NCBI RefSeq assembly: GCF_030503595.1
Contig: NZ_CP129966.1
Span: 1,178,001 to 1,242,000, forward strand
Direction: 5' to 3'
Length of the DNA: 64,000 bases
Source: Corynebacterium sp. P4-C1
GTDB lineage: Bacteria; Actinomycetota; Actinomycetes; Mycobacteriales; Mycobacteriaceae
Shown piece by piece: positions 1 to 64,000 of the stretch. The notes under the pieces are model-generated. The model did no database searches and was not told the origin of the DNA. It worked only from the letters and a program-made list of their open reading frames with translations. Each line of letters begins with the position of its first letter. Position 1 is the first letter of the stretch. A program made the translations under genes and the position numbers.

Positions 1-3000
1 CTCGACTTGGCCAGCATTCGGCACGTCCTTGACCGTCGCTCCTCGGTCTTCCAGCGTTTTGCGCAGCACTTCGCGGAACTTCACTTCGAGGTGGGAGCCG
101 TTATCGTGCTCTGGTGCCTCAGTCTGCGCTTCCCATGAAACCGTCAAGGGGTCGAGTTCGGGCGCCGGGTGATCTTGGTCGGCGAGGATGGAGCGCAAGG
201 CACGTTCAGCTGCTGCCCGGGAAGTGACCTCTATCTGGGTCCAGTGAGTGTAGGGCAAGAGGCAGTCCGGGCAGGCGAGGCGTTCATCGCTTGCGCAGGA
301 GCATCCCTTGACCCGGATGAAGGCCTGCTCGAGCAGGCGATGCACATCTTCGGGGGAAGCGAACTGCGAGAGGTATCCCGTTCCACCGGGCACGTTGTCG
401 TGCATCAACAACGCCTCGACTGTGTCCCCTTTTTGATCCGGCACTCGCACCGTGACCACGCCGAGGTGATCCGGATCTCCGCCGAGCACCTCCTTGAAAC
501 CCAACCGAATAGCAGCGGTGAGGCTGGGAATGGTCGAGTTGTCGCCGGCGGTCAACTGCACCGGCACGTGCAGCAGCACACCCTGGGTTTGCAGAGTGCG
601 GTTCAGCGCCACCGTCACCGATTCTTCCTCCCGCGCTGTGCGCTTCGGGCACCACGGGCGGTGATCCCACTTCGAGTTCTCGCCATTTTGTGAATCGAGG
701 TGTCCGCAGTAGTTGCACACGGTGAACAGCGGTGCGTCGATTTCTTTATCCGCAAACACCTTCTTCGCCGATGGACCTCGGCCTAGGTTGAACCAGCTCA
801 GGTTCACGTACCGCAGGTACTCCGCTCCGAAGCCCTGGGAGAGGAACCAGCGGGCACCGCGCCCGCCCTCAGGCACGGAGAAGCTCAAGGCGGTGTGATA
901 GCGCAGTTCGTGGCGGGAGTCGCGGGAGTCGTCGATAAGCGCGCGTGCTTTGTCCACCTCTGCGGAAACGCGGCGCATCCGCACGGTGTCCACAATCTGC
1001 CCCTTATCGGCAAAGGCGCTGGTCCCGCACTCGGGGCACGCCCCAGAGTGAGTCGAAGCATCGACCTGCTCGCCGTAAGAGCAGGCTGGGCACAACCGCC
1101 ACTGCTCGATATCGGCGCCGTTCATGCCAAGCTCAACCGCGTCCACCTTGGCGGCGATGCCGCGGGCGTAGAAGGTGTTGCCCGGCGCGAGTTCTGTAAG
1201 TGCCGAGGACACACCGCGCGAGAGCTCGAAGGTCTCCGGGTTGAACTGCATCGTGGAGGGGTCGAGCTGGGACACGACGACGGCGAGCTCCACCGCATCG
1301 TCCAGCAGCGTGAAGTTAGGCAGAAGGCCGTAGCGCTCCATGGCGGAAATCCAGTGCTCATTGAGCAGAATCGAGTTGAGATCCCGCGAGATCCGCTTGT
1401 AGGCCGCCTTGGTGCTGCGTTTCTCGCGCTCCAAATCCGGGTCAGCGTTCTCAGTACCCGCGTTCGGGTCCACCTTTGCCTCGAGTTCGAGCAACCGCTC
1501 CTGCAGTGTGTCCCGGCGCGCAGTGAACTCTTTCACCTCGCCATCCCACAGCGTGCGGGTGCGCTGCATCTCCCCGGTGAGCGAATCGGGCCCCTGTCCG
1601 CACACCCACTCGCGCACACCGTCCACAGTGGCCTCGTCCACGAACCCGGCAATAGTTGCACCGAACGCCTCAACGCGCGCCTCAACGCCCTGGCCGATCT
1701 CGTCCGCCAGGACATCGAGTAGCGACGCCTTGTGGAAGCTGAACACATCGCTCGCCCTCTGCGCATGCAACCCATGCGCGTTGAAATCGAGCGTGTCCAC
1801 CAGGTACGCGGTGGCTTGGCGGCGCAGGATCTCTGTGGCGGAGAGGAACGCCGCCGGCGGCACCACATTGCCCGCGATGACGGACAACGGCTGGTTCAGC
1901 TTCGGCAGCGTGGTACCGCGACCCTGCACGAACGCGAGTACGAGCGAGTTGCCGGTGAGACGCCCAGCGCGCCCAACGCGCTGCACGTACGAGGACACGG
2001 ACTTGGGCAGGGAGGCGAGCATGACGGTGGAGAGGTCCCCGATATCAATACCCATCTCCAACGTCGGCGTGGCCACCAGCACGTTCGGCGCGCTGGGTTC
2101 GTTCGTGTCCCCACCGCCGCGAAACGCGCGCTCAAGCGCCAGGCGCTCCTCCTTGGGAATCAACCCCGTGTGCTCCCGCGCCACAATCGCACGCGGGGTG
2201 GTCGAGGAGTACAGCTGCGAATAGTAGTTCGCGGCAATCCGCTCCACGCCGAGCGTTCCCGGGCATCCGGGCGTAGGGCACGGCACACCATCAAGCAAAT
2301 CGCGGGCATGCTCATCCGCGCCCAACGTCGCATTGCACACCTCACACTGCAACAGCGCCGGTTCCTCTTCACGCCGCACCGCCACGTGCTGCGGCGCAAT
2401 GGCGTACATGGTGGCACCGGTGTCGGTGGATACGGCCATGACCACATCGCGCCGAGCCAACTCGCGGAAAACGTTGGTGAGCACCAGCGCCGCATCGTGC
2501 GTGGACATCCCCAGCACCTTCGACGTCCATCGCGCATAGCGCCCACGCGGGCTACCCAGCGGGGTGACACCGCGGTCCTTGTCGTCCAACGCCGGGCCGG
2601 AGCGCGGGAACTCCGGCGCACCGCCCTTGGGAAAGCGCCGCATGCCGCGCGCCTTGGCGTATCGGTTGTGCAGGCGCCACGAGTTCGCGTCATCCTGCAA
2701 GTAACTATCGAACATCGGCGTGTACACGCCGCCGCGGTCGCGCACCTGCTCCAACAGTCCGCGCATCCACCGCAGCTGCACCTCTTCGGCATCCGCATCG
2801 ACGACATCGAAAAGCCCAGCGTCAATGCTCTTCAGCGCCTCCCGTGCAGCCTCCACCAACACCGCATCATCCACCGCCACCGACGGCGCGAGCACACCCG
2901 TGGACACCAGCGAGCGCGGCAGATGCGCGCGCTGCCCGAACTCCAGTGCGGCGTCCAGCTCCAACCGTTGCAGCACCGCAGTCGCGGCCTCGCGCCGGGC

Positions 3001-5283
3001 GTTCTCGTCCGCGTCCTTGGACCAGAACGGGATGAACGTGGGCGCATCCGCGATCTCCGGCGGCAAGAGCTCAAAACGGGCGCGCAGCGGGTCCTCTGCG
3101 GCATCAGCGCGCTCGAGGATCCGTAGCGGCATCTGCGCCACCGACACTTCCTCAGTGCCTGCGACCGCCCGCATCAACGTACGAATCCCAAACGCCCGCG
3201 CCCGCGACTGCACAAAGCCCGCCCGGTGCGCTGCGTCCTGCACCGAGTCCGCGAACACCAGCGTCTTCTTCTCCTCCTGGGCAAGCGAGGGCATGCCGAA
3301 GAGGTTCGACAGCCCCACTGAGAACAGCGTGGCCACGCGCGAGCCGATGTAGCGCACCGCGTCCGGCTCCCCGCAGTTCGGGCACACCTGGTCGCGCGCG
3401 TAGTCCTCCGCGCCCAGGCCCGAGTATGTGAGCACGGGAACGGAGCTGCCCTCCGCACCCGCTTCCTCGCTCGGCTCGGTGGTGCTCAGCGTGCGCGTGG
3501 ACGTGTGGAACCACATCAGCGCGCGCTTGCCGTCCTCATCATCGAACGCGCTCAGCTCCGCTCCGTCGGCGACCGCGCGGCGGTACTCGTTCGTGGCATC
3601 AATGAGCGGACGCGGGAGCTCAGGCTTATCGACACTCGCCTTCCTGATCGCCCCACCATCCAAGACCACCGCATCGGTGCCGGGCTCAAGCGCCGTCATC
3701 CACCCGGCGCGACCGCACTCACGGCAGTAGATCGCGGGCAGCCACACCGCGGCATCGTCGGCACCGAGTTGTCCATCGTCCCCGAAGCGGAACACCTGAC
3801 CGTCTTCCGTCGGCGTGACAGCGCGCTCGATACGGGAGACTTCACGCACCCACAGGTGCGTCTCCACACCGGGCAGGCGCTTGCCGCCGAAGCCGTACTC
3901 CTCGCCTGCGAGCGCGCGCACGTGCGCCACGGCGGTGAGCATGTGCGTCACGAACTCCCGCGCCGTGTCCTCGCCCAAACTGCGCAGCACAATCGGGTCG
4001 AACATCGCGGAAGGCAGTGTCTTCGCCTCTTCGCCCTCGTGCTCAATGAGTGGCTTAGCTTTGCCATCCCCATCCAGCAGCGCCTTGGTGATCGGGTGCA
4101 CCGCGTACGCCGCGATCGTCGCATCGAGGTCCGCACCCGCGTCCAGCCCCCATAGCTGCGTGCGGAAGATGTCCAGCACCACGTCCGCATGGTCGCGCCC
4201 GGAGGTATCGTTCGCGACCGCGTCCACAATCCCGCGCAGCTCATCGATGTCCGGCGGCAGGACAGCGGCGCCACGCCCGAAGGTCTGCGCGATCTCCTCG
4301 GTCCACTCGTCGTAGGTGAGCGTCTTTTCGCTCACCAACGCATCCGGCGTGAACGCCTCCCCGAAGATGGTGCCCGCGAACTCCAGCACCTTGGCGCGGT
4401 CATCGTCGCCGCCGAGCGTTGCCGAGGTGGCCACCGGCGTGACCCGCCCCAACGGGTTCGACGCGTACTCGCCCACGAAGCCCGCCGGCTGGTGCTCCTT
4501 CACCATCAACCCGAGACGGCGCAGCAGGAGCGCAACGTCGGTTCCCTGCGCACCGTCGTAGGTGTGGAACTCATCCAACACCAAGTACTGCAGCGACGTC
4601 GCGGACTTGCGCCAGATCTCCCGGTCTTCGGGGCGCAGCAGCAACTGGTCCAACATCTTGTAGTTGGTGAGCAAGATGTCCGGCGGGTTCAGGCGCATCT
4701 CGTCACGATCAGTAATCAGCGAATGCGCTGTCACCTTCTTCACGTTCCCCGTGGCCTCACCGGTGAAGATACCGGCCGTGACCCCCGCCAGCGCCGGCTC
4801 ATCAGTAATCAGTTTGGCCAACCGATCAGCCTGGTCATTCGCTAGCGCGTTCATCGGGTACAGCAGCAGCGCCTTCACACCTGTGTGCCCCTCCGCCCGG
4901 GCACGCGCCGCGTGGTCCAACACCGGGTACAGGAAGGACTCCGTCTTACCCGAGCCTGTACCCGTGATCACCAGGGTGGGATCCGGGCGGCGCTCCCCAT
5001 GCTCATCCCGGCTGCGCAGCCTACGGAACGCCTCCGCCTGGTGGTGGTACGGCGTGAACCACGACGGCATCCAGTCCAGAATCCCGTCCCACCCGATCGC
5101 GCGGGCGTAGGGGAGCCGCACCCGCACATACGGCCCGTGGAACATGCCGCGTTCCGTGTCTTCAAGGAACGCCTTCAGCGCATTGGATGTCTCCGGATTA
5201 GCCAGCGAGAACGCCGTTGCCAGATATTCAGACACACCCCCTAGGACGTGCTCGGATGCGTGGACGGGGATGAGGGTAGACAT
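1..5283 (-). CDS. Giant DEAD/DEAH-box helicase with DUF1998 region (DruE/DrmA-DrmB-like), 3' end outside window
   Basis: At least 1761 codons are open from the ATG at 5283 to the left edge. Seen: Walker A TGTGSGKTES near residue 107, DEFH box near 236, a long insert, helicase motif IV (TLVFADSVQDAA) near 670, motifs V/VI ending QRVGRAGR near 1100, and Cys pairs suited to zinc ribbons (YCREC near 520, CPNC near 635, CEVC near 980). A DUF1998-type end follows, with HDNVPGGTGYL near 1630 and a closing Cys cluster (CSC...CPDC) near 1665. After that comes a segment with E..F...L...G spacing that may open a nuclease-like domain. Known: DISARM splits helicase (DrmA) and DUF1998 (DrmB) between two proteins, while Druantia DruE carries both. 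Inference: the motor of an anti-phage system acting on DNA. It lies 74 bp downstream of the NTPase gene. The family call is firm; the system assignment is tentative. Confidence 0.9.
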   Translation of the reverse strand, partial: MSTLIPVHASEHVLGGVSEYLATAFSLANPETSNALKAFLEDTERGMFHGPYVRVRLPYARAIGWDGILDWMPSWFTPYHHQAEAFRRLRSRDEHGERRPDPTLVITGTGSGKTESFLYPVLDHAARARAEGHTGVKALLLYPMNALANDQADRLAKLITDEPALAGVTAGIFTGEATGNVKKVTAHSLITDRDEMRLNPPDILLTNYKMLDQLLLRPEDREIWRKSATSLQYLVLDEFHTYDGAQGTDVALLLRRLGLMVKEHQPAGFVGEYASNPLGRVTPVATSATLGGDDDRAKVLEFAGTIFGEAFTPDALVSEKTLTYDEWTEEIAQTFGRGAAVLPPDIDELRGIVDAVANDTSGRDHADVVLDIFRTQLWGLDAGADLDATIAAYAVHPITKALLDGDGKAKPLIEHEGEEAKTLPSAMFDPIVLRSLGEDTAREFVTHMLTAVAHVRALAGEEYGFGGKRLPGVETHLWVREVSRIERAVTPTEDGQVFRFGDDGQLGADDAAVWLPAIYCRECGRAGWMTALEPGTDAVVLDGGAIRKASVDKPELPRPLIDATNEYRRAVADGAELSAFDDEDGKRALMWFHTSTRTLSTTEPSEEAGAEGSSVPVLTYSGLGAEDYARDQVCPNCGEPDAVRYIGSRVATLFSVGLSNLFGMPSLAQEEKKTLVFADSVQDAAHRAGFVQSRARAFGIRTLMRAVAGTEEVSVAQMPLRILERADAAEDPLRARFELLPPEIADAPTFIPFWSKDADENARREAATAVLQRLELDAALEFGQRAHLPRSLVSTGVLAPSVAVDDAVLVEAAREALKSIDAGLFDVVDADAEEVQLRWMRGLLEQVRDRGGVYTPMFDSYLQDDANSWRLHNRYAKARGMRRFPKGGAPEFPRSGPALDDKDRGVTPLGSPRGRYARWTSKVLGMSTHDAALVLTNVFRELARRDVVMAVSTDTGATMYAIAPQHVAVRREEEPALLQCEVCNATLGADEHARDLLDGVPCPTPGCPGTLGVERIAANYYSQLYSSTTPRAIVAREHTGLIPKEERLALERAFRGGGDTNEPSAPNVLVATPTLEMGIDIGDLSTVMLASLPKSVSSYVQRVGRAGRLTGNSLVLAFVQGRGTTLPKLNQPLSVIAGNVVPPAAFLSATEILRRQATAYLVDTLDFNAHGLHAQRASDVFSFHKASLLDVLADEIGQGVEARVEAFGATIAGFVDEATVDGVREWVCGQGPDSLTGEMQRTRTLWDGEVKEFTARRDTLQERLLELEAKVDPNAGTENADPDLEREKRSTKAAYKRISRDLNSILLNEHWISAMERYGLLPNFTLLDDAVELAVVVSQLDPSTMQFNPETFELSRGVSSALTELAPGNTFYARGIAAKVDAVELGMNGADIEQWRLCPACSYGEQVDASTHSGACPECGTSAFADKGQIVDTVRMRRVSAEVDKARALIDDSRDSRHELRYHTALSFSVPEGGRGARWFLSQGFGAEYLRYVNLSWFNLGRGPSAKKVFADKEIDAPLFTVCNYCGHLDSQNGENSKWDHRPWCPKRTAREEESVTVALNRTLQTQGVLLHVPVQLTAGDNSTIPSLTAAIRLGFKEVLGGDPDHLGVVTVRVPDQKGDTVEALLMHDNVPGGTGYLSQFASPEDVHRLLEQAFIRVKGCSCASDERLACPDCLLPYTHWTQIEVTSRAAAERALRSILADQDHPAPELDPLTVSWEAQTEAPEHDNGSHLEVKFREVLRKTLEDRGATVKDVPNAGQVE

Positions 5284-5357
5284 CGCTCTAGGTTAACCGA
5301 TCAAAATAAACCATCTCAGCCAGCTATTCGCGGAAGCAGGGTGCTCCTACACTTCGT

Positions 5358-6719
5358 TTATTCTAGTTCCGCTGTCTCACTCCGCACTCCGTTGTTCCAC
5401 ACATTGTCTCCCCAACGCAGGAAGTACGCAAAAAACGGGTCCGCGACATAAATGTGCGCCTGAGGAGTATCGCGTCCAACGACCTCCACTACGGGCTCAC
5501 TGCTCGACAAGAGGAATTCATCAGATTGCTCATCGAACTCTACCTCCTGCTCCTCACCAATTCTGGTGGATGCAATCGCGTTAATGAAACCAGCGACTCG
5601 CGAAATGTCGTCAGCCCGCGGTATGCCGTCGGCTGTAATTGAGGCAATATTGTTCCGCAATTCGTTCATCGATAGATCGAGTTTTGGAAGAGAACAGGCA
5701 ATCCCAGCAAGAACCAATCCATACGTGTCAGTGGTTTCACCGTTGTTCAACATCCGCAGCTTTCGCGGGGTGCCCTTGGTTTTGGGCCCATCAAGCAGCC
5801 GTTTAACCCATTTCCCTGCATCCATTGATACCTGCGACTTGAAAAATTCATCCCAATCCGACGGAGCCTTAAGTTCCTCCTCCAATGGTGAGGTCTTTTC
5901 AACCTTGTTGACATTGCGAACAAGCGTGCGGCACGCTTTTTGCATAATGTGGGGGCTGCCAAAGCTTTCGGCTGCCAATTTCTGCCTGATATCGGTCGGC
6001 ATAGTCACATTCAAGATTGAGCAACCAGCGCTAGCGATTTGTTCCAGCTCCCCTTGGGTCCACCTAGGGATAATTACGTGTTCAATTCTCGCCCCCATAT
6101 CATCTACGGCCTCAGATACATCGTTCCAACGATGAGTAATCGCAATAACGACAACCCTGAGACCTAGATAGACCAATGGTTTCAGCGCTTGAACTACCTG
6201 CTCTTGCAACTCTTTAGAAACGAAATGAAAATCGTCAATTACGAGAGTGAACCTATTTTCTTTAATCCTATTGGTCACCTCGTTTTCCAGCGAGATCGGA
6301 AGGCTTTCGTGGAAACTCTGCACGGAACCTTCAGATCGTCCCCCCTCTCCAGCAGCGATGGCCGCATTCAAGCTACCCTTGACTTCATTCGTTACTTGAC
6401 GAGACTTTTCAACCTCATCAACCACTCGAACCCCGGTCGCTACAGCTAATCGCAACCACAGCTTTTCGATGCCGTCAATTTGCACGCCGTCGATCCAAAT
6501 TGGATCTTCAAAACAGCGACGCGCCAAAACTGTTTTGCCGCTCTTTGTAGGCCCTGTTAGGACAACTATTGCTCCGCCGTCATCGACTTTCTCTTTTAGA
6601 GCGTCCTCCAAGCCCACGTCTTCTCTTGGATTGTAGGTGTACTTCGGATCCATGCCAGGTACAAATACGTCGGCGGTACGCAAATTTGCATTTTCTTCCA
6701 TACCGAAGATTGTAAGCAT
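5358..6719 (-). CDS. AAA/STAND-like NTPase in the defence island
   Basis: A 453-residue protein with Walker A GPTKSGKT near residue 56 and Walker B LVIDDFHFV near 160, followed by a helical region. It has no transmembrane segment or recognisable effector domain. The architecture (N-terminal P-loop ATPase plus helical C-terminus) fits AAA+/STAND-type NTPases that act as switches or loaders in defence operons, but I cannot name a subfamily. The ATG at 6719 has a GGAG about 10 bases upstream; an in-frame ATG at 6701 is the alternative. It is visibly more AT-rich than the helicase gene downstream, which suggests separate acquisition. It opens the third module behind a copy of the methylase 3' end and probably shares a transcript with the giant helicase. 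Confidence 0.7.
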   Translation of the reverse strand: MLTIFGMEENANLRTADVFVPGMDPKYTYNPREDVGLEDALKEKVDDGGAIVVLTGPTKSGKTVLARRCFEDPIWIDGVQIDGIEKLWLRLAVATGVRVVDEVEKSRQVTNEVKGSLNAAIAAGEGGRSEGSVQSFHESLPISLENEVTNRIKENRFTLVIDDFHFVSKELQEQVVQALKPLVYLGLRVVVIAITHRWNDVSEAVDDMGARIEHVIIPRWTQGELEQIASAGCSILNVTMPTDIRQKLAAESFGSPHIMQKACRTLVRNVNKVEKTSPLEEELKAPSDWDEFFKSQVSMDAGKWVKRLLDGPKTKGTPRKLRMLNNGETTDTYGLVLAGIACSLPKLDLSMNELRNNIASITADGIPRADDISRVAGFINAIASTRIGEEQEVEFDEQSDEFLLSSSEPVVEVVGRDTPQAHIYVADPFFAYFLRWGDNVWNNGVRSETAELE

Positions 6720-6783
6720 CTAGCGATTTCTCCGCCGTGTTGAACGGCTTCGGTCATGCGCCTTTCGGTGAGATGTGGTAGTC

Positions 6784-6869
6784 GAGTCGAAGGGTAACTG
6801 GCGGTGGCCGCCCCGCATCTCCCAGAGCCCACCATCAGCAAGCGTTACACCACACTAAGGGACGCAACC
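6784..6869 (+). repeat. 86-bp dispersed repeat, copy A (mobile-element remnant)
   Basis: This segment is similar to 35052-35138, with the last 40 bases nearly identical (CACCATCAGCAAGCGTTACA and onward). It lies between the NTPase start and the third methylase fragment. At the other copy the repeat runs into a serine-recombinase C-terminus, so both are probably relics of the same type of mobile element. The rest of 6720-6946 shows no gene. Confidence 0.7.
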
Positions 6870-6946
6870 TAACTCACGCTGCACATCCTTTCCTACGGAC
6901 ACAAGATCCGCACAAACAGGGTGTCCACTAAACGAGTGGTAACCTC

Positions 6947-7237
6947 ACTCACGCAACGCCGCGTCAGTCTTCACAATCTCCTTCGGCGCCTTCCGACCAT
7001 TCGCATCAAACCGATCCTCCTGGTCATACCGACGCATCACCGGAAACTGCGTCCGATAAATCATGCACAACTCATCCGCCGTAACCCCCAACGACAACGC
7101 CACAATCGCATCAATCTCCACCTGCGCAGCCCGACGCTCCTCATCCTTACGCAACGGCTTATCGACGCCCCACGCCTCCCCCATCAACTCCTCCCACAAT
7201 GGGGCATACGCCTCGGTTAGACAGTTGAGCCGGAGAC
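6947..7237 (-). pseudogene. Methyltransferase 3'-end fragment, copy 3
   Basis: About 97 codons (LRLNCLTEAY to DAALRE) align with the C-terminal region of the intact methylase at 11956-16569. The match begins abruptly near 7237 and stops near 6947, where a stop codon follows DAALRE, so the last 45 or so residues of the family are missing. At several sites (RYDQED, PKEIVK, DAALRE) it agrees with copy 2 rather than with the intact gene. It therefore descends from a different methylase allele and is not a simple duplicate of the neighbour. Confidence 0.9.
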
Positions 7238-7284
7238 TCATGGCTCACCCGGGAATTGCTCCGATGACCTGGACAAATCAATCC

Positions 7285-8184
7285 TCAGTCATTTCCGTAT
7301 TCAGGGAAGGCGACGGGATCCTCATCTGAGAATGTTTCGAACGACTCGTTTAACCCTGCAAGCTCGATCAAGTCGTAATCTTCAAATATCAAGTAGCACT
7401 CGTCGCAAAAGAATCGGTCCGGTAAAAACTTAACCTCTACCACGGGAAACTCCGGGTCTTCCAGATTTAAGTTTTTACTCTCAGCTTCATCGGAGCCGAC
7501 CGTACCGTAACTCCCACACGCCGGACATTGCGCTTCGGTCTCGTAGTACGAACGGGAAACCCATCTCCTATTGGCTTCCCACCGAGCATTCTCTCCGACA
7601 GAGGCCATTCCGCTTTGACGACGTTGGTACCGCGACTGAGCAGACGAAAGAAGTGCCTCGTAATGAACCTCAAGATTTCGCCTATTTGCCGCGAGCTGTT
7701 TTTCAATCTCGGTTGCCATTAACAAACCAACGAAATCTTCGAATGTTCGTTGGCCGGACAGCAGAAGAACATTAAAAAGAGACCAGAGTCTAGGCCACCA
7801 AGTTTGGTTGGGTAGCAGGAGTATGTCTACACCAGCTCCATGTAAATAATCATTCCTAGCCTCCGCGATTTTCAAAGCTTCCTCGCGGTTGAAAGGCCGC
7901 AGCGCGTTCCCACACCTAGTGAAGATTGTGGAGGCTTGTGCAGTGATTGCTTTGTTTGATTCCTTCAGTTCTAGGGCTTGAAGCAATTGAGATCCCCCAT
8001 CCCTCTGGGGATCAACCACCAGCGCAGGTGAGATCTCTGCCAGAGCCCACTTTGCGGCTTGCTCAAGGGAGAGCGCTGCCCAGAACCTTCGTTCATCCTC
8101 ACTTCGTCCTTCGCCTGGTTCAATGGCGCGGTTGATGAAAAGAACTGCCTTGTTCCAGAAACCATCGGCTGCAAAGGGGTTCAT
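7285..8184 (-). CDS. HEPN-like protein with C-terminal zinc ribbon
   Basis: A 299-residue protein. The N-terminal half is helical and contains RNDYLH near residue 110, an Rx4H motif of the kind that forms the active site in HEPN ribonucleases. The C-terminal part has CPACG and, about 40 residues later, CDEC, which together would bind one zinc. It ends in a very acidic tail. Its ATG overlaps the stop of the interrupted dioxygenase gene by the four bases ATGA, so the two genes were translationally coupled. Known: HEPN proteins are frequent RNA-cleaving toxins in abortive-infection systems. Inference: this is the effector of a two-gene defence module. The HEPN call rests on one motif plus the helical context. 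Confidence 0.6.
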   Translation of the reverse strand: MNPFAADGFWNKAVLFINRAIEPGEGRSEDERRFWAALSLEQAAKWALAEISPALVVDPQRDGGSQLLQALELKESNKAITAQASTIFTRCGNALRPFNREEALKIAEARNDYLHGAGVDILLLPNQTWWPRLWSLFNVLLLSGQRTFEDFVGLLMATEIEKQLAANRRNLEVHYEALLSSAQSRYQRRQSGMASVGENARWEANRRWVSRSYYETEAQCPACGSYGTVGSDEAESKNLNLEDPEFPVVEVKFLPDRFFCDECYLIFEDYDLIELAGLNESFETFSDEDPVAFPEYGND

Positions 8185-8766
8185 CGTACGACCTTCCTCA
8201 ACATCACCCGTTGTATCTCTCTCGATGATTGGTCAACTGCCACGCGTGATCTCCCGTGAAGGATCAGCCGGTTACGAAGTAGCAACATTAGATTAGGCCG
8301 GTCCCAACGAAACTCAGTCACCTCATTAGGTGGGGGAGCTGACAAACGCCGCGCAAGCTGCCTAGCGAAATAATCCAGTGGGCTCATGCAGCTCGGATCG
8401 AAGCGTAGGCCACCATCGAGGTCATATGCTGAAGAAAGCCACGCTTCTCTTCCGTTCCGGACCGCAAACATACCGCGCGTTTCCTCGAACGGAATCGTCC
8501 CCGGTCGCCACAACCTTGTAGTTACTGGGCTCGGCCTTGTTGACCAGAGAAGTATTAAGTCCGGAACGTCTCGGTGGTGAGCACCGTCCGTGTGAAGCGG
8601 TTGTTCCCCATATCCATATCTAGAGCTAATAGAGTTCGAAGGAGCTTCGTGCTTGAGCATCGGTTTTAGGGTGTCCACCTTCCCTTGACCCACGCGGCTG
8701 GCAACCAATTCGAAGCCACTACGTCGAGCTAGATTTTCGACTAATCCGTTCAATGCATTCGAACTG

Positions 8767-8774
8767 GCTTGTCC
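8767..8774. repeat. Target-site duplication of the IS, left copy
   Basis: The 8 bases GCTTGTCC directly adjoin the left inverted repeat and are repeated exactly at 10214-10221. Confidence 0.95.
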
Positions 8775-10213
8775 GAGAGTGTCCGATTGTTTGTGTGCGG
8801 GGTTTGGTTTACAAGTAGTCCGCGAATCGGTCGGGGTACGCCACGGCTAGTTGGTTGATGGCTTGTTTCCACCCGTTGGCTTTCGCTCCTTCAATATAGC
8901 CGTTGCATTCGATGTCGCGCTTCGCCTTCTTCGCTCGCTGGGCGGCGCGCTTGTCTTCGATGTTGCAGATCATCAACCATAGGGTCTTCAGCGCCGCGGT
9001 ATCGTTCGGGAATTGGCCCCGGTTACGGGTAGCTTTACGCAGTTCAGCATTCAGCGATTCGATCGAATTGGTGGTGTAGAGCACCCGCCGGGCCGCCGGC
9101 GGGAACTGCAAAAACGGCACGAACCGGTCCCAGGCGTCGCGCCAGACTTTGACCGACTGCGGGTATTTACGGCCCAACTCTGAGGCCTCGAAAGCATCCA
9201 GGCTGGCACGGGCGGCGTCCTCGTTGGCGGCCGTGTAGATCTCACGTAGCGCCCTCGATACGGGTTTGCGGTCTTGGTAGGACACCCACCGGTTCGCAGC
9301 TCGAATCAGGTGCACGATGCAGGTCTGCACCATCGAATTCGGCCAGGTTGCCTCCACGGCTTCCGGCAGGCCTTTGAGCCCGTCGCAACACACGATGAAC
9401 ACGTCCTGGACGCCACGGTTGGCCAAATCTGCGCAGACTGATGCCCAGAATGCGGCACCTTCATTGTCTGCGATCCACAATCCTAAAATGTGCTTGATGC
9501 CGTCGATATCCACACCGATGGCTATGTAGCAGGCTTTGTTGACCACCCGGTGACCATCGCGGATCTTCACTCGCAGCGCGTCAAGGAAGATCACTGGGTA
9601 GAACTCGTCGAGTTGCCTGTTCTGCCAGATCAGCACCTCATCCAACACCGCATCGGTAATGGTACTGATCGTATCTGGGCTCATATCCACCCCCAGGGTG
9701 CCGGCGAGATGGTGCTGAATATCGCGCACGGTCATCCCGCCGGCGTACAACGAGATAATCATGTCGTCGAGCTCTGTCAGCCGACGGGATCCCTTCGGCA
9801 CCATCTTTGGAACAAACGTGCCAGCACGATCCCTCGGCATAGTCACTTCCAACGCGCCATACCCAGAATTGACGGTCTTGGTGTACGACCCGTTGCGGTG
9901 ATTGCTCTCCTGTGCGGTTTCCACCCGGGCCTTCGCCTTACGGTCGGCATGGCCGTAGCCCAAATGCGCATCCATCTCCGCCTGCAGACCAGCGTTGATC
10001 GATGCCTGCAACAGGCCTTTAACCAGGTCGCTTGCATCATCAGCAGAGGCCGACAGCTCGCTGATCAGGCTGGCCAGCTCAGGATTTTCCATCAGCTTCT
10101 CGCTGATCTCGTTGACCCTCGCCGGGTCATGGCCTTTCTTCGGTGACACAGCAGTCATTATCAGTGAAACTCCTTCAGATCAGAGCCTCACACACAAACT
10201 TCCTGACACCCTC
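8775..10213 (-). mobile_element. Complete IS256-family insertion sequence (1439 bp)
   Basis: The ends are imperfect inverted repeats of 25 bp (GAGAGTGTCCGATTGTTTGT at left; GAGGGTGTCAGGAAGTTTGT read inward at right; 19 of 25 positions match). The element is bounded by a perfect 8-bp duplication, GCTTGTCC. Its transposase frame is intact. The undamaged duplication and frame suggest a recent insertion that may still be mobile. Confidence 0.95.
8809..10158 (-). CDS. IS256-family transposase
   Basis: A 449-residue DDE transposase of the mutator/IS256 type. Seen: the first Asp in FLDALRVKIRDG near residue 192, the second in VCCDGLKGLPEA near 260, and the Glu in NSIESLNAELRKATR near 367, with the usual spacing. 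The length is normal for the family and the frame is unbroken. It catalyses cut-and-paste or copy-out movement of the surrounding element. It reads in the same direction as the gene it interrupts, so outward transcription could reach the dioxygenase 3' part and the HEPN-like gene. Confidence 0.97.
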   Translation of the reverse strand: MTAVSPKKGHDPARVNEISEKLMENPELASLISELSASADDASDLVKGLLQASINAGLQAEMDAHLGYGHADRKAKARVETAQESNHRNGSYTKTVNSGYGALEVTMPRDRAGTFVPKMVPKGSRRLTELDDMIISLYAGGMTVRDIQHHLAGTLGVDMSPDTISTITDAVLDEVLIWQNRQLDEFYPVIFLDALRVKIRDGHRVVNKACYIAIGVDIDGIKHILGLWIADNEGAAFWASVCADLANRGVQDVFIVCCDGLKGLPEAVEATWPNSMVQTCIVHLIRAANRWVSYQDRKPVSRALREIYTAANEDAARASLDAFEASELGRKYPQSVKVWRDAWDRFVPFLQFPPAARRVLYTTNSIESLNAELRKATRNRGQFPNDTAALKTLWLMICNIEDKRAAQRAKKAKRDIECNGYIEGAKANGWKQAINQLAVAYPDRFADYL

Positions 10214-10221
10214 GCTTGTCC
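10214..10221. repeat. Target-site duplication of the IS, right copy
   Basis: An exact copy of GCTTGTCC at 8767-8774, adjoining the right inverted repeat. Confidence 0.95.
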
Positions 10222-10430
10222 CGCACTCCAACCTTTCTCAGCCGATTGGCCGAGCATGCGGCTGAAGTTGAAAGCCTCAATTTCCGTTTCGCAGCTGTTC
10301 AAAATCATCACACCCCCTGAAACAAGTACTCGCAAGCCATATACCGCTCTTGCGGGTCAGACTCCACCTCGGGAGGGAAATGATATCCACCGCAATCGGT
10401 ACTCTCTCCAAATTGATTTGAACTCATCAT

Positions 10431-10838
10431 TCACCCCACCATCCCCTCAAACCTCGCATACGCCTCCCGCATATCCGCCTCCCGTTCCAACCGCCTAAAC
10501 GGATACTCAAAGACGTACTCCACAGCCGACTGCGGATGCACCCACGTCCGATCCGCCACCGACAACTCCTCACCCTCACGCAACGCCGCGTCCGCCTTCA
10601 CAATCTCCTTCGGGACCTTCCGACCATTCGCATCAAACCGATCCTCCTGGTCATACCGACGCATCACCGGAAACTGCGTCCGATAAATCATGCACTACTC
10701 ATCCGCCGTCACCCCCAACGCCAACGCCACAATCACATCAATCTCCACCTGCGCAGCACGCCGCTCCTCAACCTTACGCAAAGGCTTATCGACGCCCCAC
10801 GCCTCCCCCACAACCTCCTCCGACATCATCTACTCTTC
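10431..10838 (-). pseudogene. Methyltransferase 3'-end fragment, copy 2, with an internal amber codon
   Basis: About 130 codons match the C-terminal end of the intact methylase, from EEVVGEAW to the family terminus ARFEGMVG and a TGA stop. A TTG leucine codon of the family (ADELCMIY) has become TAG at 10695-10697, so the fragment cannot be read through. Homology ends abruptly near 10828, only about 30 bp from the stop of the unknown gene upstream. It lies 122 bp before the start of the dioxygenase gene. Copies 2 and 3 share substitutions that the intact gene lacks. Confidence 0.9.
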
Positions 10839-10854
10839 TCAGACCGAGATTTCC

Positions 10855-11586
10855 CTACCATTTTGCGTCAATCACTCGTGGAGAGAACCCTGCCGGAGGC
10901 GTGACTGAGAAACCGAGCTCCTCCAGCGACTTTGCCGCGGCTTCCGGGTAGTCCCGTGCTGCGGCAGCCGTTTGCTTGAACAACCATTCTTGCCGCCGTC
11001 GCAGCAAGGTCGGCTCCCAGCCCGGTTTTCCCCGAAACCCGCACTCAGCGATAACGAAGTAAAGGAATTCTTCGAGCGACGGACGAAACCGTCTGCCACC
11101 CACCGGTAAGTGCAGTTCTTCCAGCCGTCCTTTCTTCCTCGGGTTTCCAGACTTCCCTTGGAAGTTTTGCATTAGAGCCGGACTCAGCAATCCAGTGACT
11201 CCCGAGTAATGAATGTGGGCGCATGGAGCGCTGGTGTACCCCCGTTCGTATTCAAACCGAATGCCTGGGGACGTAGCTACCCGCAGCTCGAATTTGCTTC
11301 TTTCCACGGCGAGGAACTTGCCGGTGGAATCGGAAGTTAATTCGTAGCGGACGATGACGCGGAATAGCTGGCTGTAGTCTTGGCTTTCAACTTCGCTTTC
11401 GAGCTGACCGGCACCGTGGATAACCGGGGCATCAAATTCACCGACAACGATGTTCGTATCGGCGTTAAGCCACGCCTCCGTTTCGATATCCCCTTCAGAT
11501 GCGAGTGGGAGAGCATCTATAAGCGTGCTTCTCACCTCATCGAGAAACAGCTCAGCCTCGTCACGCAGATTCAAGTTGTCCCTCAC
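10855..11586 (-). CDS. Conserved-looking protein of unknown function, module 1
   Basis: A 243-residue soluble protein that I do not recognise. It has a mixed N-terminal half, a HIHYSG stretch near residue 125, and a well-ordered block LPVGGRRFRPSLEEFLYFVI near 160-180, followed by a helical Arg/Ala-rich end. The block reads like a conserved family signature. It overlaps the 3' end of the small upstream gene by 26 bp, so the two are probably co-translated. The pair sits between the intact methylase 3' end and fragment copy 2, the same arrangement as the other modules. It may be an accessory effector or a toxin-antitoxin-like pair; nothing in the sequence decides. Confidence 0.75.
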   Translation of the reverse strand: MRDNLNLRDEAELFLDEVRSTLIDALPLASEGDIETEAWLNADTNIVVGEFDAPVIHGAGQLESEVESQDYSQLFRVIVRYELTSDSTGKFLAVERSKFELRVATSPGIRFEYERGYTSAPCAHIHYSGVTGLLSPALMQNFQGKSGNPRKKGRLEELHLPVGGRRFRPSLEEFLYFVIAECGFRGKPGWEPTLLRRRQEWLFKQTAAAARDYPEAAAKSLEELGFSVTPPAGFSPRVIDAKW

Positions 11587-11782
11587 CCAACAGCATCAAT
11601 ACGACGCTTAAATCGTCGTACAGGGCCCGTTCGGACTTATCTAGCATGCCCGAGTGGGCGAGCGTACGTAGTTCTTCAATGCTCGCAGAAGACTGGCGTG
11701 TAGACCTGCGGAGAGCGGCGAGATAGTCTCGCTTCTTCTCCCAGAGTTCCTTGTTGTTGGTGGTCTTAATTTCAACTGCCAT
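11561..11782 (-). CDS. Small protein of unknown function, module 1
   Basis: A 73-residue, charged, probably all-helical protein (MAVEIKTTNN to GEGQLESA). The ATG at 11782 was chosen because GAGGTG lies 7 bases upstream; the frame is open further to 11848, but that extension has no ribosome site. It starts 173 bp after the intact methylase stop and overlaps the next gene by 26 bp. Small helical partners preceding larger unknown genes in defence islands are often antitoxins or adaptors, but that is only an analogy here. Confidence 0.6.
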   Translation of the reverse strand: MAVEIKTTNNKELWEKKRDYLAALRRSTRQSSASIEELRTLAHSGMLDKSERALYDDLSVVLMLLGEGQLESA

Positions 11783-11955
11783 CTCAATCACCTCAGCTCG
11801 CTGGGTTATCGTTCTAGTCCCGAATAATAGCCAACAGCGCGCTACCAACGACCTGCGCTGTAGAACGCTTGTTCGACAGTGCAGGTCGAGATGCTCGCCC
11901 CCAACACTGATCTCGACGAACCAGATGCGCTCGTGCTTCTCTCCTTGCTGGGCGT

Positions 11956-14900
11956 TTAACCCATCCCCTCAAACCGCGCATACGCCTCCCGCATATCCGC
12001 CTCCCGGTCCAACTGCCTAAACGGATACTCGTATACGTACTCCACACCCGACTGCGGATGCACCCACGTCCGATCCGCCACCGACAACTCCGCACCGTCC
12101 TTCAACTTCGCGTCCGCCTTCACAATCCCCTTCGGCACCTTCCGACCATTCGCATCAAACCGATCCTCCTGGCCATAACGCCGCATAACCGGAAACTGCG
12201 TCCGGTAAATCATGCACAACTCATCGGCCGTCACACCCAACGACAACGCCACAATCGCATCAATTTCCACCTGCGCAGTCCGGCGCTCCTCATCCTTTCG
12301 CAGAGGCTTATCGACGTCCCACGCCTCCCCCATCACCTCCTCCCACAAAGACGCATATGCCTCGGTGAGGCAGTTGAGCCGGAGGTAGAGATTCCGAGCC
12401 TCCTTCATCAATGGACTGTCGGCAGGTAAAGGAATCGCCCGAATGATCGCATTTGGGATATGTGCGGAACCGGCGGAGCGAACGACATAGTCAGCAAGCA
12501 ACGAGCTCATCACTGTCCCAGCCGAAGCTATCCCTTCGTTCGATTCCGCTGCGCATGAGTTCACCGCATGCACATGGGCAGACCCTGGAGGAATCAAGGC
12601 TGGATACAGAGTACGAAAACCGGTAGTAGCTGCCATCTCCCGCCAAGCAACCCGGAATAAGCTCTTCGCCGATTTCAATTCGTCGCCGAACCGAAACGTC
12701 GGGTAATCGGAATCGTAATCTGATTGTTTAAGTCGGTCAGGCTGGTAGGCCGTCGCAGGAATGAAATCGGCGGGCATTGCTTCGATATCGATCTCGAACC
12801 AATCTTTGTTGCTCTTTAAGCCAGGGTTCGGCTGCTTAATCATTGGGGTCGCAACACCAAGGTGCGGCCCTTGGAAGATCACGTCGTCCCATGAATCCGG
12901 GTGCGCCCATCCCGTGTCGAAGTAGCCTTTCTTCTTGTCAATGGATTCGTCCCATCCCCTGGAGAACTGAAGTCCGAGTTCGCGGATGCGCGGCGCAGCA
13001 GCAAGCTTCTCGAGCACAGCCGCTGCTGCGGTGTTCACGGTGTAAACCATGCGGGATTCGATGGCTGGAACCGATTCGTCCTCAAGAATGGAGTGCCACA
13101 CATCAAGCGCATTGAGATTAACCGTCTGAATGCGATCACGGTGTGGTCGTAGGTCCCAATTTCCAGAGTCATCCTTCAGTCCAGGAAGCTCACCGGCGCC
13201 GTTGTGGGAGAGAGACTCTTGCACGGTCGCTGGGTGGTACAACGAAGCGGCGTTGTGGAACTTCGGGGAGGTTCTGAGGTGCCCATAAAGATGAACCCCG
13301 TAGGTGACGTGATTATCGATGTCGAACAACTTGAGCTCGTTGTTGAACTGCCAGTGACGTCGCAAACGCAAGTACGCACCCCGACGTAGAGGCGCAGCCT
13401 TCTTCTCGGTGAAGTGAGACTCAGGATGGATAAATGAGGCCACACCATCTTCCGACGCATTGCACCACGTGCGCTCCATGAACCCTCGGTAGAGATCGGG
13501 TTGTTGGCCGACGAGGTGCGGGTAACGGGTGACGTCCGTGAGTACCGCGGCTGTCGCTACAGATTCACTGAGGCCGCGGTAAACCGTCTCGCGGGTCGCT
13601 TCATCGTCGTTCCGTTGCTGACGTCGCTCGTTCTTCACGGCCTGGGTAGGCTTGTGCGCCAATGAGAACCACGGGTCTGCCTCGGAATACAACGCATCTA
13701 GGTCCGTACGCGGCCGCACCCACGGCGGGTTACCCACCTGCAGGTCGAAGCCGCCGCGAGCGAAGACGGCCGCGAAGTCAAGGTCCCAGTGGAAGAAGCC
13801 TTGGTCGGCGGCGACGGACTGCACAACGCGCAACCACGGGTGGTTCGCAAGCACAGTGTCCACGGCGCGGGCGCCGGAAAGGCCGATCTCGGTGCGTTCC
13901 AGCTCCACCAGTTCGTCCCAGTTGGTGGCGCTGGCCAGGCGGATCTGGTTGGTGTCGCGGGCCTGGGTGTCCACGCCGAGGAGGTCGGTGAGTGCGGCGA
14001 GCCACTCGTCGAGATCGGGCAACTGGTCCGCTTCGGTTAGTGGCCAGAAGGTCAGCGCGTTCCATGCGTCCATGACGAGGCGGAGGCGGAGGTAGGCACC
14101 TTCAGCGTCGTGTAGCAATTCTTGCTCGATTTGCTCGCGGCGCACATTCTTCGCGGTGTGTTCGGTGTCCCGGCCCCAGAGGTCAATATCGCGGCGGATC
14201 TGGTCTTCCGCAATGCGCATTTTGGACAGCGTGATGGCCCACAGGGACTCCACGCGGGCGGCGAGGTTGGTCAGTTTCTTCGCTTGCTGCTTGGTAGGCA
14301 CCTTGCCGGTGACGGATTTCTTCCACGTCTTCATGGCGGCGATCTCGTCGGCGGCGAGGGCTTTCAGGTCCTTCGCGTCGGCAGCATCGCCCCAGGTGGC
14401 AGAAGGCAGGAGGAACTGGTGGATGCGGCCGGCGGCGTTGATGTCGCGGGGCTCGCCAGCGTCGATAGCTTCGGCGAGGTTCTGGACGGACTCCCGGCGC
14501 GGGACGGCGGTGAGCCACTCGCGCTTCTTCAGCTGGGCTGTGGAGTACGTGGAGCGCAGTGCACCGATGAGTGAGCTACCGCGCCGCAGGTGGAGGCCGA
14601 ACCACGGGGCTTTGAGCTGGCTGGTCATGGTGTCTAGCCACAGGGAGATCTCGGCGAGCTCCACCGCGGTGGGGTTCAGGTCCACGCCGTACACCTGGTG
14701 CAGGGCGATGTGGGCCTTGACCTTTTGTAGTTCGATCGTGCGCTGCTCAGGTTCGACCTGGGTGTCCAGTTCGTCCTCTCGCAGCTTGAGGTAGAGCTCC
14801 GCGAGTTGGCGTGCGGCCTCCACGGCGAAGGCGCCGGAGCCCATGGCGGGCTCGCAGATGGTCAGGCTGAGCACGTCCTCGGAAGAGGTGATGCGGCCTT

Positions 14901-16569
14901 CCTCCTGCAGGACCTCGATGGCCTGTCCCACGGTGAACTCGGTGAGCACCTGCGGGGTGTAAAAGGACGCGGAGCGTTCCCGGTCGCGGCTGGACTGGCG
15001 GAACACGAACGAGCCAGCCGGGTGTTCGCGGCGCACCTTGGAGGTGCCGCCTTCCTCCATCTGCTTGGTCTCCATGACGAAGCTGTCCTGCGGGACCGTG
15101 TCAGCGGCGTGGGTGGGAAGCACCCAGGAACCCTTGGAGGCGTCGCCCTTCGGCGCGACCTCGTACAGGTCCTCTTGGGCGATGAAACCGTGGTAGGACA
15201 TCAGGCCCTCATACACTTGGCCCAGCTCGGTCACGCCGAGCGTGGCATAGGAGATGAACCCGCGGTCCTTGCCGGCTGAGACCTTGGACAAAAGGAGGTT
15301 CTGCAGCACTTGGGTGAGGGCGGCGTTGGAGAGCTTGGTGTCGTCGATAAGCGAAGTCGCTTCGCTTTTGAACAAGTCTGCTTCCAAGTTGCGGAAGTTC
15401 AGGCCCTCGTTCTGCGCATCCGCGTCGGCGCTTGGTGTCTCGAGCGGGTCGTGGCCCTCGTTGACCTGTGTGAAAAGGAGCTGCAGCGAGTCGTAGAGGT
15501 GTGTGCCGCGACGAGCTTTATCGGTGACGGGAGGGTTGAGGATCTGGTCGCGGAGGCGGTCTAGGCCGTAGCCATCGACGTACTCGGGTGCGCCGGTGGG
15601 CAGGATGGCAAGTTCCGGGGAAGCCTCCGCAAAGAGCAGGAAGAGGATGCGGTAAAGGTAGCGCAGAGATTGGCGGGCGAGCTCGTTGCCGTCGATAGTG
15701 TCGATGGGCAGGTCCTGCTCCCGGCGGCGGTCCAGCACGTCATTGCCGATGATCTCGATGGATTCGCGCACCGCGTCGCGCAGGTCGCCGGAGACCTTCA
15801 CCGCGTGCTGCTGAGATTCCTCGCGGGTCTCGGCCCACCACGTGGTGCCGTCGGCGGCGCGCTCAAGGTTTTCCCGGGCGAGGATGACTGCAATGCGCTC
15901 GAGCTCGCCGGCTTTCTTCGCATCGTTACGCTCGACGGCCAGCTGCAGGTTCACCGCCAGGTAGCGGCCAAGCGGCCACGATTCCCGCTCTGCCAGAAGC
16001 ACCCACGTTCCCGCAATGACCACGACGAATTCTGGCGGGTCCTGCGAGAGAAACAGATCACCGATGAGCTTCGACACCTTGATGGGCTGCGATTCCTTAC
16101 CCGCCGGGGTCACTCCCCCAGCGACCGGGAGGGAAATGAGAGTATCTTCGGTGACGTCGGTGGCGTTATCGTCTGCTCCGTTTTCTTCCCCGCCATCGCT
16201 GTCGGCTGCGAGTGCTGCGCTGACGACGATCAAGGTGCCGGCGTTGCCGTGCCAGCCGTCGTAGGTCAGCTCTTCGCCGGCGCGCGTGTAGGTCTTACGC
16301 TCTGGCGCGCCGAACCCGAATGCGGTGCGGATCAGTGAATCGGTCTTGTCGGCATTGGCGTTTGTTGCGAAAGCCTTTTGCAGATCACCGCGGTACTGCT
16401 GGAAGCGCTTAGCAGGCGAGAGTGTTCCGGTTTCGTTTTCCAGCTCCGACCATTCCTTGGTGCGGTTTTTCACGCGTTTGGTGAAGGACTCGCCTTTGGT
16501 CTCGTCGGTGGTGAGGTAGTGGTCGCTGATCCACTCGTCGACATTGAGGATGGAATCGTATGCAGCCAT
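11956..16569 (-). CDS. Large Eco57I-type N6-adenine DNA methyltransferase (DrmMI/PglX-like)
   Basis: A 1537-residue protein with AdoMet motif I CEPAMGSGAF near residue 573, a downstream YGVDLNPTAVELAEISLWL block near 630, and the catalytic NPPW near 943, the order of gamma-type N6-adenine methylases. A long N-terminal domain and a long C-terminal domain, probably for target recognition, flank the core. It starts 13 bp after the SNF2 helicase stop, with TAGGAG as ribosome site overlapping that stop, so the two form one operon. Known: methylases of this type modify self DNA in DISARM and BREX. Inference: it marks host DNA for the island. Its last 130 or so residues are those duplicated at 10431-10838 and 6947-7237. 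Confidence 0.93.
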   Translation of the reverse strand: MAAYDSILNVDEWISDHYLTTDETKGESFTKRVKNRTKEWSELENETGTLSPAKRFQQYRGDLQKAFATNANADKTDSLIRTAFGFGAPERKTYTRAGEELTYDGWHGNAGTLIVVSAALAADSDGGEENGADDNATDVTEDTLISLPVAGGVTPAGKESQPIKVSKLIGDLFLSQDPPEFVVVIAGTWVLLAERESWPLGRYLAVNLQLAVERNDAKKAGELERIAVILARENLERAADGTTWWAETREESQQHAVKVSGDLRDAVRESIEIIGNDVLDRRREQDLPIDTIDGNELARQSLRYLYRILFLLFAEASPELAILPTGAPEYVDGYGLDRLRDQILNPPVTDKARRGTHLYDSLQLLFTQVNEGHDPLETPSADADAQNEGLNFRNLEADLFKSEATSLIDDTKLSNAALTQVLQNLLLSKVSAGKDRGFISYATLGVTELGQVYEGLMSYHGFIAQEDLYEVAPKGDASKGSWVLPTHAADTVPQDSFVMETKQMEEGGTSKVRREHPAGSFVFRQSSRDRERSASFYTPQVLTEFTVGQAIEVLQEEGRITSSEDVLSLTICEPAMGSGAFAVEAARQLAELYLKLREDELDTQVEPEQRTIELQKVKAHIALHQVYGVDLNPTAVELAEISLWLDTMTSQLKAPWFGLHLRRGSSLIGALRSTYSTAQLKKREWLTAVPRRESVQNLAEAIDAGEPRDINAAGRIHQFLLPSATWGDAADAKDLKALAADEIAAMKTWKKSVTGKVPTKQQAKKLTNLAARVESLWAITLSKMRIAEDQIRRDIDLWGRDTEHTAKNVRREQIEQELLHDAEGAYLRLRLVMDAWNALTFWPLTEADQLPDLDEWLAALTDLLGVDTQARDTNQIRLASATNWDELVELERTEIGLSGARAVDTVLANHPWLRVVQSVAADQGFFHWDLDFAAVFARGGFDLQVGNPPWVRPRTDLDALYSEADPWFSLAHKPTQAVKNERRQQRNDDEATRETVYRGLSESVATAAVLTDVTRYPHLVGQQPDLYRGFMERTWCNASEDGVASFIHPESHFTEKKAAPLRRGAYLRLRRHWQFNNELKLFDIDNHVTYGVHLYGHLRTSPKFHNAASLYHPATVQESLSHNGAGELPGLKDDSGNWDLRPHRDRIQTVNLNALDVWHSILEDESVPAIESRMVYTVNTAAAAVLEKLAAAPRIRELGLQFSRGWDESIDKKKGYFDTGWAHPDSWDDVIFQGPHLGVATPMIKQPNPGLKSNKDWFEIDIEAMPADFIPATAYQPDRLKQSDYDSDYPTFRFGDELKSAKSLFRVAWREMAATTGFRTLYPALIPPGSAHVHAVNSCAAESNEGIASAGTVMSSLLADYVVRSAGSAHIPNAIIRAIPLPADSPLMKEARNLYLRLNCLTEAYASLWEEVMGEAWDVDKPLRKDEERRTAQVEIDAIVALSLGVTADELCMIYRTQFPVMRRYGQEDRFDANGRKVPKGIVKADAKLKDGAELSVADRTWVHPQSGVEYVYEYPFRQLDREADMREAYARFEGMG

Positions 16570-16582
16570 TGGTGTGCGTCTC

Positions 16583-19480
16583 CTAGTTGGTGTCTGCGTG
16601 TGGCTCGGCGTTGGTGTCGGCGGGCAGGATGAGTACGAGTGGGCGGATCAGTTCGCGGTCGGGTTCGAGTGAGGAGATGAGCGACTTCTCTTCGCTGATA
16701 AGCGATGCCGAGCGGCCGACCTTGGCGGTCTTAGTCACGTCTTCTTTCGCCTGGTCCCAGTTCTCTGCACGCTGCACCCAGTACCCGATGCGGTCGTGCG
16801 CATGTGCGCGAGCGGCGGACATCATCGGTTGCAGCTGACCGCTGGCTACCTGCACTGACTGAGCAATTAGTTCTTGGGCATTATCAGGCAGAGTGAGCGT
16901 GCCTGGGTTGATCGCTCGTTCGGTCAGTCCAACTCCGCGGAGCCATGTGATCGGATCCGGCACATCCTGCGGGATCATGCCGTCCATCATTGCCACGAAG
17001 GCGCGGGAGACGACCTGACCGCGCTTATTGGTCAATGTCGCCATGAGCAGCACCGTCGGTGCGGGGACGTCGCCGGAAATGGCAGTGATCTGGCCAGCGG
17101 ACAGCGAGGCGAGCGCGCGGTCGGTGGCCCAATCGGTCACCGGGTGCAACGGGCCCAGGAAGTGGGCCTTCGGCCAGGTGGATCCGTCCTGCCCTGTGCG
17201 AGCACGACGCATGACCTCGTTGCCCACGTCGATGTTCGTGGCCAGCTGGAAGCACTCCCGCACTTTGCGGTCGGCCAAATAGTCCTGCGGCAGAACTTCG
17301 AGGCGGCGGCGGAGATCTTCCGGCGGGGTGAGCTCCGCGACCTGGTTCTGGTGGCGCACATACCCCACGCCGTTGGCGGCAAGGTCCTTTTCCGGTGCGC
17401 CACGGAAAGCCTCGCTCAGAGCGTCTTCCAAGTAGGCGACCTCAGAAGTGTAGAGGCTGCCGCGGATCCCGCCCGCGGATGCGGACGCGGTGTCGATGAA
17501 TGCATTGTTCGAGGCCGCAGGATCAAAGTTTCCGTCTTCATCGAGTTCAAGACCGAATCCGGCCATCCACTGATCAAGGAGGTCTTCTTCAGACTCCGCC
17601 GTTTCCTCAGCGATCTGTTCTGGGGCCTTCACCACCTCATCGAAACCGGCTTGGTTCTGAATGATCTTGCGGATCTCATCCTCCTCGCCCTTGACCGAGT
17701 GCTGGCCGATGAGTGAGCCGACATCGCCGAGGATCTCGTGGGCCTGGTGCTCGCGCTCGATGAGCTTTTGCAGCACGTGGAGCTCACCGACGTAACCGCC
17801 CTGCGCTGTGTCAAGGAGAAGCGCCGTGATCTGAGGTGACTCGGTCTGCCCGTAGCGGTCAATGCGGCCATTGCGTTGTTGGATACGAATGAGCGACCAC
17901 GGGATGTCGTAGTGGACCAAGTGGTGGCACAGCGTGTGCAAGTTGACACCCTCAGAGGCGACATCGCCGGTGACCAGGATGCGCAGTTTGGAGTCCTCGC
18001 GCTTGAATTCGTCGACAAGCCTCATCTGCTCCTCGTCCGAGAGACCACCGTGCATGACTGCGATGGAGTCTTTGGGCATCTTGAGGTCTTTGGTCAGATT
18101 CTCCTGGAGCCAGGTGAGTGTGGCGACGCGCTCGGAAAAAATGACGGCGCGGGTGTCGGACTTCTTGCCCACGCCGATCTCAGTGAGGTAATTGATCAGC
18201 GCCGCATACTTGTTGGAGTTCTGGCGGGTGACCTTGGAGTTGAGCTCGTGGAGTCGCTCGAGCGCCTCCCGCTGTACTTTCTCGCTGGTGGGAATGCGTT
18301 TCAGGCGGTTTGAGATCGTCTCCTCGAGCGCGGCAGGCGAAGACAGGAACGCTTTGACCAGGGTCCACGGGAAGAGCCGGTCCTGCGCTGGGATCTGGCC
18401 GTCATCCGGGTGGATCCAGGTAGCTTCAAGTTCCGCAGCGACGGCATTCTCTTCTTTCGATGCTTCCACCGGGATATTCAGCGGGTCTTTCCGGACGGCC
18501 CACTTCTCCCCCACCACTGTGGCTACCTCATCACTGTGCCGGTGGCGGCGGATGAGGAGTCGCCTCACCGCATCCTTGTCAATCGTCCCGTCCGGCATGA
18601 CTGCCGTCGGGTCCAGCAAGCGGAGAATCTCCTTGAAGGACTCGGGATCACCATTGTGCGGTGTCGCCGATGCGAGGAGGAGTGCTTCAGTCGTCGGGGC
18701 CAGAGTGCGGGCAAGCTCGTTGTTCTGCGTGCCCACATTGGTGGCGTTGTGGATTTCGTCGATGACCACCGCATCCCAGCGGACCTTTTCCAACTGTGCG
18801 CGATACTTCGGACTCTTGAGCGTGTCCATCGAGACAATCACGCGGGAAAAGTAGGTGAACGGGTTCCGGCTCGACGGCAGGATTCGACGGACACGCTGGA
18901 TCCCAGCCGAGTCGAGGCGGACCAGCGGAATAGCGAAGCGGGACCACATCTCTTGCTGGAACTGCTCCATGATGTGCTTCGGTGTGACCACGAGGATGCG
19001 GTCCCCGCGGCCGCGGCGGATCAGCTCCGCGAGAATCATGCCGATCTCGAGGGTCTTGCCCAGACCAACGGCATCGGCGATGAGGACGCGGGGGCGGAGG
19101 TTGTCGTCGGACAGGGCCTTCTTTACCGCGGTGAGCTGGTAATCCAGCGGATCCATGAGCATCTGCTCCGCGACGGAGAGCTCTGCTTGGTACAGCGGAA
19201 CCGGGGTTTGGCGCAGTGTCGTCTCCAACCACAGACGCGTGGTGCGGTAGCCCGGCGAGTGGTCCGGCACCACCTCGACCTTGGCGGGGTCGAAGACCTC
19301 TACATCGTCGATCGCTGTGTAGAAGCTCGCCGTGGTGTCACGCACATAATCGGACAGGCCACGCACCTTGAGCAGGTAGCCGTCGACAGACTGGGTCACG
19401 CTAGTGATTAGCCACAGCTCATCGCGCACACGGACCATGAGGCCTGGTGCGAATGCAGTTGACGGTGCAGAAGTAGGCAT
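16583..19480 (-). CDS. SNF2-family helicase (DrmD-like)
   Basis: A 965-residue superfamily 2 helicase with ADAVGLGKT (Walker A) near residue 140, DEIH box (VVIDEIHNA) near 236, ATPHNGDPESF (motif III) near 270, TGDVASEGVNLHTL (motif V) near 525 and QRNGRIDRYGQ (motif VI) near 557. The C-terminal 400 residues are a family-specific domain. Known: SNF2 helicases of this layout next to an Eco57I-type methylase are the DrmD-DrmMI pair of class 1 DISARM. It is the first gene of the defence operon and diverges from the exonuclease gene at 19756. Its promoter should lie in 19481-19737. Confidence 0.92.
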   Translation of the reverse strand: MPTSAPSTAFAPGLMVRVRDELWLITSVTQSVDGYLLKVRGLSDYVRDTTASFYTAIDDVEVFDPAKVEVVPDHSPGYRTTRLWLETTLRQTPVPLYQAELSVAEQMLMDPLDYQLTAVKKALSDDNLRPRVLIADAVGLGKTLEIGMILAELIRRGRGDRILVVTPKHIMEQFQQEMWSRFAIPLVRLDSAGIQRVRRILPSSRNPFTYFSRVIVSMDTLKSPKYRAQLEKVRWDAVVIDEIHNATNVGTQNNELARTLAPTTEALLLASATPHNGDPESFKEILRLLDPTAVMPDGTIDKDAVRRLLIRRHRHSDEVATVVGEKWAVRKDPLNIPVEASKEENAVAAELEATWIHPDDGQIPAQDRLFPWTLVKAFLSSPAALEETISNRLKRIPTSEKVQREALERLHELNSKVTRQNSNKYAALINYLTEIGVGKKSDTRAVIFSERVATLTWLQENLTKDLKMPKDSIAVMHGGLSDEEQMRLVDEFKREDSKLRILVTGDVASEGVNLHTLCHHLVHYDIPWSLIRIQQRNGRIDRYGQTESPQITALLLDTAQGGYVGELHVLQKLIEREHQAHEILGDVGSLIGQHSVKGEEDEIRKIIQNQAGFDEVVKAPEQIAEETAESEEDLLDQWMAGFGLELDEDGNFDPAASNNAFIDTASASAGGIRGSLYTSEVAYLEDALSEAFRGAPEKDLAANGVGYVRHQNQVAELTPPEDLRRRLEVLPQDYLADRKVRECFQLATNIDVGNEVMRRARTGQDGSTWPKAHFLGPLHPVTDWATDRALASLSAGQITAISGDVPAPTVLLMATLTNKRGQVVSRAFVAMMDGMIPQDVPDPITWLRGVGLTERAINPGTLTLPDNAQELIAQSVQVASGQLQPMMSAARAHAHDRIGYWVQRAENWDQAKEDVTKTAKVGRSASLISEEKSLISSLEPDRELIRPLVLILPADTNAEPHADTN

Positions 19481-19523
19481 GTGTCAAAGGGTACTGTCGC
19501 TCACCGCCATGTGAGGAATGTTC

Positions 19524-19652
19524 ATGCCCACAAGTCGCGACGTTTTGCCAGCACCCGCCGCAGGTGCTTTAGAAAAGGACGGGGGCGTAGCACCACTCAC
19601 GGATGTCGTTGCAGAAGGCCCACGCGACACAGAACTTGAGCTGAACGCCTAA
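19524..19652 (+). CDS. Possible small protein, 42 residues
   Basis: An ATG with GAGGAA 5 bases upstream opens a 42-residue frame, MPTSRDVLPAPAAG to LELNA, rich in Ala, Pro and acidic residues. It sits in the otherwise empty gap between the divergent SNF2 and exonuclease genes. No family is recognised. The ribosome site is the only positive sign, so it may be chance. Confidence 0.3.
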   Translation: MPTSRDVLPAPAAGALEKDGGVAPLTDVVAEGPRDTELELNA

Positions 19653-19755
19653 CGGGTCAACGCGCGCTGGGGCGGACTATTAACCCGCTTCAGGATTCGC
19701 ACAACCGCTCGACAGATGCGCTGCCGGTGTCCGGGACGTGAATTACTTTGGTGGC

Positions 19756-22700
19756 ATGAGCACGCGCAACGGATACGCAGTCATTGATCTGGAGACCACT
19801 GGTTTTGGTGGAGCGGATCGAATCATTGAGGTAGGTATTGCACTTCTGTCTCCCGATCTCGAGTTGGAAGGGACGTGGGAAACTCTCGTGCAGCCGAACC
19901 GAGATGTTTCCAATAGTCATGTCCATAAACTGACCCCGACTGATCTCCGAGATGCACCGACATGGGAAGAGATTGCTCCACTTGTTGCGCAGCTCTTAAA
20001 CGGACGAATTGGAGTCGCTCACAACGCATCGTTCGAGCAGCGGTTCCTCACAAAGGAATTCCAACGTGTCAATATCGCTACCAACGCTGCCAATGCGAGA
20101 TGGGTAGATACGCGGGTTCTGGCATCAGAGCATCTCGGCCGCGGGAAACTGTCCGAGGCACTAGCGATTGCAGGCCTGACGAACGATCTTCCGCATGCGG
20201 CGTTACCTGATGCGATGGCTACAGCCGAGCTATTGCGGGAGCTCCACACGACATGGGGGGCGCATTTCACGGGTATGCCGCTCAGTTTCATGGTTGAGCC
20301 AGGAAGCACGAAACAACCGCGTTTAGTTAGCCGCGCTCAAGCCCAACAAGGCGAACAGTGGCTATCCCGCATCGCCCAATCATTACCTACCAGTGGTTCT
20401 ACTGGGGGCTCTTCCTACCAGGAATTGCTGCGCAAGGCGCTTTCGGATCGGCGACTCACCTCCGAGGAAATTAGTCAACTGGCCCTAACGGCGGAGTCTG
20501 AAGGGCTAACCAGCGAGGACATCAATGAGATCCACGAGGATTTTCTACGCCAGGTAGCTATCGAAGCATGGATGGACGGTGTCATTACCGATGCTGAAAA
20601 GTCGGATCTCATCGACTTGGCCGAACAACTAAATGTTCGTCCGACCACTGCGCGCGAGCTGCTTGCCTCCCCTCAGACTGGATCGCCGGAGAATTGGATC
20701 CAGCTCAAGCCAGGCGACCGAATTGCACTTACCGGTTCGATGGATCTACCTCGTGAGACGTGGGAAGCACGCGCTGCCGCTTACGGACTGCAAACAGGTG
20801 GTGTGAGTAAGAAAACTGTCCTCGTTGTTGCCGCTAATCCAGACTCCAGAAGCGGAAAAGCTCGCCGAGCCAACGAGCTAGGCATTCCAATCATTAGTGA
20901 AAAACATTTTGCCTCGCTGTTAGCCGAATGGGAGATGACGAATGACTCTGACTCCTCCAATCGCGACATAAGCAACGAAGAAGGTGTTTCGCATCTCGAA
21001 CCGCGATCAGTCCGATTCAGTTGGGTGTCGACGATTCTGCCTAATTCTTCCGACTTCGATCTCCAGAACAACGAGATCGCATCACTGTGGATCAACCACT
21101 TCCCCACCTCACAATTGCAAGAGATCTCACCCGTGCTCACCGGAAATGTGATCATTGATCTCTCTGGGTCTAGTGCGAGTAAAGCCGGAGCAATCTGGGC
21201 CGACCGATTCGATCCAATGCTCACCGCTACCGTTGAGGATCTCCGTGACCTTCCCGGCGTCGGTGTGAAGCGACTTGAGCGCATGGTCGAAGCAGTGATT
21301 CTTGCTGCCATAGATGCAGAATCACAGGAATCGGCCACCATGGACGACTACATGAGTGAATTCGGTGACCCCTACGGAGCTGAGCCGATCGAAAATGAAT
21401 CGACCATTCCCGCTGAAGAAATCGACATCTTGAGAGGATGGCTCGCGCTTAGTGGCATCCACGAGGTGCCGCAAGCACTCAAAGCAGTGTTGCCGAACGT
21501 CGATGCACGCTTCGATGAACGCGAACCTCTGGACGCTTTGTTTGCACGATGCGCCGATGAACTCTCGACCGCCTGCGGAGACGATGAACGTAAACATCGA
21601 ATCGTTACGTCACGCTATATGGGCAACGCAACTTTAGATGAACTTGGGCAGGTTTTCGGTGTTAGTCGGGAGCGCATCCGCCAGCTTGAGTCAGAACTAA
21701 AGAAGGATTTCGATGCGCCGTCAACGCTTAGCACCTGGGTTGCAAGTGAATTGGCAGCTCAGTTTCTGCCCATTGCCCGCCGTGAACAAGTCCTCCGAGA
21801 TTTCCCCGAACTGACCGCAACAGCAGAGCCGTTCCACGGCACGTATGAGCAGTTCTTCCTCATGTGGAAACTCTGGACGATCGATGAGGAATGGTTGCTG
21901 GCGCCAGATTTTGAAACCACAGCTCGTGACGTGATTGCTGAATGCGCGAACGAAACCAATGTCACGAGGCTCGAAGACGTCGCGAATGCTCTCGGCGTAT
22001 GTGAACAACCGTTCTCTGAATGGCTCCAGAAACTCTCCGGTGTATTGCTGCTGCCTGACGGTAAGCATCTGATCGTCGCTTCTAACCATCAGGACCGCGC
22101 GGTAGGCGTGCTCTCCATGAGGGGAGAGCCGCTGGGGGTGGAAGACATCATCGATGCGCTGGGAATTGAGGTGAACCCGCGATCCCTCGCCAATCAATTG
22201 GCCGTTGATGACCGCATCGTCCGGGCAGGGAACAACTTGTATGCCTTAGCCGCGTGGAACCGCGAAGAGTTTTCTTCTATCAATTCCTGGATCACAAACC
22301 GCATCAAGGCTTCCGAGAATGGCAGCGTCTCCCTGGAGGATTTGATCGCTGACGCCCCGAATTTCAATGTAAGTGAGAACTCTGTACGCGCTTACGCCGC
22401 AGGAAGTGACTTTGATCTGGTCGATGGCATGGTGTCACTCTCCACCGGCACTGACGAGGTCGTCCAGGAGGATCCACAAGACTACCGTGACCTCTACTGG
22501 CATGACGGCGCTTGGGAGATGCTTCTCACCGTCAGCTTCGATCATCTCCGTGGTTCGGGGTTCCAAGTTCCACGCGGAGTGGCCGGAATTTACCAAGTGC
22601 CCGTTGGTGGCGAAGTAAGCGTTGCTAGCCGTCTCGGCGACCAGTTCGTCCGAGTGAACAAACTCAAGCAGTCATCGACATCGACTATCCGCCGCTTCCT

Positions 22701-23007
22701 TCTCGAGCTAAATGCTGAAGAAGGAGATCGCATTTGGCTGCGGTATTCCCCGAACCAATTCGACGTTCGCCCGGCACCCGCTGCAGTTTTCGAGGAGTTT
22801 TCTCTCGATGACGCAGAGACGGTTGATCTGCCCCACTTGCTGGACTACATGGGTTTGTCACCCGATCTGGCAGCTGATCCCACCGCTGCGCTGCATGCGA
22901 TCAACTCGGCTCTCGCACTCGAACCGGATGCCGCGCGGCGCCGAACCGTTGCGGTATTCCGTCACCGCGGCCAGGATCAGTTCGCGGAAGTCGTACGCGC
23001 GCTGTAA
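19756..23007 (+). CDS. Multidomain DEDDh exonuclease / BRCT / sigma-70 region 4-like protein
   Basis: A 1083-residue protein. Domains in order: a DEDDh 3'-5' exonuclease (VIDLETTG near residue 10; VAHNASFEQRF near 90, with Glu where Asp is usual; HAALPDAMATAELL near 150); a helical EF-hand/TerB-like region (220-300); a BRCT-like domain (QLKPGDRIALTGSM onward, 320-400); a helix-hairpin-helix (LRDLPGVGVKRLE near 500); and a sigma-70 region 4-like helix-turn-helix (LDELGQVFGVSRERIRQLE near 640). The C-terminal part is not recognised. The ATG at 19756 is only one base after GGTGG; a GTG at 19738 is the alternative. It diverges from the defence operon. Roles in DNA repair or nuclease-based defence are both possible. 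Confidence 0.8.
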   Translation: MSTRNGYAVIDLETTGFGGADRIIEVGIALLSPDLELEGTWETLVQPNRDVSNSHVHKLTPTDLRDAPTWEEIAPLVAQLLNGRIGVAHNASFEQRFLTKEFQRVNIATNAANARWVDTRVLASEHLGRGKLSEALAIAGLTNDLPHAALPDAMATAELLRELHTTWGAHFTGMPLSFMVEPGSTKQPRLVSRAQAQQGEQWLSRIAQSLPTSGSTGGSSYQELLRKALSDRRLTSEEISQLALTAESEGLTSEDINEIHEDFLRQVAIEAWMDGVITDAEKSDLIDLAEQLNVRPTTARELLASPQTGSPENWIQLKPGDRIALTGSMDLPRETWEARAAAYGLQTGGVSKKTVLVVAANPDSRSGKARRANELGIPIISEKHFASLLAEWEMTNDSDSSNRDISNEEGVSHLEPRSVRFSWVSTILPNSSDFDLQNNEIASLWINHFPTSQLQEISPVLTGNVIIDLSGSSASKAGAIWADRFDPMLTATVEDLRDLPGVGVKRLERMVEAVILAAIDAESQESATMDDYMSEFGDPYGAEPIENESTIPAEEIDILRGWLALSGIHEVPQALKAVLPNVDARFDEREPLDALFARCADELSTACGDDERKHRIVTSRYMGNATLDELGQVFGVSRERIRQLESELKKDFDAPSTLSTWVASELAAQFLPIARREQVLRDFPELTATAEPFHGTYEQFFLMWKLWTIDEEWLLAPDFETTARDVIAECANETNVTRLEDVANALGVCEQPFSEWLQKLSGVLLLPDGKHLIVASNHQDRAVGVLSMRGEPLGVEDIIDALGIEVNPRSLANQLAVDDRIVRAGNNLYALAAWNREEFSSINSWITNRIKASENGSVSLEDLIADAPNFNVSENSVRAYAAGSDFDLVDGMVSLSTGTDEVVQEDPQDYRDLYWHDGAWEMLLTVSFDHLRGSGFQVPRGVAGIYQVPVGGEVSVASRLGDQFVRVNKLKQSSTSTIRRFLLELNAEEGDRIWLRYSPNQFDVRPAPAAVFEEFSLDDAETVDLPHLLDYMGLSPDLAADPTAALHAINSALALEPDAARRRTVAVFRHRGQDQFAEVVRAL

Positions 23008-23028
23008 TTCGCGGAGCCTGCGTATGCA

Positions 23029-23168
23029 GAACGATCGATCGTTCCGGAATGTTCGCTCAGCGCCTTATCCTACCCACCAAGTCCGACATTTCGGTGCGAA
23101 CGTTCCTTTTTATTGTGCTCTGCCGTCGAATCCTCCTGCCGGACCCCATTTTTCGGTGCGTTCGTTCC
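23029..23168. repeat. Perfect 16-bp palindrome and paired 18-bp direct repeats between convergent genes
   Basis: GAACGATCGATCGTTC at 23029-23044 is its own reverse complement. TTTCGGTGCGAACGTTCC (23089-23106) and TTTCGGTGCGTTCGTTCC (23151-23168) match at 16 of 18 positions, 62 bp apart. All lie in the 215-bp gap between two converging genes. There is no T-run, so this is not a classical terminator. Confidence 0.7.
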
Positions 23169-23222
23169 GTATGGGAGAGGTCCATCGACCCGATACGGCA
23201 CTACGGTGACGCGGTGGGCGGC

Positions 23223-23582
23223 TCAGCCCCGCTTGATGCTGGTGATCTTCTTACCGCGGGCGAGCTCGTCGACAAGCAGATCCATTCGGCGAATTTTCCG
23301 CATGAGCTCGTCGTCGACGTCCTCCACACGCACGCCGCACACCTTGCCGGTAATGAGGTCCGCGTGCGCGTTCAGCGTTACGTCACCGAAGAAATCGCGC
23401 AGGTTCCGGTCGGACTCAGCAGCGGCGTGAAGCTCGTCGGGGCTCAGCCCGGTGAACCACCCGAGCACGTCGTCAAGCTCGTCAACTGTGTGACCTTTGC
23501 GCTCCACCTTGGCCACGTAGTTGCCGTAGATATCCCCGAAGCGGTAGCCGAACACCCGCTCCAGCTTTGCCTGCTCGTCCAT
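23223..23582 (-). CDS. DUF2200 family protein
   Basis: A 119-residue protein with the hallmarks of DUF2200: an N-terminal VFGYRFGDIYGNYVAKVERK, a central LGWFTGLSPDEL, then ITGKVCGVRVEDVDDELMRKIR and a C-terminal LVDELARGKK. The length is typical. The biochemical role of the family is unknown. It converges on the exonuclease gene across the palindromic spacer. Confidence 0.85.
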   Translation of the reverse strand: MDEQAKLERVFGYRFGDIYGNYVAKVERKGHTVDELDDVLGWFTGLSPDELHAAAESDRNLRDFFGDVTLNAHADLITGKVCGVRVEDVDDELMRKIRRMDLLVDELARGKKITSIKRG

Positions 23583-23624
23583 CGCGGCCTCCTCACAGCA
23601 GTCGTTCCTTGATTCTTTTCTAGG

Positions 23625-24200
23625 TCAGCGAGTCCCCAACGTACTCGAGGTGCGGACTAGAGATCGGCCACCGCCGCACAAGTCGGGGTCCGTGATGTAG
23701 CCCTGCTGGCACCCCCACTGGGCTTGAAGCTCGCCCGATGACGGGTTGCGGTTGCCGTACTCGTCGTATCCGTACCCACATTCAGCTGCGGGACCAATGC
23801 ACTCTTGGTCTGCGTCATAAGAGTTCTGTTCCGGCGCGCAATAACTGGCGTCGGGCACATAGGAGTCAGTGCCGGGGCATTGGTACTTTCCCTGTGGGGA
23901 GCCCAGGTCGCAGTTCACTGAGTCAGCGACGATGCTGCCGTCCGACAGGAGCGCAGCGCCGTCTTCGTAGCATTCGACGAACGACGGTTTGGCTGGCATC
24001 GCCTTCTCAGTTGGCTCGGATTCCACCGTGGTGGTTGAACTCACGGTGGAACTCGTAGTCGTCGTCGAGCTCGTGCTCGACGTGCTGATGGTCGAGCTGA
24101 CCTCGGTCAGCTCCGGTTCGCCGAGGCCGTCGCTGGATCCGCACCCAGCGAGAATGAACGGGGCAGCAAGGATGCTGGCGGTGAGGTATCGGAAACGCAC
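23625..24200 (-). CDS. Secreted lipoprotein, Thr/Ser-rich stalk and Cys-rich C-terminus
   Basis: A 191-residue protein with a signal peptide ending in the lipobox LAGC (Cys19). A low-complexity Ser/Thr/Val stalk covers about residues 38-62. The C-terminal 100 residues contain regularly spaced Cys within short repeats such as PGTDSYVPDASYC and GYITDPDLCGG, suggesting a small disulfide-bonded extracellular domain. The family is not recognised. The gene is monocistronic and divergent from the phytase-like gene, with about 145 bp between the starts. Confidence 0.8.
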   Translation of the reverse strand: MRFRYLTASILAAPFILAGCGSSDGLGEPELTEVSSTISTSSTSSTTTTSSTVSSTTTVESEPTEKAMPAKPSFVECYEDGAALLSDGSIVADSVNCDLGSPQGKYQCPGTDSYVPDASYCAPEQNSYDADQECIGPAAECGYGYDEYGNRNPSSGELQAQWGCQQGYITDPDLCGGGRSLVRTSSTLGTR

Positions 24201-24345
24201 AGTTCAAGTTCTACATCCCGATCAGTCGGATCACCTACTGAATAGCCGAATTGCGTTCACCGAGCGGTGCCCGCGAATGTGCGCTTTCATGGGGGTGGAT
24301 ACGCTTTCCCCCCTTGCCCCACCGCCGTCAAAGGAGTCCCCCGCC

Positions 24346-25722
24346 ATGTCGCTTTCCTCATCCCGCCGCCCGGTGCGCGCCGCGGTCGCCGTTGCCACCT
24401 CCCTCTCGCTTACTGTTGCCGGCGTGCCAGCCGTGGCAAACGCCAGCGCGCCGGCGCAGCCGAGAAGCGTTGTTATCACCTCCCCGGACGACATGGTGCG
24501 TGTTCTTGAGAGCGCGTGGACCGGCTCTGACAATCCGGCGAACCTGCTGCGCCAGGAATTCGACATCAACGGAGTGAAGGTCACGGGCGCGGCTGCGCTG
24601 GCGGGGGCATTGGGCACCCTTGCGGCGCTCGGCGCAGTCAGCGCAGTGGTGATCAACGCCATCGTCAACGCGGTGACCGGCAATACCGGTAAGGGGCTGT
24701 CGAGCGGTTCGGGCTCCTCAGAGCCGTTGAAAAGCACCCCTGCCACCGGTGAGCAGACACACCCGCAGGCCGAGTACCTCAACCGCTTCGACTTCACCCC
24801 AGTGCGCCCGGATCAGGCAATGGGCGGATTCAGCGGCATCGACCAGATGAAACCGGGCGAGTACGTTGTCATCTCCGACGACAAGAACGAGCACGGCCCG
24901 ATCCGCGCTTACCGCTTCGCCTCTTCCGACCTGAGGACGTTCACGCCCGCCGGTGAGCTTCACTTCACGCAGCCCGACGGCTCCCCCTACACCGACTACA
25001 TCGACGCCGAGGAGATCCGCGTCCTCCCCGACGGCAACCTTCTGTGGACCACCGAAGGCAAAGCCAAGCGGGGTGACGTCGTCCCGCCGCAGATCATCCA
25101 ATCCACCCCAGACGGCAAGGAGATCCGGCGCATCAACACGCCTGCCTACCACGTCCCCGACGGACGGGAGAAGCGAGGCATCTACGACAACAACGGCCCG
25201 GAGGCGATGGCATTGCTTTCCGACGGCCGCACCATCGTCACCGTCGAAGAGAACGCACTGGCACAAGACGGTCGCAAGAACGACGACAAGCACTCCTCAC
25301 TCAACCGCGTCACCTTCTACGACCTCGAATCCGGCACGCCGACGAAAGAGTACGTCGCCCGCGTCAACGCCGGACGCGGCGCAGTATCGCTGCTTGCCGA
25401 CGAAAAAGACAACCTCTACCTCCTCGAACGCGGCTTCTTCAAGAACCTGGGCGTTGGCGGCGAGAACAAGGCAGAGATCTACAAACTCGATGTCACCGGC
25501 GCTGACGATGTCCTAGGCGAAGAAACTCTCGCCGGTTCCGAGCGCACCGTGTCAAAGCAGCTCGTCTTCGACTTCAGCACCGTCAAACCCCACCCCGACA
25601 ATGTCGAGGGCATCGCCTGGGGTCCGCGTGATGCCGACGGCCGCCGCCCGCTTGTCGCCGTGACCGACGACAACTTCAGCGACAAGCAGGCGACGCTGTT
25701 CCACACCCTGCTACTGCCTTGA
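24346..25722 (+). CDS. Secreted phytase-like (esterase-like) domain protein
   Basis: A 458-residue protein. The ATG at 24346 was chosen because AAGGAG lies 9 bases upstream and a signal peptide ending AVANASA follows; the frame is open further upstream without such signals. After a short hydrophobic Ala/Val-rich segment (about residues 75-105) comes a 330-residue beta-propeller-type domain, with blocks such as NNGPEAMALLSDGRT and VEGIAWGPRD and a terminal VAVTDDNFSD, typical of the phytase-like family. Members are secreted or surface phosphatases/phosphodiesterases of uncertain substrate. Confidence 0.75.
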   Translation: MSLSSSRRPVRAAVAVATSLSLTVAGVPAVANASAPAQPRSVVITSPDDMVRVLESAWTGSDNPANLLRQEFDINGVKVTGAAALAGALGTLAALGAVSAVVINAIVNAVTGNTGKGLSSGSGSSEPLKSTPATGEQTHPQAEYLNRFDFTPVRPDQAMGGFSGIDQMKPGEYVVISDDKNEHGPIRAYRFASSDLRTFTPAGELHFTQPDGSPYTDYIDAEEIRVLPDGNLLWTTEGKAKRGDVVPPQIIQSTPDGKEIRRINTPAYHVPDGREKRGIYDNNGPEAMALLSDGRTIVTVEENALAQDGRKNDDKHSSLNRVTFYDLESGTPTKEYVARVNAGRGAVSLLADEKDNLYLLERGFFKNLGVGGENKAEIYKLDVTGADDVLGEETLAGSERTVSKQLVFDFSTVKPHPDNVEGIAWGPRDADGRRPLVAVTDDNFSDKQATLFHTLLLP

Positions 25723-25740
25723 CCCGCATTCACGCGGTAT

Positions 25741-25767
25741 GCCGGGTCGCCGCCGCGGTGACCCGGC
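25741..25767. terminator. GC-rich hairpin between convergent genes
   Basis: GCCGGGTC (25741-25748) pairs with GACCCGGC (25760-25767). It lies between the stops of the phytase-like gene and the permease gene. It lacks a T-run on either strand, so it may terminate weakly. Confidence 0.4.
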
Positions 25768-25771
25768 GCGG

Positions 25772-27175
25772 TCACCGCACCATGTTCCAGATGGTCACGC
25801 CGACGATGACAACGCCCATCACGCCCACGAAGATGGTGTCGGGGCGGTTGGCGTAGTGCTTGTACGCGGTGGCCTTCCGGAACAGCAGCGACGGCACGAT
25901 GTACACCAGGAAGGCCACGAAGATGCCGCCGACCACGGATATCAACGTCATGATCGACGGGTTGAACACCGCGACCAAGGTGCCGGTGATGAAAATGAAG
26001 GCGTTGATCACCCAGCGCATCGTTCTTTCACTGACGCGCTGGGCGAAATTCGGGGCGGCGACGCGCAGCAAGTAGGTGGTGCCCTCCTCAGTGCCCATCA
26101 TGTGCCCGAAGTAGGAGGACGCGATCGCGCAGATGGCCACGATGGGGCTCATCCAGGCCATCAGCGGCGTGCCGGTCTCGTTGGCCAGGTAGGACAGCAC
26201 CGGGATATTCTGCGCGGCGGCCTCGTCCAGGCCGTCGGCGCCCAAGGCGAAAGCGCACGACCAGACGAAGAACATGGTGAAGACCACCAGGGCGATCACC
26301 GCGATGAGCTCGATCTTGGTCACGTCTTTCTCAGTCTTGGCCACATCGTCGTTGTGTTTCTTCTGCACGTCGCGGGCGAACTGGGACAGCGCCGCCATGT
26401 GGCTGAAGGAGAACACCAGCACCGGAAGGAGCAGCAGGAGCGACTGCCACAGTGGGGTATCGGACTCGTAGGACATGAAGCTCGCGATATCCCACCGCGG
26501 GATCAGGTAGAACGACACACCCGCCAGTGACAGGATGAGCGGGTAGACCAGCATGTTCGCCATCGCCAGCGTCGCCTTCTGCCCGAACGCGAACGCACCG
26601 GTGAGAATGCCGACGCAGATCGGCGCGAGCACCCAGCGGCTGATCTCCGGGCCGCCGAACTGGTTCGCGATGAAGCTGTCAATGGTGTTGGTGATGGACA
26701 CGCCGTAGATCAGCACCGTCGGGTAGACGGCCAACCAGTACACCAATGCAGTGACGAATCCCCTCTTGCGTCCCGTGAGCGCGGTGACCACCTGCAGCAC
26801 ATCCAGGCCGGGCATCGGCGAACCGGAAACAATGCGCGCGTAGGTGCGGTGGGAGAAGAACACCAGCGGGCCGATGAAGAAGGTGGCGATGAGCAGCGGC
26901 CAGAACCCGAATGTTCCGGCGTCCAGCGGCAGGAACAGGATGCCCGCGCCAACACCGGTGCCGAAGAGCGTCATGGCCCAGGCCATCACGGTGCCGTCGG
27001 GGACTTCGTCGCTGGCTACCTGCTCCTCGTACTGCTCACGGTCGGCGTCGGAGAGGTGGTCGAGCTCGAACTCGTCGCGGGCCTGCTCGAGGTGCTCCAC
27101 GCTGTGCAGCTCCGGCAGCTCGTCGGTGCTGTCGGAGGACGTGTTCGGGGTAGGTGTGCCGGAGGCAGTGGACAT
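25772..27175 (-). CDS. HAAAP-type amino acid permease
   Basis: A 467-residue integral membrane protein with about 11 hydrophobic segments after a 60-residue acidic cytoplasmic N-terminus. The first membrane helix carries GTGVGAGILFLPLDAG, the Gly-rich substrate and ion site of hydroxy/aromatic amino acid permeases (SdaC/TdcC, Mtr/TyrP group). It would import Ser/Thr or an aromatic amino acid with protons or sodium. It stands alone, converging on the phytase-like gene. The exact substrate cannot be read from the sequence. A second permease of the same superfamily is at 40046-41290. Confidence 0.8.
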   Translation of the reverse strand: MSTASGTPTPNTSSDSTDELPELHSVEHLEQARDEFELDHLSDADREQYEEQVASDEVPDGTVMAWAMTLFGTGVGAGILFLPLDAGTFGFWPLLIATFFIGPLVFFSHRTYARIVSGSPMPGLDVLQVVTALTGRKRGFVTALVYWLAVYPTVLIYGVSITNTIDSFIANQFGGPEISRWVLAPICVGILTGAFAFGQKATLAMANMLVYPLILSLAGVSFYLIPRWDIASFMSYESDTPLWQSLLLLLPVLVFSFSHMAALSQFARDVQKKHNDDVAKTEKDVTKIELIAVIALVVFTMFFVWSCAFALGADGLDEAAAQNIPVLSYLANETGTPLMAWMSPIVAICAIASSYFGHMMGTEEGTTYLLRVAAPNFAQRVSERTMRWVINAFIFITGTLVAVFNPSIMTLISVVGGIFVAFLVYIVPSLLFRKATAYKHYANRPDTIFVGVMGVVIVGVTIWNMVR

Positions 27176-27376
27176 GGTCGGCCTTTCGTGATGCGGGCAC
27201 CGGAGTTAGTTAAACCCTATTCCTGCACTGCGCTGAATCCCGCTTTATGCATGACAAAATCTGCATATTTATCGTGTTTTGGGCACGTTTTCCACGGTGG
27301 GCATCTGTGTGACAGAGCAATAACGATGCATATGTAGCTGTTCACTTTGCTCGCCCCGTCAATTAACTTTTGTGGC

Positions 27377-28117
27377 ATGAAGCACACACGCATGACAGTA
27401 ATCGCAGGCATGACAGCCGTCGCGGCACTGGCTGCTGGCTGCGCCTCCTCCGACGAACCCGACCTGCCCGCTCCCCCACCGTCCGCCGCGTCCAATTCGC
27501 CAACTGCCGACACGGCTGGCGGCGACGGCGGCGCCGTGACAGAGACCGTGACCGAGCGAGCCACGGCGGACGGGAACGGTCAGGAAACTGCCGGAACAGG
27601 TGGAGACGATGGAAACGGGGGTACCCCAAAGGAAGGCTGCGCCGCCCTCCCCAACGATCCGCGCGAGCAGTACCCCAGCGGTTCCGCACCGGGGCGCATG
27701 CCCCAGGCGGGCGATAACCCTGACGACTACCAGTACTGGATCGAGGACGTGGAGAACGCCTACGCCCCCTGCGCGGCGATCAGCTGGATCATTTTCCGCG
27801 GCAGCCTCGGCGACTCGAAGGGTCCCGCCGGAACTGGCGCATCCATCGCCGACGGCATCGCCTTTTACGTCCACGGCAAACCGATCACGCAGATGAAACT
27901 TTTCGACGCCATGGAAGAGGTGCACAGGATCGACGAGGGGAACCTGAGCTTCTCCTGGGGTGAGCGCGGAGAGACTACCGCAGCGGGCATCACCGACCAT
28001 TACACAGTGACGCTGAAAACCAAGAACGGCACCCTCGTCCCCGTCGACGGCGACACCGAGAAATTCCTGGAGCGGTGGAACTTCCCGGAGAAATTCGTTC
28101 TCGGCCACGGAAACTAA
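27377..28117 (+). CDS. LppP/LprE-like lipoprotein, first of tandem pair
   Basis: A 246-residue protein. The ATG at 27377 begins MKHTRMTVIAG and leads into a signal peptide with lipobox LAAGC. A disordered Gly/Ala/Thr linker follows to about residue 90. The folded domain begins at CAALPNDPREQY and contains GRMPQAGDNPDDYQYWIEDV, PCAAISWIIFRG and GIAFYVHGKP, similar to LppP/LprE-type lipoproteins of Corynebacteriales. It is anchored outside the membrane; its function is unknown. A paralogue follows 36 bp downstream. Confidence 0.8.
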   Translation: MKHTRMTVIAGMTAVAALAAGCASSDEPDLPAPPPSAASNSPTADTAGGDGGAVTETVTERATADGNGQETAGTGGDDGNGGTPKEGCAALPNDPREQYPSGSAPGRMPQAGDNPDDYQYWIEDVENAYAPCAAISWIIFRGSLGDSKGPAGTGASIADGIAFYVHGKPITQMKLFDAMEEVHRIDEGNLSFSWGERGETTAAGITDHYTVTLKTKNGTLVPVDGDTEKFLERWNFPEKFVLGHGN

Positions 28118-28153
28118 ACGTGTGGTCCGGCGCGGCCACTACACTCAAACACT

Positions 28154-28870
28154 ATGAGATCCCGTCGCGCTTCTGTCCTGGCAGCTGTGGCTGCTGTTGC
28201 CGCTCTCACCGCCGGCTGTTCCTCCGAGAACCTTGCGGAGCCCGAGTCGCAGCCGGCAATGAGCACAGTGTCGGCACCGTCAGCAGACAACGGTGCAGAC
28301 GATGATGTCGTCACCGAGACGGTGACCAACGAAGCGCCGGCGGAGAAGACCAAGTCGAAATCGAAGTCGGAAAAGCCGAAGAAAGACAAAAAGTGCGCCT
28401 CCCTGCCGAAGGACCCGCGGGAGCAGTACGAGGACGGAAGTGCGCCGGGGCGCATGCCCCAGGTGGGCGATAACCCTTATGACACCCATTACTGGATCGA
28501 GGACATCGACAACTTCTACGACCCGTGCGCGCCCGTCAGCTGGATCATCTTCTACGGTGGACGCGGCGGTACGGACGGCCCGGCGAATACCGGTGCTTCC
28601 GTTTCGCAGGGCATCGCCTTCTACATCAACGGCGAGCCGGACGGAGAGATGCGCACATTCCGTCAGATCAACAACGTTTCCCTTGACGGCGACACCATCA
28701 GCTTCGACTGGCACGAACGGCAACAAGACCTGATGGGCAGCGTGAAGCTGGAAAACAGCGTCACCCTTGCTTACGACAACGGGCACATCGAAGCAGTCGA
28801 CGGAGATGTGGATGCCTTCAACCAGTACTGGTACGGACAAGACCAGTACATGCTCGGCCACTACGACTAG
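28154..28870 (+). CDS. LppP/LprE-like lipoprotein, second of tandem pair
   Basis: A 238-residue paralogue of the upstream gene: lipobox LTAGC, a short linker ending in a Lys-rich run (KTKSKSKSEKPKKDKK), then the same domain (LPKDPREQYEDGSAPGRMPQ, PCAPVSWIIFYGG, GIAFYINGEP, ending MLGHYD). TACACT lies 8 bases before the ATG, with no ribosome site between them, so this gene probably has its own promoter and a leaderless or nearly leaderless mRNA. The two copies have clearly diverged, and their linkers are unrelated. Confidence 0.8.
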   Translation: MRSRRASVLAAVAAVAALTAGCSSENLAEPESQPAMSTVSAPSADNGADDDVVTETVTNEAPAEKTKSKSKSEKPKKDKKCASLPKDPREQYEDGSAPGRMPQVGDNPYDTHYWIEDIDNFYDPCAPVSWIIFYGGRGGTDGPANTGASVSQGIAFYINGEPDGEMRTFRQINNVSLDGDTISFDWHERQQDLMGSVKLENSVTLAYDNGHIEAVDGDVDAFNQYWYGQDQYMLGHYD

Positions 28871-28986
28871 ATGCTCGGGCAGTAGCCTCAAACAGCGCTT
28901 TTCTGCCGTTGCTTTCCCGCTAGGCCATCGGCTGGTCTGGAAAATTGACTGCTGCGAGTGGTCTGGGCGAGGCATAGAGTTGTTGC

Positions 28987-29463
28987 ATGGCACCGAATAG
29001 CCGGAAACCAATCCCGAAAGTCGCCTACGCGCCCATGCTCGGCATGGAGACGTACGTGCGAGCCCGTGTGGACAAGGATTACTCGCATCTCGTGCAGTTG
29101 CGGGCCTCTGCAATCAACCAGTGCACGTACTGCCTTGCCATGCACCGCCGCGATGCCAGGAAGGATGCCTGGACGGAAGAAAAAATCAGCCGTGTGGAGA
29201 ACTGGACGGAAACTCCCGACGCCTTCACCGATGAGGAGCGTGCGGCACTAGAACTCACCGATGCGGTGACGAAGATCCACGGCGAGGACTCCGTACCTGA
29301 TGAGCTATGGAACCGCGTTGAGCGCTTCCACGGCGAAAAGGGAGCACGCAATCTGCTGATGGCGATTGTCACGATCAACGCGTGGAACAGGATCGGCATC
29401 ACCACGCGGCTCGATCCGAACAGCCTTTCCGGTCTCACGCCTTTCGATCTCGGGCAAAAATAG
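28987..29463 (+). CDS. AhpD/carboxymuconolactone decarboxylase-like protein
   Basis: A 158-residue protein with INQCTYCLAMH near residue 45, the CxxC...H active site of the AhpD-like fold. The preceding VQLRASAINQC and following HRRDARKDAW are typical of small alkylhydroperoxidase-like proteins. It would reduce peroxides through the two Cys or act in a related disulfide exchange. A TAGAGT -10 box ends 6 bases before the ATG, suggesting a leaderless transcript. It stands alone upstream of accD. Confidence 0.85.
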   Translation: MAPNSRKPIPKVAYAPMLGMETYVRARVDKDYSHLVQLRASAINQCTYCLAMHRRDARKDAWTEEKISRVENWTETPDAFTDEERAALELTDAVTKIHGEDSVPDELWNRVERFHGEKGARNLLMAIVTINAWNRIGITTRLDPNSLSGLTPFDLGQK

Positions 29464-29626
29464 CGTTCGCCGGTTTGCCCTGGAATTTGAGTTTCTCCCG
29501 CTGCGGGGCCGGGGATTCGGGACGTACGGCGAGCGTCGATAAGCATGGCGAAACATCGGGGACGCGGGTGCCGATAGGCGGTGTGGAACCTGATGATGCG
29601 ATGTGTAGCCCGTAGAGTGGAGGCCT

Positions 29627-31144
29627 ATGACCGACAAGAAGCCCGATTTGACCACGACCGCCGGCAAAATCGAGGACCTGCGCAACAGGCTCGCTGAATC
29701 GCGCGAGCCGATGGGCAGCGAAGCGACACGTGCCGCGGGCGAGGCGGGGATCTCCACCGCACGCCAGCGCGTCGAGGCGCTGCTGGACAACGACAGCTTC
29801 GTCGAAACCGACGCCTTGGCGCGCCACCGCGTCGAGGAGTACGGCATGGGGCGCACCAAGCCCGCCACCGACGGCGTGGTCACGGGCTACGGGCTTATCG
29901 ACGGCCGCCGTGTCGCCGTCTACTCCCACGACTCCTCCATCTTCGACGGCCAGATCGGCGAGGTTTATGCCGAGAAGATCCTGAAGATCTACGACTTGGC
30001 GATCAAGACGGGAGTGCCCGTCATCGCCATCCACGACTCCACCGGTGGGCGCCTGCAGGAGGGCGTGGTCACCGCGGCGATGTCCGCGAAGATTCTGCGC
30101 AAGGCGACGGAGGCATCCGGTGTCGTGCCGCAGATCTCCGTCGTGGCCGGCGAAGTGGCCTCCCTGCCCGCGCTGCTCGTCCCGGTCAGCGACATCACCG
30201 TGATGGTCAAGGACGCGACGATGCACCTGACGTCCGTCAGCGCCGTGACCAAGGTGACCCGGCGCGTGGCCACTCCGAAATCCCTGGGCTCTTCCGACGT
30301 GCACTCCAAGATCACCGGGCTGGCGCAACTCACCGTCGCCACTGACCTCGAGGCGATGTCGACCGTGCGCGACCTCGTCGGCTTCCTACCGGAGAACAAC
30401 CGCGCGGCCTCCCCCATCAACGAGAGCACCACCGAGCCGGACACCGCCGACCTGGACACCTTCATCCCCAACTCGAACGCAGAGTCCTACGATGTCCGCG
30501 ACATCATTACCCGCGTCACCGACAAGGGTCTGACTGAGCTGAGCCGCGGCTACGCCGACAACATCGTCACCGGCTTCGCCCACATCGCCGGTCGTGCCGT
30601 GGGCATCGTGGCCAACCAGCCGAGCGTCCTCGCCGGCTGCCTCGACCACGCCGCGGCGAAGAAGGCCGCCCACTTCATCCGCGTGTGCGACTCCTTCAAC
30701 ATCCCGATCGTCGAGTTCGTCGACTCCCCAGGCTTCTTCCCTTCCGAGGAGGAAGAGCACTTGGCTTCCGCACGCTATGGCGCGGCCCTCGCTTTCGCCT
30801 ACGCCGAGGCACAGGTGGGCAAGATCACCGTGATCCTCCGCCGCGCCATCGGCCCGTCGTACGTGACCATGGGCTCCAAGGACTTGGGCGCGGACATCGT
30901 CCTGGCGTGGCCGACAGCGCAGATCGCGCTTGCCGACGCCACCACCGCCGCCGAGCAGCTCTCCGTTGACATCGACGAATACGCCGCGGCCAATATGACA
31001 CCGTACGTGGCCACCGAGCGCGGCCTGGTCGACATCGTCATCGAGCCCTCCCAGACCCGCGCGCAGGTCCTCGAGGCGCTGCGCCTGCTGGAGCGCAAGG
31101 TCGTCTACGCCCTGCCAAAGAAGCACGGCAACATCCCGCTGTAA
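29627..31144 (+). CDS. accD: Acyl-CoA carboxylase carboxyltransferase beta subunit
   Basis: A 505-residue carboxyltransferase of the acetyl/propionyl-CoA carboxylase family. It moves CO2 from carboxybiotin to acyl-CoA, giving malonyl- or methylmalonyl-CoA for fatty and mycolic acid synthesis. Seen: HDSTGGRLQEGV near 130, SLGSSDVHSKITGL near 220 with the family Gly-rich acyl-CoA loop, FVDSPGFFPSEEEEH near 365 and the terminal ERKVVYALPKKHGNIPL. GGAGG lies just before the ATG, preceded by TAGAGT. accE follows 27 bp downstream. Partner alpha subunit: accBC at 38208. Which acyl-CoA is used cannot be decided. Confidence 0.93.
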   Translation: MTDKKPDLTTTAGKIEDLRNRLAESREPMGSEATRAAGEAGISTARQRVEALLDNDSFVETDALARHRVEEYGMGRTKPATDGVVTGYGLIDGRRVAVYSHDSSIFDGQIGEVYAEKILKIYDLAIKTGVPVIAIHDSTGGRLQEGVVTAAMSAKILRKATEASGVVPQISVVAGEVASLPALLVPVSDITVMVKDATMHLTSVSAVTKVTRRVATPKSLGSSDVHSKITGLAQLTVATDLEAMSTVRDLVGFLPENNRAASPINESTTEPDTADLDTFIPNSNAESYDVRDIITRVTDKGLTELSRGYADNIVTGFAHIAGRAVGIVANQPSVLAGCLDHAAAKKAAHFIRVCDSFNIPIVEFVDSPGFFPSEEEEHLASARYGAALAFAYAEAQVGKITVILRRAIGPSYVTMGSKDLGADIVLAWPTAQIALADATTAAEQLSVDIDEYAAANMTPYVATERGLVDIVIEPSQTRAQVLEALRLLERKVVYALPKKHGNIPL

Positions 31145-31171
31145 ATCGGTACCGCAAGGAGATCACCTCTC

Positions 31172-31378
31172 ATGTCCCAACCCCTGTTCACCGTGGTGAA
31201 GGGCACCCCCACCGAAGCGGAGCTCGCCGCTTTGACCCAGGTGCTCACCGACCTTCAGCAGGCCGCGAAATCCCGCACCTCCGGCGGCTACCGCAACCTG
31301 TGGGGCCGCCCCACCCCGCGCGACCACGGCCCGGTGGTGTTCAACCCGTCCGCGTTCAACTCCCAGACCCTGTTCTAG
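31172..31378 (+). CDS. accE: Acyl-CoA carboxylase epsilon subunit
   Basis: A 68-residue protein of the AccE/PccE type: LFTVVKGTPTEAELAALTQVL near the start and a basic C-terminal tail ending WGRPTPRDHGPV. In actinobacteria such small subunits bind the beta subunit and stabilise the AccA-AccD complex. The position directly after accD and before maf matches the order known in corynebacteria. AAGGAG lies 10 bases before the ATG. Confidence 0.9.
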   Translation: MSQPLFTVVKGTPTEAELAALTQVLTDLQQAAKSRTSGGYRNLWGRPTPRDHGPVVFNPSAFNSQTLF

Positions 31379-31408
31379 GTTCTAGGTTCTGAGCCCCCTT
31401 CTCCCACC

Positions 31409-31999
31409 ATGCGCCTCGTCCTCGCCTCCCAGTCGCCATCCCGGCGGATGATCCTGAACAATGCCGGGGTCGACCCCGTCCAGCACCCGGCGCACGTCGA
31501 CGAAGACGCGATCATCGCATCCCTCTCCGGCGCCGAACCCGCAGCGGTGGTCTCCGCGCTCGCCCGCGCGAAAGCCGATGTGGTGGCACCCGAATACCCC
31601 GACGACATCGTGGTCGGCTGCGACTCGATGTTGCTGCTGGACGGCCAGCTTCAGGGCAAGCCCCACACCGTCGAGGAGACCATCCGCCGTTGGCGTGCCC
31701 AGCGCGGCCAGACCGCTGAGCTGGTCACCGGCCACGCCATCGGCTACCACGGAACATGGGTCGTGGACACCGTGTCCACCCGGATCCACTTCGGCGACGC
31801 CTCCGACGCCGACATTGAGGCCTACGCACGCTCCGGCGAGCCCCTCGAATGCGCCGGCGCCTTCACCCTCGAGGCCCTCGGCGGCTGGTTCATCGACTCC
31901 ATCGAGGGCGACCAGACCAGCGTCATCGGCCTCTCCCTGCCCCTGCTGCGCAAAGCGCTGTACTCCTTCGGGGTGGACGCCTCCGAGCTGTGGCGCTAA
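31409..31999 (+). CDS. maf: Maf-family nucleotide pyrophosphatase
   Basis: A 196-residue Maf/YhdE-type enzyme: LASQSPSRRMILNNAG at the start (phosphate-binding Ser/Arg), VVGCDSMLLLDG near 71 with the catalytic Asp, and YARSGEPLECAGAFTLEALG near 145. It hydrolyses non-canonical or modified nucleoside triphosphates. It is 30 bp after accE and probably co-transcribed. Its last four bases overlap the stop of the antiporter gene on the other strand. Confidence 0.93.
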   Translation: MRLVLASQSPSRRMILNNAGVDPVQHPAHVDEDAIIASLSGAEPAAVVSALARAKADVVAPEYPDDIVVGCDSMLLLDGQLQGKPHTVEETIRRWRAQRGQTAELVTGHAIGYHGTWVVDTVSTRIHFGDASDADIEAYARSGEPLECAGAFTLEALGGWFIDSIEGDQTSVIGLSLPLLRKALYSFGVDASELWR

Positions 32000-33813
32000 A
32001 GCTGTTGCTCATGGCGCTCATCGCGCTCGTGCGGGTCGTTTCCGCCCATGAATCCCGTGCGCATGAATGCCTCCGACTGCGCCTCAATCGACAGCTGCGT
32101 ACCGTCTAGGCGGCGTAGGAGGTGGGAGAAATCGTCGGCGTCGATACGCCCGGCGTTGCGCTCGGCGACCAGGGCGTCACGCTGCGCCTTGACACGCGCA
32201 ATGCCGTAGTCCGCGAGCTGCTGCGGAATCGCGCTCGCATCGATGTCGTCCGCCCCGCCGTCCATCTGGAAGTACCCCGGCGACCGCAACGCCCCCACCA
32301 AATCCTGGACCTGTGTGGTGCGCATCTTTTCCCGGGTCAACCCTCCGGCGCGCAGCGCACGCTCGAGATCCGCCGGGACCTCGACCGCTTCTGCTGCTGT
32401 GCTGAGAACTTCGCGCTGATGCTTCCGGTCCTCCCACGAGCTCGGCTCGTCCTTGCCCGGGTTGACCGCATCCACGAGGAATCGGAGCGTGCCGCCCTGC
32501 ACGATGAGCGACATTCCCGCGACGATGAACGCGACGAGCACCAAGAAGCCGCGGCCCTCCGCGTCGTGCGGTAACGTCTGCGCCGCCGCTAGTGTGATGG
32601 CTCCGCGCATGCCGGCCCAGACGATAACGGAACCGGCGCGGAACCCGAGTGATTTCTCCGCGAAATAGCGTGCGTCGCGGTAACGGCGGTCCAGCGTCTG
32701 CTGCGCCGAGTCGAGGCGGCGTTGGTAGCGTTCGTCCCCGTGCATCCGCGGGTCCCCGTATGCTTCCTCGATTCGGCTGCCCATCGCGTCGAGCCGCTCC
32801 ATACGGCGCACTGTGCGCCGCGCGTTGGAGCGCATCACCGACATCATCGGCATGACCACGGCCGTGCGCACCACCAGCACCGTCGCCCAGCACGCCATCG
32901 CCACGCCGAACGACATCAGGAACGTGTAGCCCGAGGTCCGTGCGTCGTCGATGAGCTCCGGCATCTGCAAGCCCATCAGCACGAACACGAGGGATTCAAG
33001 GACGAGGCCGAGGGTGTCCCACGTCTGGGCGTCGGAGATGCGTATCGACGGCCCCAGCACCCCCACCGCCTTCCGCGCCACCACGAGGCCGGCGACGACG
33101 GTGCTGACCAACCCCGATGCCCCGATCACCTCGGCCGGGAGGAATGCCGCAAACGGGATCGCCAGTGACAGCACCGTGTTCGATGTCGGATGGTGGACAT
33201 GCCGGCGCATGAACATCGCCAACTGGCCGACCAAAAAGCCCACGATAACTGCGCCGGCGACCGCCCACACGAAGTTGAGCAAGACCTCGCCGGCCGTCAC
33301 CTTCGTGCGCGCCGCCAGCAACGCCGTACCGAGAGTGACCAGGGCAGACGCATCGTTGATCAGGCCTTCGCCGTCCAGAATCGCGATAATGCGCCGGTTG
33401 ACCCCCGCCTTTTTCACAATGCCCACAGCCACCGCGTCCGACGGACTGACCACCGCGCCCACCGCGATGGCGATCGGCAGCGGAATAGCGGGAACCAGCA
33501 GGTGAATCACCCAGCCCACCGACACCGCCGTGAGCACCACCAGCACCACAGCAAGCAGGAAAATCGAGGAGAAATTCCGCCGGAAATCGTGCACCGGCAT
33601 CCGCATCGCTGTCGCGAACAGCAACGGCGGCAGGATCAGCTGCAGAATGATCTCCGGGTCGACGACCACGTCCGGCACTTGCGGCAAGAACGCCACCGCC
33701 GCACTGAGCACCAGAAGCAGCACCGGCGCAACCACGCCGATGCGCTCCCCCAGCGGCTCGGCAAGCGCGATGACCGCGAGCATGATCACGATAAGCAGGA
33801 TGAAAAACGTCAC
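31996..33813 (-). CDS. Na+/H+ antiporter, CPA1/NhaP type
   Basis: A 605-residue membrane protein with about 12 transmembrane helices in the first 400 residues. VVSPSDAVAVGIVKKAG near 128 and GLINDASALVTLGTALL near 150 hold the ion-binding Asp residues of cation/proton antiporters. A cytoplasmic C-terminal domain of about 180 residues follows, perhaps regulatory. The GTG at 33813 was chosen because TACACT ends 8 bases upstream, a leaderless signature; the frame is open upstream to 33855 but has no ribosome site. It would expel Na+ and help pH homeostasis. Confidence 0.85.
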   Translation of the reverse strand: MTFFILLIVIMLAVIALAEPLGERIGVVAPVLLLVLSAAVAFLPQVPDVVVDPEIILQLILPPLLFATAMRMPVHDFRRNFSSIFLLAVVLVVLTAVSVGWVIHLLVPAIPLPIAIAVGAVVSPSDAVAVGIVKKAGVNRRIIAILDGEGLINDASALVTLGTALLAARTKVTAGEVLLNFVWAVAGAVIVGFLVGQLAMFMRRHVHHPTSNTVLSLAIPFAAFLPAEVIGASGLVSTVVAGLVVARKAVGVLGPSIRISDAQTWDTLGLVLESLVFVLMGLQMPELIDDARTSGYTFLMSFGVAMACWATVLVVRTAVVMPMMSVMRSNARRTVRRMERLDAMGSRIEEAYGDPRMHGDERYQRRLDSAQQTLDRRYRDARYFAEKSLGFRAGSVIVWAGMRGAITLAAAQTLPHDAEGRGFLVLVAFIVAGMSLIVQGGTLRFLVDAVNPGKDEPSSWEDRKHQREVLSTAAEAVEVPADLERALRAGGLTREKMRTTQVQDLVGALRSPGYFQMDGGADDIDASAIPQQLADYGIARVKAQRDALVAERNAGRIDADDFSHLLRRLDGTQLSIEAQSEAFMRTGFMGGNDPHERDERHEQQL

Positions 33814-33842
33814 GGAAATAGAGTGTAAACCCGCATACACAA

Positions 33843-33889
33843 AACGCCCCGCCAACCAGCTGCAGGTGAGCTGGAAAGGCCGGGGCGTT
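33843..33889 (-). terminator. Rho-independent terminator of the DUF4282 gene
   Basis: AACGCCCCG (33843-33851) pairs with CGGGGCGTT (33881-33889), with a further inner CCAGCT/AGCTGG stem. Read on the minus strand the hairpin is followed by TTTTG. It lies just after the DUF4282 stop and before the antiporter promoter. Confidence 0.75.
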
Positions 33890-33943
33890 GAATGGGGCGT
33901 GTTGTGATGCGCCTACGTGTTTACGCCTGTAGGCGGAAAGGGC

Positions 33944-34804
33944 TTATTTCTTTTCGCCCTGATCCACGAGATCGGTGGTGTTCTGCGCGATGCGGACCAC
34001 GGACACCAGCACCTCGAGCATCACACGCGAGATGACGATTTGGAACAGCGCCCACAGGGTGCCGAAGATCAGCCAACCGAAGAGCATCAGAAGGCCGACG
34101 CCCGCACTCTCGCCGAAGCCGCTGAAGGCCACGATCAGGCCACCGAGCCACATCAGAGCCGCGAATACGATGTAGATGATGTAGAGCACCTTGACAAAGT
34201 CAATGGTGATGAAGTTGCGGAAGGAGAAGTCGAACAGCGCGTTGAAGAAGCCGTTCTTCTTGCCCGCAACCGGAGCATCCTGCGGGAAAGCGCCGAAGCC
34301 CTGGTTCTGGCCCTGGCCGTACTGCGTGCCCTGTGCACCCGGTGCCTGCTGGCCGTACTGCTGCTGGCCGTACTGGTCGCCGTAGGCAGCCTGCTGACCG
34401 GTCTGGCCGTAGGAGCCGAAGCCGGAAGCATCGTGGCTAGCGACGGTGCCCGAAGCGGAATCCGCGGTGTGCGCCCCGCCGGTGGCGGAGTTCGTGTCGT
34501 TGGTGGAGGCGCCGGAGCCGAAGCCGCCTGCGCCGTAGGAGCCCTGGGCACCGGAGCCGAAGCCGCCGGCACCGTAGGAGCCCTGGGCGCCGGTGTTCTG
34601 AGCACCGAAGGAGGTGGTGCTGTCAGATGCGCCGGCACCGGTGGAGCCCGCGGAGCCCGCGCCGTAGGAACCGAAGGTGTCGGACGATCCGTAGGAGCCG
34701 GAGTGCGCACCGGTGGAGTGGTCGGAGCCCGACGGGTTGGACGGGTTCAGGCCGTCCTCCGGGTTAGAGGAGTTCTCAGGGTTGTACGGAGTAGACATGT
34801 GCAA
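33944..34804 (-). CDS. DUF4282 membrane protein with long Gly/Ser/Tyr/Gln-rich low-complexity N-terminus
   Basis: A 286-residue protein. Residues 1-180 or so are low complexity: repeated GSYGAGGFGSGAQ units (two nearly identical copies), then FGSYGQTGQQAAYGDQYGQQ-type repeats, with almost no large aliphatic residues. The C-terminal 105 residues form the DUF4282 domain: a short amphipathic start (GFFNALFDFSFRNFITIDFVKV), two membrane helices and a terminal conserved VMLEVLVSVVRIAQNTTDL. Topology predicts the disordered tail on the cytoplasmic side. The function of DUF4282 is unknown. A terminator follows at 33843-33889. Confidence 0.85.
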   Translation of the reverse strand: MHMSTPYNPENSSNPEDGLNPSNPSGSDHSTGAHSGSYGSSDTFGSYGAGSAGSTGAGASDSTTSFGAQNTGAQGSYGAGGFGSGAQGSYGAGGFGSGASTNDTNSATGGAHTADSASGTVASHDASGFGSYGQTGQQAAYGDQYGQQQYGQQAPGAQGTQYGQGQNQGFGAFPQDAPVAGKKNGFFNALFDFSFRNFITIDFVKVLYIIYIVFAALMWLGGLIVAFSGFGESAGVGLLMLFGWLIFGTLWALFQIVISRVMLEVLVSVVRIAQNTTDLVDQGEKK

Positions 34805-35051
34805 TCCTTTGCTAATTTTCGCGGTCAGACTCTACGTAGTCTACGGTTCTCGCCGGATAATCGCTCGTCTTATCGGTATTGTTGGTCGCTTGTGCGCTCT
34901 AAAGCGCTGCAAACACGTCATTTTTCTATTTCTCAAAAGAATATGAGGGAGCAGCTTTGAACCCCCGACGCGTCTCGCGCACGAGCTTCCGCCCCTGGAA
35001 AACTAAAGACATTCCTGTGGAGAGTTTCCATGACGAAACCCACGAGCAGCT

Positions 35052-35138
35052 GAGTCGAAAGGTTACTGACGATGGCCGCCCCACTATTTCACAGGGTCCA
35101 CCATCAGCAAGCGTTACACCACACTAACGGACGCAACC
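35052..35138 (+). repeat. Dispersed repeat, copy B (mobile-element remnant)
   Basis: This segment corresponds to 6784-6869 and is in the same orientation; the last 40 bases are almost identical. It runs straight into a serine-recombinase C-terminal fragment. Confidence 0.7.
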
Positions 35139-35245
35139 CAGGCCCGGGTTGGGTGGACGATGGTATACCGAAAGCTGAGGTGGCCCGCCGACTCAGGATC
35201 GGGCGGACCACATTGTATAAATACCTCGCAGGAAGCTCTGGATAA
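35072..35245 (+). pseudogene. Degraded serine recombinase (resolvase/invertase) 3' end
   Basis: The frame ending in TAA at 35243-35245 reads DDGIPKAEVARRLRIGRTTLYKYLAG, the C-terminal helix-turn-helix of Tn3-type resolvases and Hin-type invertases. No catalytic domain precedes it, so only the DNA-binding tail survives. The remainder of 34805-35268 shows no intact gene; it must hold the promoter of the DUF4282 gene near 34805. Confidence 0.65.
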
Positions 35246-35268
35246 ACACCCTCTCCTAGCGACTGCTC

Positions 35269-35556
35269 CTACTCCCGCGCTTCGCTGAGGCCATCCGCAA
35301 TACTGCGCCACAGAGAACTAATGATGACTGCGGTAATTAAGTAACCGCTGACCGCATAATTGAAAAGGCCGCTACACATCTCATCGCTAAGTATGTCGTA
35401 GATCAGAAAAACGGGTGCTAGTAAAACCATCACGACTAAGAAACGGTATGGAGAAAGCACCTTCCGCTTAGCTGAAAGGTGGACTAGGTACCCGATTGTC
35501 ATGATGCATAAGGAGATGAATAGCGCGACCACTGCACCAAAAACCACATAGATCAT
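35269..35556 (-). CDS. Small three-helix membrane protein
   Basis: A 95-residue hydrophobic protein with three predicted membrane helices (about 2-24, 38-55 and 66-84) separated by short charged loops (SAKRKVLSPYR; DEMCSG). No family is recognised. AGAGAG precedes the ATG. The gene is clearly more AT-rich than its neighbours and lies beside a recombinase relic, so it probably arrived by transfer. The 260 bp upstream (35557-35816) show no gene. Confidence 0.55.
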   Translation of the reverse strand: MIYVVFGAVVALFISLCIMTIGYLVHLSAKRKVLSPYRFLVVMVLLAPVFLIYDILSDEMCSGLFNYAVSGYLITAVIISSLWRSIADGLSEARE

Positions 35557-35816
35557 GTTTCTCTCTGAATTCTTTCAGGGGGTGGCCACAACATCCGTTG
35601 CGTTCGATCTAATTCCGGAAACTCGGTTCCCTGTGTTGCCTGAATGGGATCCGGCTGATGCTCACTCAGCGAACTTCGAGCTCTCAATGAAAACTACTCC
35701 CCACTAGTCGGTAACTGATTTTCTCAGTCCAACTAAAGGGGAGCAGTTCATTCCCTGCCTGGGGCTCTCGCGAATTAAACCGCACCAGCAGGGTCGATCG
35801 GCAGCCAGCCGCCGCT

Positions 35817-36878
35817 TTAGGCGTGCTTGGCCTCGACGCGGCTGATGGCCTCCTGGGCGACCATTTCCTGGATGCCCATGTCCAGCTCGGAGGTGAAACC
35901 AACGCAGGAGCAGTTGATCTCGCCGAGGACGTAGGTGTCCTCGCCGGTCTCGTCGTCGTCGGCGAGCATGAAGTCGGCAGTCCAAATCAGCGGGATGTTG
36001 TCGCCGCCGAGGTTTTCGGCGATGACCGGGCGGGCCTCAGCGAACATGTCGACGAGCTCCTGCCACTCCTCCGGCTTGTTGTAGGTGTACTTGGCGCCGG
36101 AGAACAGGGTCGCGGAGAATGCGTCGCCGCCCTCGGCCGGCTTCTTGTGCACGACGAAGACCGGGTGCGGGCCGACGAGGAGGATGCGGATCTCGCCCTC
36201 TACGATGCGCGGCATGAAGCGCATGTCCACGAGCATGCCGTTGTCGCCGATGATGTACTGGTCGCAGAAATCCATGAACTCACCCAGCTCGCGGTCCTCG
36301 GTGTGGTTGTCCACGGCCTCGGTGCACTTCAGCTTGGTGTCTAGCGGCAGGGCGCTGCCCGGCTCGACGGACTCGGCGAGGGACTCGTCGGCAAGGCGGA
36401 CGCGCCAGATGCCGGAGCCGGTGGAGCCGCGGTTCTGCTTCAGCACGCGCTCACCGTAAGACAGGGAGGTCGGGAAGGTGTCGTGGAAGGACTCGACATC
36501 GTAGTAGGCGGCGGTGTCTTCCGGAACAAGGTCGGTCTTGTTCAGCTTGACCAGGGCATCCTTTGCGCCGTAGGAGACCATTTCCTCCGGGGTGGACATG
36601 CCCACCAGGCCGGCCTCGGAAAGGCGGGTGAGCAGGTCGAAGTAGCCCTTCTCGCCGCCCGGGATATTGCCCGGGTTGACGCGGGAGATGTAGGCGTCGA
36701 AGTTCTCGGAGACGTACTTGAACAGATCATCGGCCCACTCGGGACGGAAATAGACGACCTCGGCGTTCCAGCCCTTTTCCTTGATGGCGTTGACGATGGG
36801 CATGGTGTCCTTGCGGTGCCCGTCGAAGTACTTGTCGGAACCGCCTTCAACCTCGAAGACGACGATTGCCTTGTGCAC
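35817..36878 (-). CDS. Cj0069-family ATP-grasp-like protein
   Basis: A 353-residue protein of the Cj0069 type. Seen: IVVFEVEGGSDKYFDGHRKD at the start, ISRVNPGNIPGGEKGYF near 85, LKQNRGSTGSGIWRV near 160 (nucleotide-binding loop) and LGEINCSCVGFTSELDMGIQ near 325, where ATP-grasp proteins carry metal-binding Glu/Asn. It probably ligates a carboxylate and an amine, with substrate unknown. The start is GTG at 36878, preceded by AAGGGG. Confidence 0.75.
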   Translation of the reverse strand: MHKAIVVFEVEGGSDKYFDGHRKDTMPIVNAIKEKGWNAEVVYFRPEWADDLFKYVSENFDAYISRVNPGNIPGGEKGYFDLLTRLSEAGLVGMSTPEEMVSYGAKDALVKLNKTDLVPEDTAAYYDVESFHDTFPTSLSYGERVLKQNRGSTGSGIWRVRLADESLAESVEPGSALPLDTKLKCTEAVDNHTEDRELGEFMDFCDQYIIGDNGMLVDMRFMPRIVEGEIRILLVGPHPVFVVHKKPAEGGDAFSATLFSGAKYTYNKPEEWQELVDMFAEARPVIAENLGGDNIPLIWTADFMLADDDETGEDTYVLGEINCSCVGFTSELDMGIQEMVAQEAISRVEAKHA

Positions 36879-37152
36879 GGTGAATCCCCTTTAGATCAGT
36901 GCTTTCAATGCGGGAGGAACGCTCATTCCAATCCCGAGAGTTCCCTTCATCAGACTAGGGGCTTTCTCACCCTCATGCCGGGCAAGTGAAATGGATAGTA
37001 ATTAAGCTCACAAACACGAAACCTCACAGTGCCTTCACGACCGTGAGAGGTTCGCAGGTAGTGTGGCAGGTGATTGGCTGCACGGGGTTGTGCAGCCTGC
37101 TTTTGCCATTGTTTTGTCCATTGTCCTAACACCACGTTCGCAGAGGTTAATC

Positions 37153-38025
37153 ATGGGAATTCCCGCAGATCCGTTCCCGCAGTTCCAGGACTTCGCGCAC
37201 CCGGAAAAATTCGTGTCGGCTTCGTGGCTGTCCGCCCGTCTCGGCGTTGATGGTCTGCGCGTGGTGGAGTCCGACGAAGACGCATTCTTGTACGACATCG
37301 GCCACATCCCGGGCGCGGTGCGCATTGATTGGCACAAGGACCTCAACGACGAGGTCGTGCGTGATTTCATCAATGGTGAGGCGTTCGCGGAGTTGATGAA
37401 CGCGCGCGGTATCGGCCGTGACGACACGGTGGTCATTTACGGCGACCACAACAATTGGTGGGCGGCCTACACGGCGTGGGTGTTCGAGCTTTTCGGCCAC
37501 CCGGACGTGCGCATTCTCGACGGCGGCCGCGACGCCTGGATGGGCGAGGAGCGCGACACTTCCTTCGCAGTTCCGGAGTACCCGTCGCAGGATTACCCGG
37601 TTGTTGAGCGCACGGATAAGCCGTGGCGCACATTCGTCGACGAGGTGCGCGACCGCGACGAGAAGAGCTTGCTTATCGACGTCCGCGGGCCCGAATTCTT
37701 CTCCGGCTCCGAGACCGATCTGGAAGCGGACCGCCTGCGCGTCTCCCCTGTTCTGCGCCACGGCCACATTCCGGGTGCGGTGAACCATCCCTGGGGTGAT
37801 GCGGTGCACCCCAACGGCCGGGTGAAGGACCGCGCGGCAATCGCCGCCTCGTACGGTGAAATTTCGTCCGATGCACCGGTGATCACATATTCCGGCAACG
37901 GCCAGTCCGCCGCCCACACGTGGTACATCCTCCGCCACGTGCTCGGTCTGGAAAAAGTCTCCCTTTACGACGGTTCTTGGTACGAGTGGGGAAACATGGT
38001 CCGCATGCCGATCGATAAGAACTAA
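37153..38025 (+). CDS. Rhodanese-type sulfurtransferase homologue without catalytic cysteine
   Basis: A 290-residue tandem rhodanese protein. The N-terminal domain has VVESDEDAFLYDIGHIPGAVRIDWH and VVIYGDHNNWWAA. The C-terminal domain has IDVRGPEFFSG, HGHIPGAVNHPW and ITYSGNGQSAAHTW. In active enzymes the last loop carries the persulfide-forming Cys; here it is Ser (ITYS). The N-terminal loop is Asp, as usual for the inactive half. The ATG at 37153 is where homology begins; the frame is open upstream. It precedes accBC, the arrangement known near corynebacterial accBC. Activity as thiosulfate sulfurtransferase is doubtful. Confidence 0.85.
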   Translation: MGIPADPFPQFQDFAHPEKFVSASWLSARLGVDGLRVVESDEDAFLYDIGHIPGAVRIDWHKDLNDEVVRDFINGEAFAELMNARGIGRDDTVVIYGDHNNWWAAYTAWVFELFGHPDVRILDGGRDAWMGEERDTSFAVPEYPSQDYPVVERTDKPWRTFVDEVRDRDEKSLLIDVRGPEFFSGSETDLEADRLRVSPVLRHGHIPGAVNHPWGDAVHPNGRVKDRAAIAASYGEISSDAPVITYSGNGQSAAHTWYILRHVLGLEKVSLYDGSWYEWGNMVRMPIDKN

Positions 38026-38060
38026 CGGAGCCCTTCACGGCACGTCCAGCTCGAGGTTTC

Positions 38061-38103
38061 CTGCACGCCCGCAGCGGTGTTCTTCCCTGCCGCGGGTGTG
38101 CAG
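38061..38103 (+). terminator. Hairpin after the sulfurtransferase gene
   Basis: CTGCACGCCCGC (38061-38072) pairs with GCGGGTGTGCAG (38092-38103), including one G-T pair, followed by TGTTCT. It separates the sulfurtransferase from accBC. Confidence 0.5.
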
Positions 38104-38207
38104 TGTTCTACCCTTGTGTGAGCATGTGCCCGTAGGATCACCGGCTTGGCGGTGTTCAGGCCACCGTCTTGTATTGCATTGCCCACCGACAGGAAGCGTT
38201 GTTCAGA

Positions 38208-39980
38208 GTGTTGTCACCCTTGACTATTTCCAAGGTTCTCATCGCCAACCGCGGCGAGATCGCTGTGCGCGTCATCCGCGCCGCGAAGGACGCCGGCATT
38301 GCGTCGGTAGCCGTCTACGCCGAGCCGGACACGGACAGCCCGTTCGTAGAGCTCGCCGACGAGGCTTTCGCTCTCGGCGGCAATACCGCGGCTGATTCGT
38401 ACCTGAACTTCGACAAGATCATCGAGGCCGCAAAGGCGTCTGGTGCCGACGCGATCCACCCGGGTTACGGCTTCCTGTCGGAGAACGCCGACTTCGCCCG
38501 CCGCGTCATCGACGAGGGGCTGACCTGGATCGGCCCGTCTCCGGAGGCCATCGCGTTGCTGGGCGACAAGGTGGAGGCCCGCCGCATCGCGGAGAAGGTC
38601 GATGCGCCGATGGCGCCAGGCACCAAGGAACCTGTCAGCACCGCCGACGAGGTTGTGGCATTCGCCGACGAGCACGGCCTTCCCGTGGCTATTAAGGCCG
38701 CGTACGGCGGTGGCGGACGCGGCATGAAGGTCGCCCACACACGCGAGGAGATTCCGGAGCTTTTCGAGTCCGCTACCCGCGAGGCTGTCACGGCATTCGG
38801 CCGGGGCGAGTGCTTCGTCGAGCGTTACCTGGACCGCGCCCGCCACGTGGAGGCGCAGGTGCTTGCCGACGTCCATGGCAACGCCATCGTCGCTGGCACG
38901 CGCGACTGCACCCTGCAGCGCCGCTTCCAGAAGCTGGTGGAGGAAGCCCCTGCCCCGTTCTTGACTGATGCTCAGCGCGAGGCCATCCACTCCTCCGCCA
39001 AGGCCATTGTGAAGGAGGCCGGCTACTACGGCGCCGGTACCGTCGAGTACTTGGTCAGCCCTGCTGATGAGCAGCACCCGGAGGGCATCATCTCCTTCCT
39101 GGAGGTCAACACCCGCCTGCAGGTCGAGCACCCCGTGACCGAGGAGACCGCCGGCATCGACCTGGTCCGCGAACAGTTCCGGATCGCATCCGACCTGCCC
39201 CTGCGCCTGACTGAGGATCCGGCTCCGCGCGGCCACGCCATCGAATTCCGCATCAACGGCGAGGACCCGGGCATGAACTTCATGCCGGCCCCGGGCACCA
39301 TTTCCCGCTACCTGGAACCCTCCGGCACCGGTGTCCGTGTGGACAGCGGCGTACGCACCGGCAATGTCATAGGCGGCCAGTTCGACTCCATGCTGGCCAA
39401 GCTGATCGTCACCGGCGAGACCCGCGACGAGGCTATTCAGCGCGCCCGGCGCGCCCTCGACGAGTACGTCGTCGAAGGCCTGCCCACCGTGATCCCTTTC
39501 CACCAGGCGGTGCTGAAGGACCCGGCGTTCGTGGGCGACGAGAACGGATTCAGCGTCTACACCCGCTGGATCGAGGAGGAGTTCAGCGCTGATATCCCGC
39601 CCTACCAGGAAGACGAGGACGAGGGCGAGGAACCGGGCACCAAGCGCACATACGCCGTGGAGATTGACGGCCGCCGCATCGAGGTGGCGCTTCCGGCTTC
39701 CCTCGTCATCGGCAACGGTGGCAAGCGCAAGTCCAAGAAGCGCCGCTCCTCCGGTGCCGCCCTGTCCGGCGATGCGGTTCCCGCGCCGATGCAGGGAACC
39801 GTGGTCAAGGTCAATGTCGCCGAGGGCGATACCGTCAACGAGGGCGATATTCTCCTCGTCCTCGAGGCTATGAAGATGGAAAACCCCGTCAAGGCGCACA
39901 AGTCCGGCACCGTGAAGGGGCTTGCTGTGCAGCAGGGCGATCAGGTGAACAAGACCGCCGTGCTCCTAGAAATCCGCTAA
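38208..39980 (+). CDS. accBC: Acyl-CoA carboxylase alpha subunit: biotin carboxylase fused to BCCP
   Basis: A 590-residue protein. Biotin carboxylase: [20 protein letters not shown] at the start, [12 protein letters not shown] near 162 (ATP-grasp Gly loop), [18 protein letters not shown] near 295 with the catalytic Glu/Arg. The last 80 residues are a biotin carrier domain with [12 protein letters not shown], the Lys being biotinylated. It carboxylates biotin with ATP and bicarbonate for the AccD subunits. The start is uncertain: GTG at 38208 gives 590 residues, the usual size; TTG at 38211 or 38220 is possible. A strong terminator follows. Confidence 0.95.
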
Positions 39981-40010
39981 CTACTGGTTGACGTACGGGT
40001 CGCACCGCTG

Positions 40011-40046
40011 CCCGGGGAGGGTTCAAGATCCTCCCCCGGGTTTTCT
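40011..40046 (+). terminator. Rho-independent terminator after accBC
   Basis: CCCGGGGAGG (40011-40020) pairs with CCTCCCCCGGG (40030-40040), followed by TTTTCTT. It may also serve the permease on the other strand. Confidence 0.85.
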
Positions 40047-41290
40047 TATGCCCAGCCAGCCGGGACGAGCCCCAGCAGCGAGATAATCGAGTAGATGAAC
40101 GCCGCCACGTAGACGATGATGATGAGCGCCTGGATGACGGTGCTGTCTACTCCGCGCACCTGCCACACCGGAGCCTGATCCCCGTTCGCCCGGGCGCGAC
40201 GCAGCAGCAACACGGGAACGACCGACATGATGGCACCGGCGAACCCGCCTGCGTAAGTCAGCGCGGAGACGAAGCCGCCAAGGCCCGCCACGGCGATCAC
40301 GAGAGGCGGAAGCACCGTCAGTCCGGTTGCGGCGAGACGCTGCCACCCGTGTTCCGGCCAGTGGAAGATGTCCAGCACGTTGCGCATCGCAGTGAAGCCG
40401 ATGGCCAAGAAGGACGTGAACATGGCCAGCAGCGCGAACAAGTTGGCCATGTAGTAAGCCGCAGTGCCGAGTTTCTCGCCCCAGGCGATGGTGACCACCT
40501 CAGTCACCTCGGTGCCCAGCAGGCCGAGCGCCGCGAACGGCACAGCCGCGAGGGTGAACGCGGTGATGCACATGCCCGCGATGATCGCTTTCGGCAGCAT
40601 CTCCGGCTTGGTGGCTGCCATGCCGCGCGCCATCTCCGGCACCACGTACTGGGCCAGGAATGTGAACACGGCCAGATTCATGATCGGGATGATGAAGTAG
40701 GGCTTGAGCACCCAAAGGTTCGCGGGCTCAATGCCGGGACCGGCGATTGTCCACACCACCAGCGTGAAGATGATGATCGCCATGCCGCTGGTGATCAGCC
40801 CCTCCACCTTGCCTGTGGCCTGCAGGCCCTTCCACATGATGAAGGCACCCAGGGCATAGAAGATCAAGGTGCCCACCAAGGAAGGCAGGTTGAACAGGTT
40901 GTGCATAAGATTGCCGGAGCCGGATGCGTACGCGATCAATGCACCGACACTGTTGACCATGATCGCGGTGAAGACGAGGAAGCGGCCGGTCTGGCCCAGG
41001 TACTTCTCCGCCAAGCCGGACAACTGGAGCGGCTCCTTAGTCCGGAGGGAGACTTCCGCGACGTAGAGCATGGAAATAGTAGTCAGGGTGCCTGCGATCG
41101 CGAGCGCCACCACTAGAGCGAGGAAGCCGCCGTTGCGGGCCGCGTACGGCAGGGAGAGAATTCCGGCGCCAATGTTGGTGCCGAAGATCAGGGCTACGCC
41201 CTGCCAGAAACCGAGGGCGTGGCCCGCTTCATCGGAACGGGCAGATTCGTCGTCGCGCAACGGCGCGTGCCCAGAAGTGGTTGATGACAT
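40046..41290 (-). CDS. Trp/Tyr-type (HAAAP) amino acid permease
   Basis: A 414-residue membrane protein with 11 predicted helices. The first helix has IFGTNIGAGILSLPYAARNGG, the substrate and ion site of the Trp/Tyr permease family. It would import an aromatic or related amino acid. TACATT ends 6 bases before the ATG and no ribosome site is seen, so the mRNA may be leaderless and independent of gabD, 104 bp upstream. Its genetic linkage to gabD leaves open a role in GABA uptake, although the family usually does not carry GABA. Confidence 0.8.
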   Translation of the reverse strand: MSSTTSGHAPLRDDESARSDEAGHALGFWQGVALIFGTNIGAGILSLPYAARNGGFLALVVALAIAGTLTTISMLYVAEVSLRTKEPLQLSGLAEKYLGQTGRFLVFTAIMVNSVGALIAYASGSGNLMHNLFNLPSLVGTLIFYALGAFIMWKGLQATGKVEGLITSGMAIIIFTLVVWTIAGPGIEPANLWVLKPYFIIPIMNLAVFTFLAQYVVPEMARGMAATKPEMLPKAIIAGMCITAFTLAAVPFAALGLLGTEVTEVVTIAWGEKLGTAAYYMANLFALLAMFTSFLAIGFTAMRNVLDIFHWPEHGWQRLAATGLTVLPPLVIAVAGLGGFVSALTYAGGFAGAIMSVVPVLLLRRARANGDQAPVWQVRGVDSTVIQALIIIVYVAAFIYSIISLLGLVPAGWA

Positions 41291-41394
41291 AGCGAGAATG
41301 TAGCAACAACTTGACCGGGGTCACACTTGAGGCCCTATGTGCCCCAGGTGTCACCCCGATCCGTGCGTCGTCAGCTGCGCGGAACGCGCTGGTT

Positions 41395-42885
41395 CTACTG
41401 GTTAGCGTACGGGTCGCGGACGCCGATGTACTGGACATCGGTGTACTCGTCGATGCCCTCGGCACCGCCCTCGCGGCCGAGGCCGGAGTGCTTCACCCCG
41501 CCGAACGGGACTGCCGCGTTGGAGACGACACCGGCGTTGAAGCCGACGATGCCGAAGTCCAGGCCGTCGGCCAAGCGCCACATGCGGTCCGAGTTCTCGG
41601 AGAAGATGTAGGAGGCCAGGCCGTACTCGGTGGAGTTAGCCAGCTCGATCGCCTCGGCCTCGTCGGAGAACTCGTAGATGGAGGCGACGGGGCCGAAGAT
41701 CTCCTCGCGGAAGATGCGGGAATCGGTGCTTGCTCCGCGCAGGACGGTCGGCTGGAAGAAGAAGCCATCGCCGTCGATTGCCTCGCCGCCGGTGAGGACC
41801 TCAGCACCGTTCTGCTTCGCGTCCTCGACCAGGCTGGCGACGTTCTTGCGCGCCTTCTCCTCGATCAGCGGGCCGACGTTGACGCCCTCGTCGAGGCCGT
41901 TGCCGACGGTGAGGGCCTCCATGGCCTCGACGAGCTTCGCGGTGAACTCGTCGGCGACGTCCTTGTGCACCAGGAAGCGGTTGGCCGCGGTGCAGGCCTC
42001 ACCGATATTGCGCATCTTGGCGGCCATGGCCCCTGCGATCGCCTGCTCGATGTCGGCGTCCTCGAAGACGATGAACGGGGCATTGCCGCCGAGCTCCATC
42101 GAGGTGCGCAGAACGCCGTCGGCGGCCTGCTTCATGAGGATCTTGCCCACGGCAGTCGAACCGGTGAAGGACACCTTGCGCAGGCGCGGGTCGGCGATGA
42201 GCGGCTCGGAGATCGCAGCCGGGTCGGTGCCGCAGACGACGTTGAGGACGCCGGCCGGCAGGCCAGCCTCGACCATGGTCTGGACGAAATACTGGGCGGT
42301 CAGCGGGGTCAGCTCCGCCGGCTTGAGCACCATCGTGCAGCCAGCGGCCACTGCCGGAGCGACCTTGCGGGTGGCCATGGCCAGCGGGAAGTTCCACGGG
42401 GTGATCAGCAGGCACGGGCCGACCGGCTTGCGGCGGGTAACCATACGGATGCCGCCCTCCGGCACCTCCTGGGTGCTGCCGTACTGGCGGACGGTCTCCT
42501 CGGCGAACCACCGCAGGTACTCGGCACCGTACTTGACCTCGCCGCGCGCCTCTGCCAGCGGCTTGCCCATTTCCAGGGTCATGAGGGCGGCGAATTCCTC
42601 GGTGCGCTCGGTGACCAACTCGTATGCGCGGCGCAGGATCTCGCTGCGCTCGCGGGCCGGGGTACGTGCCCAGTCCTTCTGAACCTTCACTGCGGCATCG
42701 AGAGCCGCGACTGCATCGTCGCTATTCGCGGACTGGAGCGTGGCTAGCACCTCGCCGGTGGCCGGGTTCTGCACCTCGAAGGTCTCGCCGCTGGATGCGT
42801 CGCGCCATTCACCGCCGATGAACAGCCCGGTGGGCAGGGACTTAAGCAGCTTGCCGGTGTCGACGCTGCCGTTGGAATCAGCCAT
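41395..42885 (-). CDS. gabD: NAD(P)-dependent succinate-semialdehyde dehydrogenase
   Basis: A 496-residue aldehyde dehydrogenase. Seen: ITPWNFPLAMATRKVAPA near 160 (cofactor), VSFTGSTAVGKILM near 240, LELGGNAPFIVFEDAD near 265 with the general-base Glu, GEACTAANRFLVHKDV near 300 with the catalytic Cys, and EEIFGPVASIYEF near 400. It resembles GabD and would oxidise succinate semialdehyde to succinate, the last step of GABA use. The ATG at 42885 has GAAAGG upstream. It lies 157 bp from the PucR-type regulator gene on the same strand. Confidence 0.85.
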   Translation of the reverse strand: MADSNGSVDTGKLLKSLPTGLFIGGEWRDASSGETFEVQNPATGEVLATLQSANSDDAVAALDAAVKVQKDWARTPARERSEILRRAYELVTERTEEFAALMTLEMGKPLAEARGEVKYGAEYLRWFAEETVRQYGSTQEVPEGGIRMVTRRKPVGPCLLITPWNFPLAMATRKVAPAVAAGCTMVLKPAELTPLTAQYFVQTMVEAGLPAGVLNVVCGTDPAAISEPLIADPRLRKVSFTGSTAVGKILMKQAADGVLRTSMELGGNAPFIVFEDADIEQAIAGAMAAKMRNIGEACTAANRFLVHKDVADEFTAKLVEAMEALTVGNGLDEGVNVGPLIEEKARKNVASLVEDAKQNGAEVLTGGEAIDGDGFFFQPTVLRGASTDSRIFREEIFGPVASIYEFSDEAEAIELANSTEYGLASYIFSENSDRMWRLADGLDFGIVGFNAGVVSNAAVPFGGVKHSGLGREGGAEGIDEYTDVQYIGVRDPYANQ

Positions 42886-43041
42886 GATCATGCCTTTCGT
42901 GGTTTGTTTCTCGTTGATATTCAACCGGCTGGTTCACGCCAGCCTCCTCTTGGAACAACGCTATACCGCCGCAGGCTACTCAGACAGCGCCGGCTGCACG
43001 CCCCCGTTTTGGGGCATTGAAAACATGGTCGCTGTGTGCTA

Positions 43042-44601
43042 TCAATCCGGCCGGGACGTGCTGAGCAGCACGAGAATCTCGGCGCGCCCGAGCGGGTCGC
43101 CCAGCGGCAGCCCGTAGCGCTGTTCGGCGCGGTCGATGCGCGCTTTCAGCGTGTGCCGGTGCACACCCAGGGACTCGGCGGCAGCGCGGATCTCGCAGCC
43201 GTGCACCAGGTAGGCCTGCACGGCCTCAAGGAGGGCCGGGTCGTCGTCGGCAAGCGGTGCGAGCACCTCCTTGTAGCGCCGTGAGAGGGCGAGTTGAACC
43301 CCGGCGTCCTCCGCCCAGTCGAGGCGGCGCGGAAGGTACTCATCGACCGTGCCGGGCGGCAGCGACCGTGCCCGGTCGAGCAAGGCGTGGAGATCGTCGA
43401 GGCTCAGCTCGCGCCACGGTTGCCGCTGGCCGGAAAGGATCCTCAGGCGCGCCCCGAACCCGCCGAAAAGATCGGCGGCCGTCGTCTCCGTGACCACCCG
43501 GCGGGACAGGAAAACGAAGCCGTCGGGGGCGAGACGCACGTGGGCGAGGGGGTTTTGGCGCAGGTTGAGCCCTTCGTCGAGACGCGAAAGCGCGCGGTTG
43601 GACGCCGCCTTATTCGCGGCGGCGATCGCGACGGGAACGACTGCGCCGTCAGCGTCCGCAACGCGGTCGAGCAGCCGCGCCGCCCCGGGCGAGGCCTCCG
43701 ACCCCTCGAGGAACATCTCGAGGGCCGAGCCGTGCAGCTGTGTTTCCGCGCTGCGTAGCGCCAGCGGGTCGCGCAGCACGATCTCCGCCAACCCCACGAA
43801 ATGCTTCACCGCACTGCGGGCGAGCGGCGGCAACGGGTGCGGGGAGTCCACCACGGCGACAAAGAACTTCCCGCCCATGGCCCGCATGCGCTGCACGATC
43901 ATGGTGCGGTTCTCCGCCCGGTAGGCGCGGCTGCGTCCGTTGTCGGCGACGGCTAGGTGCAGGGCTTTCAACGCGCGCTCGGTGGGCTTCGCGGGTGCCG
44001 AGGAAATGACTCGGCCGGTGTTGTCGCCGATCAGCACATCGGCTCCCACTGCGGTCCTGGTGCGCCCGACGAGCGCATCGACACCGCCGTTCCACGCGGC
44101 GCGGTTCAGCCCTTCCGCCGCTTCGAGGATCTCGTTGGCGGCCACCGCCTGGAGTCGCGCGTGCTCCTCCCCCACCACCTTGGAGATCAGGGCGAACGCG
44201 GTGGCGCGCGGCACCTCGAAGAGCGGCAGTTCCGCGTCGGCGCACGCCTGGACGAGCGTGCCGGGAATCTCGGCGTGCTGGAGGCCGGTGCCGAAGCCGA
44301 GCGCGGCCACGCCGGCTTCCTTCAGGCGGTCGACGTAGGCGGCGACGCCTTCCCCGTCACCGGGGCGAACACGCAGGCCTAGAGTGAGGATGATGGAGAA
44401 CGGCCGGAAGAACTCCGCTGTCTCCACGATTTCGCTGGCCTGGACCGACTCGAATTTTCCCCGCCGCAGCTCGCCCACGGGAACCAGATTCAGCGTCCTG
44501 ATTCCGTAGAGCCAACTGAGATCCAGCAGCTCAACCGTGGTGTCCAGCTCGTCCTGGCCGCTACGGGTGCCACGGGCGCCGTCAAGCGCATCCTTGCTCA
44601 T
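43042..44601 (-). CDS. PucR-family transcriptional regulator (GabR-like)
   Basis: A 519-residue regulator: an N-terminal PucR ligand domain (LSWLYGIRTLNLVPVGEL and GFGTGLQHAEIPGTLVQA), a central GGDEF/GAF-like region, and a C-terminal PucR helix-turn-helix (YLVHGCEIRAAAESLGVHRHTLKARI near 490). Known: PucR-type GabR controls GABA use in corynebacteria. It diverges from gabT. The start at ATG 44601 is 6 bases after TACACT without a ribosome site, so the transcript is probably leaderless. One copy of a palindromic box overlaps this promoter, suggesting autoregulation. Confidence 0.85.
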   Translation of the reverse strand: MSKDALDGARGTRSGQDELDTTVELLDLSWLYGIRTLNLVPVGELRRGKFESVQASEIVETAEFFRPFSIILTLGLRVRPGDGEGVAAYVDRLKEAGVAALGFGTGLQHAEIPGTLVQACADAELPLFEVPRATAFALISKVVGEEHARLQAVAANEILEAAEGLNRAAWNGGVDALVGRTRTAVGADVLIGDNTGRVISSAPAKPTERALKALHLAVADNGRSRAYRAENRTMIVQRMRAMGGKFFVAVVDSPHPLPPLARSAVKHFVGLAEIVLRDPLALRSAETQLHGSALEMFLEGSEASPGAARLLDRVADADGAVVPVAIAAANKAASNRALSRLDEGLNLRQNPLAHVRLAPDGFVFLSRRVVTETTAADLFGGFGARLRILSGQRQPWRELSLDDLHALLDRARSLPPGTVDEYLPRRLDWAEDAGVQLALSRRYKEVLAPLADDDPALLEAVQAYLVHGCEIRAAAESLGVHRHTLKARIDRAEQRYGLPLGDPLGRAEILVLLSTSRPD

Positions 44602-44602
44602 A

Positions 44603-44643
44603 GACACAGTGTAGAAGTTCAGCAGACAAGATGGACACAGTGT
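44603..44643. promoter_or_regulatory. Twin palindromic boxes in the pucR-gabT divergent promoter
   Basis: GACACAGTGT occurs at 44603-44612 and again at 44634-44643, 31 bp apart (about three helical turns). Each contains ACAC-A-GTGT, and the second extends to GACAC-A-GTGTC. The first overlaps the TACACT box and the start of the regulator gene; the second lies in its -35 region. They are probable binding sites for the PucR-type regulator. Confidence 0.6.
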
Positions 44644-44746
44644 CGGTTGCTTAAGGGGTGGGAGGGCGACGGATACTACAGCCATGAACCCCTGCCCCAT
44701 CCGGGCAGATTTCCGCAACGAATTGGATAGGAAAGGAACCCGCACC

Positions 44747-46075
44747 ATGCAGGATCTCGAGTACCGCCTCCCCCAGGTCCGTCGAATCGACACCGAGCTG
44801 CCGGGACCGAAGAGTGCCGAGCTCGACAAGCGCCGCGCAGCCAGCGTCGCCTCCGCCATGAGCCCGGGGCTGCCGGGCTACATCGTCGACGCTGACGGCG
44901 GTGTGCTCGTGGATGCCGACGGCAACTCCTTCGTCGACTTCGCCTCCGGTATTGCCGTGACCTCCGTGGGCGCGTCCAACAAGCGCGTCGTCGAGGCCGT
45001 GTCCGAGGCCGCCAGCCACTTCACCCACACCTGCTTCATGGTCAGCCCGTACGAGAGCTACCTGCAGGTTGCGGAGCTGCTCAACGAGCTCACCCCAGGC
45101 GACTTCGAAAAGCGCACCGTCCTGCTCAACTCCGGCGCAGAGGCAGTGGAGAACGCCGTGAAGATCGCGCGCTCCCACACCCGTAAGACCGGCGTGGCCG
45201 TCTTCGACTACGCGTACCACGGCCGCACCAACCTGACCATGGCCATGACCGCGAAGAACAAGCCGTACAAGTCCACTTTCGGCCCGTTCGCCAGCGAGGT
45301 GCACCGCGCGCCGATGTCCTACCCGCTGCGCGACGGCCTGAAGGGGCCGGAGGCCGCCGAGCGCACCATCCGCTTCCTCGAGCAGAACGTCGGCGCCGAG
45401 AACCTCGCCTGCGTGGTCATCGAGCCGATCCAGGGCGAGGGCGGCTTCATCGAGCCGGCCGAGGGCTTCCTGCCCGCCATTGTCGACTGGTGCCGCGAAA
45501 ACAACGTCGTCTTCATCGCCGACGAGATCCAGGCCGGTTTCTGCCGCTCCGGCGAGTGGTTCGCCTCCAGCTTCGACGGCATTGAGCCGGACCTGATCAC
45601 CACTGCCAAGGGCATCGCTGGCGGCATGCCGCTGTCCGCCGTCACCGGCCGCGCAGAGATCATGAACGCCCCGATGGCCGGCGGCCTGGGCGGCACCTAC
45701 GGCGGCAACCCGGTGGCCTGCGCCGCCGCTATCGCCGCGATCGAGGAGATGAAGGAGCACAACCTTGCGCTGCGCGCCAAGGAGATCGCCAACATCATCC
45801 ACGAGGAGCTCGACCCGCTGACCGAGATGGACGAGATCGCCGAGATCCGCGGCCGCGGCGCCATGATCGCCGTCGAGCTGGTGACCAAGGACGGCAAGCC
45901 GAACGCCGAGCTCACCGCCAAGGTCGCCGCCGAGTGCAAGGCCGCCGGCGTGCTCATCCTCACCTGCGGCCTCGACGGCAACGTCGTGCGTCTCCTGCCG
46001 TCGCTGACCATCCCGGAGGAGCTGCTCCGCGACGGTCTGCGCGTCATGGCTGAGGCAGTGCGCAACAACGCCTAA
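44747..46075 (+). CDS. gabT: 4-aminobutyrate aminotransferase
   Basis: A 442-residue class III aminotransferase using PLP: FVDFASGIAVTSVGASN near 65, LLNSGAEAVENAVKIARS near 128, YHGRTNLTMAMTAKNKPYK near 157, FIADEIQAGFCRSGEW near 258 with the cofactor Asp, and TTAKGIAGGMPLSAV near 290 with the Schiff-base Lys. It converts GABA plus 2-oxoglutarate to succinate semialdehyde plus glutamate. The ATG at 44747 has AAAGGA 10 bases upstream; the open frame to 44684 lacks such a site. It converges with the TetR regulator gene. Confidence 0.92.
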   Translation: MQDLEYRLPQVRRIDTELPGPKSAELDKRRAASVASAMSPGLPGYIVDADGGVLVDADGNSFVDFASGIAVTSVGASNKRVVEAVSEAASHFTHTCFMVSPYESYLQVAELLNELTPGDFEKRTVLLNSGAEAVENAVKIARSHTRKTGVAVFDYAYHGRTNLTMAMTAKNKPYKSTFGPFASEVHRAPMSYPLRDGLKGPEAAERTIRFLEQNVGAENLACVVIEPIQGEGGFIEPAEGFLPAIVDWCRENNVVFIADEIQAGFCRSGEWFASSFDGIEPDLITTAKGIAGGMPLSAVTGRAEIMNAPMAGGLGGTYGGNPVACAAAIAAIEEMKEHNLALRAKEIANIIHEELDPLTEMDEIAEIRGRGAMIAVELVTKDGKPNAELTAKVAAECKAAGVLILTCGLDGNVVRLLPSLTIPEELLRDGLRVMAEAVRNNA

Positions 46076-46081
46076 GGGCCG

Positions 46082-46759
46082 CTAGCTGGACGGGGCGCCG
46101 GTAATCCCGTCCAGCAATTCACTGAGACCGGCCGCGAAGGCCTGGTCCGCATAAGGGTTAGCGTCACGCTGACCCTTTTTTGCTGCGCGGACGCGCATCG
46201 CATCGGCGGCGGCCCGAAGCGCGGTGTGCTCCGGGGCGATCGCCGCCGGATCGAAGAGGTCCGCCGGCGCTGTCGCGTCCCAGGCGGAGCCGTAGATGAA
46301 GGATTCGAGCGCAATGATGCGCTCCATCACCTGCTCCTGCGGGCACCCGGCGGCGGCGACAGTGCGGGCGACGACCTCGTACATCTCCTGGGCCCGCGGG
46401 GAGTCGCCGATCGGCTGCAGGGCGATCACCGGGATCAGCGGGGTGTGGACGGCGAAGACATCGCGGTAGGACCGTGCCCAGGCTTCGAGCGCCTCCCGGT
46501 ACCCGCCGCCGGAGGAGATGGCGCGGTTCAGGGGCGCGACGTCGACAAGCTGCATGACCGCGTCCTGGAGCAAATACAACAGCTCTTCCTTGCCTGCGAT
46601 GTGGTTGTACAACGCGCTGGGCGCCACACCGAGTTCGCGGGCCACCGCGGCCATCGTCAACGCCTGGTAGCCCCGATTGGAGGCAATAGTTAGCGCCGCA
46701 AAACCTATTTTTTCGCGGCTGACCAGCGATTCAGTAGGGCGACCACGTTCTTTACCCAT
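46082..46759 (-). CDS. TetR-family regulator
   Basis: A 225-residue repressor: N-terminal helix-turn-helix (FAALTIASNRGYQALTMAAVARELGVAPSALYNHIAGKEEL) and a C-terminal ligand domain with LESFIYGSAWDA near 155, as in TetR proteins with a WHG-type C-terminal domain. It diverges from the putrescine-oxidase-like gene with 113 bp between the starts, and a perfect inverted repeat lies in that gap. It probably represses the amine-oxidase operon and itself, released by a polyamine or its aldehyde. Confidence 0.88.
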   Translation of the reverse strand: MGKERGRPTESLVSREKIGFAALTIASNRGYQALTMAAVARELGVAPSALYNHIAGKEELLYLLQDAVMQLVDVAPLNRAISSGGGYREALEAWARSYRDVFAVHTPLIPVIALQPIGDSPRAQEMYEVVARTVAAAGCPQEQVMERIIALESFIYGSAWDATAPADLFDPAAIAPEHTALRAAADAMRVRAAKKGQRDANPYADQAFAAGLSELLDGITGAPSS

Positions 46760-46807
46760 GTGACTCTTTCTTCAAACGGCGATGGACTGTACGCTGAATC
46801 ACACCAT

Positions 46808-46826
46808 TAATGAATGGCGTTCATTA
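46808..46826. promoter_or_regulatory. Candidate TetR operator between regulator and amine oxidase
   Basis: TAATGAATGGCGTTCATTA is a perfect inverted repeat with 7-bp arms and a 5-bp centre, typical in size for TetR operators. It lies 46 bp before the oxidase start and 48 bp before the regulator start. Confidence 0.7.
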
Positions 46827-46872
46827 CTCACGACGGCCGGGTCCATCCGGCCTCAAGTTCAGGAGCAGAAGC

Positions 46873-48369
46873 ATGAATACTAGCGCACCCCACACCGAAA
46901 TCGAGCGCGATGTCGTCGTCGTCGGCGCTGGCCCTGCAGGCCTGATGGCCGCACGCACCCTGGCCAAGGCCGGCAAGTCCGTCGCCGTCCTCGAGGCCCG
47001 CGACCGCGTCGGCGGCCGCACCTGGAACGGCCGCGTGCGCGACGAGAAGGGCGTGGACCACTTCGTCGAGCTCGGCGGCCAGTGGATCTCCCCGGACCAG
47101 ACCCGCCTCATCGAGCTTGTCGACGAACTCGGCCTGACCACCTTCCAGCGCTACCGCGAGGGTAAGTCCATCTACCTCTCCCCCAACGGTGAGCGCCACG
47201 AGTACGAAGGCCCCGTCTTCCCCGCCGCGGACAGCACCCAGGCGGAAATGGACAAGCTGATCAAGATTCTCGACGACCTGGCAGCCGAAATCGGCGCCAA
47301 GGAGCCGTGGGCGCACCCGAAGGCCGCGGAGCTCGACTCCATCTCCTTCCGCCACTGGCTCGAGCAGCAGTCCGACGATGTCGAGGCCATCGACAACGTG
47401 TCCATCTACGTCGCTTCCGGCATGCTGACCAAGCCGTCCTTCACCTTCTCCGCCCTGCAAGCGGTCCTCATGGCCGCTTCCGCTGGCTCCTTCTCCAACC
47501 TCGTGGACGAGGACTTCATCCTCGACCGCCGCGTCGAGGGCGGCATGATGTCCGTCTCCGAGACTCTCGCCGCCGAGCTCGGCGACGATGTCTTCCTGGG
47601 CACCCCGGTCCGCGAGATCCAGTGGGCGCAGCCGGATCCGTCCACCGAGGACAGCCTGAACAACGTCAAGCCGGACGTGCGCAACGGCATCCCCGACAAC
47701 GGCAAGCCGGGCGACGTCACCGTCGTCTCCGACCAGGTGACCGTCCACGCCAAGAATGTCGTCGTCGCCGTTCCGCCGAACCTGTACAACCGCATCTCCT
47801 ACGTCCCGCCGATGCCGCGTGACCTGCACATCGCGCACCAGCACATCTCCATGGGCCTGGTGATCAAGGTCCACGCCATTTACGAGACCCCGTTCTGGCG
47901 CGAGAAGGGCCTGTCCGGCACCGGCTTCGGCGGCGGCCGCCTTGTCCAGGAGGTCTACGACAACACCAACCGCGGCCAGAACATCGCCGGCGGCGCCGCT
48001 GGCGAGGAAGACACCTACGGCACGCTCGTGGGCTTCGTCTCCGACGTCTACGCCGAGGAAATGTGGCACCTGCCGGAGGAGGAGCGCAAGCAGCGCATCC
48101 TGTCGGCCATGGCCGAGTACCTGGGCCCGGAAACCATGGAGCCGATCGCGTTCTACCTCTCCGACATGGCTGCCGAGGAGTGGACCCGCGGCGCTTACGC
48201 CACCAGCTACGACCTGGGCGGCCTGTCCCGCTGGGGCCACCTGCAGAACCTCCCGGTCGGCCCGATCCACTTCGCGTGCTCCGACATCGCCGACGAGGGC
48301 TACCAGCACGTCGACGGCGCCATCCGCCAGGGCGAGCGCGCCGCCAACGCCATCCTCGGCAACGATTAG
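46873..48369 (+). CDS. FAD-dependent amine oxidase, putrescine oxidase-like
   Basis: A 498-residue flavin monoamine oxidase: dinucleotide-binding VVVVGAGPAGLMAARTLAKA near residue 15, LEARDRVGGRTWNG near 38, GGQWISPDQTRLIEL near 70 and a C-terminal FAD block ending GYQHVDGAIRQGERAANAIL. It resembles actinobacterial putrescine oxidases, which give 4-aminobutanal, ammonia and peroxide. The context supports this: an amine permease and an aldehyde dehydrogenase follow. The ATG at 46873 lies 7 bases after a purine-rich AGGAGCAG. The substrate could be another diamine. Confidence 0.85.
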   Translation: MNTSAPHTEIERDVVVVGAGPAGLMAARTLAKAGKSVAVLEARDRVGGRTWNGRVRDEKGVDHFVELGGQWISPDQTRLIELVDELGLTTFQRYREGKSIYLSPNGERHEYEGPVFPAADSTQAEMDKLIKILDDLAAEIGAKEPWAHPKAAELDSISFRHWLEQQSDDVEAIDNVSIYVASGMLTKPSFTFSALQAVLMAASAGSFSNLVDEDFILDRRVEGGMMSVSETLAAELGDDVFLGTPVREIQWAQPDPSTEDSLNNVKPDVRNGIPDNGKPGDVTVVSDQVTVHAKNVVVAVPPNLYNRISYVPPMPRDLHIAHQHISMGLVIKVHAIYETPFWREKGLSGTGFGGGRLVQEVYDNTNRGQNIAGGAAGEEDTYGTLVGFVSDVYAEEMWHLPEEERKQRILSAMAEYLGPETMEPIAFYLSDMAAEEWTRGAYATSYDLGGLSRWGHLQNLPVGPIHFACSDIADEGYQHVDGAIRQGERAANAILGND

Positions 48370-48393
48370 AACACCAATTAGAACGGGGTGATA

Positions 48394-49335
48394 ATGAACC
48401 AACCGCCGCAGACCTCCGCAAGCAGAGGCCCGTCGAGAATTCTCGTCGGATACCTCGCCACACCATCCGGCACCGACGCACTCAACCTGGGCATCGCCCT
48501 GGCCCGCAGTTGGAACGCCGAGCTGGAAATCGCCATGGTGGTTCCCCACTCGGAGAACTACTCGGGCGCCTACCCGCGCGTCACCGCACACGAAACGGTG
48601 ATCAGCCGGCAGCTCAGCGCATGGCTCGAGGACGCCCTCGACCGCGTGCCGGACGACGTCACTGCCACCGGCCGGGTTGTTTCGGGAGCACACGCCGCCA
48701 ATTCCTTGCACGCGACAGCCGTGGAACTGGGGTGCGACGCGATCGTCCTGGGCACCCGGGGCGGCGGTCTGCTCCGCCGGTTCAGCATCGGGTCGTCGGC
48801 GAATGCCCTGCTGCATTCGTCGTCCATTCCGATCGCCCTCGCCCCGCCACGCTACGAAGCGCCGGAGCACTTCAGCCGGATCTCCTGCATGTTCGGCACC
48901 CTGGCCGGCTCCCGCCCGCTGATCGACACAGCGCTGCGCATCGCGAAGCACACGGAAAGCGAGCTGCGCCTCATCTCCTTCCTCACGGAGGAGGACGCAG
49001 GCGCGATCACGCAGGAAGTCAACCACAAGGTGCTGGAGAACCTCGAAGCCAACGCCAACCACTACCTCGCGGAGCAGGCGCAGGAACTCGTCTTTGCGGG
49101 TTCCGCCACCACCGAGGTCGTTACCGGCAAGACCGTCGCGGAAGCGGCGACCGAGCTGGAGTGGCGTGACGACGAGATCCTCCTCGCCGGTTCCTCAAGG
49201 CTCGCGGCCGCCGGCCGCATCTTCATGGGCCCGCGCGCCGCGAAGGTGCTGCGCTCGCTGCCGATTCCACTTCTGATCACGCCGGTGCAGGACCAGAAGA
49301 ATGATTCAGGGGAGGCCGCAAATGAGCAGACGTAA
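48394..49335 (+). CDS. Tandem universal stress protein
   Basis: A 313-residue protein with two UspA domains. The first has ILVGYLATPSGTDALNLGIALARSW and VLGTRGGGLLRRFSIGSSANALLHSS, an ATP-binding G-2X-G-9X-G(S) pattern. The second repeats the fold with LAGSSRLAAAGRIFMGPRAAKVL near the end. It sits between oxidase and permease in a polyamine operon, overlapping the permease start by 14 bp. Usp domains near transporters may tie uptake to energy state; the role here is inferred. ATG 48388 is an alternative start. Confidence 0.85.
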   Translation: MNQPPQTSASRGPSRILVGYLATPSGTDALNLGIALARSWNAELEIAMVVPHSENYSGAYPRVTAHETVISRQLSAWLEDALDRVPDDVTATGRVVSGAHAANSLHATAVELGCDAIVLGTRGGGLLRRFSIGSSANALLHSSSIPIALAPPRYEAPEHFSRISCMFGTLAGSRPLIDTALRIAKHTESELRLISFLTEEDAGAITQEVNHKVLENLEANANHYLAEQAQELVFAGSATTEVVTGKTVAEAATELEWRDDEILLAGSSRLAAAGRIFMGPRAAKVLRSLPIPLLITPVQDQKNDSGEAANEQT

Positions 49336-50875
49336 AAAGGTTGAAGACCTGGCGCATCAGCCGTCGCAAAGCGAAAAAGGCCTGGTCGCTGGGCGCGTGG
49401 GCCTGCTCGGTGCCGTGGTTATCGGCGTGAGCTGCATTGCCCCGTCCTACACCCTGACATCCGGTCTCGGCCCGACGATTTCGGAGGTCGGCGACCACGT
49501 GCCCGCCATCCTGCTGCTCGGGTTCTTCCCGATGCTGCTCGTCGCATTCGCCTACCGCGAGCTGAACAACCGCGTGCCGGACTCCGGTACCTCGTTCACC
49601 TGGGCGACCAAGGCGTTCGGGCCATGGATCGGCTGGATGGGCGGCTGGGGGCTGATCACGGCGACCATCCTGGTCCTGTCGAACCTGGCGGCCGTCGCCG
49701 TCGACTTCTTCTACATCCTGCTAGCGCAGCTCACCGGAAATGATTCCTTCGCGGAGCTGACCCGCAATTTGTGGGTGAATATTCCGACGACGATTCTGCT
49801 TCTCGCCATCGCGGCCTACATCTCTTACCGCGGCCTCGAATCCACCGAGAAGCTCCAGTACTTCCTTGTCGCCCTCCAGCTGTTCACCCTTGTGCTCTTC
49901 GGGTCGATGGCTCTGTGGAACGCCTACCACGGCGGCGGATACGATTTCCACCCGGTCGAGGCCGACTGGTTCAACCCGCTGACCATCGGAGACTTCTCCA
50001 CCGTGGCCGCCGGCATCTCCCTGTCGATCTTCATGTTCTGGGGCTGGGACGTGACGCTGACCATGAACGAGGAGACCAAGGACCCGGAGAAGACCCCCGG
50101 TCGCGCAGCCACGCTGACCGTCCTGGTGGTCATCACCGTCTACATCCTCACCGCTGTCGCGATCGTGGCGTGGGCGGGCACCGGCGACACCGGTCTCGGC
50201 GCCGGGAACCCGGATAACCAGGAGTCTATCTTCGCCGCTCTGGCCGGCCCTGTCATGGGTCCGTGGGCGATCCTCATGTCCATCTCGGTGCTGGCGAGCT
50301 CCTTCGCTTCACTCCAGTCCACCATGGTCGGCCCCGCACGCACCCTGCTGGCGATGGGCTTCTACAAGGCCCTTCCCCCAGTCTTCGCGCACATCAGCCC
50401 GAAGTTCCACACCCCCGGCGTGGCCACCGTCGCCTCCGCCGTCGCGGCCGGCGGCTTCTATACCGTGACCAGGATCGCGTCGGAGAATGCCCTGTGGGAC
50501 ACAATCACCGCTCTGGGCTTGATGATCTGCTTCTACTACGGCATCACCGCATTCGCGTGCGTGTGGTTCTTCCGCAAGGAGATCACCCGCTCGGCCCGCG
50601 GATTCATCTTCCGCTTCCTGCTGCCGCTGATCGGCGGAACGATGCTGCTGGCGATGTTCTTCATCACCGCATTCGATTCCATCGACCCGTCTTACGGTTC
50701 GGGCTCCTCGATCTTCGGGTTGGGCACCGTCTTCGTGCTCGGCATGGGCATTCTGCTCCTCGGCGTGGTGCTCATGCTGTTCACCCGCCTGAAGCACCCA
50801 GAGTTCTTCCGCAACGAGACCCTTCCGCGGGTCACCGCGGACGACGAGGACGGCAGCGAGGTCCTGACCATCTAG
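49322..50875 (+). CDS. APC-family permease, probable putrescine importer
   Basis: A 517-residue membrane protein with 12 predicted helices: GVSCIAPSYTLTSGLGPT in helix 1, GTSFTWATKAFGPWIGWMGGW near 100 and FMFWGWDVTLTMNEETKDPEKTPG near 235, typical of APC amino acid and polyamine transporters (PuuP/AmAT group). The ATG at 49322 follows GGGAGG and overlaps the stress protein gene by 14 bp. Operon position between an amine oxidase and an aldehyde dehydrogenase makes putrescine the likely substrate. Confidence 0.82.
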   Translation: MSRRKKVEDLAHQPSQSEKGLVAGRVGLLGAVVIGVSCIAPSYTLTSGLGPTISEVGDHVPAILLLGFFPMLLVAFAYRELNNRVPDSGTSFTWATKAFGPWIGWMGGWGLITATILVLSNLAAVAVDFFYILLAQLTGNDSFAELTRNLWVNIPTTILLLAIAAYISYRGLESTEKLQYFLVALQLFTLVLFGSMALWNAYHGGGYDFHPVEADWFNPLTIGDFSTVAAGISLSIFMFWGWDVTLTMNEETKDPEKTPGRAATLTVLVVITVYILTAVAIVAWAGTGDTGLGAGNPDNQESIFAALAGPVMGPWAILMSISVLASSFASLQSTMVGPARTLLAMGFYKALPPVFAHISPKFHTPGVATVASAVAAGGFYTVTRIASENALWDTITALGLMICFYYGITAFACVWFFRKEITRSARGFIFRFLLPLIGGTMLLAMFFITAFDSIDPSYGSGSSIFGLGTVFVLGMGILLLGVVLMLFTRLKHPEFFRNETLPRVTADDEDGSEVLTI

Positions 50876-51000
50876 CTAGCTAGCTGGCTGAGTCGCCTGC
50901 CAGCTGGCTGGCTGCCGTTCACAGGACCCGTACCTACACTGGCGGGCGCACAATGAAATCAACGAATCCTTATCCGAATCAACGCCTTCAAGGAGACGAC

Positions 51001-52383
51001 ATGGCTGACAAAGATATGTCCTACCGAGTAGAAAACCCGGCGACGGGAGAGGTCGTCGCGACCTACCCCACCGCCACCGATGACGAGATCCAGCAGGTTC
51101 TCGCCGCATCGGAGAAGGGCTTCAACGAGTGGTCCGCACTGGACATCGCCGAGCGCAAGAAGTACGTCCTGCGCATCGCGGAGCTTTTCGACGAGCGCCA
51201 GGACGAGCTCGTCGAGATCATCGGCCGCGAGATGGGCAAGTCCCGCCCCCACGCCATCGACGAGGTGGAGCTGTCCGCCAACATCTTCCGCTACTACGCG
51301 AAAAACGGCGAGGAGTTCGCCGCCGACCGCAAGATCGAGAGCTTCAACGGCGGCACCGCCGTCATCCGCCACCTGCCGCTCGGCGCGCTGGTGGGCATCA
51401 TGCCGTGGAACTTCCCCTACTACCAGGTGGCACGCTTCGCGGCACCGAACTTGATGAACGGCAACACCATCATCCTCAAGCACGCTGAGATCTGCGCGGA
51501 ATCCTCCGCCGCGATCCAGAAGATCATCGAGGATGCCGGTGTTCCGGCGGGCGTGTACCAGAACGTGTACGCCTCCCACGACCAGATCACCACCATGATC
51601 GAGGACCCGCGCGTGCAGGGTGTCTCCCTCACGGGTTCCGAGCGCGCGGGCGCCGCCGTCGGCGCGACCGCCGGCAAGAACCTGAAGAAGGCTGTGCTCG
51701 AGCTCGGCGGCAACGACCCGTACGTGCTGCTGGACACCGACGATGTGAAGGCCGCGGCCGAACTGGCCTGGGAGACCCGCATCTACAACATGGGCCAGGT
51801 CTGCAACGGCAACAAGCGCATGATCGTCATGGAGGACATCTACGACGAGTTCGTCGGCGAGCTGGTCGCACTCGCTGAGCAGGCGAAGCCGGGTACGCCC
51901 AATGAGGCCGGCGAGAACGGCATCTACGCCCCGCTGTCCTCCCGCGACGCCGCTGAGCGTCTCGATGAGCAGGTCACCCGCGCCGTCAAGGAGGGCGCGA
52001 CCCTGCGCGCAGGCGGCGGCCTGGGCGAGAACGCCTACTACGCACCGGCAGTGCTGACCGACCTGGGCAAGGACAACTCCGTGTACAACGAGGAGCTCTT
52101 CGGCCCGATCGCCCTGGTGTTCAAGGTCTCCTCGGACGAGGAAGCCCTCGAGCTGGCCAACGACACCCAGTACGGCCTCGGCGGCGCAGTCTTTTCCCAG
52201 GACACCGAGCGTGCACGCAAGGTCGCCCGCCAGATCAACTCCGGCATGGCCAACGTGAACACCCCCGCCGGTGAAGGCGAGGAGATCCCCTTCGGCGGTG
52301 TGAAGCGCTCCGGCTTCGGCCGCGAGCTCGGCCCGCTGGGCATGGACGAGTTCGTGAACAAGCAGCTTTACTTCGAGGCATAG
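51001..52383 (+). CDS. NAD-dependent aldehyde dehydrogenase, probable 4-aminobutyraldehyde dehydrogenase
   Basis: A 460-residue aldehyde dehydrogenase: GIMPWNFPYYQVARFAAPN near 140, VSLTGSERAGAAVGA near 209, LELGGNDPYVLLDTDD near 234 with the catalytic Glu, NMGQVCNGNKRMIV near 264 with the nucleophilic Cys, and EELFGPIALVF near 363. It is shorter than GabD and of the Sad/YneI-like subgroup. In this operon it most likely oxidises 4-aminobutanal to GABA, which GabT then takes over; succinate semialdehyde is an alternative substrate. The start at 51001 follows AAGGAGACGAC. A strong terminator ends the operon. Confidence 0.88.
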   Translation: MADKDMSYRVENPATGEVVATYPTATDDEIQQVLAASEKGFNEWSALDIAERKKYVLRIAELFDERQDELVEIIGREMGKSRPHAIDEVELSANIFRYYAKNGEEFAADRKIESFNGGTAVIRHLPLGALVGIMPWNFPYYQVARFAAPNLMNGNTIILKHAEICAESSAAIQKIIEDAGVPAGVYQNVYASHDQITTMIEDPRVQGVSLTGSERAGAAVGATAGKNLKKAVLELGGNDPYVLLDTDDVKAAAELAWETRIYNMGQVCNGNKRMIVMEDIYDEFVGELVALAEQAKPGTPNEAGENGIYAPLSSRDAAERLDEQVTRAVKEGATLRAGGGLGENAYYAPAVLTDLGKDNSVYNEELFGPIALVFKVSSDEEALELANDTQYGLGGAVFSQDTERARKVARQINSGMANVNTPAGEGEEIPFGGVKRSGFGRELGPLGMDEFVNKQLYFEA

Positions 52384-52416
52384 GGTACGGAAACGCCTGA
52401 GGAATCTGCCCCACCA

Positions 52417-52467
52417 CTGCCCCCGGTTAACGCCGCTCCCGCGACGCGAACCGGGGGCAGTTTTCTT
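52417..52467 (+). terminator. Rho-independent terminator of the amine oxidase operon
   Basis: CTGCCCCCGGTT (52417-52428) pairs perfectly with AACCGGGGGCAG (52449-52460), followed by TTTTCTT. Confidence 0.92.
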
Positions 52468-52538
52468 AAGAATCTACAGGTAGTGAGATTCCCATAACTC
52501 ACGTCTATAAGTTGTGCGTTTCGTTACAATTGGTGTTC

Positions 52539-53018
52539 ATGGAATTCAATCTCAAGCCCGCCACAGAATCGGACCGCACCTACATCCGCCGCCTGCACTA
52601 CTTGGCGGATGTTTTCGGGGACGAGTCCAAGCCGCTTGGCTGTGGCCAGGAAAAGGTGAAGGCATTCGTCGACGATTGGTCCCCCGAGCACGACGGCGGC
52701 TGGATCGCCCACGACCAGGAACGGACTCCGGCCGGCGGCATCTGGCTGCGCTACTGGGAAGAAGGCGACACGACCAGTGAGGCCAACCTGGGCCCGGACG
52801 TCCCGGAGCTCATTCTCGCCGTCGAGGAGCGCTCCCACGGTTACGGCCTGAGCGCCGTGCTCCTGCACTCCGTGTGCGAGCTCGCCATCGACCAGGGCGC
52901 AAAGCGCATCGCGCTCGAGGTCATGCCGGAGAACAAGCGCGCACGCTACGTCTACGAGAAATTCGGCTTCGTCCCCACCGAGGCGAACCCGAACGTCATG
53001 TACCGCGACCTGGCCTAA
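52539..53018 (+). CDS. GNAT-family N-acetyltransferase
   Basis: A 159-residue acetyltransferase: MEFNLKPATESDRTYIRRL at the start, ELILAVEERSHGYGLSAVLL near 95 with the acetyl-CoA-binding RxxGxG/A-like loop, and ALEVMPENKRARYVYEKFGF near 130. The substrate is not evident. The ATG at 52539 fits where homology starts; a GTG at 52512 is also open. It stands between two strong terminators as a separate transcript. Confidence 0.85.
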   Translation: MEFNLKPATESDRTYIRRLHYLADVFGDESKPLGCGQEKVKAFVDDWSPEHDGGWIAHDQERTPAGGIWLRYWEEGDTTSEANLGPDVPELILAVEERSHGYGLSAVLLHSVCELAIDQGAKRIALEVMPENKRARYVYEKFGFVPTEANPNVMYRDLA

Positions 53019-53054
53019 CCGCAGACCAGGCCGCGCGCCGCGCCCCAGAAACCT

Positions 53055-53089
53055 GCCGCCGCTCCCCGCATCCGGGGCGGCGGCTTTTC
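53055..53089 (+). terminator. Rho-independent terminator after the GNAT gene
   Basis: GCCGCCGCTCCCC pairs with GGGGCGGCGGC around a GCATCC loop, followed by TTTTCT. Confidence 0.92.
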
Positions 53090-53291
53090 TGTGCCCGGCC
53101 ATGCTGGATCCCACCGAACCACGCACCCTACATGTGGGGGAAACCGGACTTTAACGACAGAAATACCCCCGGGTCGGGGGTAGGCACACAGGCATTTCCG
53201 CAGGATTGTTCATGGGAAATTAACGCTACCCACGCTTTTAAGCACGCATTCTTTAAGATTGAGGAAACCTCCGACTCTGAAAGGTGTACGC

Positions 53292-54542
53292 ATGAAACTT
53301 CACGCAACCCGACGGGCTGGCGCGGCATTGTGCGCCATCGCCCTGTCCACCACCGCTCTCGCAGCCTGCTCCAGCGATTCCGCCGATTCCAACGGCGGTT
53401 CCTCCGAGGGTGCTGGCGAGCGTGGCCCCATCACCTTCGCCATGGGCCGCAACGACACCGACAAGCTGACCCCGATCATCGACGCTTGGAACGAGCAGCA
53501 CCCGGATGAGCAGGTCACCCTGAAGGAGCTCGCCGGTGAGGCGGACGACCAGCGCGACACCCTCGTGCAGTCCCTCCAGGCAGGCAACTCCGACTACGAC
53601 GTGATGGCTCTCGACGTGGTCTGGACCGCGGACTTCGCCGCCAACCAGTGGCTCGAACCGCTCGAGGGCGACTTCGCCATCGACACCTCCAAGCTGCTGC
53701 AGTCCACCGTCGAATCTGCCACCTACAACGGCAAGCTCTACGCTCTGCCGCAGAACACCAACGGCCAGTTGCTCTTCCGCAACGTGGACAAGATCGATTC
53801 CAAGCCGGACACCTTCGAAGACATCAAGAATGCCTGCAAGTCCGTCGAGGGCGACTGCCTGACCACCCAGCTCAAGCAGTACGAGGGCCTGACCGTGAAC
53901 GCCGTGGGCTTCATCAACGGCTGGGGCGGCACCGTCATCGACGATCAGGGCCAGCCGACTGTCGAGTCCGCTGAGGCGAAGGCCGGCCTTCAGGCGCTTG
54001 TCGACGCTTACGCGGATGGCACCATCGCCAAGAGCTCCACTGCGGCCACCGAGGAGGAGACCAACCTGGCCTTCACCGAGGGCAACACAGCCCTGGCCAT
54101 CAACTGGCCGTACATGTACGCCAACGCCGTGGAGAAGGGCCTGAACTTCGAGGTCCAGCCGCTCGTCGGCGAGAAGGGAGTCGGCGTGTCCACGCTCGGC
54201 GGCTACAACAATGGCATCAACGTCAACTCCAAGCACAAGGCGACCGCCAAGGACTTCATCGAGTTCATCATCAGCGAGGACAACCAGCTCTCCTTCGCCA
54301 AGGCGTCCTTCCCGCCGGTGCTCTCCTCCATCTACGACAACGAGGAGCTGATCAAGGAGCAGCCGTACCTGCCGGCTCTGAAGGAGTCCCTGGAGAACGC
54401 GAAGCCGCGTCCGGTTTCCCCGTTCTACCCGGCGATCTCTAAGGCCGTCCAGGACAACGCTTATGCCGCACTGACCTCCGGCAAGAGCGTCGACGATGCC
54501 ACCAAGGACATGTCTGCGGCGATCAAGCAGGCAGCCCAGTAA
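53292..54542 (+). CDS. Sugar ABC transporter substrate-binding lipoprotein (trehalose/maltose type)
   Basis: A 416-residue lipoprotein with signal peptide and lipobox LAAC near residue 22. The mature part is a family 1 solute-binding protein: FAMGRNDTDKLTPIIDAWNEQHP, DVMALDVVWTADFAANQWLEPL, LPQNTNGQLLFRN and MALAINWPYMYANAVEKG-like blocks, resembling LpqY/TusE trehalose-binding proteins. It would deliver a disaccharide to the two permeases encoded downstream. The ATG at 53292 has AAAGG 7 bases upstream. Confidence 0.85.
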   Translation: MKLHATRRAGAALCAIALSTTALAACSSDSADSNGGSSEGAGERGPITFAMGRNDTDKLTPIIDAWNEQHPDEQVTLKELAGEADDQRDTLVQSLQAGNSDYDVMALDVVWTADFAANQWLEPLEGDFAIDTSKLLQSTVESATYNGKLYALPQNTNGQLLFRNVDKIDSKPDTFEDIKNACKSVEGDCLTTQLKQYEGLTVNAVGFINGWGGTVIDDQGQPTVESAEAKAGLQALVDAYADGTIAKSSTAATEEETNLAFTEGNTALAINWPYMYANAVEKGLNFEVQPLVGEKGVGVSTLGGYNNGINVNSKHKATAKDFIEFIISEDNQLSFAKASFPPVLSSIYDNEELIKEQPYLPALKESLENAKPRPVSPFYPAISKAVQDNAYAALTSGKSVDDATKDMSAAIKQAAQ

Positions 54543-54556
54543 CAACCACATACCGT

Positions 54557-54592
54557 CAGTGCCCACCCCCATCTCTGTGGGAGGGCACTGAC
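54557..54592 (+). terminator. Hairpin after the binding-protein gene
   Basis: CAGTGCCC pairs with GGGCACTG around ACCCCCATCTCTGTGGGA. A second perfect stem follows (GGCCGCAG / CTGCGGCC at about 54600-54630). Without a T-run these probably attenuate and protect the binding-protein mRNA, lowering expression of the permeases. Confidence 0.55.
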
Positions 54593-54692
54593 ACTACACG
54601 GCCGCAGCGGTTTGCACTCCGTCTGCGGCCATATTCATTATTAGGCTGCAAAGTGCGCTCAGAGCATTGGGCGCTGAGCGTTAGGAGAGTTC

Positions 54693-55778
54693 ATGAGTAC
54701 CGTCGTCAAGCGGCGTGATTCTGCGGGAGGGGCAAAGCCCGCAGCAAAGAAATCACGCTCCCGCAGCGATTCCGGCAAAGCGTACGCACTAGTCGCGCCC
54801 GCACTGATCGTGCTGGCCATCGTGATCGGCTACCCGATCGTGCGCGCGATCTGGTTGTCCTTCCAGGCGAACCGCCACCTCGACCCCGCCACCGGCGTGT
54901 TCGTCGAAGGCGGCTTCGCGGGGCTGGACAACTACCTGTACTGGGTCCAGAACCGCTGCATGAGCCCGACGGGCACTGTCGGCGAATGCCCGCCCGGCGT
55001 GCTGGCGACGGACTTCTGGCCCGCCCTCGGCATCACCTTGTTCTTCACGGTGGTCACGGTCTCGCTCGAGGCTGTTCTGGGCATGGTGATGGCCCTGATC
55101 ATGAACCACCCCTCCCGCGTGCGTTCCCTCGTGCGCGCGGCGGTGCTGATTCCCTGGGCGATCCCGACTGCTGTGACCGCGAAACTGTGGCAGTTCATGT
55201 TCGCCCCCAACGGCATCGTGAACTCGCTGCTCGGGCAGAGCATCGCCTGGACCACGGACCCGTGGGCGGCGCGCATCGCCGTCATCATCGCGGATGTGTG
55301 GAAGACGACCCCGTTCGTCGCCCTGCTGATTCTCGCCGGCCTGCAGATGATCCCGAAGGATGTCTACGAAGCGGCCCGCGTGGACGGCGCATCGGCGTGG
55401 CAGAGCTTCACGCGCATCACTCTGCCGCTGGTGCGGCCCACGCTCATGGTGGCGATTCTCTTCCGCACCCTGGACGCCCTGCGCATGTACGACCTTCCGG
55501 TCATCATGATCTCCGGGTCCTCCAACTCCCCCACCGCCACGATCTCCCAGCTGGTGGTCGAAGACATGCGCCAGAACAACTTCAACTCCGCCTCCGCGCT
55601 GTCGACGTTGATCTTCCTGCTCATCTTCGCCGTCGCCTTCCTCATGGTCCGCTTCGGCGGCGCAGATGTCGGCGGTGAAGACACGCAGAGCAGAAGAGAA
55701 AAACGCGCCGCGAAACGGCGGGCGAAGAACAAGGAGAAAGCCACCGCTGACGCGGCGGTAACGGAGGCAGCACGATGA
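54693..55778 (+). CDS. ABC sugar transporter permease 1 (SugA/MalF-like)
   Basis: A 361-residue permease with six predicted helices, the first at about 28-48. The EAA loop reads YEAARVDGASAWQSFTRITLPLVRPT near 230, where the ATPase docks. A 45-residue basic cytoplasmic tail follows the last helix. The stop overlaps the start of the next permease (ATGA at 55775-55778), so the two are coupled. GGAGAG lies 4 bases before the ATG. Confidence 0.9.
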   Translation: MSTVVKRRDSAGGAKPAAKKSRSRSDSGKAYALVAPALIVLAIVIGYPIVRAIWLSFQANRHLDPATGVFVEGGFAGLDNYLYWVQNRCMSPTGTVGECPPGVLATDFWPALGITLFFTVVTVSLEAVLGMVMALIMNHPSRVRSLVRAAVLIPWAIPTAVTAKLWQFMFAPNGIVNSLLGQSIAWTTDPWAARIAVIIADVWKTTPFVALLILAGLQMIPKDVYEAARVDGASAWQSFTRITLPLVRPTLMVAILFRTLDALRMYDLPVIMISGSSNSPTATISQLVVEDMRQNNFNSASALSTLIFLLIFAVAFLMVRFGGADVGGEDTQSRREKRAAKRRAKNKEKATADAAVTEAAR

Positions 55779-56608
55779 AGAAGAACCTCGGAAAAATCGG
55801 CCACGTCCTCGGAGTGATCTTCATTCTCGTGTGGGGGCTGGCACCGTTCTACTGGATGCTCGTCACCGCACTGCGCGATAAGGGCCACACCTTCGACACC
55901 ACCCCGTGGCCCACGCACGTCACCCTGGAGAATTTCCGCGACGCGCTGGCCACCGACAAGGGCAACGACTTCCTGGGGGCGATCGGAAACTCACTGATCA
56001 TCTCCCTGATCACCACCGCGCTCGCCGTCATGGTGGGCATCTTCACCGGCTACGCGCTTGCACGCCTGAATTTCAAAGGCAAGGGTATTGTCACCGGCAT
56101 CATCCTGGCCGCGTCGATGTTCCCCGGCATCGCGCTTGTCACCCCGCTGTTCCAGCTCTTCGGCAACATCGGGTGGATCGGCACCTACCGGGCCATGATC
56201 ATCCCGAACATCTCCTTCGCTCTGCCACTCACGGTGTACACGCTCATCTCCTTCCTGCGCCAGTTGCCGTGGGAGCTCGAGGAAGCGGCGCGTGTCGACG
56301 GTGCCACCCGTGGACAGGCCTTCCGCAAGGTGCTGCTCCCCCTCGCCGCACCCGGCATCTTCACCACCGCGATCATCGCGTTCATCGCGACGTGGAACGA
56401 GTTCATGCTCGCCCGCCAGCTGTCCACCAACGCCACTGAGCCGGTCACTGTAGCCATTGCCCGCTTCTCGGGCCCGAGCGCCTTCGAGTACCCCTACGCC
56501 GCGATCATGGCCGCCGGCTCGCTCGTGACGGTGCCGCTCATTCTCATGGTGCTGGTCTTCCAGCGCCGCATCGTCTCCGGTCTGACCGCCGGCGGCGTGA
56601 AGGGATAA
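55775..56608 (+). CDS. ABC sugar transporter permease 2 (SugB/MalG-like)
   Basis: A 277-residue permease with six predicted helices. The EAA loop is LEEAARVDGATRGQAFRKVLLPLAAPG near 168. It forms the membrane channel with the preceding permease. No ATPase gene follows; such importers in actinobacteria often use one encoded elsewhere. Confidence 0.9.
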   Translation: MKKNLGKIGHVLGVIFILVWGLAPFYWMLVTALRDKGHTFDTTPWPTHVTLENFRDALATDKGNDFLGAIGNSLIISLITTALAVMVGIFTGYALARLNFKGKGIVTGIILAASMFPGIALVTPLFQLFGNIGWIGTYRAMIIPNISFALPLTVYTLISFLRQLPWELEEAARVDGATRGQAFRKVLLPLAAPGIFTTAIIAFIATWNEFMLARQLSTNATEPVTVAIARFSGPSAFEYPYAAIMAAGSLVTVPLILMVLVFQRRIVSGLTAGGVKG

Positions 56609-56685
56609 GTGGCCTGCCCCACTTTTGTGGCGTTTACCTGGGACTAACCGCTAGGCTTACCCTGAACCACTGAAAGGGAATGCCA

Positions 56686-57324
56686 ATGGCAGACAGAGAA
56701 CTCAATAATGGACTTGATGTCCGTGACGCTGAAACCGACGAGCTGACGCGGCCGAACCGGAAGCCCTGGATCATCGCCCTCGCCGTCATCGCCGCGCTCG
56801 TGCTGCTCATCGCCGCGCTCGGCCCGACGCTCCGCGGGGCCTTCAGCGGCGGCGGGGACGAGGCTGAAGGGGCTCACAATGAGGTGGATGTCCACTTCAT
56901 CGGAATGATGGTGCCCCACCACCAGCAGGCGATCGACATGTCCGATGTGCTGCTCGAATCCGATGTCGACGACGAGCAGGTCCGCGACCTGGCGCAGCGC
57001 ATCAAGGACGGCCAGGAGCGCGAGAACGAGCAGATGCGCGCCTGGGCCGACGAGTGGGGCATCCAGGACGACATGGAGATGCACTCGACCCACATCGCGA
57101 ACGGCATGTTCCAGCCGGAAGAGCTCGAAGAATTCGCAACGTTGGAAGGCGACGAGCTTCGCACCACCTTCCTGGAGATGATGCACTACCACCACGAGCA
57201 TGTCATCCCCATGACGCAGGACCAGATCGACAACGGCGGGTATGCCCCGCTGCGCGAGATGGCCCAGGAGATGGTCGACGTCCAGACCGCGGAAATGAAG
57301 GAGATGGAAGAGCTTCTCAAGTAG
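56686..57324 (+). CDS. DUF305 family protein, membrane-anchored
   Basis: A 212-residue protein. One membrane helix at about 27-46 anchors an extracellular helical domain with the DUF305 signature FIGMMVPHHQQAIDMSDVLL near 70 and MMHYHHEHVIPM near 165. These His/Met pairs suggest binding of copper or another metal, as proposed for related DUF305 proteins. The ATG at 56686 has AGGG 7 bases upstream; 56680 is an alternative. A terminator follows. Confidence 0.88.
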   Translation: MADRELNNGLDVRDAETDELTRPNRKPWIIALAVIAALVLLIAALGPTLRGAFSGGGDEAEGAHNEVDVHFIGMMVPHHQQAIDMSDVLLESDVDDEQVRDLAQRIKDGQERENEQMRAWADEWGIQDDMEMHSTHIANGMFQPEELEEFATLEGDELRTTFLEMMHYHHEHVIPMTQDQIDNGGYAPLREMAQEMVDVQTAEMKEMEELLK

Positions 57325-57360
57325 CTGGCTCTGCTTCCCACTCCCCCTTCCACAACACAT

Positions 57361-57412
57361 AGCCGCTAGGTTCCGCACCCCCACAATGGTGGACGGAACC
57401 CAGCGGCTTTTC
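57361..57412 (+). terminator. Rho-independent terminator after the DUF305 gene
   Basis: AGCCGCTAGGTTCCG (57361-57375) pairs with CGGAACCCAGCGGCT (57394-57408) with one mismatch, followed by TTTCT. It also separates the converging pyc gene. Confidence 0.85.
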
Positions 57413-57435
57413 TGTGTGCTCTGCGTCCGCGGTTC

Positions 57436-60400
57436 TTAGCGGATCACCGCGACGAGGTCGCCGCCCTCCACCTTGGTGGCCTGGGTGAAGGCGATGTGCT
57501 CGATCACGCCGTCCTTCGGGGCGGAGATGGATGCCTCCATCTTCATCGCTTCGATGGACGCGACCTGGTCACCGGCGGAAACGGTGTCGCCTTCCTTGAC
57601 GGTTATGTTGACGACACCGGCGAACGGGGCGGCCACGTGGTTCGGGTTGCCCGGATCGGCCTTCTCCACATCTGCGACGGAGGACTCGGCGTTCTCGTCG
57701 CGGACCATCACCGGACGGATCTGACCGTTGACGTTGATGATCACGCGGCGCATGCCCTTCTCGTCCGGCTCGCCCACTGCATCCAGGCGGACCACCAGCG
57801 GCGTCTGCTGCTTCTCCAAGTCGCCGAACCAGATCATGGTCTCCTCGCCCTCCTGGAGGCCGTAGAAGAACGTCTTGTCGGCGAGCTGGTCGGTGAAGCC
57901 GTAGGTGCGGCGGTGCTCCAGGAACTCGTTGTACTGCTTCGGGAACAGCAGCTTGTCCAGGCCGGCGCGGCGGACACGGTGGTTATCGGACTGCAAGTCC
58001 TGCGCCAGATCCTCCGGAACCTCGGTGAGTGCCGGGGTCTCCTTGCGGCCGCCGAGCGCGCGGTCGCGCAGCTCCGGCCAGCCTCCCGGAGGGGTGCCCA
58101 ACTCGCCGCGGAGGAAGCCGATGACGGAATCCGGGATATCGAATTTCTGCGGATCCTGCGCGAACTCCTCCGGGTCCACGCCTGCGCCGACGAGGTGCAG
58201 AGCCAAGTCGCCGACGACCTTGGAGGACGGGGTCACCTTGGTCGGGCGGCCGAGCATCTCGTTGACAGCTGCGTAGTAGTCCTCGATCAGCTCGAAGCGG
58301 TCGCCCAGGCCCAGCGCCACGGCCTGCGTGCGCAGGTTGGACAGCTGGCCGCCCGGAATCTCGTGGCGGTAGACGCGGCCGGTCGGGCCCGGGATGCCGG
58401 ACTCGAACGGAGCGTAGAGCTGGCGCACGCCCTCCCAGTACGGCTCGAGGTTGCTGACCGCCTCGAGGGACAGGCCCGTGTCGCGCTCGGTGTTGGCGAA
58501 GGCCGCGACGAGAGCGGACATGGACGGCTGCGAGGTGGTTCCGGCCAGCGGCGCCGACGCGACATCCACCACGTCCGCGCCGGCGTTAGCGGCGGCGAGG
58601 TAGGTGGCCAGCTGGCCGCCGGCGGTGTCGTGGGTATGCACGTGCACGGGCAGGTCGAAGCGCTCGCGCAGGGCGGAAACCAGCTTCGCGGCCGCCGCCG
58701 GGCGCATCAGGCCCGCCATGTCCTTGATCGCCAGGACGTGGGCGCCGGTGGCGACGATCTCGTCGGCCAGGCGCAGGTAGTAGTCGAGGGTGTACAGGTC
58801 CTCGTCCGGGTCCATCAGGTTGCCCGAGTACGCCATGGCGACCTCGGCCACGGTGGTCTGGGTGTCCAGCACAGCGTCGATGGCCGGGCGCATCTGGGAA
58901 ACGTCGTTAAGCGCGTCAAAGATGCGGAAGATGTCCACGCCGGTGGACGCCGCTTCCTTCACGAATGCTGTGGTCACGGAATCCGGGTACGGCGTGTAGC
59001 CGACGGTGTTGCGGCCGCGCAGCAGCATCTGGATATTCATGTTCGGCATCGCGTCGCGCAGCTCCTCCAGGCGTGTCCACGGCGATTCGTGGAGGAAGCG
59101 CATGGCCACGTCGTAGGTGGCGCCGCCCCACGCCTCGACGGAGGTCAGCTCCGGGGTGAGGTGTCCGACATGCTTCGCAGCGGCGACGAGGGTGTTCGTG
59201 CGCACGCGAGTGGCCAGCAGGGACTGGTGCGCGTCGCGGAAGGAGGTGTCGGTGACGCCGAGCGCGGTCTGGTTGCGCAGGTTCTCAGCCCACTTCTGCG
59301 GGCCGAACTCGCGCAGGTCGTCGCGCGCGCCGCGCGGGGTGGACTCGTAGTCCAGCGGCGGCAGCTTCTCGCTCGGACGGATATTCGTCGGGCGCGGACC
59401 GTTCGGCTGGTTCACCGTCACCCACGCCAGATAATCGAGGATGCGGCCGGCCTCGTCCGGGGCCGCCGGGGCCTCGAGCAGCAGCGGGTGGTCCGCGATA
59501 AAGCTGGTGGCGATGCGCTTGTTGATGAAGTCGGGCTCGCTGAGCAGCGCGCGCAGGAAGCCGATATTGGTGGACACGCCGTTGACGGAGAACTCATTGA
59601 GCGCGCGGCGGGCACGCGCCACAGCAGTTTCGAAATCCTTGCCGCGGCAGGTCATCTTGACCAGCAGCGAGTCGAAATTCGGGGTGATTTCACCGCCGAC
59701 AGAAATGCTGCCGTCGAGGCGCACGCCGGCACCGCCCGGGGAACGGTAGCCGGTGATCACGCCGGAATCGGGGCGGAAGCCGTTGTTCGGGTCCTCGGTG
59801 GTGATGCGGCACTGCAGTGCGGCGCCGGTCACGGTCACGTCCTCCTGGCGCAGGCCCAGCTGCTCCAGCGTCGCGCCGGCGGCGATGTGCATCTGGGACT
59901 TCACGATGTCCACGCCGGTGACTTCCTCCGTCACCGTGTGCTCGACCTGCACGCGCGGGTTCATCTCGATGAAGACGTGGTTGCCCTTCTCATCCACCAG
60001 GAACTCGACGGTGCCGGCGCCCTGGTAGTTGATGTGGCGGCAGAAATTCACCGCGTCGCTGCAAATCCGTTCGCGCTGCTCCTCGGTGATGTGCTGCGCA
60101 GGCGCGATCTCCACGACCTTCTGGTGGCGGCGCTGCACGGAGCAGTCGCGCTCAAAAAGGTGGATGACATCGCCGGAGGCGTCGCCCAGGATCTGCACCT
60201 CGATGTGCTGCGGGTTGATCACGGCGCGCTCGAGGTACACATTCGCATCGCCGAACGCGGCCTCGGCCTCACGCGACGCTTCAGCGGCCAGGTTCTTCAG
60301 GTCCTCCCGCTTTTCGACGAAGCGCATGCCCCTTCCGCCGCCGCCCGACACAGCTTTGACGAAGACGGGGAACTCGAAATCGTCCGCCCAGCTGACCAGT

Positions 60401-60876
60401 TCGTCGATATCGGTGGTGGCCTCGGAGTCCTTGAGCACCGGCAGGCCCGCCTGTTCGGCGGCGCGGACTGCCGCGGCCTTGTCGCCGGTCAGATCCAGCG
60501 TCTCTGCGGTCGGGCCGATGAAGGTGATGCCGCGCTCTTTGCACGCACGCGCCAGGTCGGCGCGCTCGGAGAGGAAGCCGTAGCCCGGGTAGACCGCATC
60601 TGCGCCAGTCTTCTCGGCGGCGCGGATGATCTCGTCGATGGACAGGTAGGCGCGGACCGGCTGTCCCTCGTCGCCGATCTGCACTGCCTCGTCCGCGAAC
60701 GGACGGTGGAAGGAGTGGCGGTCCTCGCGGGGGTAGACCGCGACGGTGTTTGCTCCCGTCTCAAAGGCCGCGCGGAAAGCGCGCACCGCGATCTCGCCGC
60801 GGTTGGCGACAAGAATCTTGTTGAATGTGGGCAGGTGCGCCGATTCGGTTCCGGCCGTGTGGTCAGGACCAGTCAT
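57436..60876 (-). CDS. pyc: Pyruvate carboxylase
   Basis: A 1146-residue single-chain enzyme making oxaloacetate from pyruvate, bicarbonate and ATP. Domains in order: biotin carboxylase ([20 protein letters not shown] near 20; GGGGRGMRF near 180; FIEMNPRVQVEHTVTEEVTG near 310), carboxyltransferase (LRGRNTVGYTPYPDSV near 627; VLAIKDMAGLMRPAAA near 725; HVHTHDTAGGQLATYLAAA near 755), and C-terminal biotinyl domain (IEAMKMEASISAPKDG near 1115). The ATG at 60876 follows AGGGGAG. The enzyme is the main anaplerotic route in corynebacteria. Confidence 0.97.
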   Translation of the reverse strand: MTGPDHTAGTESAHLPTFNKILVANRGEIAVRAFRAAFETGANTVAVYPREDRHSFHRPFADEAVQIGDEGQPVRAYLSIDEIIRAAEKTGADAVYPGYGFLSERADLARACKERGITFIGPTAETLDLTGDKAAAVRAAEQAGLPVLKDSEATTDIDELVSWADDFEFPVFVKAVSGGGGRGMRFVEKREDLKNLAAEASREAEAAFGDANVYLERAVINPQHIEVQILGDASGDVIHLFERDCSVQRRHQKVVEIAPAQHITEEQRERICSDAVNFCRHINYQGAGTVEFLVDEKGNHVFIEMNPRVQVEHTVTEEVTGVDIVKSQMHIAAGATLEQLGLRQEDVTVTGAALQCRITTEDPNNGFRPDSGVITGYRSPGGAGVRLDGSISVGGEITPNFDSLLVKMTCRGKDFETAVARARRALNEFSVNGVSTNIGFLRALLSEPDFINKRIATSFIADHPLLLEAPAAPDEAGRILDYLAWVTVNQPNGPRPTNIRPSEKLPPLDYESTPRGARDDLREFGPQKWAENLRNQTALGVTDTSFRDAHQSLLATRVRTNTLVAAAKHVGHLTPELTSVEAWGGATYDVAMRFLHESPWTRLEELRDAMPNMNIQMLLRGRNTVGYTPYPDSVTTAFVKEAASTGVDIFRIFDALNDVSQMRPAIDAVLDTQTTVAEVAMAYSGNLMDPDEDLYTLDYYLRLADEIVATGAHVLAIKDMAGLMRPAAAAKLVSALRERFDLPVHVHTHDTAGGQLATYLAAANAGADVVDVASAPLAGTTSQPSMSALVAAFANTERDTGLSLEAVSNLEPYWEGVRQLYAPFESGIPGPTGRVYRHEIPGGQLSNLRTQAVALGLGDRFELIEDYYAAVNEMLGRPTKVTPSSKVVGDLALHLVGAGVDPEEFAQDPQKFDIPDSVIGFLRGELGTPPGGWPELRDRALGGRKETPALTEVPEDLAQDLQSDNHRVRRAGLDKLLFPKQYNEFLEHRRTYGFTDQLADKTFFYGLQEGEETMIWFGDLEKQQTPLVVRLDAVGEPDEKGMRRVIINVNGQIRPVMVRDENAESSVADVEKADPGNPNHVAAPFAGVVNITVKEGDTVSAGDQVASIEAMKMEASISAPKDGVIEHIAFTQATKVEGGDLVAVIR

Positions 60877-61012
60877 GGATTTCTCCCCTAAAATAGATAG
60901 GTGCATTACCACCCAACGATTCTAAAGGCTGGGTGTGGCCGTGGCCCTGTGACCTCCACTACTCTTTCGGCTCAGCGCGCCGAGTGCACTCCGCGATCTG
61001 CCGCACAAATGA

Positions 61013-61375
61013 CTACGCTGCAGGTTCCCGAGCCCACCTATGAAGTCGCCCGCTCGAAGCGACAAAAAGGTAAAGAATAATTGGGTAGATTAGGGAAGCT
61101 AATGAGATTCCACCGTTAAAATACCCAATAACGCTAGGTATGTAAGCCACGAAGAATACGAGGAAAGACTTATTCATGAAGTCTTTCGGAGCGTTTCGCG
61201 CATGCTTTGGAACAAAGTAAAATAGTGGCCCAAAGACTATTGCATCAGTGACAAACCCTAACGCAGAGCCAACACCAGATTCCGCGTTAACGATGCAAGA
61301 GTATGACAAACCTACAGCAGGTATTGACAGGGCCAGAAGCCATATGAGGTTAAGGCCCTTTTCCCTCTTTGTCAT
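61013..61375 (-). CDS. Small membrane protein of unknown function
   Basis: A 120-residue protein with four predicted hydrophobic segments (LIWLLALSIPAVGLSYS; FVTDAIVFGPLFYFV; SFLVFFVAYIPSVIGYF; LIYPIILYLFVAS). No family is recognised. The ATG at 61375 follows GGAGG at 10 bases; the frame is open to 61417 without a ribosome site. It is AT-rich compared with pyc and lpdA on either side, so it may be a recent arrival. An AT-rich pair of direct repeats lies about 70 bp upstream. Confidence 0.6.
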   Translation of the reverse strand: MTKREKGLNLIWLLALSIPAVGLSYSCIVNAESGVGSALGFVTDAIVFGPLFYFVPKHARNAPKDFMNKSFLVFFVAYIPSVIGYFNGGISLASLIYPIILYLFVASSGRLHRWAREPAA

Positions 61376-61445
61376 TTCTGACAAACCTCCTGTCAACGTT
61401 GTCACGAATTGGGCCACCGCAGCGAGAGGACTATTTACGGCGAAA

Positions 61446-61495
61446 GTTTATACTTTTTATATTTCGCCGGGGGTTTATACAGCTTATATTTCCGC
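61446..61495 (-). promoter_or_regulatory. Tandem AT-rich direct repeat upstream of the small membrane protein
   Basis: Two units with a 27-bp period (61446-61468 and 61473-61495) share, on the minus strand, GAAATATAA-NNN-GTATAAAC. They lie between the lpdA stop and the small membrane gene. They may carry its -10 elements or binding sites for a regulator. Confidence 0.5.
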
Positions 61496-61516
61496 TCTAC
61501 CTGGCCTTTTCGGCGC

Positions 61517-62923
61517 TTAGTTCAGGTCGGTCTTGTGCACCAGGCGGCGTGCGGCCTCGGTGATGGAGCCGGACAGGGACGGGTAGACCGCCATGGAATT
61601 GGCCAGCTGTTCGACCGTGAGGTGGTTTGTCACGGCGATGGTCAGCGACAGGATCAGCTCGGAGGCGGTCGGGGCGACGATCACGCCGCCGAGCACCTGG
61701 CCGGATCCCTTGCGGGCGAAGATCTTCACAAAACCGGTCTTGAGCGAACGCATCTTCGCGCGCGGGTTGGTGGCCAGGTCGAGCTTGATGATGTCGGCGG
61801 AGTACTCACCGTTGTGGATCTGCTGCTCCGTGATGCCCACCGCAGCGATCTCCGGGCGGGTGAACACGGCGTTGCCGACGGTACGGATGCGCAGCGGCTC
61901 CACGCCCTCGCCGAGCGCGTGATACATGGCGATGCGGCCCTGCATCGCGGCGACGGATGCCAGCGGCATGAGATCGGAGCAGTCGCCGGCGGCGTAGATG
62001 CCGGAGACGTTGGTGCGGGAAACGCGGTCGACGTGAATGTGGCCGGACGGGGTGACGTCGACTCCCTGGGACTCGAGCTGCAGGTCCTTCGTGTTCGGAA
62101 TGGAACCGATGGACATCAGGCAGTGGGAGCCGGTGATCTCGCGGCCGTCGTTGGTGCGGACGATGACGCCGTCGCCGGTGTTGTCCACGCTGTCCACGCG
62201 GGCGTCCTTCACCAAGGTCACGTCGCGGTTGGACAGGACCTGCTCCAGCACGTCGGCGGCGTCCGCGTCGTCGTGCGGCAGGATGCGGTCGGAAGAGCCG
62301 ACCATGGTCACCTTCACGCCCAGCTCAGCGTAGGCGGAGACGAACTCCGCACCGGTCACGCCGGAACCGACCACGACGAGGTGCTCCGGCATCTCGATCA
62401 GGTCGTACATCTGCTGCCAGTTCAGGATGCGGCGGCCGTCCGGCTTCGCCTTCGGCAGCACGCGCGGGGAGGCGCCGGTAGAGATCAGGACCATGTCGCA
62501 GTCGATAGTCTCCACCGTGCCGTCGTTGTGCTCCACCTCGACGCGGTGGGTGGTGTGGCCTTCCTGCTTCTCGGCGAAGCGGCCGCGGCCGTTGATCAGG
62601 TGCACGCCGGCGCGCTGGACCTGGTTGCGGATATCGCGGGACTGCTCGGAGGCGAGGGCGACCACGCGGTTGTTGAGTGCTGGGACTGACAGGTTCACAT
62701 CGCCCAGGCCGTGCTTGAGGCCCATGGCATCAGCGCGGCGGAGGTCGGTCTTGATGTTCGTGCCTGCGATGAAGCCCTTGGACGGAACCACGTCGCGCAG
62801 AATGCCGGAGCCGCCGACACCGAGATCCTCGACCAACGTGATGTCCGCACCGTACGAACTACCGACGAGTGCCGCCTCGTAGCCGCCCGGGCCGCCGCCG
62901 ATAATCACGATCTTTTTGGACAC
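61517..62923 (-). CDS. lpdA: LpdA-type NAD(P)H-quinone dehydrogenase
   Basis: A 468-residue flavoprotein of the disulfide reductase family: FAD site IVIIGGGPGGYEAALVGSSYG at the start, NAD(P) site VVVGSGVTGAEFVSAYAELG near 180, FAD block GIYAAGDCSDLMPLASVA near 315 and a C-terminal interface domain. Where true lipoamide dehydrogenases have CxxxxC, this protein reads GSGILRDVVPSK and has no Cys. Known: Mycobacterium LpdA (Rv3303c) lacks dihydrolipoamide activity and reduces quinones. The start is GTG at 62923, with AAGGAG 8 bases upstream. Confidence 0.88.
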   Translation of the reverse strand: MSKKIVIIGGGPGGYEAALVGSSYGADITLVEDLGVGGSGILRDVVPSKGFIAGTNIKTDLRRADAMGLKHGLGDVNLSVPALNNRVVALASEQSRDIRNQVQRAGVHLINGRGRFAEKQEGHTTHRVEVEHNDGTVETIDCDMVLISTGASPRVLPKAKPDGRRILNWQQMYDLIEMPEHLVVVGSGVTGAEFVSAYAELGVKVTMVGSSDRILPHDDADAADVLEQVLSNRDVTLVKDARVDSVDNTGDGVIVRTNDGREITGSHCLMSIGSIPNTKDLQLESQGVDVTPSGHIHVDRVSRTNVSGIYAAGDCSDLMPLASVAAMQGRIAMYHALGEGVEPLRIRTVGNAVFTRPEIAAVGITEQQIHNGEYSADIIKLDLATNPRAKMRSLKTGFVKIFARKGSGQVLGGVIVAPTASELILSLTIAVTNHLTVEQLANSMAVYPSLSGSITEAARRLVHKTDLN

Positions 62924-63049
62924 GCGTGTCTCCTTTTTGCGCTTCACGTCTGCAGGGTTACCGGAAGACCACTGTAGCTGCCAGGCACACATGCCGCCGA
63001 CCGGGCTGCCGGTAGAGACCAGAACGCGCGCTGAGCTGGGCTGGGTAGC

Positions 63050-64000
63050 TTAGAGCGAGGTGGACTCGGCGAGCCCACCCTCATAGCGCTCGACCAGGGA
63101 GCCGAACAGGCGCACGCCGACGTCGATGCAACGCTCGTCGACGATGATGTCTCCGCGGTGCAGATCGAATTTCGGACCGGTGCCCTGCCAGCAGCCGAGA
63201 CGGGCCATGGAGCCGGGCACGTGCTCGAGGTACCAGGAGAAATCCTCGCCGCCACTCGACTGCGGAGCCTGCACCACCGAATGCGGGTCCACCGACTGCG
63301 CGGCGCCGGCCAGGGCCGCGGTGGCCACGTCGTCGTTCATCACGGGCGGCACGCCGCGGGTGTAGGACAATTCGTACTGGCAGCCGGTGGGGGCGACCAC
63401 TGCGTCGATAAGCTCGTGCATGAGCGGCTCCAACGTGCGCCACGTGCCGATGTCCTGCGTGCGGATGGTGCCGGAGATGCGCCCCGTTTTCGGCACCGCG
63501 TTCGCCGCGAACCCGGCCTCGATCTGGCCGAAGACCAGCACAGTGCCCGTGCGCGGGTCGACCCGGCGCGAGAGCAGCCCCGGCAGCTGGGTGACCAGGC
63601 TGCCCAGGGTGTACACCACGTCCGAGGTCAAGTGCGGGCGCGAAGTGTGGCCGCCGGGGCCGGTGACATCGATACGCAGCACGTCCGCTGCCGAGGTGAT
63701 TGCGCCGGTGCGCACACCGACCTGGCCGACGCGCAGCTTCGGCTCAGCGTGAACGGCGTAGATGCTGGCCACCCCGTTCAGTCCGCCCCACTCGATCACG
63801 TCGCGGGCGCCGCCGTCCATCACTTCTTCAGCGGGCTGGAAGATGATGCGCACGCCGAACGGGAGGTCCATCTCGGACAGGGCGCAGGCGAGCGCCAGGC
63901 AGATCGTGGTGTGCACGTCATGGCCGCACGAATGCGAAATGCCCGGGGTGCGCGAGGCGAACGGCAGGCCGGAGACCTCCTCGACCCGCAGCGCGTCGAT
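63050..64000 (-). CDS. M20-family amidohydrolase, 5' end outside window
   Basis: The last 317 codons of an M20D-type peptidase/amidohydrolase, open to the right edge. Seen: SCGHDVHTT (metal-binding Cys/His/Asp-His group), FQPAEEVMDGGARDVIEWG with the catalytic Glu, YAVHAEPKLRVGQVGVRTG and SSGGEDFSWYLEHVPGSMARLG with the C-terminal metal residues. These proteins cleave N-acyl amino acids or indole-3-acetyl-type amides. The stop is 127 bp from the lpdA start; the gene may be transcribed with lpdA. Confidence 0.9.
   Translation of the reverse strand: MDALRVEEVSGLPFASRTPGISHSCGHDVHTTICLALACALSEMDLPFGVRIIFQPAEEVMDGGARDVIEWGGLNGVASIYAVHAEPKLRVGQVGVRTGAITSAADVLRIDVTGPGGHTSRPHLTSDVVYTLGSLVTQLPGLLSRRVDPRTGTVLVFGQIEAGFAANAVPKTGRISGTIRTQDIGTWRTLEPLMHELIDAVVAPTGCQYELSYTRGVPPVMNDDVATAALAGAAQSVDPHSVVQAPQSSGGEDFSWYLEHVPGSMARLGCWQGTGPKFDLHRGDIIVDERCIDVGVRLFGSLVERYEGGLAESTSL

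Follow-up and report, generated by a model that had tools for sequence, protein, structure and literature searches.

The junction between armB and armC in an operon of Corynebacterium that fits ARMADA Type II is probably a cassette array, built by one-sided homologous recombination at a conserved block at the 3' end of the methyltransferase gene armB. Incoming DNA carrying an armB 3' block together with other genes would recombine homologously at the resident block, and the far end would be closed either by a second homologous exchange (at another block copy or at armC) or by illegitimate joining. The new cassette would land behind armB, and the older one, now preceded by a block copy, would move downstream. 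Block copies could later recombine with one another, which would swap cassettes between species and convert the sequences of the copies. The recombination event and its direction are what we infer from the sequences; a circular or a linear donor, RecA dependence, the recombinase and a benefit to the host likewise belong to the conditional part of this scheme. The first-pass annotation had also taken the methylase 3' end for a recombination anchor. The variation of the cassettes and the position of the switch points speak for that view, the DISARM identity attached to it is given up, a second scar formed by armC is added here, and the exchange is again one that we infer.

The window analyzed here is a 64,000-nt stretch of Corynebacterium sp. 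P4-C1 (NZ_CP129966.1, positions 1,178,001 to 1,242,000), whose own genome is designated G000. Its features are listed in Table 1. The armA product scored 318 bits with PADLOC DrmD and 200 bits with BrxHII, and the intact armB product matched the type IIG model PDLC03611 over its full length (2200 bits) as well as Pfam Eco57I. Domain scans of armC and armD were run on the homologues of genome G217, whose armC product is 48% identical to that of the window. The G217 armC homologue had its best PADLOC matches with DruE (287 bits) and contained DEAD, Helicase_C, and MZB domains. The armD homologue contained Pfam UvrD_C and UvrD-helicase domains and matched many GajB models, the single best PADLOC model being NERD+UvrD. 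A search for a RelE-like domain at the ArmD N terminus, made with sequence profiles only, gave no Pfam match at an E value of 0.01. In the own genome (window plus adjoining stretch), armA, armB, armC, and armD are codirectional, and the cargo separates armB from armC; G003 and G065 have these core genes next to each other.

The operon fits ARMADA Type II (armA-armB-armC-armD), with which it shares the four core genes and their order (RapA-type, PglX-like, YprA/DruE-like, and GajB-like UvrD), and not DISARM, as the first-pass annotation had it. The pair of helicase and methyltransferase resembles DrmD and DrmMI of DISARM Class 1, but the matches of the G217 homologues rule that label out, since armC is closest to DruE, with the MZB (MrfA zinc-binding) domain in the same protein, and a UvrD helicase comes next. 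In place of the separate DrmA and DrmB genes by which DISARM is recognized, one protein (G217 homologue) holds both the helicase and the zinc-binding parts. The "giant helicase" formerly counted as module cargo is the core gene armC, and after f2 only the 453-aa NTPase is cargo.

Table 1. Features of the armA to armC region in the window
Feature	Position in window	Strand	Basis
armA, SNF2/RapA-type helicase, 965 aa, core	16583..19480	-	Pfam Helicase_C + SNF2
armB, intact N6-adenine methyltransferase (PglX/type IIG-like), 1537 aa, core	11956..16569	-	PADLOC, Pfam
armB 3' block, proposed recombination anchor, gene nt 4183-4614	11956..12387	-	Silent-site identity, G-rich third positions
Cassette A gene 1, 95 aa from TTG, 73 aa from ATG at 11782	11561..11848	-	ORF
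Cassette A gene 2, 243 aa	10855..11586	-	95-98% identical in G096, G236, G187, G002
f1, armB 3'-end fragment with amber codon	10431..10838 (matching part 10439-10825)	-	blastn, alignment, tree
IS256-family insertion sequence	8775..10213 (transposase 8809-10158)	-	Transposase_mut 394 bits; ends read from sequence
Cassette B gene 1, TauD-like dioxygenase, 5' part removed by IS	8181..8753	-	Pfam TauD E 1.6e-7
Cassette B gene 2, 299 aa	7285..8184	-	Pfam DUF7117 match, sub-threshold only
f2, armB 3'-end fragment, truncated at 3' side	6947..7241 (matching part 6954-7235)	-	blastn, alignment
Cassette C, STAND/AAA-type NTPase, 453 aa	5358..6719	-	PADLOC candidate PDC-S59 94 bits
armC, YprA/DruE-like helicase, 2108 aa, core	1..5283, beyond window start	-	Full ORF from own-genome sequence

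A blastn search of the window with armB found two further places, both in the same orientation as the intact gene, namely, f1 (387 nt, 90.4% identity, E = 3e-152) and f2 (282 nt, 90.1% identity, E = 1e-107). Searching the complete own genome with the ArmB protein recovered these three places and nothing further, all four candidates being scored. The three copies of the methylase 3' end noted in the first-pass annotation are thus borne out, with f1 and f2 at about 90% identity to the intact gene. The amber codon of the first broken copy is real (gene nt 4351), and the alignment also recovers the variants said to be common to f1 and f2 and absent from the intact gene. In a tree of 23 copies, f1 and f2 are sisters (ultrafast bootstrap, 98) and stand beside the intact gene of C. 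stercoris (87), apart from the window's own intact armB. Therefore, they are not fresh duplicates of that gene, which agrees with the earlier view of them as relics of other methylase alleles.

A different gene set follows each copy, as had been described, whereas the spacing of 120 to 230 bp given for all of them is wrong for f1 and the dioxygenase because a complete IS256 element sits between the two. This element has an 8-bp target duplication (10214-10221 and 8767-8774) and breaks the dioxygenase ORF near codon 38 of the uninterrupted 235-aa ORF of the G096 homologue. An insertion sequence origin of the window repeats is ruled out, since the element is flanked by a target duplication of its own and disrupts one of the cassette genes. 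Homologues of the first gene of cassette A lie at the same place in G096, G236, MSK008, and G002; the second gene had no family match above threshold. The HEPN label once given to the 299-aa protein of cassette B found no confirmation in Pfam. The NTPase of cassette C matched Pfam NB-ARC, with AAA_16 below its cut-off.

In total, 242 Corynebacterium genomes were searched, and 54 of them had an armB match. Fifty armB loci from 48 genomes were examined, some with a broken armB (e.g., G014, G067, G113, and G232), and G236, which has fragments but no armB, was added; G036, G068, G122, and G180 (weak or partial matches) and G193 (contigs too short) were left out. Six of the 50 loci (G067, G154/HMSC29G08, two in G124, and two in G191) had no armC in the fetched stretch. 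The 44 loci with both genes in view comprised 27 bare junctions with an armB-armC gap of 6 to 124 bp, 5 with a gap of 0.9 to 3.0 kb that holds inverted C-terminal armB pieces, and 12 with 2.4 to 14.8 kb of cargo between armB and armC (the gap of G096 being measured to its armC, start 15457, not to the armC relic upstream). A profile of the block, built from the 3'-terminal 432 nt of ten intact armB genes of cargo-group loci, also detects the own 3' end of all 27 bare loci and had no match in the reversed sequences of the loci. Searches with this profile found extra direct 3'-end copies in 9 of the 12 cargo loci (G000, G080, G062, G096, G002, G053, G187, G210, and G153) and in none of the 27 bare ones. 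The G002 copy is a 52-nt tail, the G153 copy is degraded, and G236 carries block copies as well. No extra copy was found by the profile in G112/meitnerae, G135, and G136, which have cargo, so there are other ways for cargo to enter or the scars may disappear; the proposal that an old 3' end is left behind each time accordingly holds for nine cargo loci and fails for three.

The genus-wide searches mostly scored the best two candidates per genome, so distant armB copies are excluded for the own genome only. A plasmid search with armB DNA had no match. G183, a genome of the same species, had no armB match, and the locus is absent at this site. The genomes compared are mostly one per species, and they revealed no case of exchange between strains.

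Cassette contents vary between related species, with the methylase 3' end at the switch points, as the first-pass annotation had led us to expect. Three cassettes mark the armB 3' block as the apparent joint between changing neighbors. The first is a 529-aa gene that lies behind the intact armB in G080 and behind a fragment in G187. The homology between these loci is one 2.2-kb piece of 94.6% identity that begins inside the armB 3' block, compared with 83.3% for armB outside its hypervariable part and 83.4% for armC. In a genus search with the best candidates scored, this gene was found at identities of at least 96% only in the G080 and G187 loci and at no more than 36% elsewhere. The second is the 95/243-aa pair, which leads into one and the same fragment junction in G000, G096, G187, and G236, with different genes beyond it (G000 and G096 have the dioxygenase pair there, and G187 has the 529-aa gene). 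The third, the dioxygenase pair, is preceded by a fragment in each of G000, G096, and G053, and the G053 fragment directly adjoins an armB whose 3' end is of a different type. In armB, only the last few codons vary with the cassette.

Most of the shared cassettes, not all, are more alike than the armB genes of the same loci. Between the window and G096, cassette A is 90.5% and cassette B 85.1% identical, and armB and armC are 79.6% and 78.9% identical. Among eight shared-cassette comparisons with the operon on both sides, six show the cassette to be more alike than armB, and three (two of G000 with G096, plus the 529-aa gene) exceed both armB and armC. In three others (G096-G053, G187-G096, and G002-G096), armC equals or surpasses the cassette in identity, so the pattern may in part be older or extend to armC. 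The remaining two comparisons run the opposite way, with cassettes less alike than armB: 72.9% for the OLD-type gene shared by G002 and G153 (versus 79.0% and 77.3% for the operon genes) and 84.8% for the symporter stretch of G187 and G096 (versus 85.1% and 95.1%). These two may be older residents.

A second kind of scar lies in the cargo. Truncated armC 5' pieces occur in four loci (G096, G002, G187, and G153), each upstream of an armB 3' remnant; the two directly adjoin each other in G096. The armC piece of G187, which starts at about codon 107, additionally has an armB remnant fused to its left side, and one G187 armB remnant matches the protein from codon 1376. These scars seem to come from whole-operon pieces that were placed in tandem and then collapsed.

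The block itself is unusually conserved at silent sites. Among ten intact genes, the identity at fourfold sites was 0.59 and 0.60 in codons 1 to 1000, 0.33 in codons 1001 to 1394, and 0.68 and 0.87 in the block, with values expected from composition of 0.42, 0.41, 0.26, 0.40, and 0.65 in the same order of regions. Composition accounts for part of the block identity because block codons mostly end in G; these G-ending codons are partly shared by two bare loci, G099 and G238. A PHI-type test of our own design found compatibility to be significantly clustered in the block (0 of 1000 permutations), both for 18 of the 23 copies (five truncated or gapped ones, the window f2 included, being omitted) and for the ten intact genes. 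Four control regions gave p values of 0.61, 0.022, 0.22, and 0.12; their overall fraction of incompatible sites was 0.48 to 0.56, versus 0.32 to 0.39, so homoplasy or free recombination is possible there. The block thus carries a signal of recombination in addition to its silent-site conservation. No rise in silent identity was found at the armC 5' end (0.57 to 0.67 over the first 1200 codons), which suggests a one-sided anchor.

The left ends of the fragments gather at a G-rich tract (7 of 12 within 25 nt, scan p = 0.002; 6 of 11, p = 0.011, minus one copy); this clustering is only suggestive, as the events are maybe nonindependent and two positions were set by eye between two alignments. A bolder version of the scheme holds that the block is a maintained one-sided docking site and integrase-free platform, with the G-rich coding stretch as a preferred breakpoint, through which an antiviral operon collects entire foreign defense systems and trades them between species. 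We regard that version as possible and put it forward tentatively, with clearly less confidence than the scheme given at the outset.

The fragments could instead stem from tandem duplication of the armB 3' end within one genome, followed by decay and by the insertion of unrelated genes. The copies are indeed direct repeats adjoining the parent gene, and within-genome pairs (15) are slightly more alike than between-genome pairs (238), with means of 90.9% versus 89.2% (permutation p = 0.029). Some fragments are near their own gene, at 97.3% in G096 and 95.1% for f2 of G062, which may reflect duplication or gene conversion. However, the window fragments group with the C. stercoris gene, cassette and block form one piece of homology across species, and the closeness within genomes is patchy. 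In MSK008, the identity of one copy to its own gene falls from 99.5% over the 5' half to 85.0% over the 3' half, a pattern that looks like gene conversion. Tandem duplication is thus an unlikely source of the array.

Less likely still, each fragment might function as a short gene that encodes the C-terminal domain of ArmB and belongs to its cassette. Five of 13 aligned fragments are open up to the 3' end, several begin with a start codon on the left, and the mean dN/dS is below 1 (0.21 for fragments versus intact genes and 0.33 among fragments). The other eight are broken by a stop codon, a frameshift, or a large deletion or are truncated at an end, left ends vary, and dN/dS exceeds the 0.12 found among intact genes. 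The fragments are under weaker constraint than the intact genes, yet their evolution is not free.

The cargo was characterized in 33 distinct cargo-region proteins, a subset of the cargo ORFs, which were scanned with Pfam and in part with PADLOC or NCBIfam. Many are defense-like, including an OLD-type ATPase with TOPRIM, PD-Lambda-5 (553 bits) with a D12 methyltransferase, ApeA-type, CHAT, FRG, and PIN proteins, an IrrE-type peptidase with HTH, a STAND NTPase, and a Schlafen-type helicase in the G236 cargo region. Others are not defense-like (a glutamate symporter in G096) or lack a family match; none of the 10 proteins scanned with NCBIfam matched above cut-offs.

Elements commonly integrate at the 3' ends of genes and produce short repeats there, and remnants of only 29 to 51 nt of the extreme armB 3' end exist, as would be left if a site-specific integrase used this end as its attachment site and the repeats were att copies. 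Against such an origin, and against an integron, Pfam identified no site-specific integrase among the 33 proteins scanned (the only mobile-element proteins being one IS256 and one Mu/rve-type transposase), and the copies reach about 390 nt with variable left ends. This explanation is highly improbable. We give as little weight to the idea that the direct copies are silent stores for switching the specificity of ArmB, as the inverted C-terminal copies found at the same junction in five loci may be. Codons 1001 to 1394 of armB are hypervariable, and we take them, by analogy, to be the target recognition part. The direct copies begin after this region (the G187 remnant from codon 1376 being the one exception), so recombination with them alone would leave it unchanged. 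Carriage by a transposon was also weighed and ranked low.

One-sided recombination at the armB 3' block, the reading preferred here, has parallels in other systems. For rhs loci, Jackson et al. (2009; PMC2935791) describe a series of fragments behind an intact gene, in which conserved core pieces differ in length and in the sequence that follows them, and propose homologous recombination through circles. Both systems repeat anchor pieces behind an intact gene, each with a different following sequence; rhs displaces the variable C terminus of the gene itself, whereas here the conserved 3' end is the anchor and separate operon genes are displaced. In the type VI secretion system (T6SS) immunity arrays of Vibrio cholerae (Kirchberger et al., 2017; PMC5361080), each module that arrives displaces the older ones downstream, one case leaves an effector 3' end, and homology-facilitated illegitimate recombination is proposed. 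Those modules are effector-immunity modules at a secretion cluster, whereas antiviral cassettes inside an antiviral operon are concerned here. The ARMADA preprint (Bell et al., 2025; PMC12458937), in the sections at hand, stresses the strict gene order of Type II, ascribes the spread of ARMADA to integrase-bearing elements at tRNA genes, and names neither cargo between armB and armC nor 3'-end copies, both of which are present here. The first-pass annotation knew of no named description of the phenomenon for DISARM-like loci. The general mechanism had already been proposed for rhs and T6SS loci, while in the mainly open-access literature searched, no description of such a cassette array in an antiviral operon was found.

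The new element is the setting, in which the constant end of a core gene is the anchor and defense-like genes inside an antiviral operon are the units. It offers a testable route by which an antiviral operon gains defense genes without an integrase or a transposon, with the conserved end of a core gene as the homology arm, and it links defense operons to the displacement arrays of toxin loci. If the route is general, remnants of core-gene ends could reveal hidden cargo and the order in which defenses were acquired.

In strain G183, which belongs to the same species as Corynebacterium sp. P4-C1, the ARMADA locus is absent from the corresponding site, the flanks of which are up to 98.6% identical, and genes encoding a Schlafen-type helicase and HipA occupy its place. 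The neighbouring DEDDh/BRCT/sigma-r4 ORF is represented in G183 (L094) by an allele with 70% identity at the DNA level.

The last 67 codons of armB, the methyltransferase gene, are G rich, with G at 61% to 89% of the fourfold sites across the ten intact copies from the cargo group, the loci bearing accessory genes between armB and armC. The most G-rich 30 nt of the armB 3' block coincide suggestively with the region in which the left ends of the block fragments cluster. In genome G236, whose assembly is listed as 77% complete, the accessory cassettes are present and both armB and armC are absent; the traces of armB comprise three block copies and a short 3' tail, and an armD remnant is also retained. 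The cargo of G236 may thus have persisted after loss of the core genes. In G095, a genome with no armB match, a 64-nt armB 3' tail lies beside one terminus of an IS256-family element.

Features of the window and of related loci
Feature	Locus (genome)	Position	Remark
armB 3' block	Window	11956-12387	
DEDDh/BRCT/sigma-r4 ORF	Window	19696-23010	
IS256-family element, complete	Window	8767-10221	Includes 8-bp target duplication; sits in the TauD-like dioxygenase gene
armB 3' tail, 64 nt	L092 (G095)	About 10716	
Cassette-bearing locus	L046 (G236)	C1:58000-77900	
Inverted armB copy	L047 (G042)		77% over about 1.2 kb
Inverted armB copy	L048 (G046)		
Inverted armB copy	L049 (G217)		
Inverted armB copies	L050 (G128)		Two copies
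Inverted armB copy	L051 (G166)		88.7% over 610 nt

Directly upstream of the armC start, several hotspot loci share a short GATAAAGTT-like motif in otherwise unrelated surrounding sequence, which is perhaps an armC promoter. Between armB and armC, the C-terminal region of armB is repeated in inverted, tail-to-tail orientation in five loci, and the family members G266 and G487 also gave matches. The inverted armB C-terminal copies possibly constitute a specificity switch.
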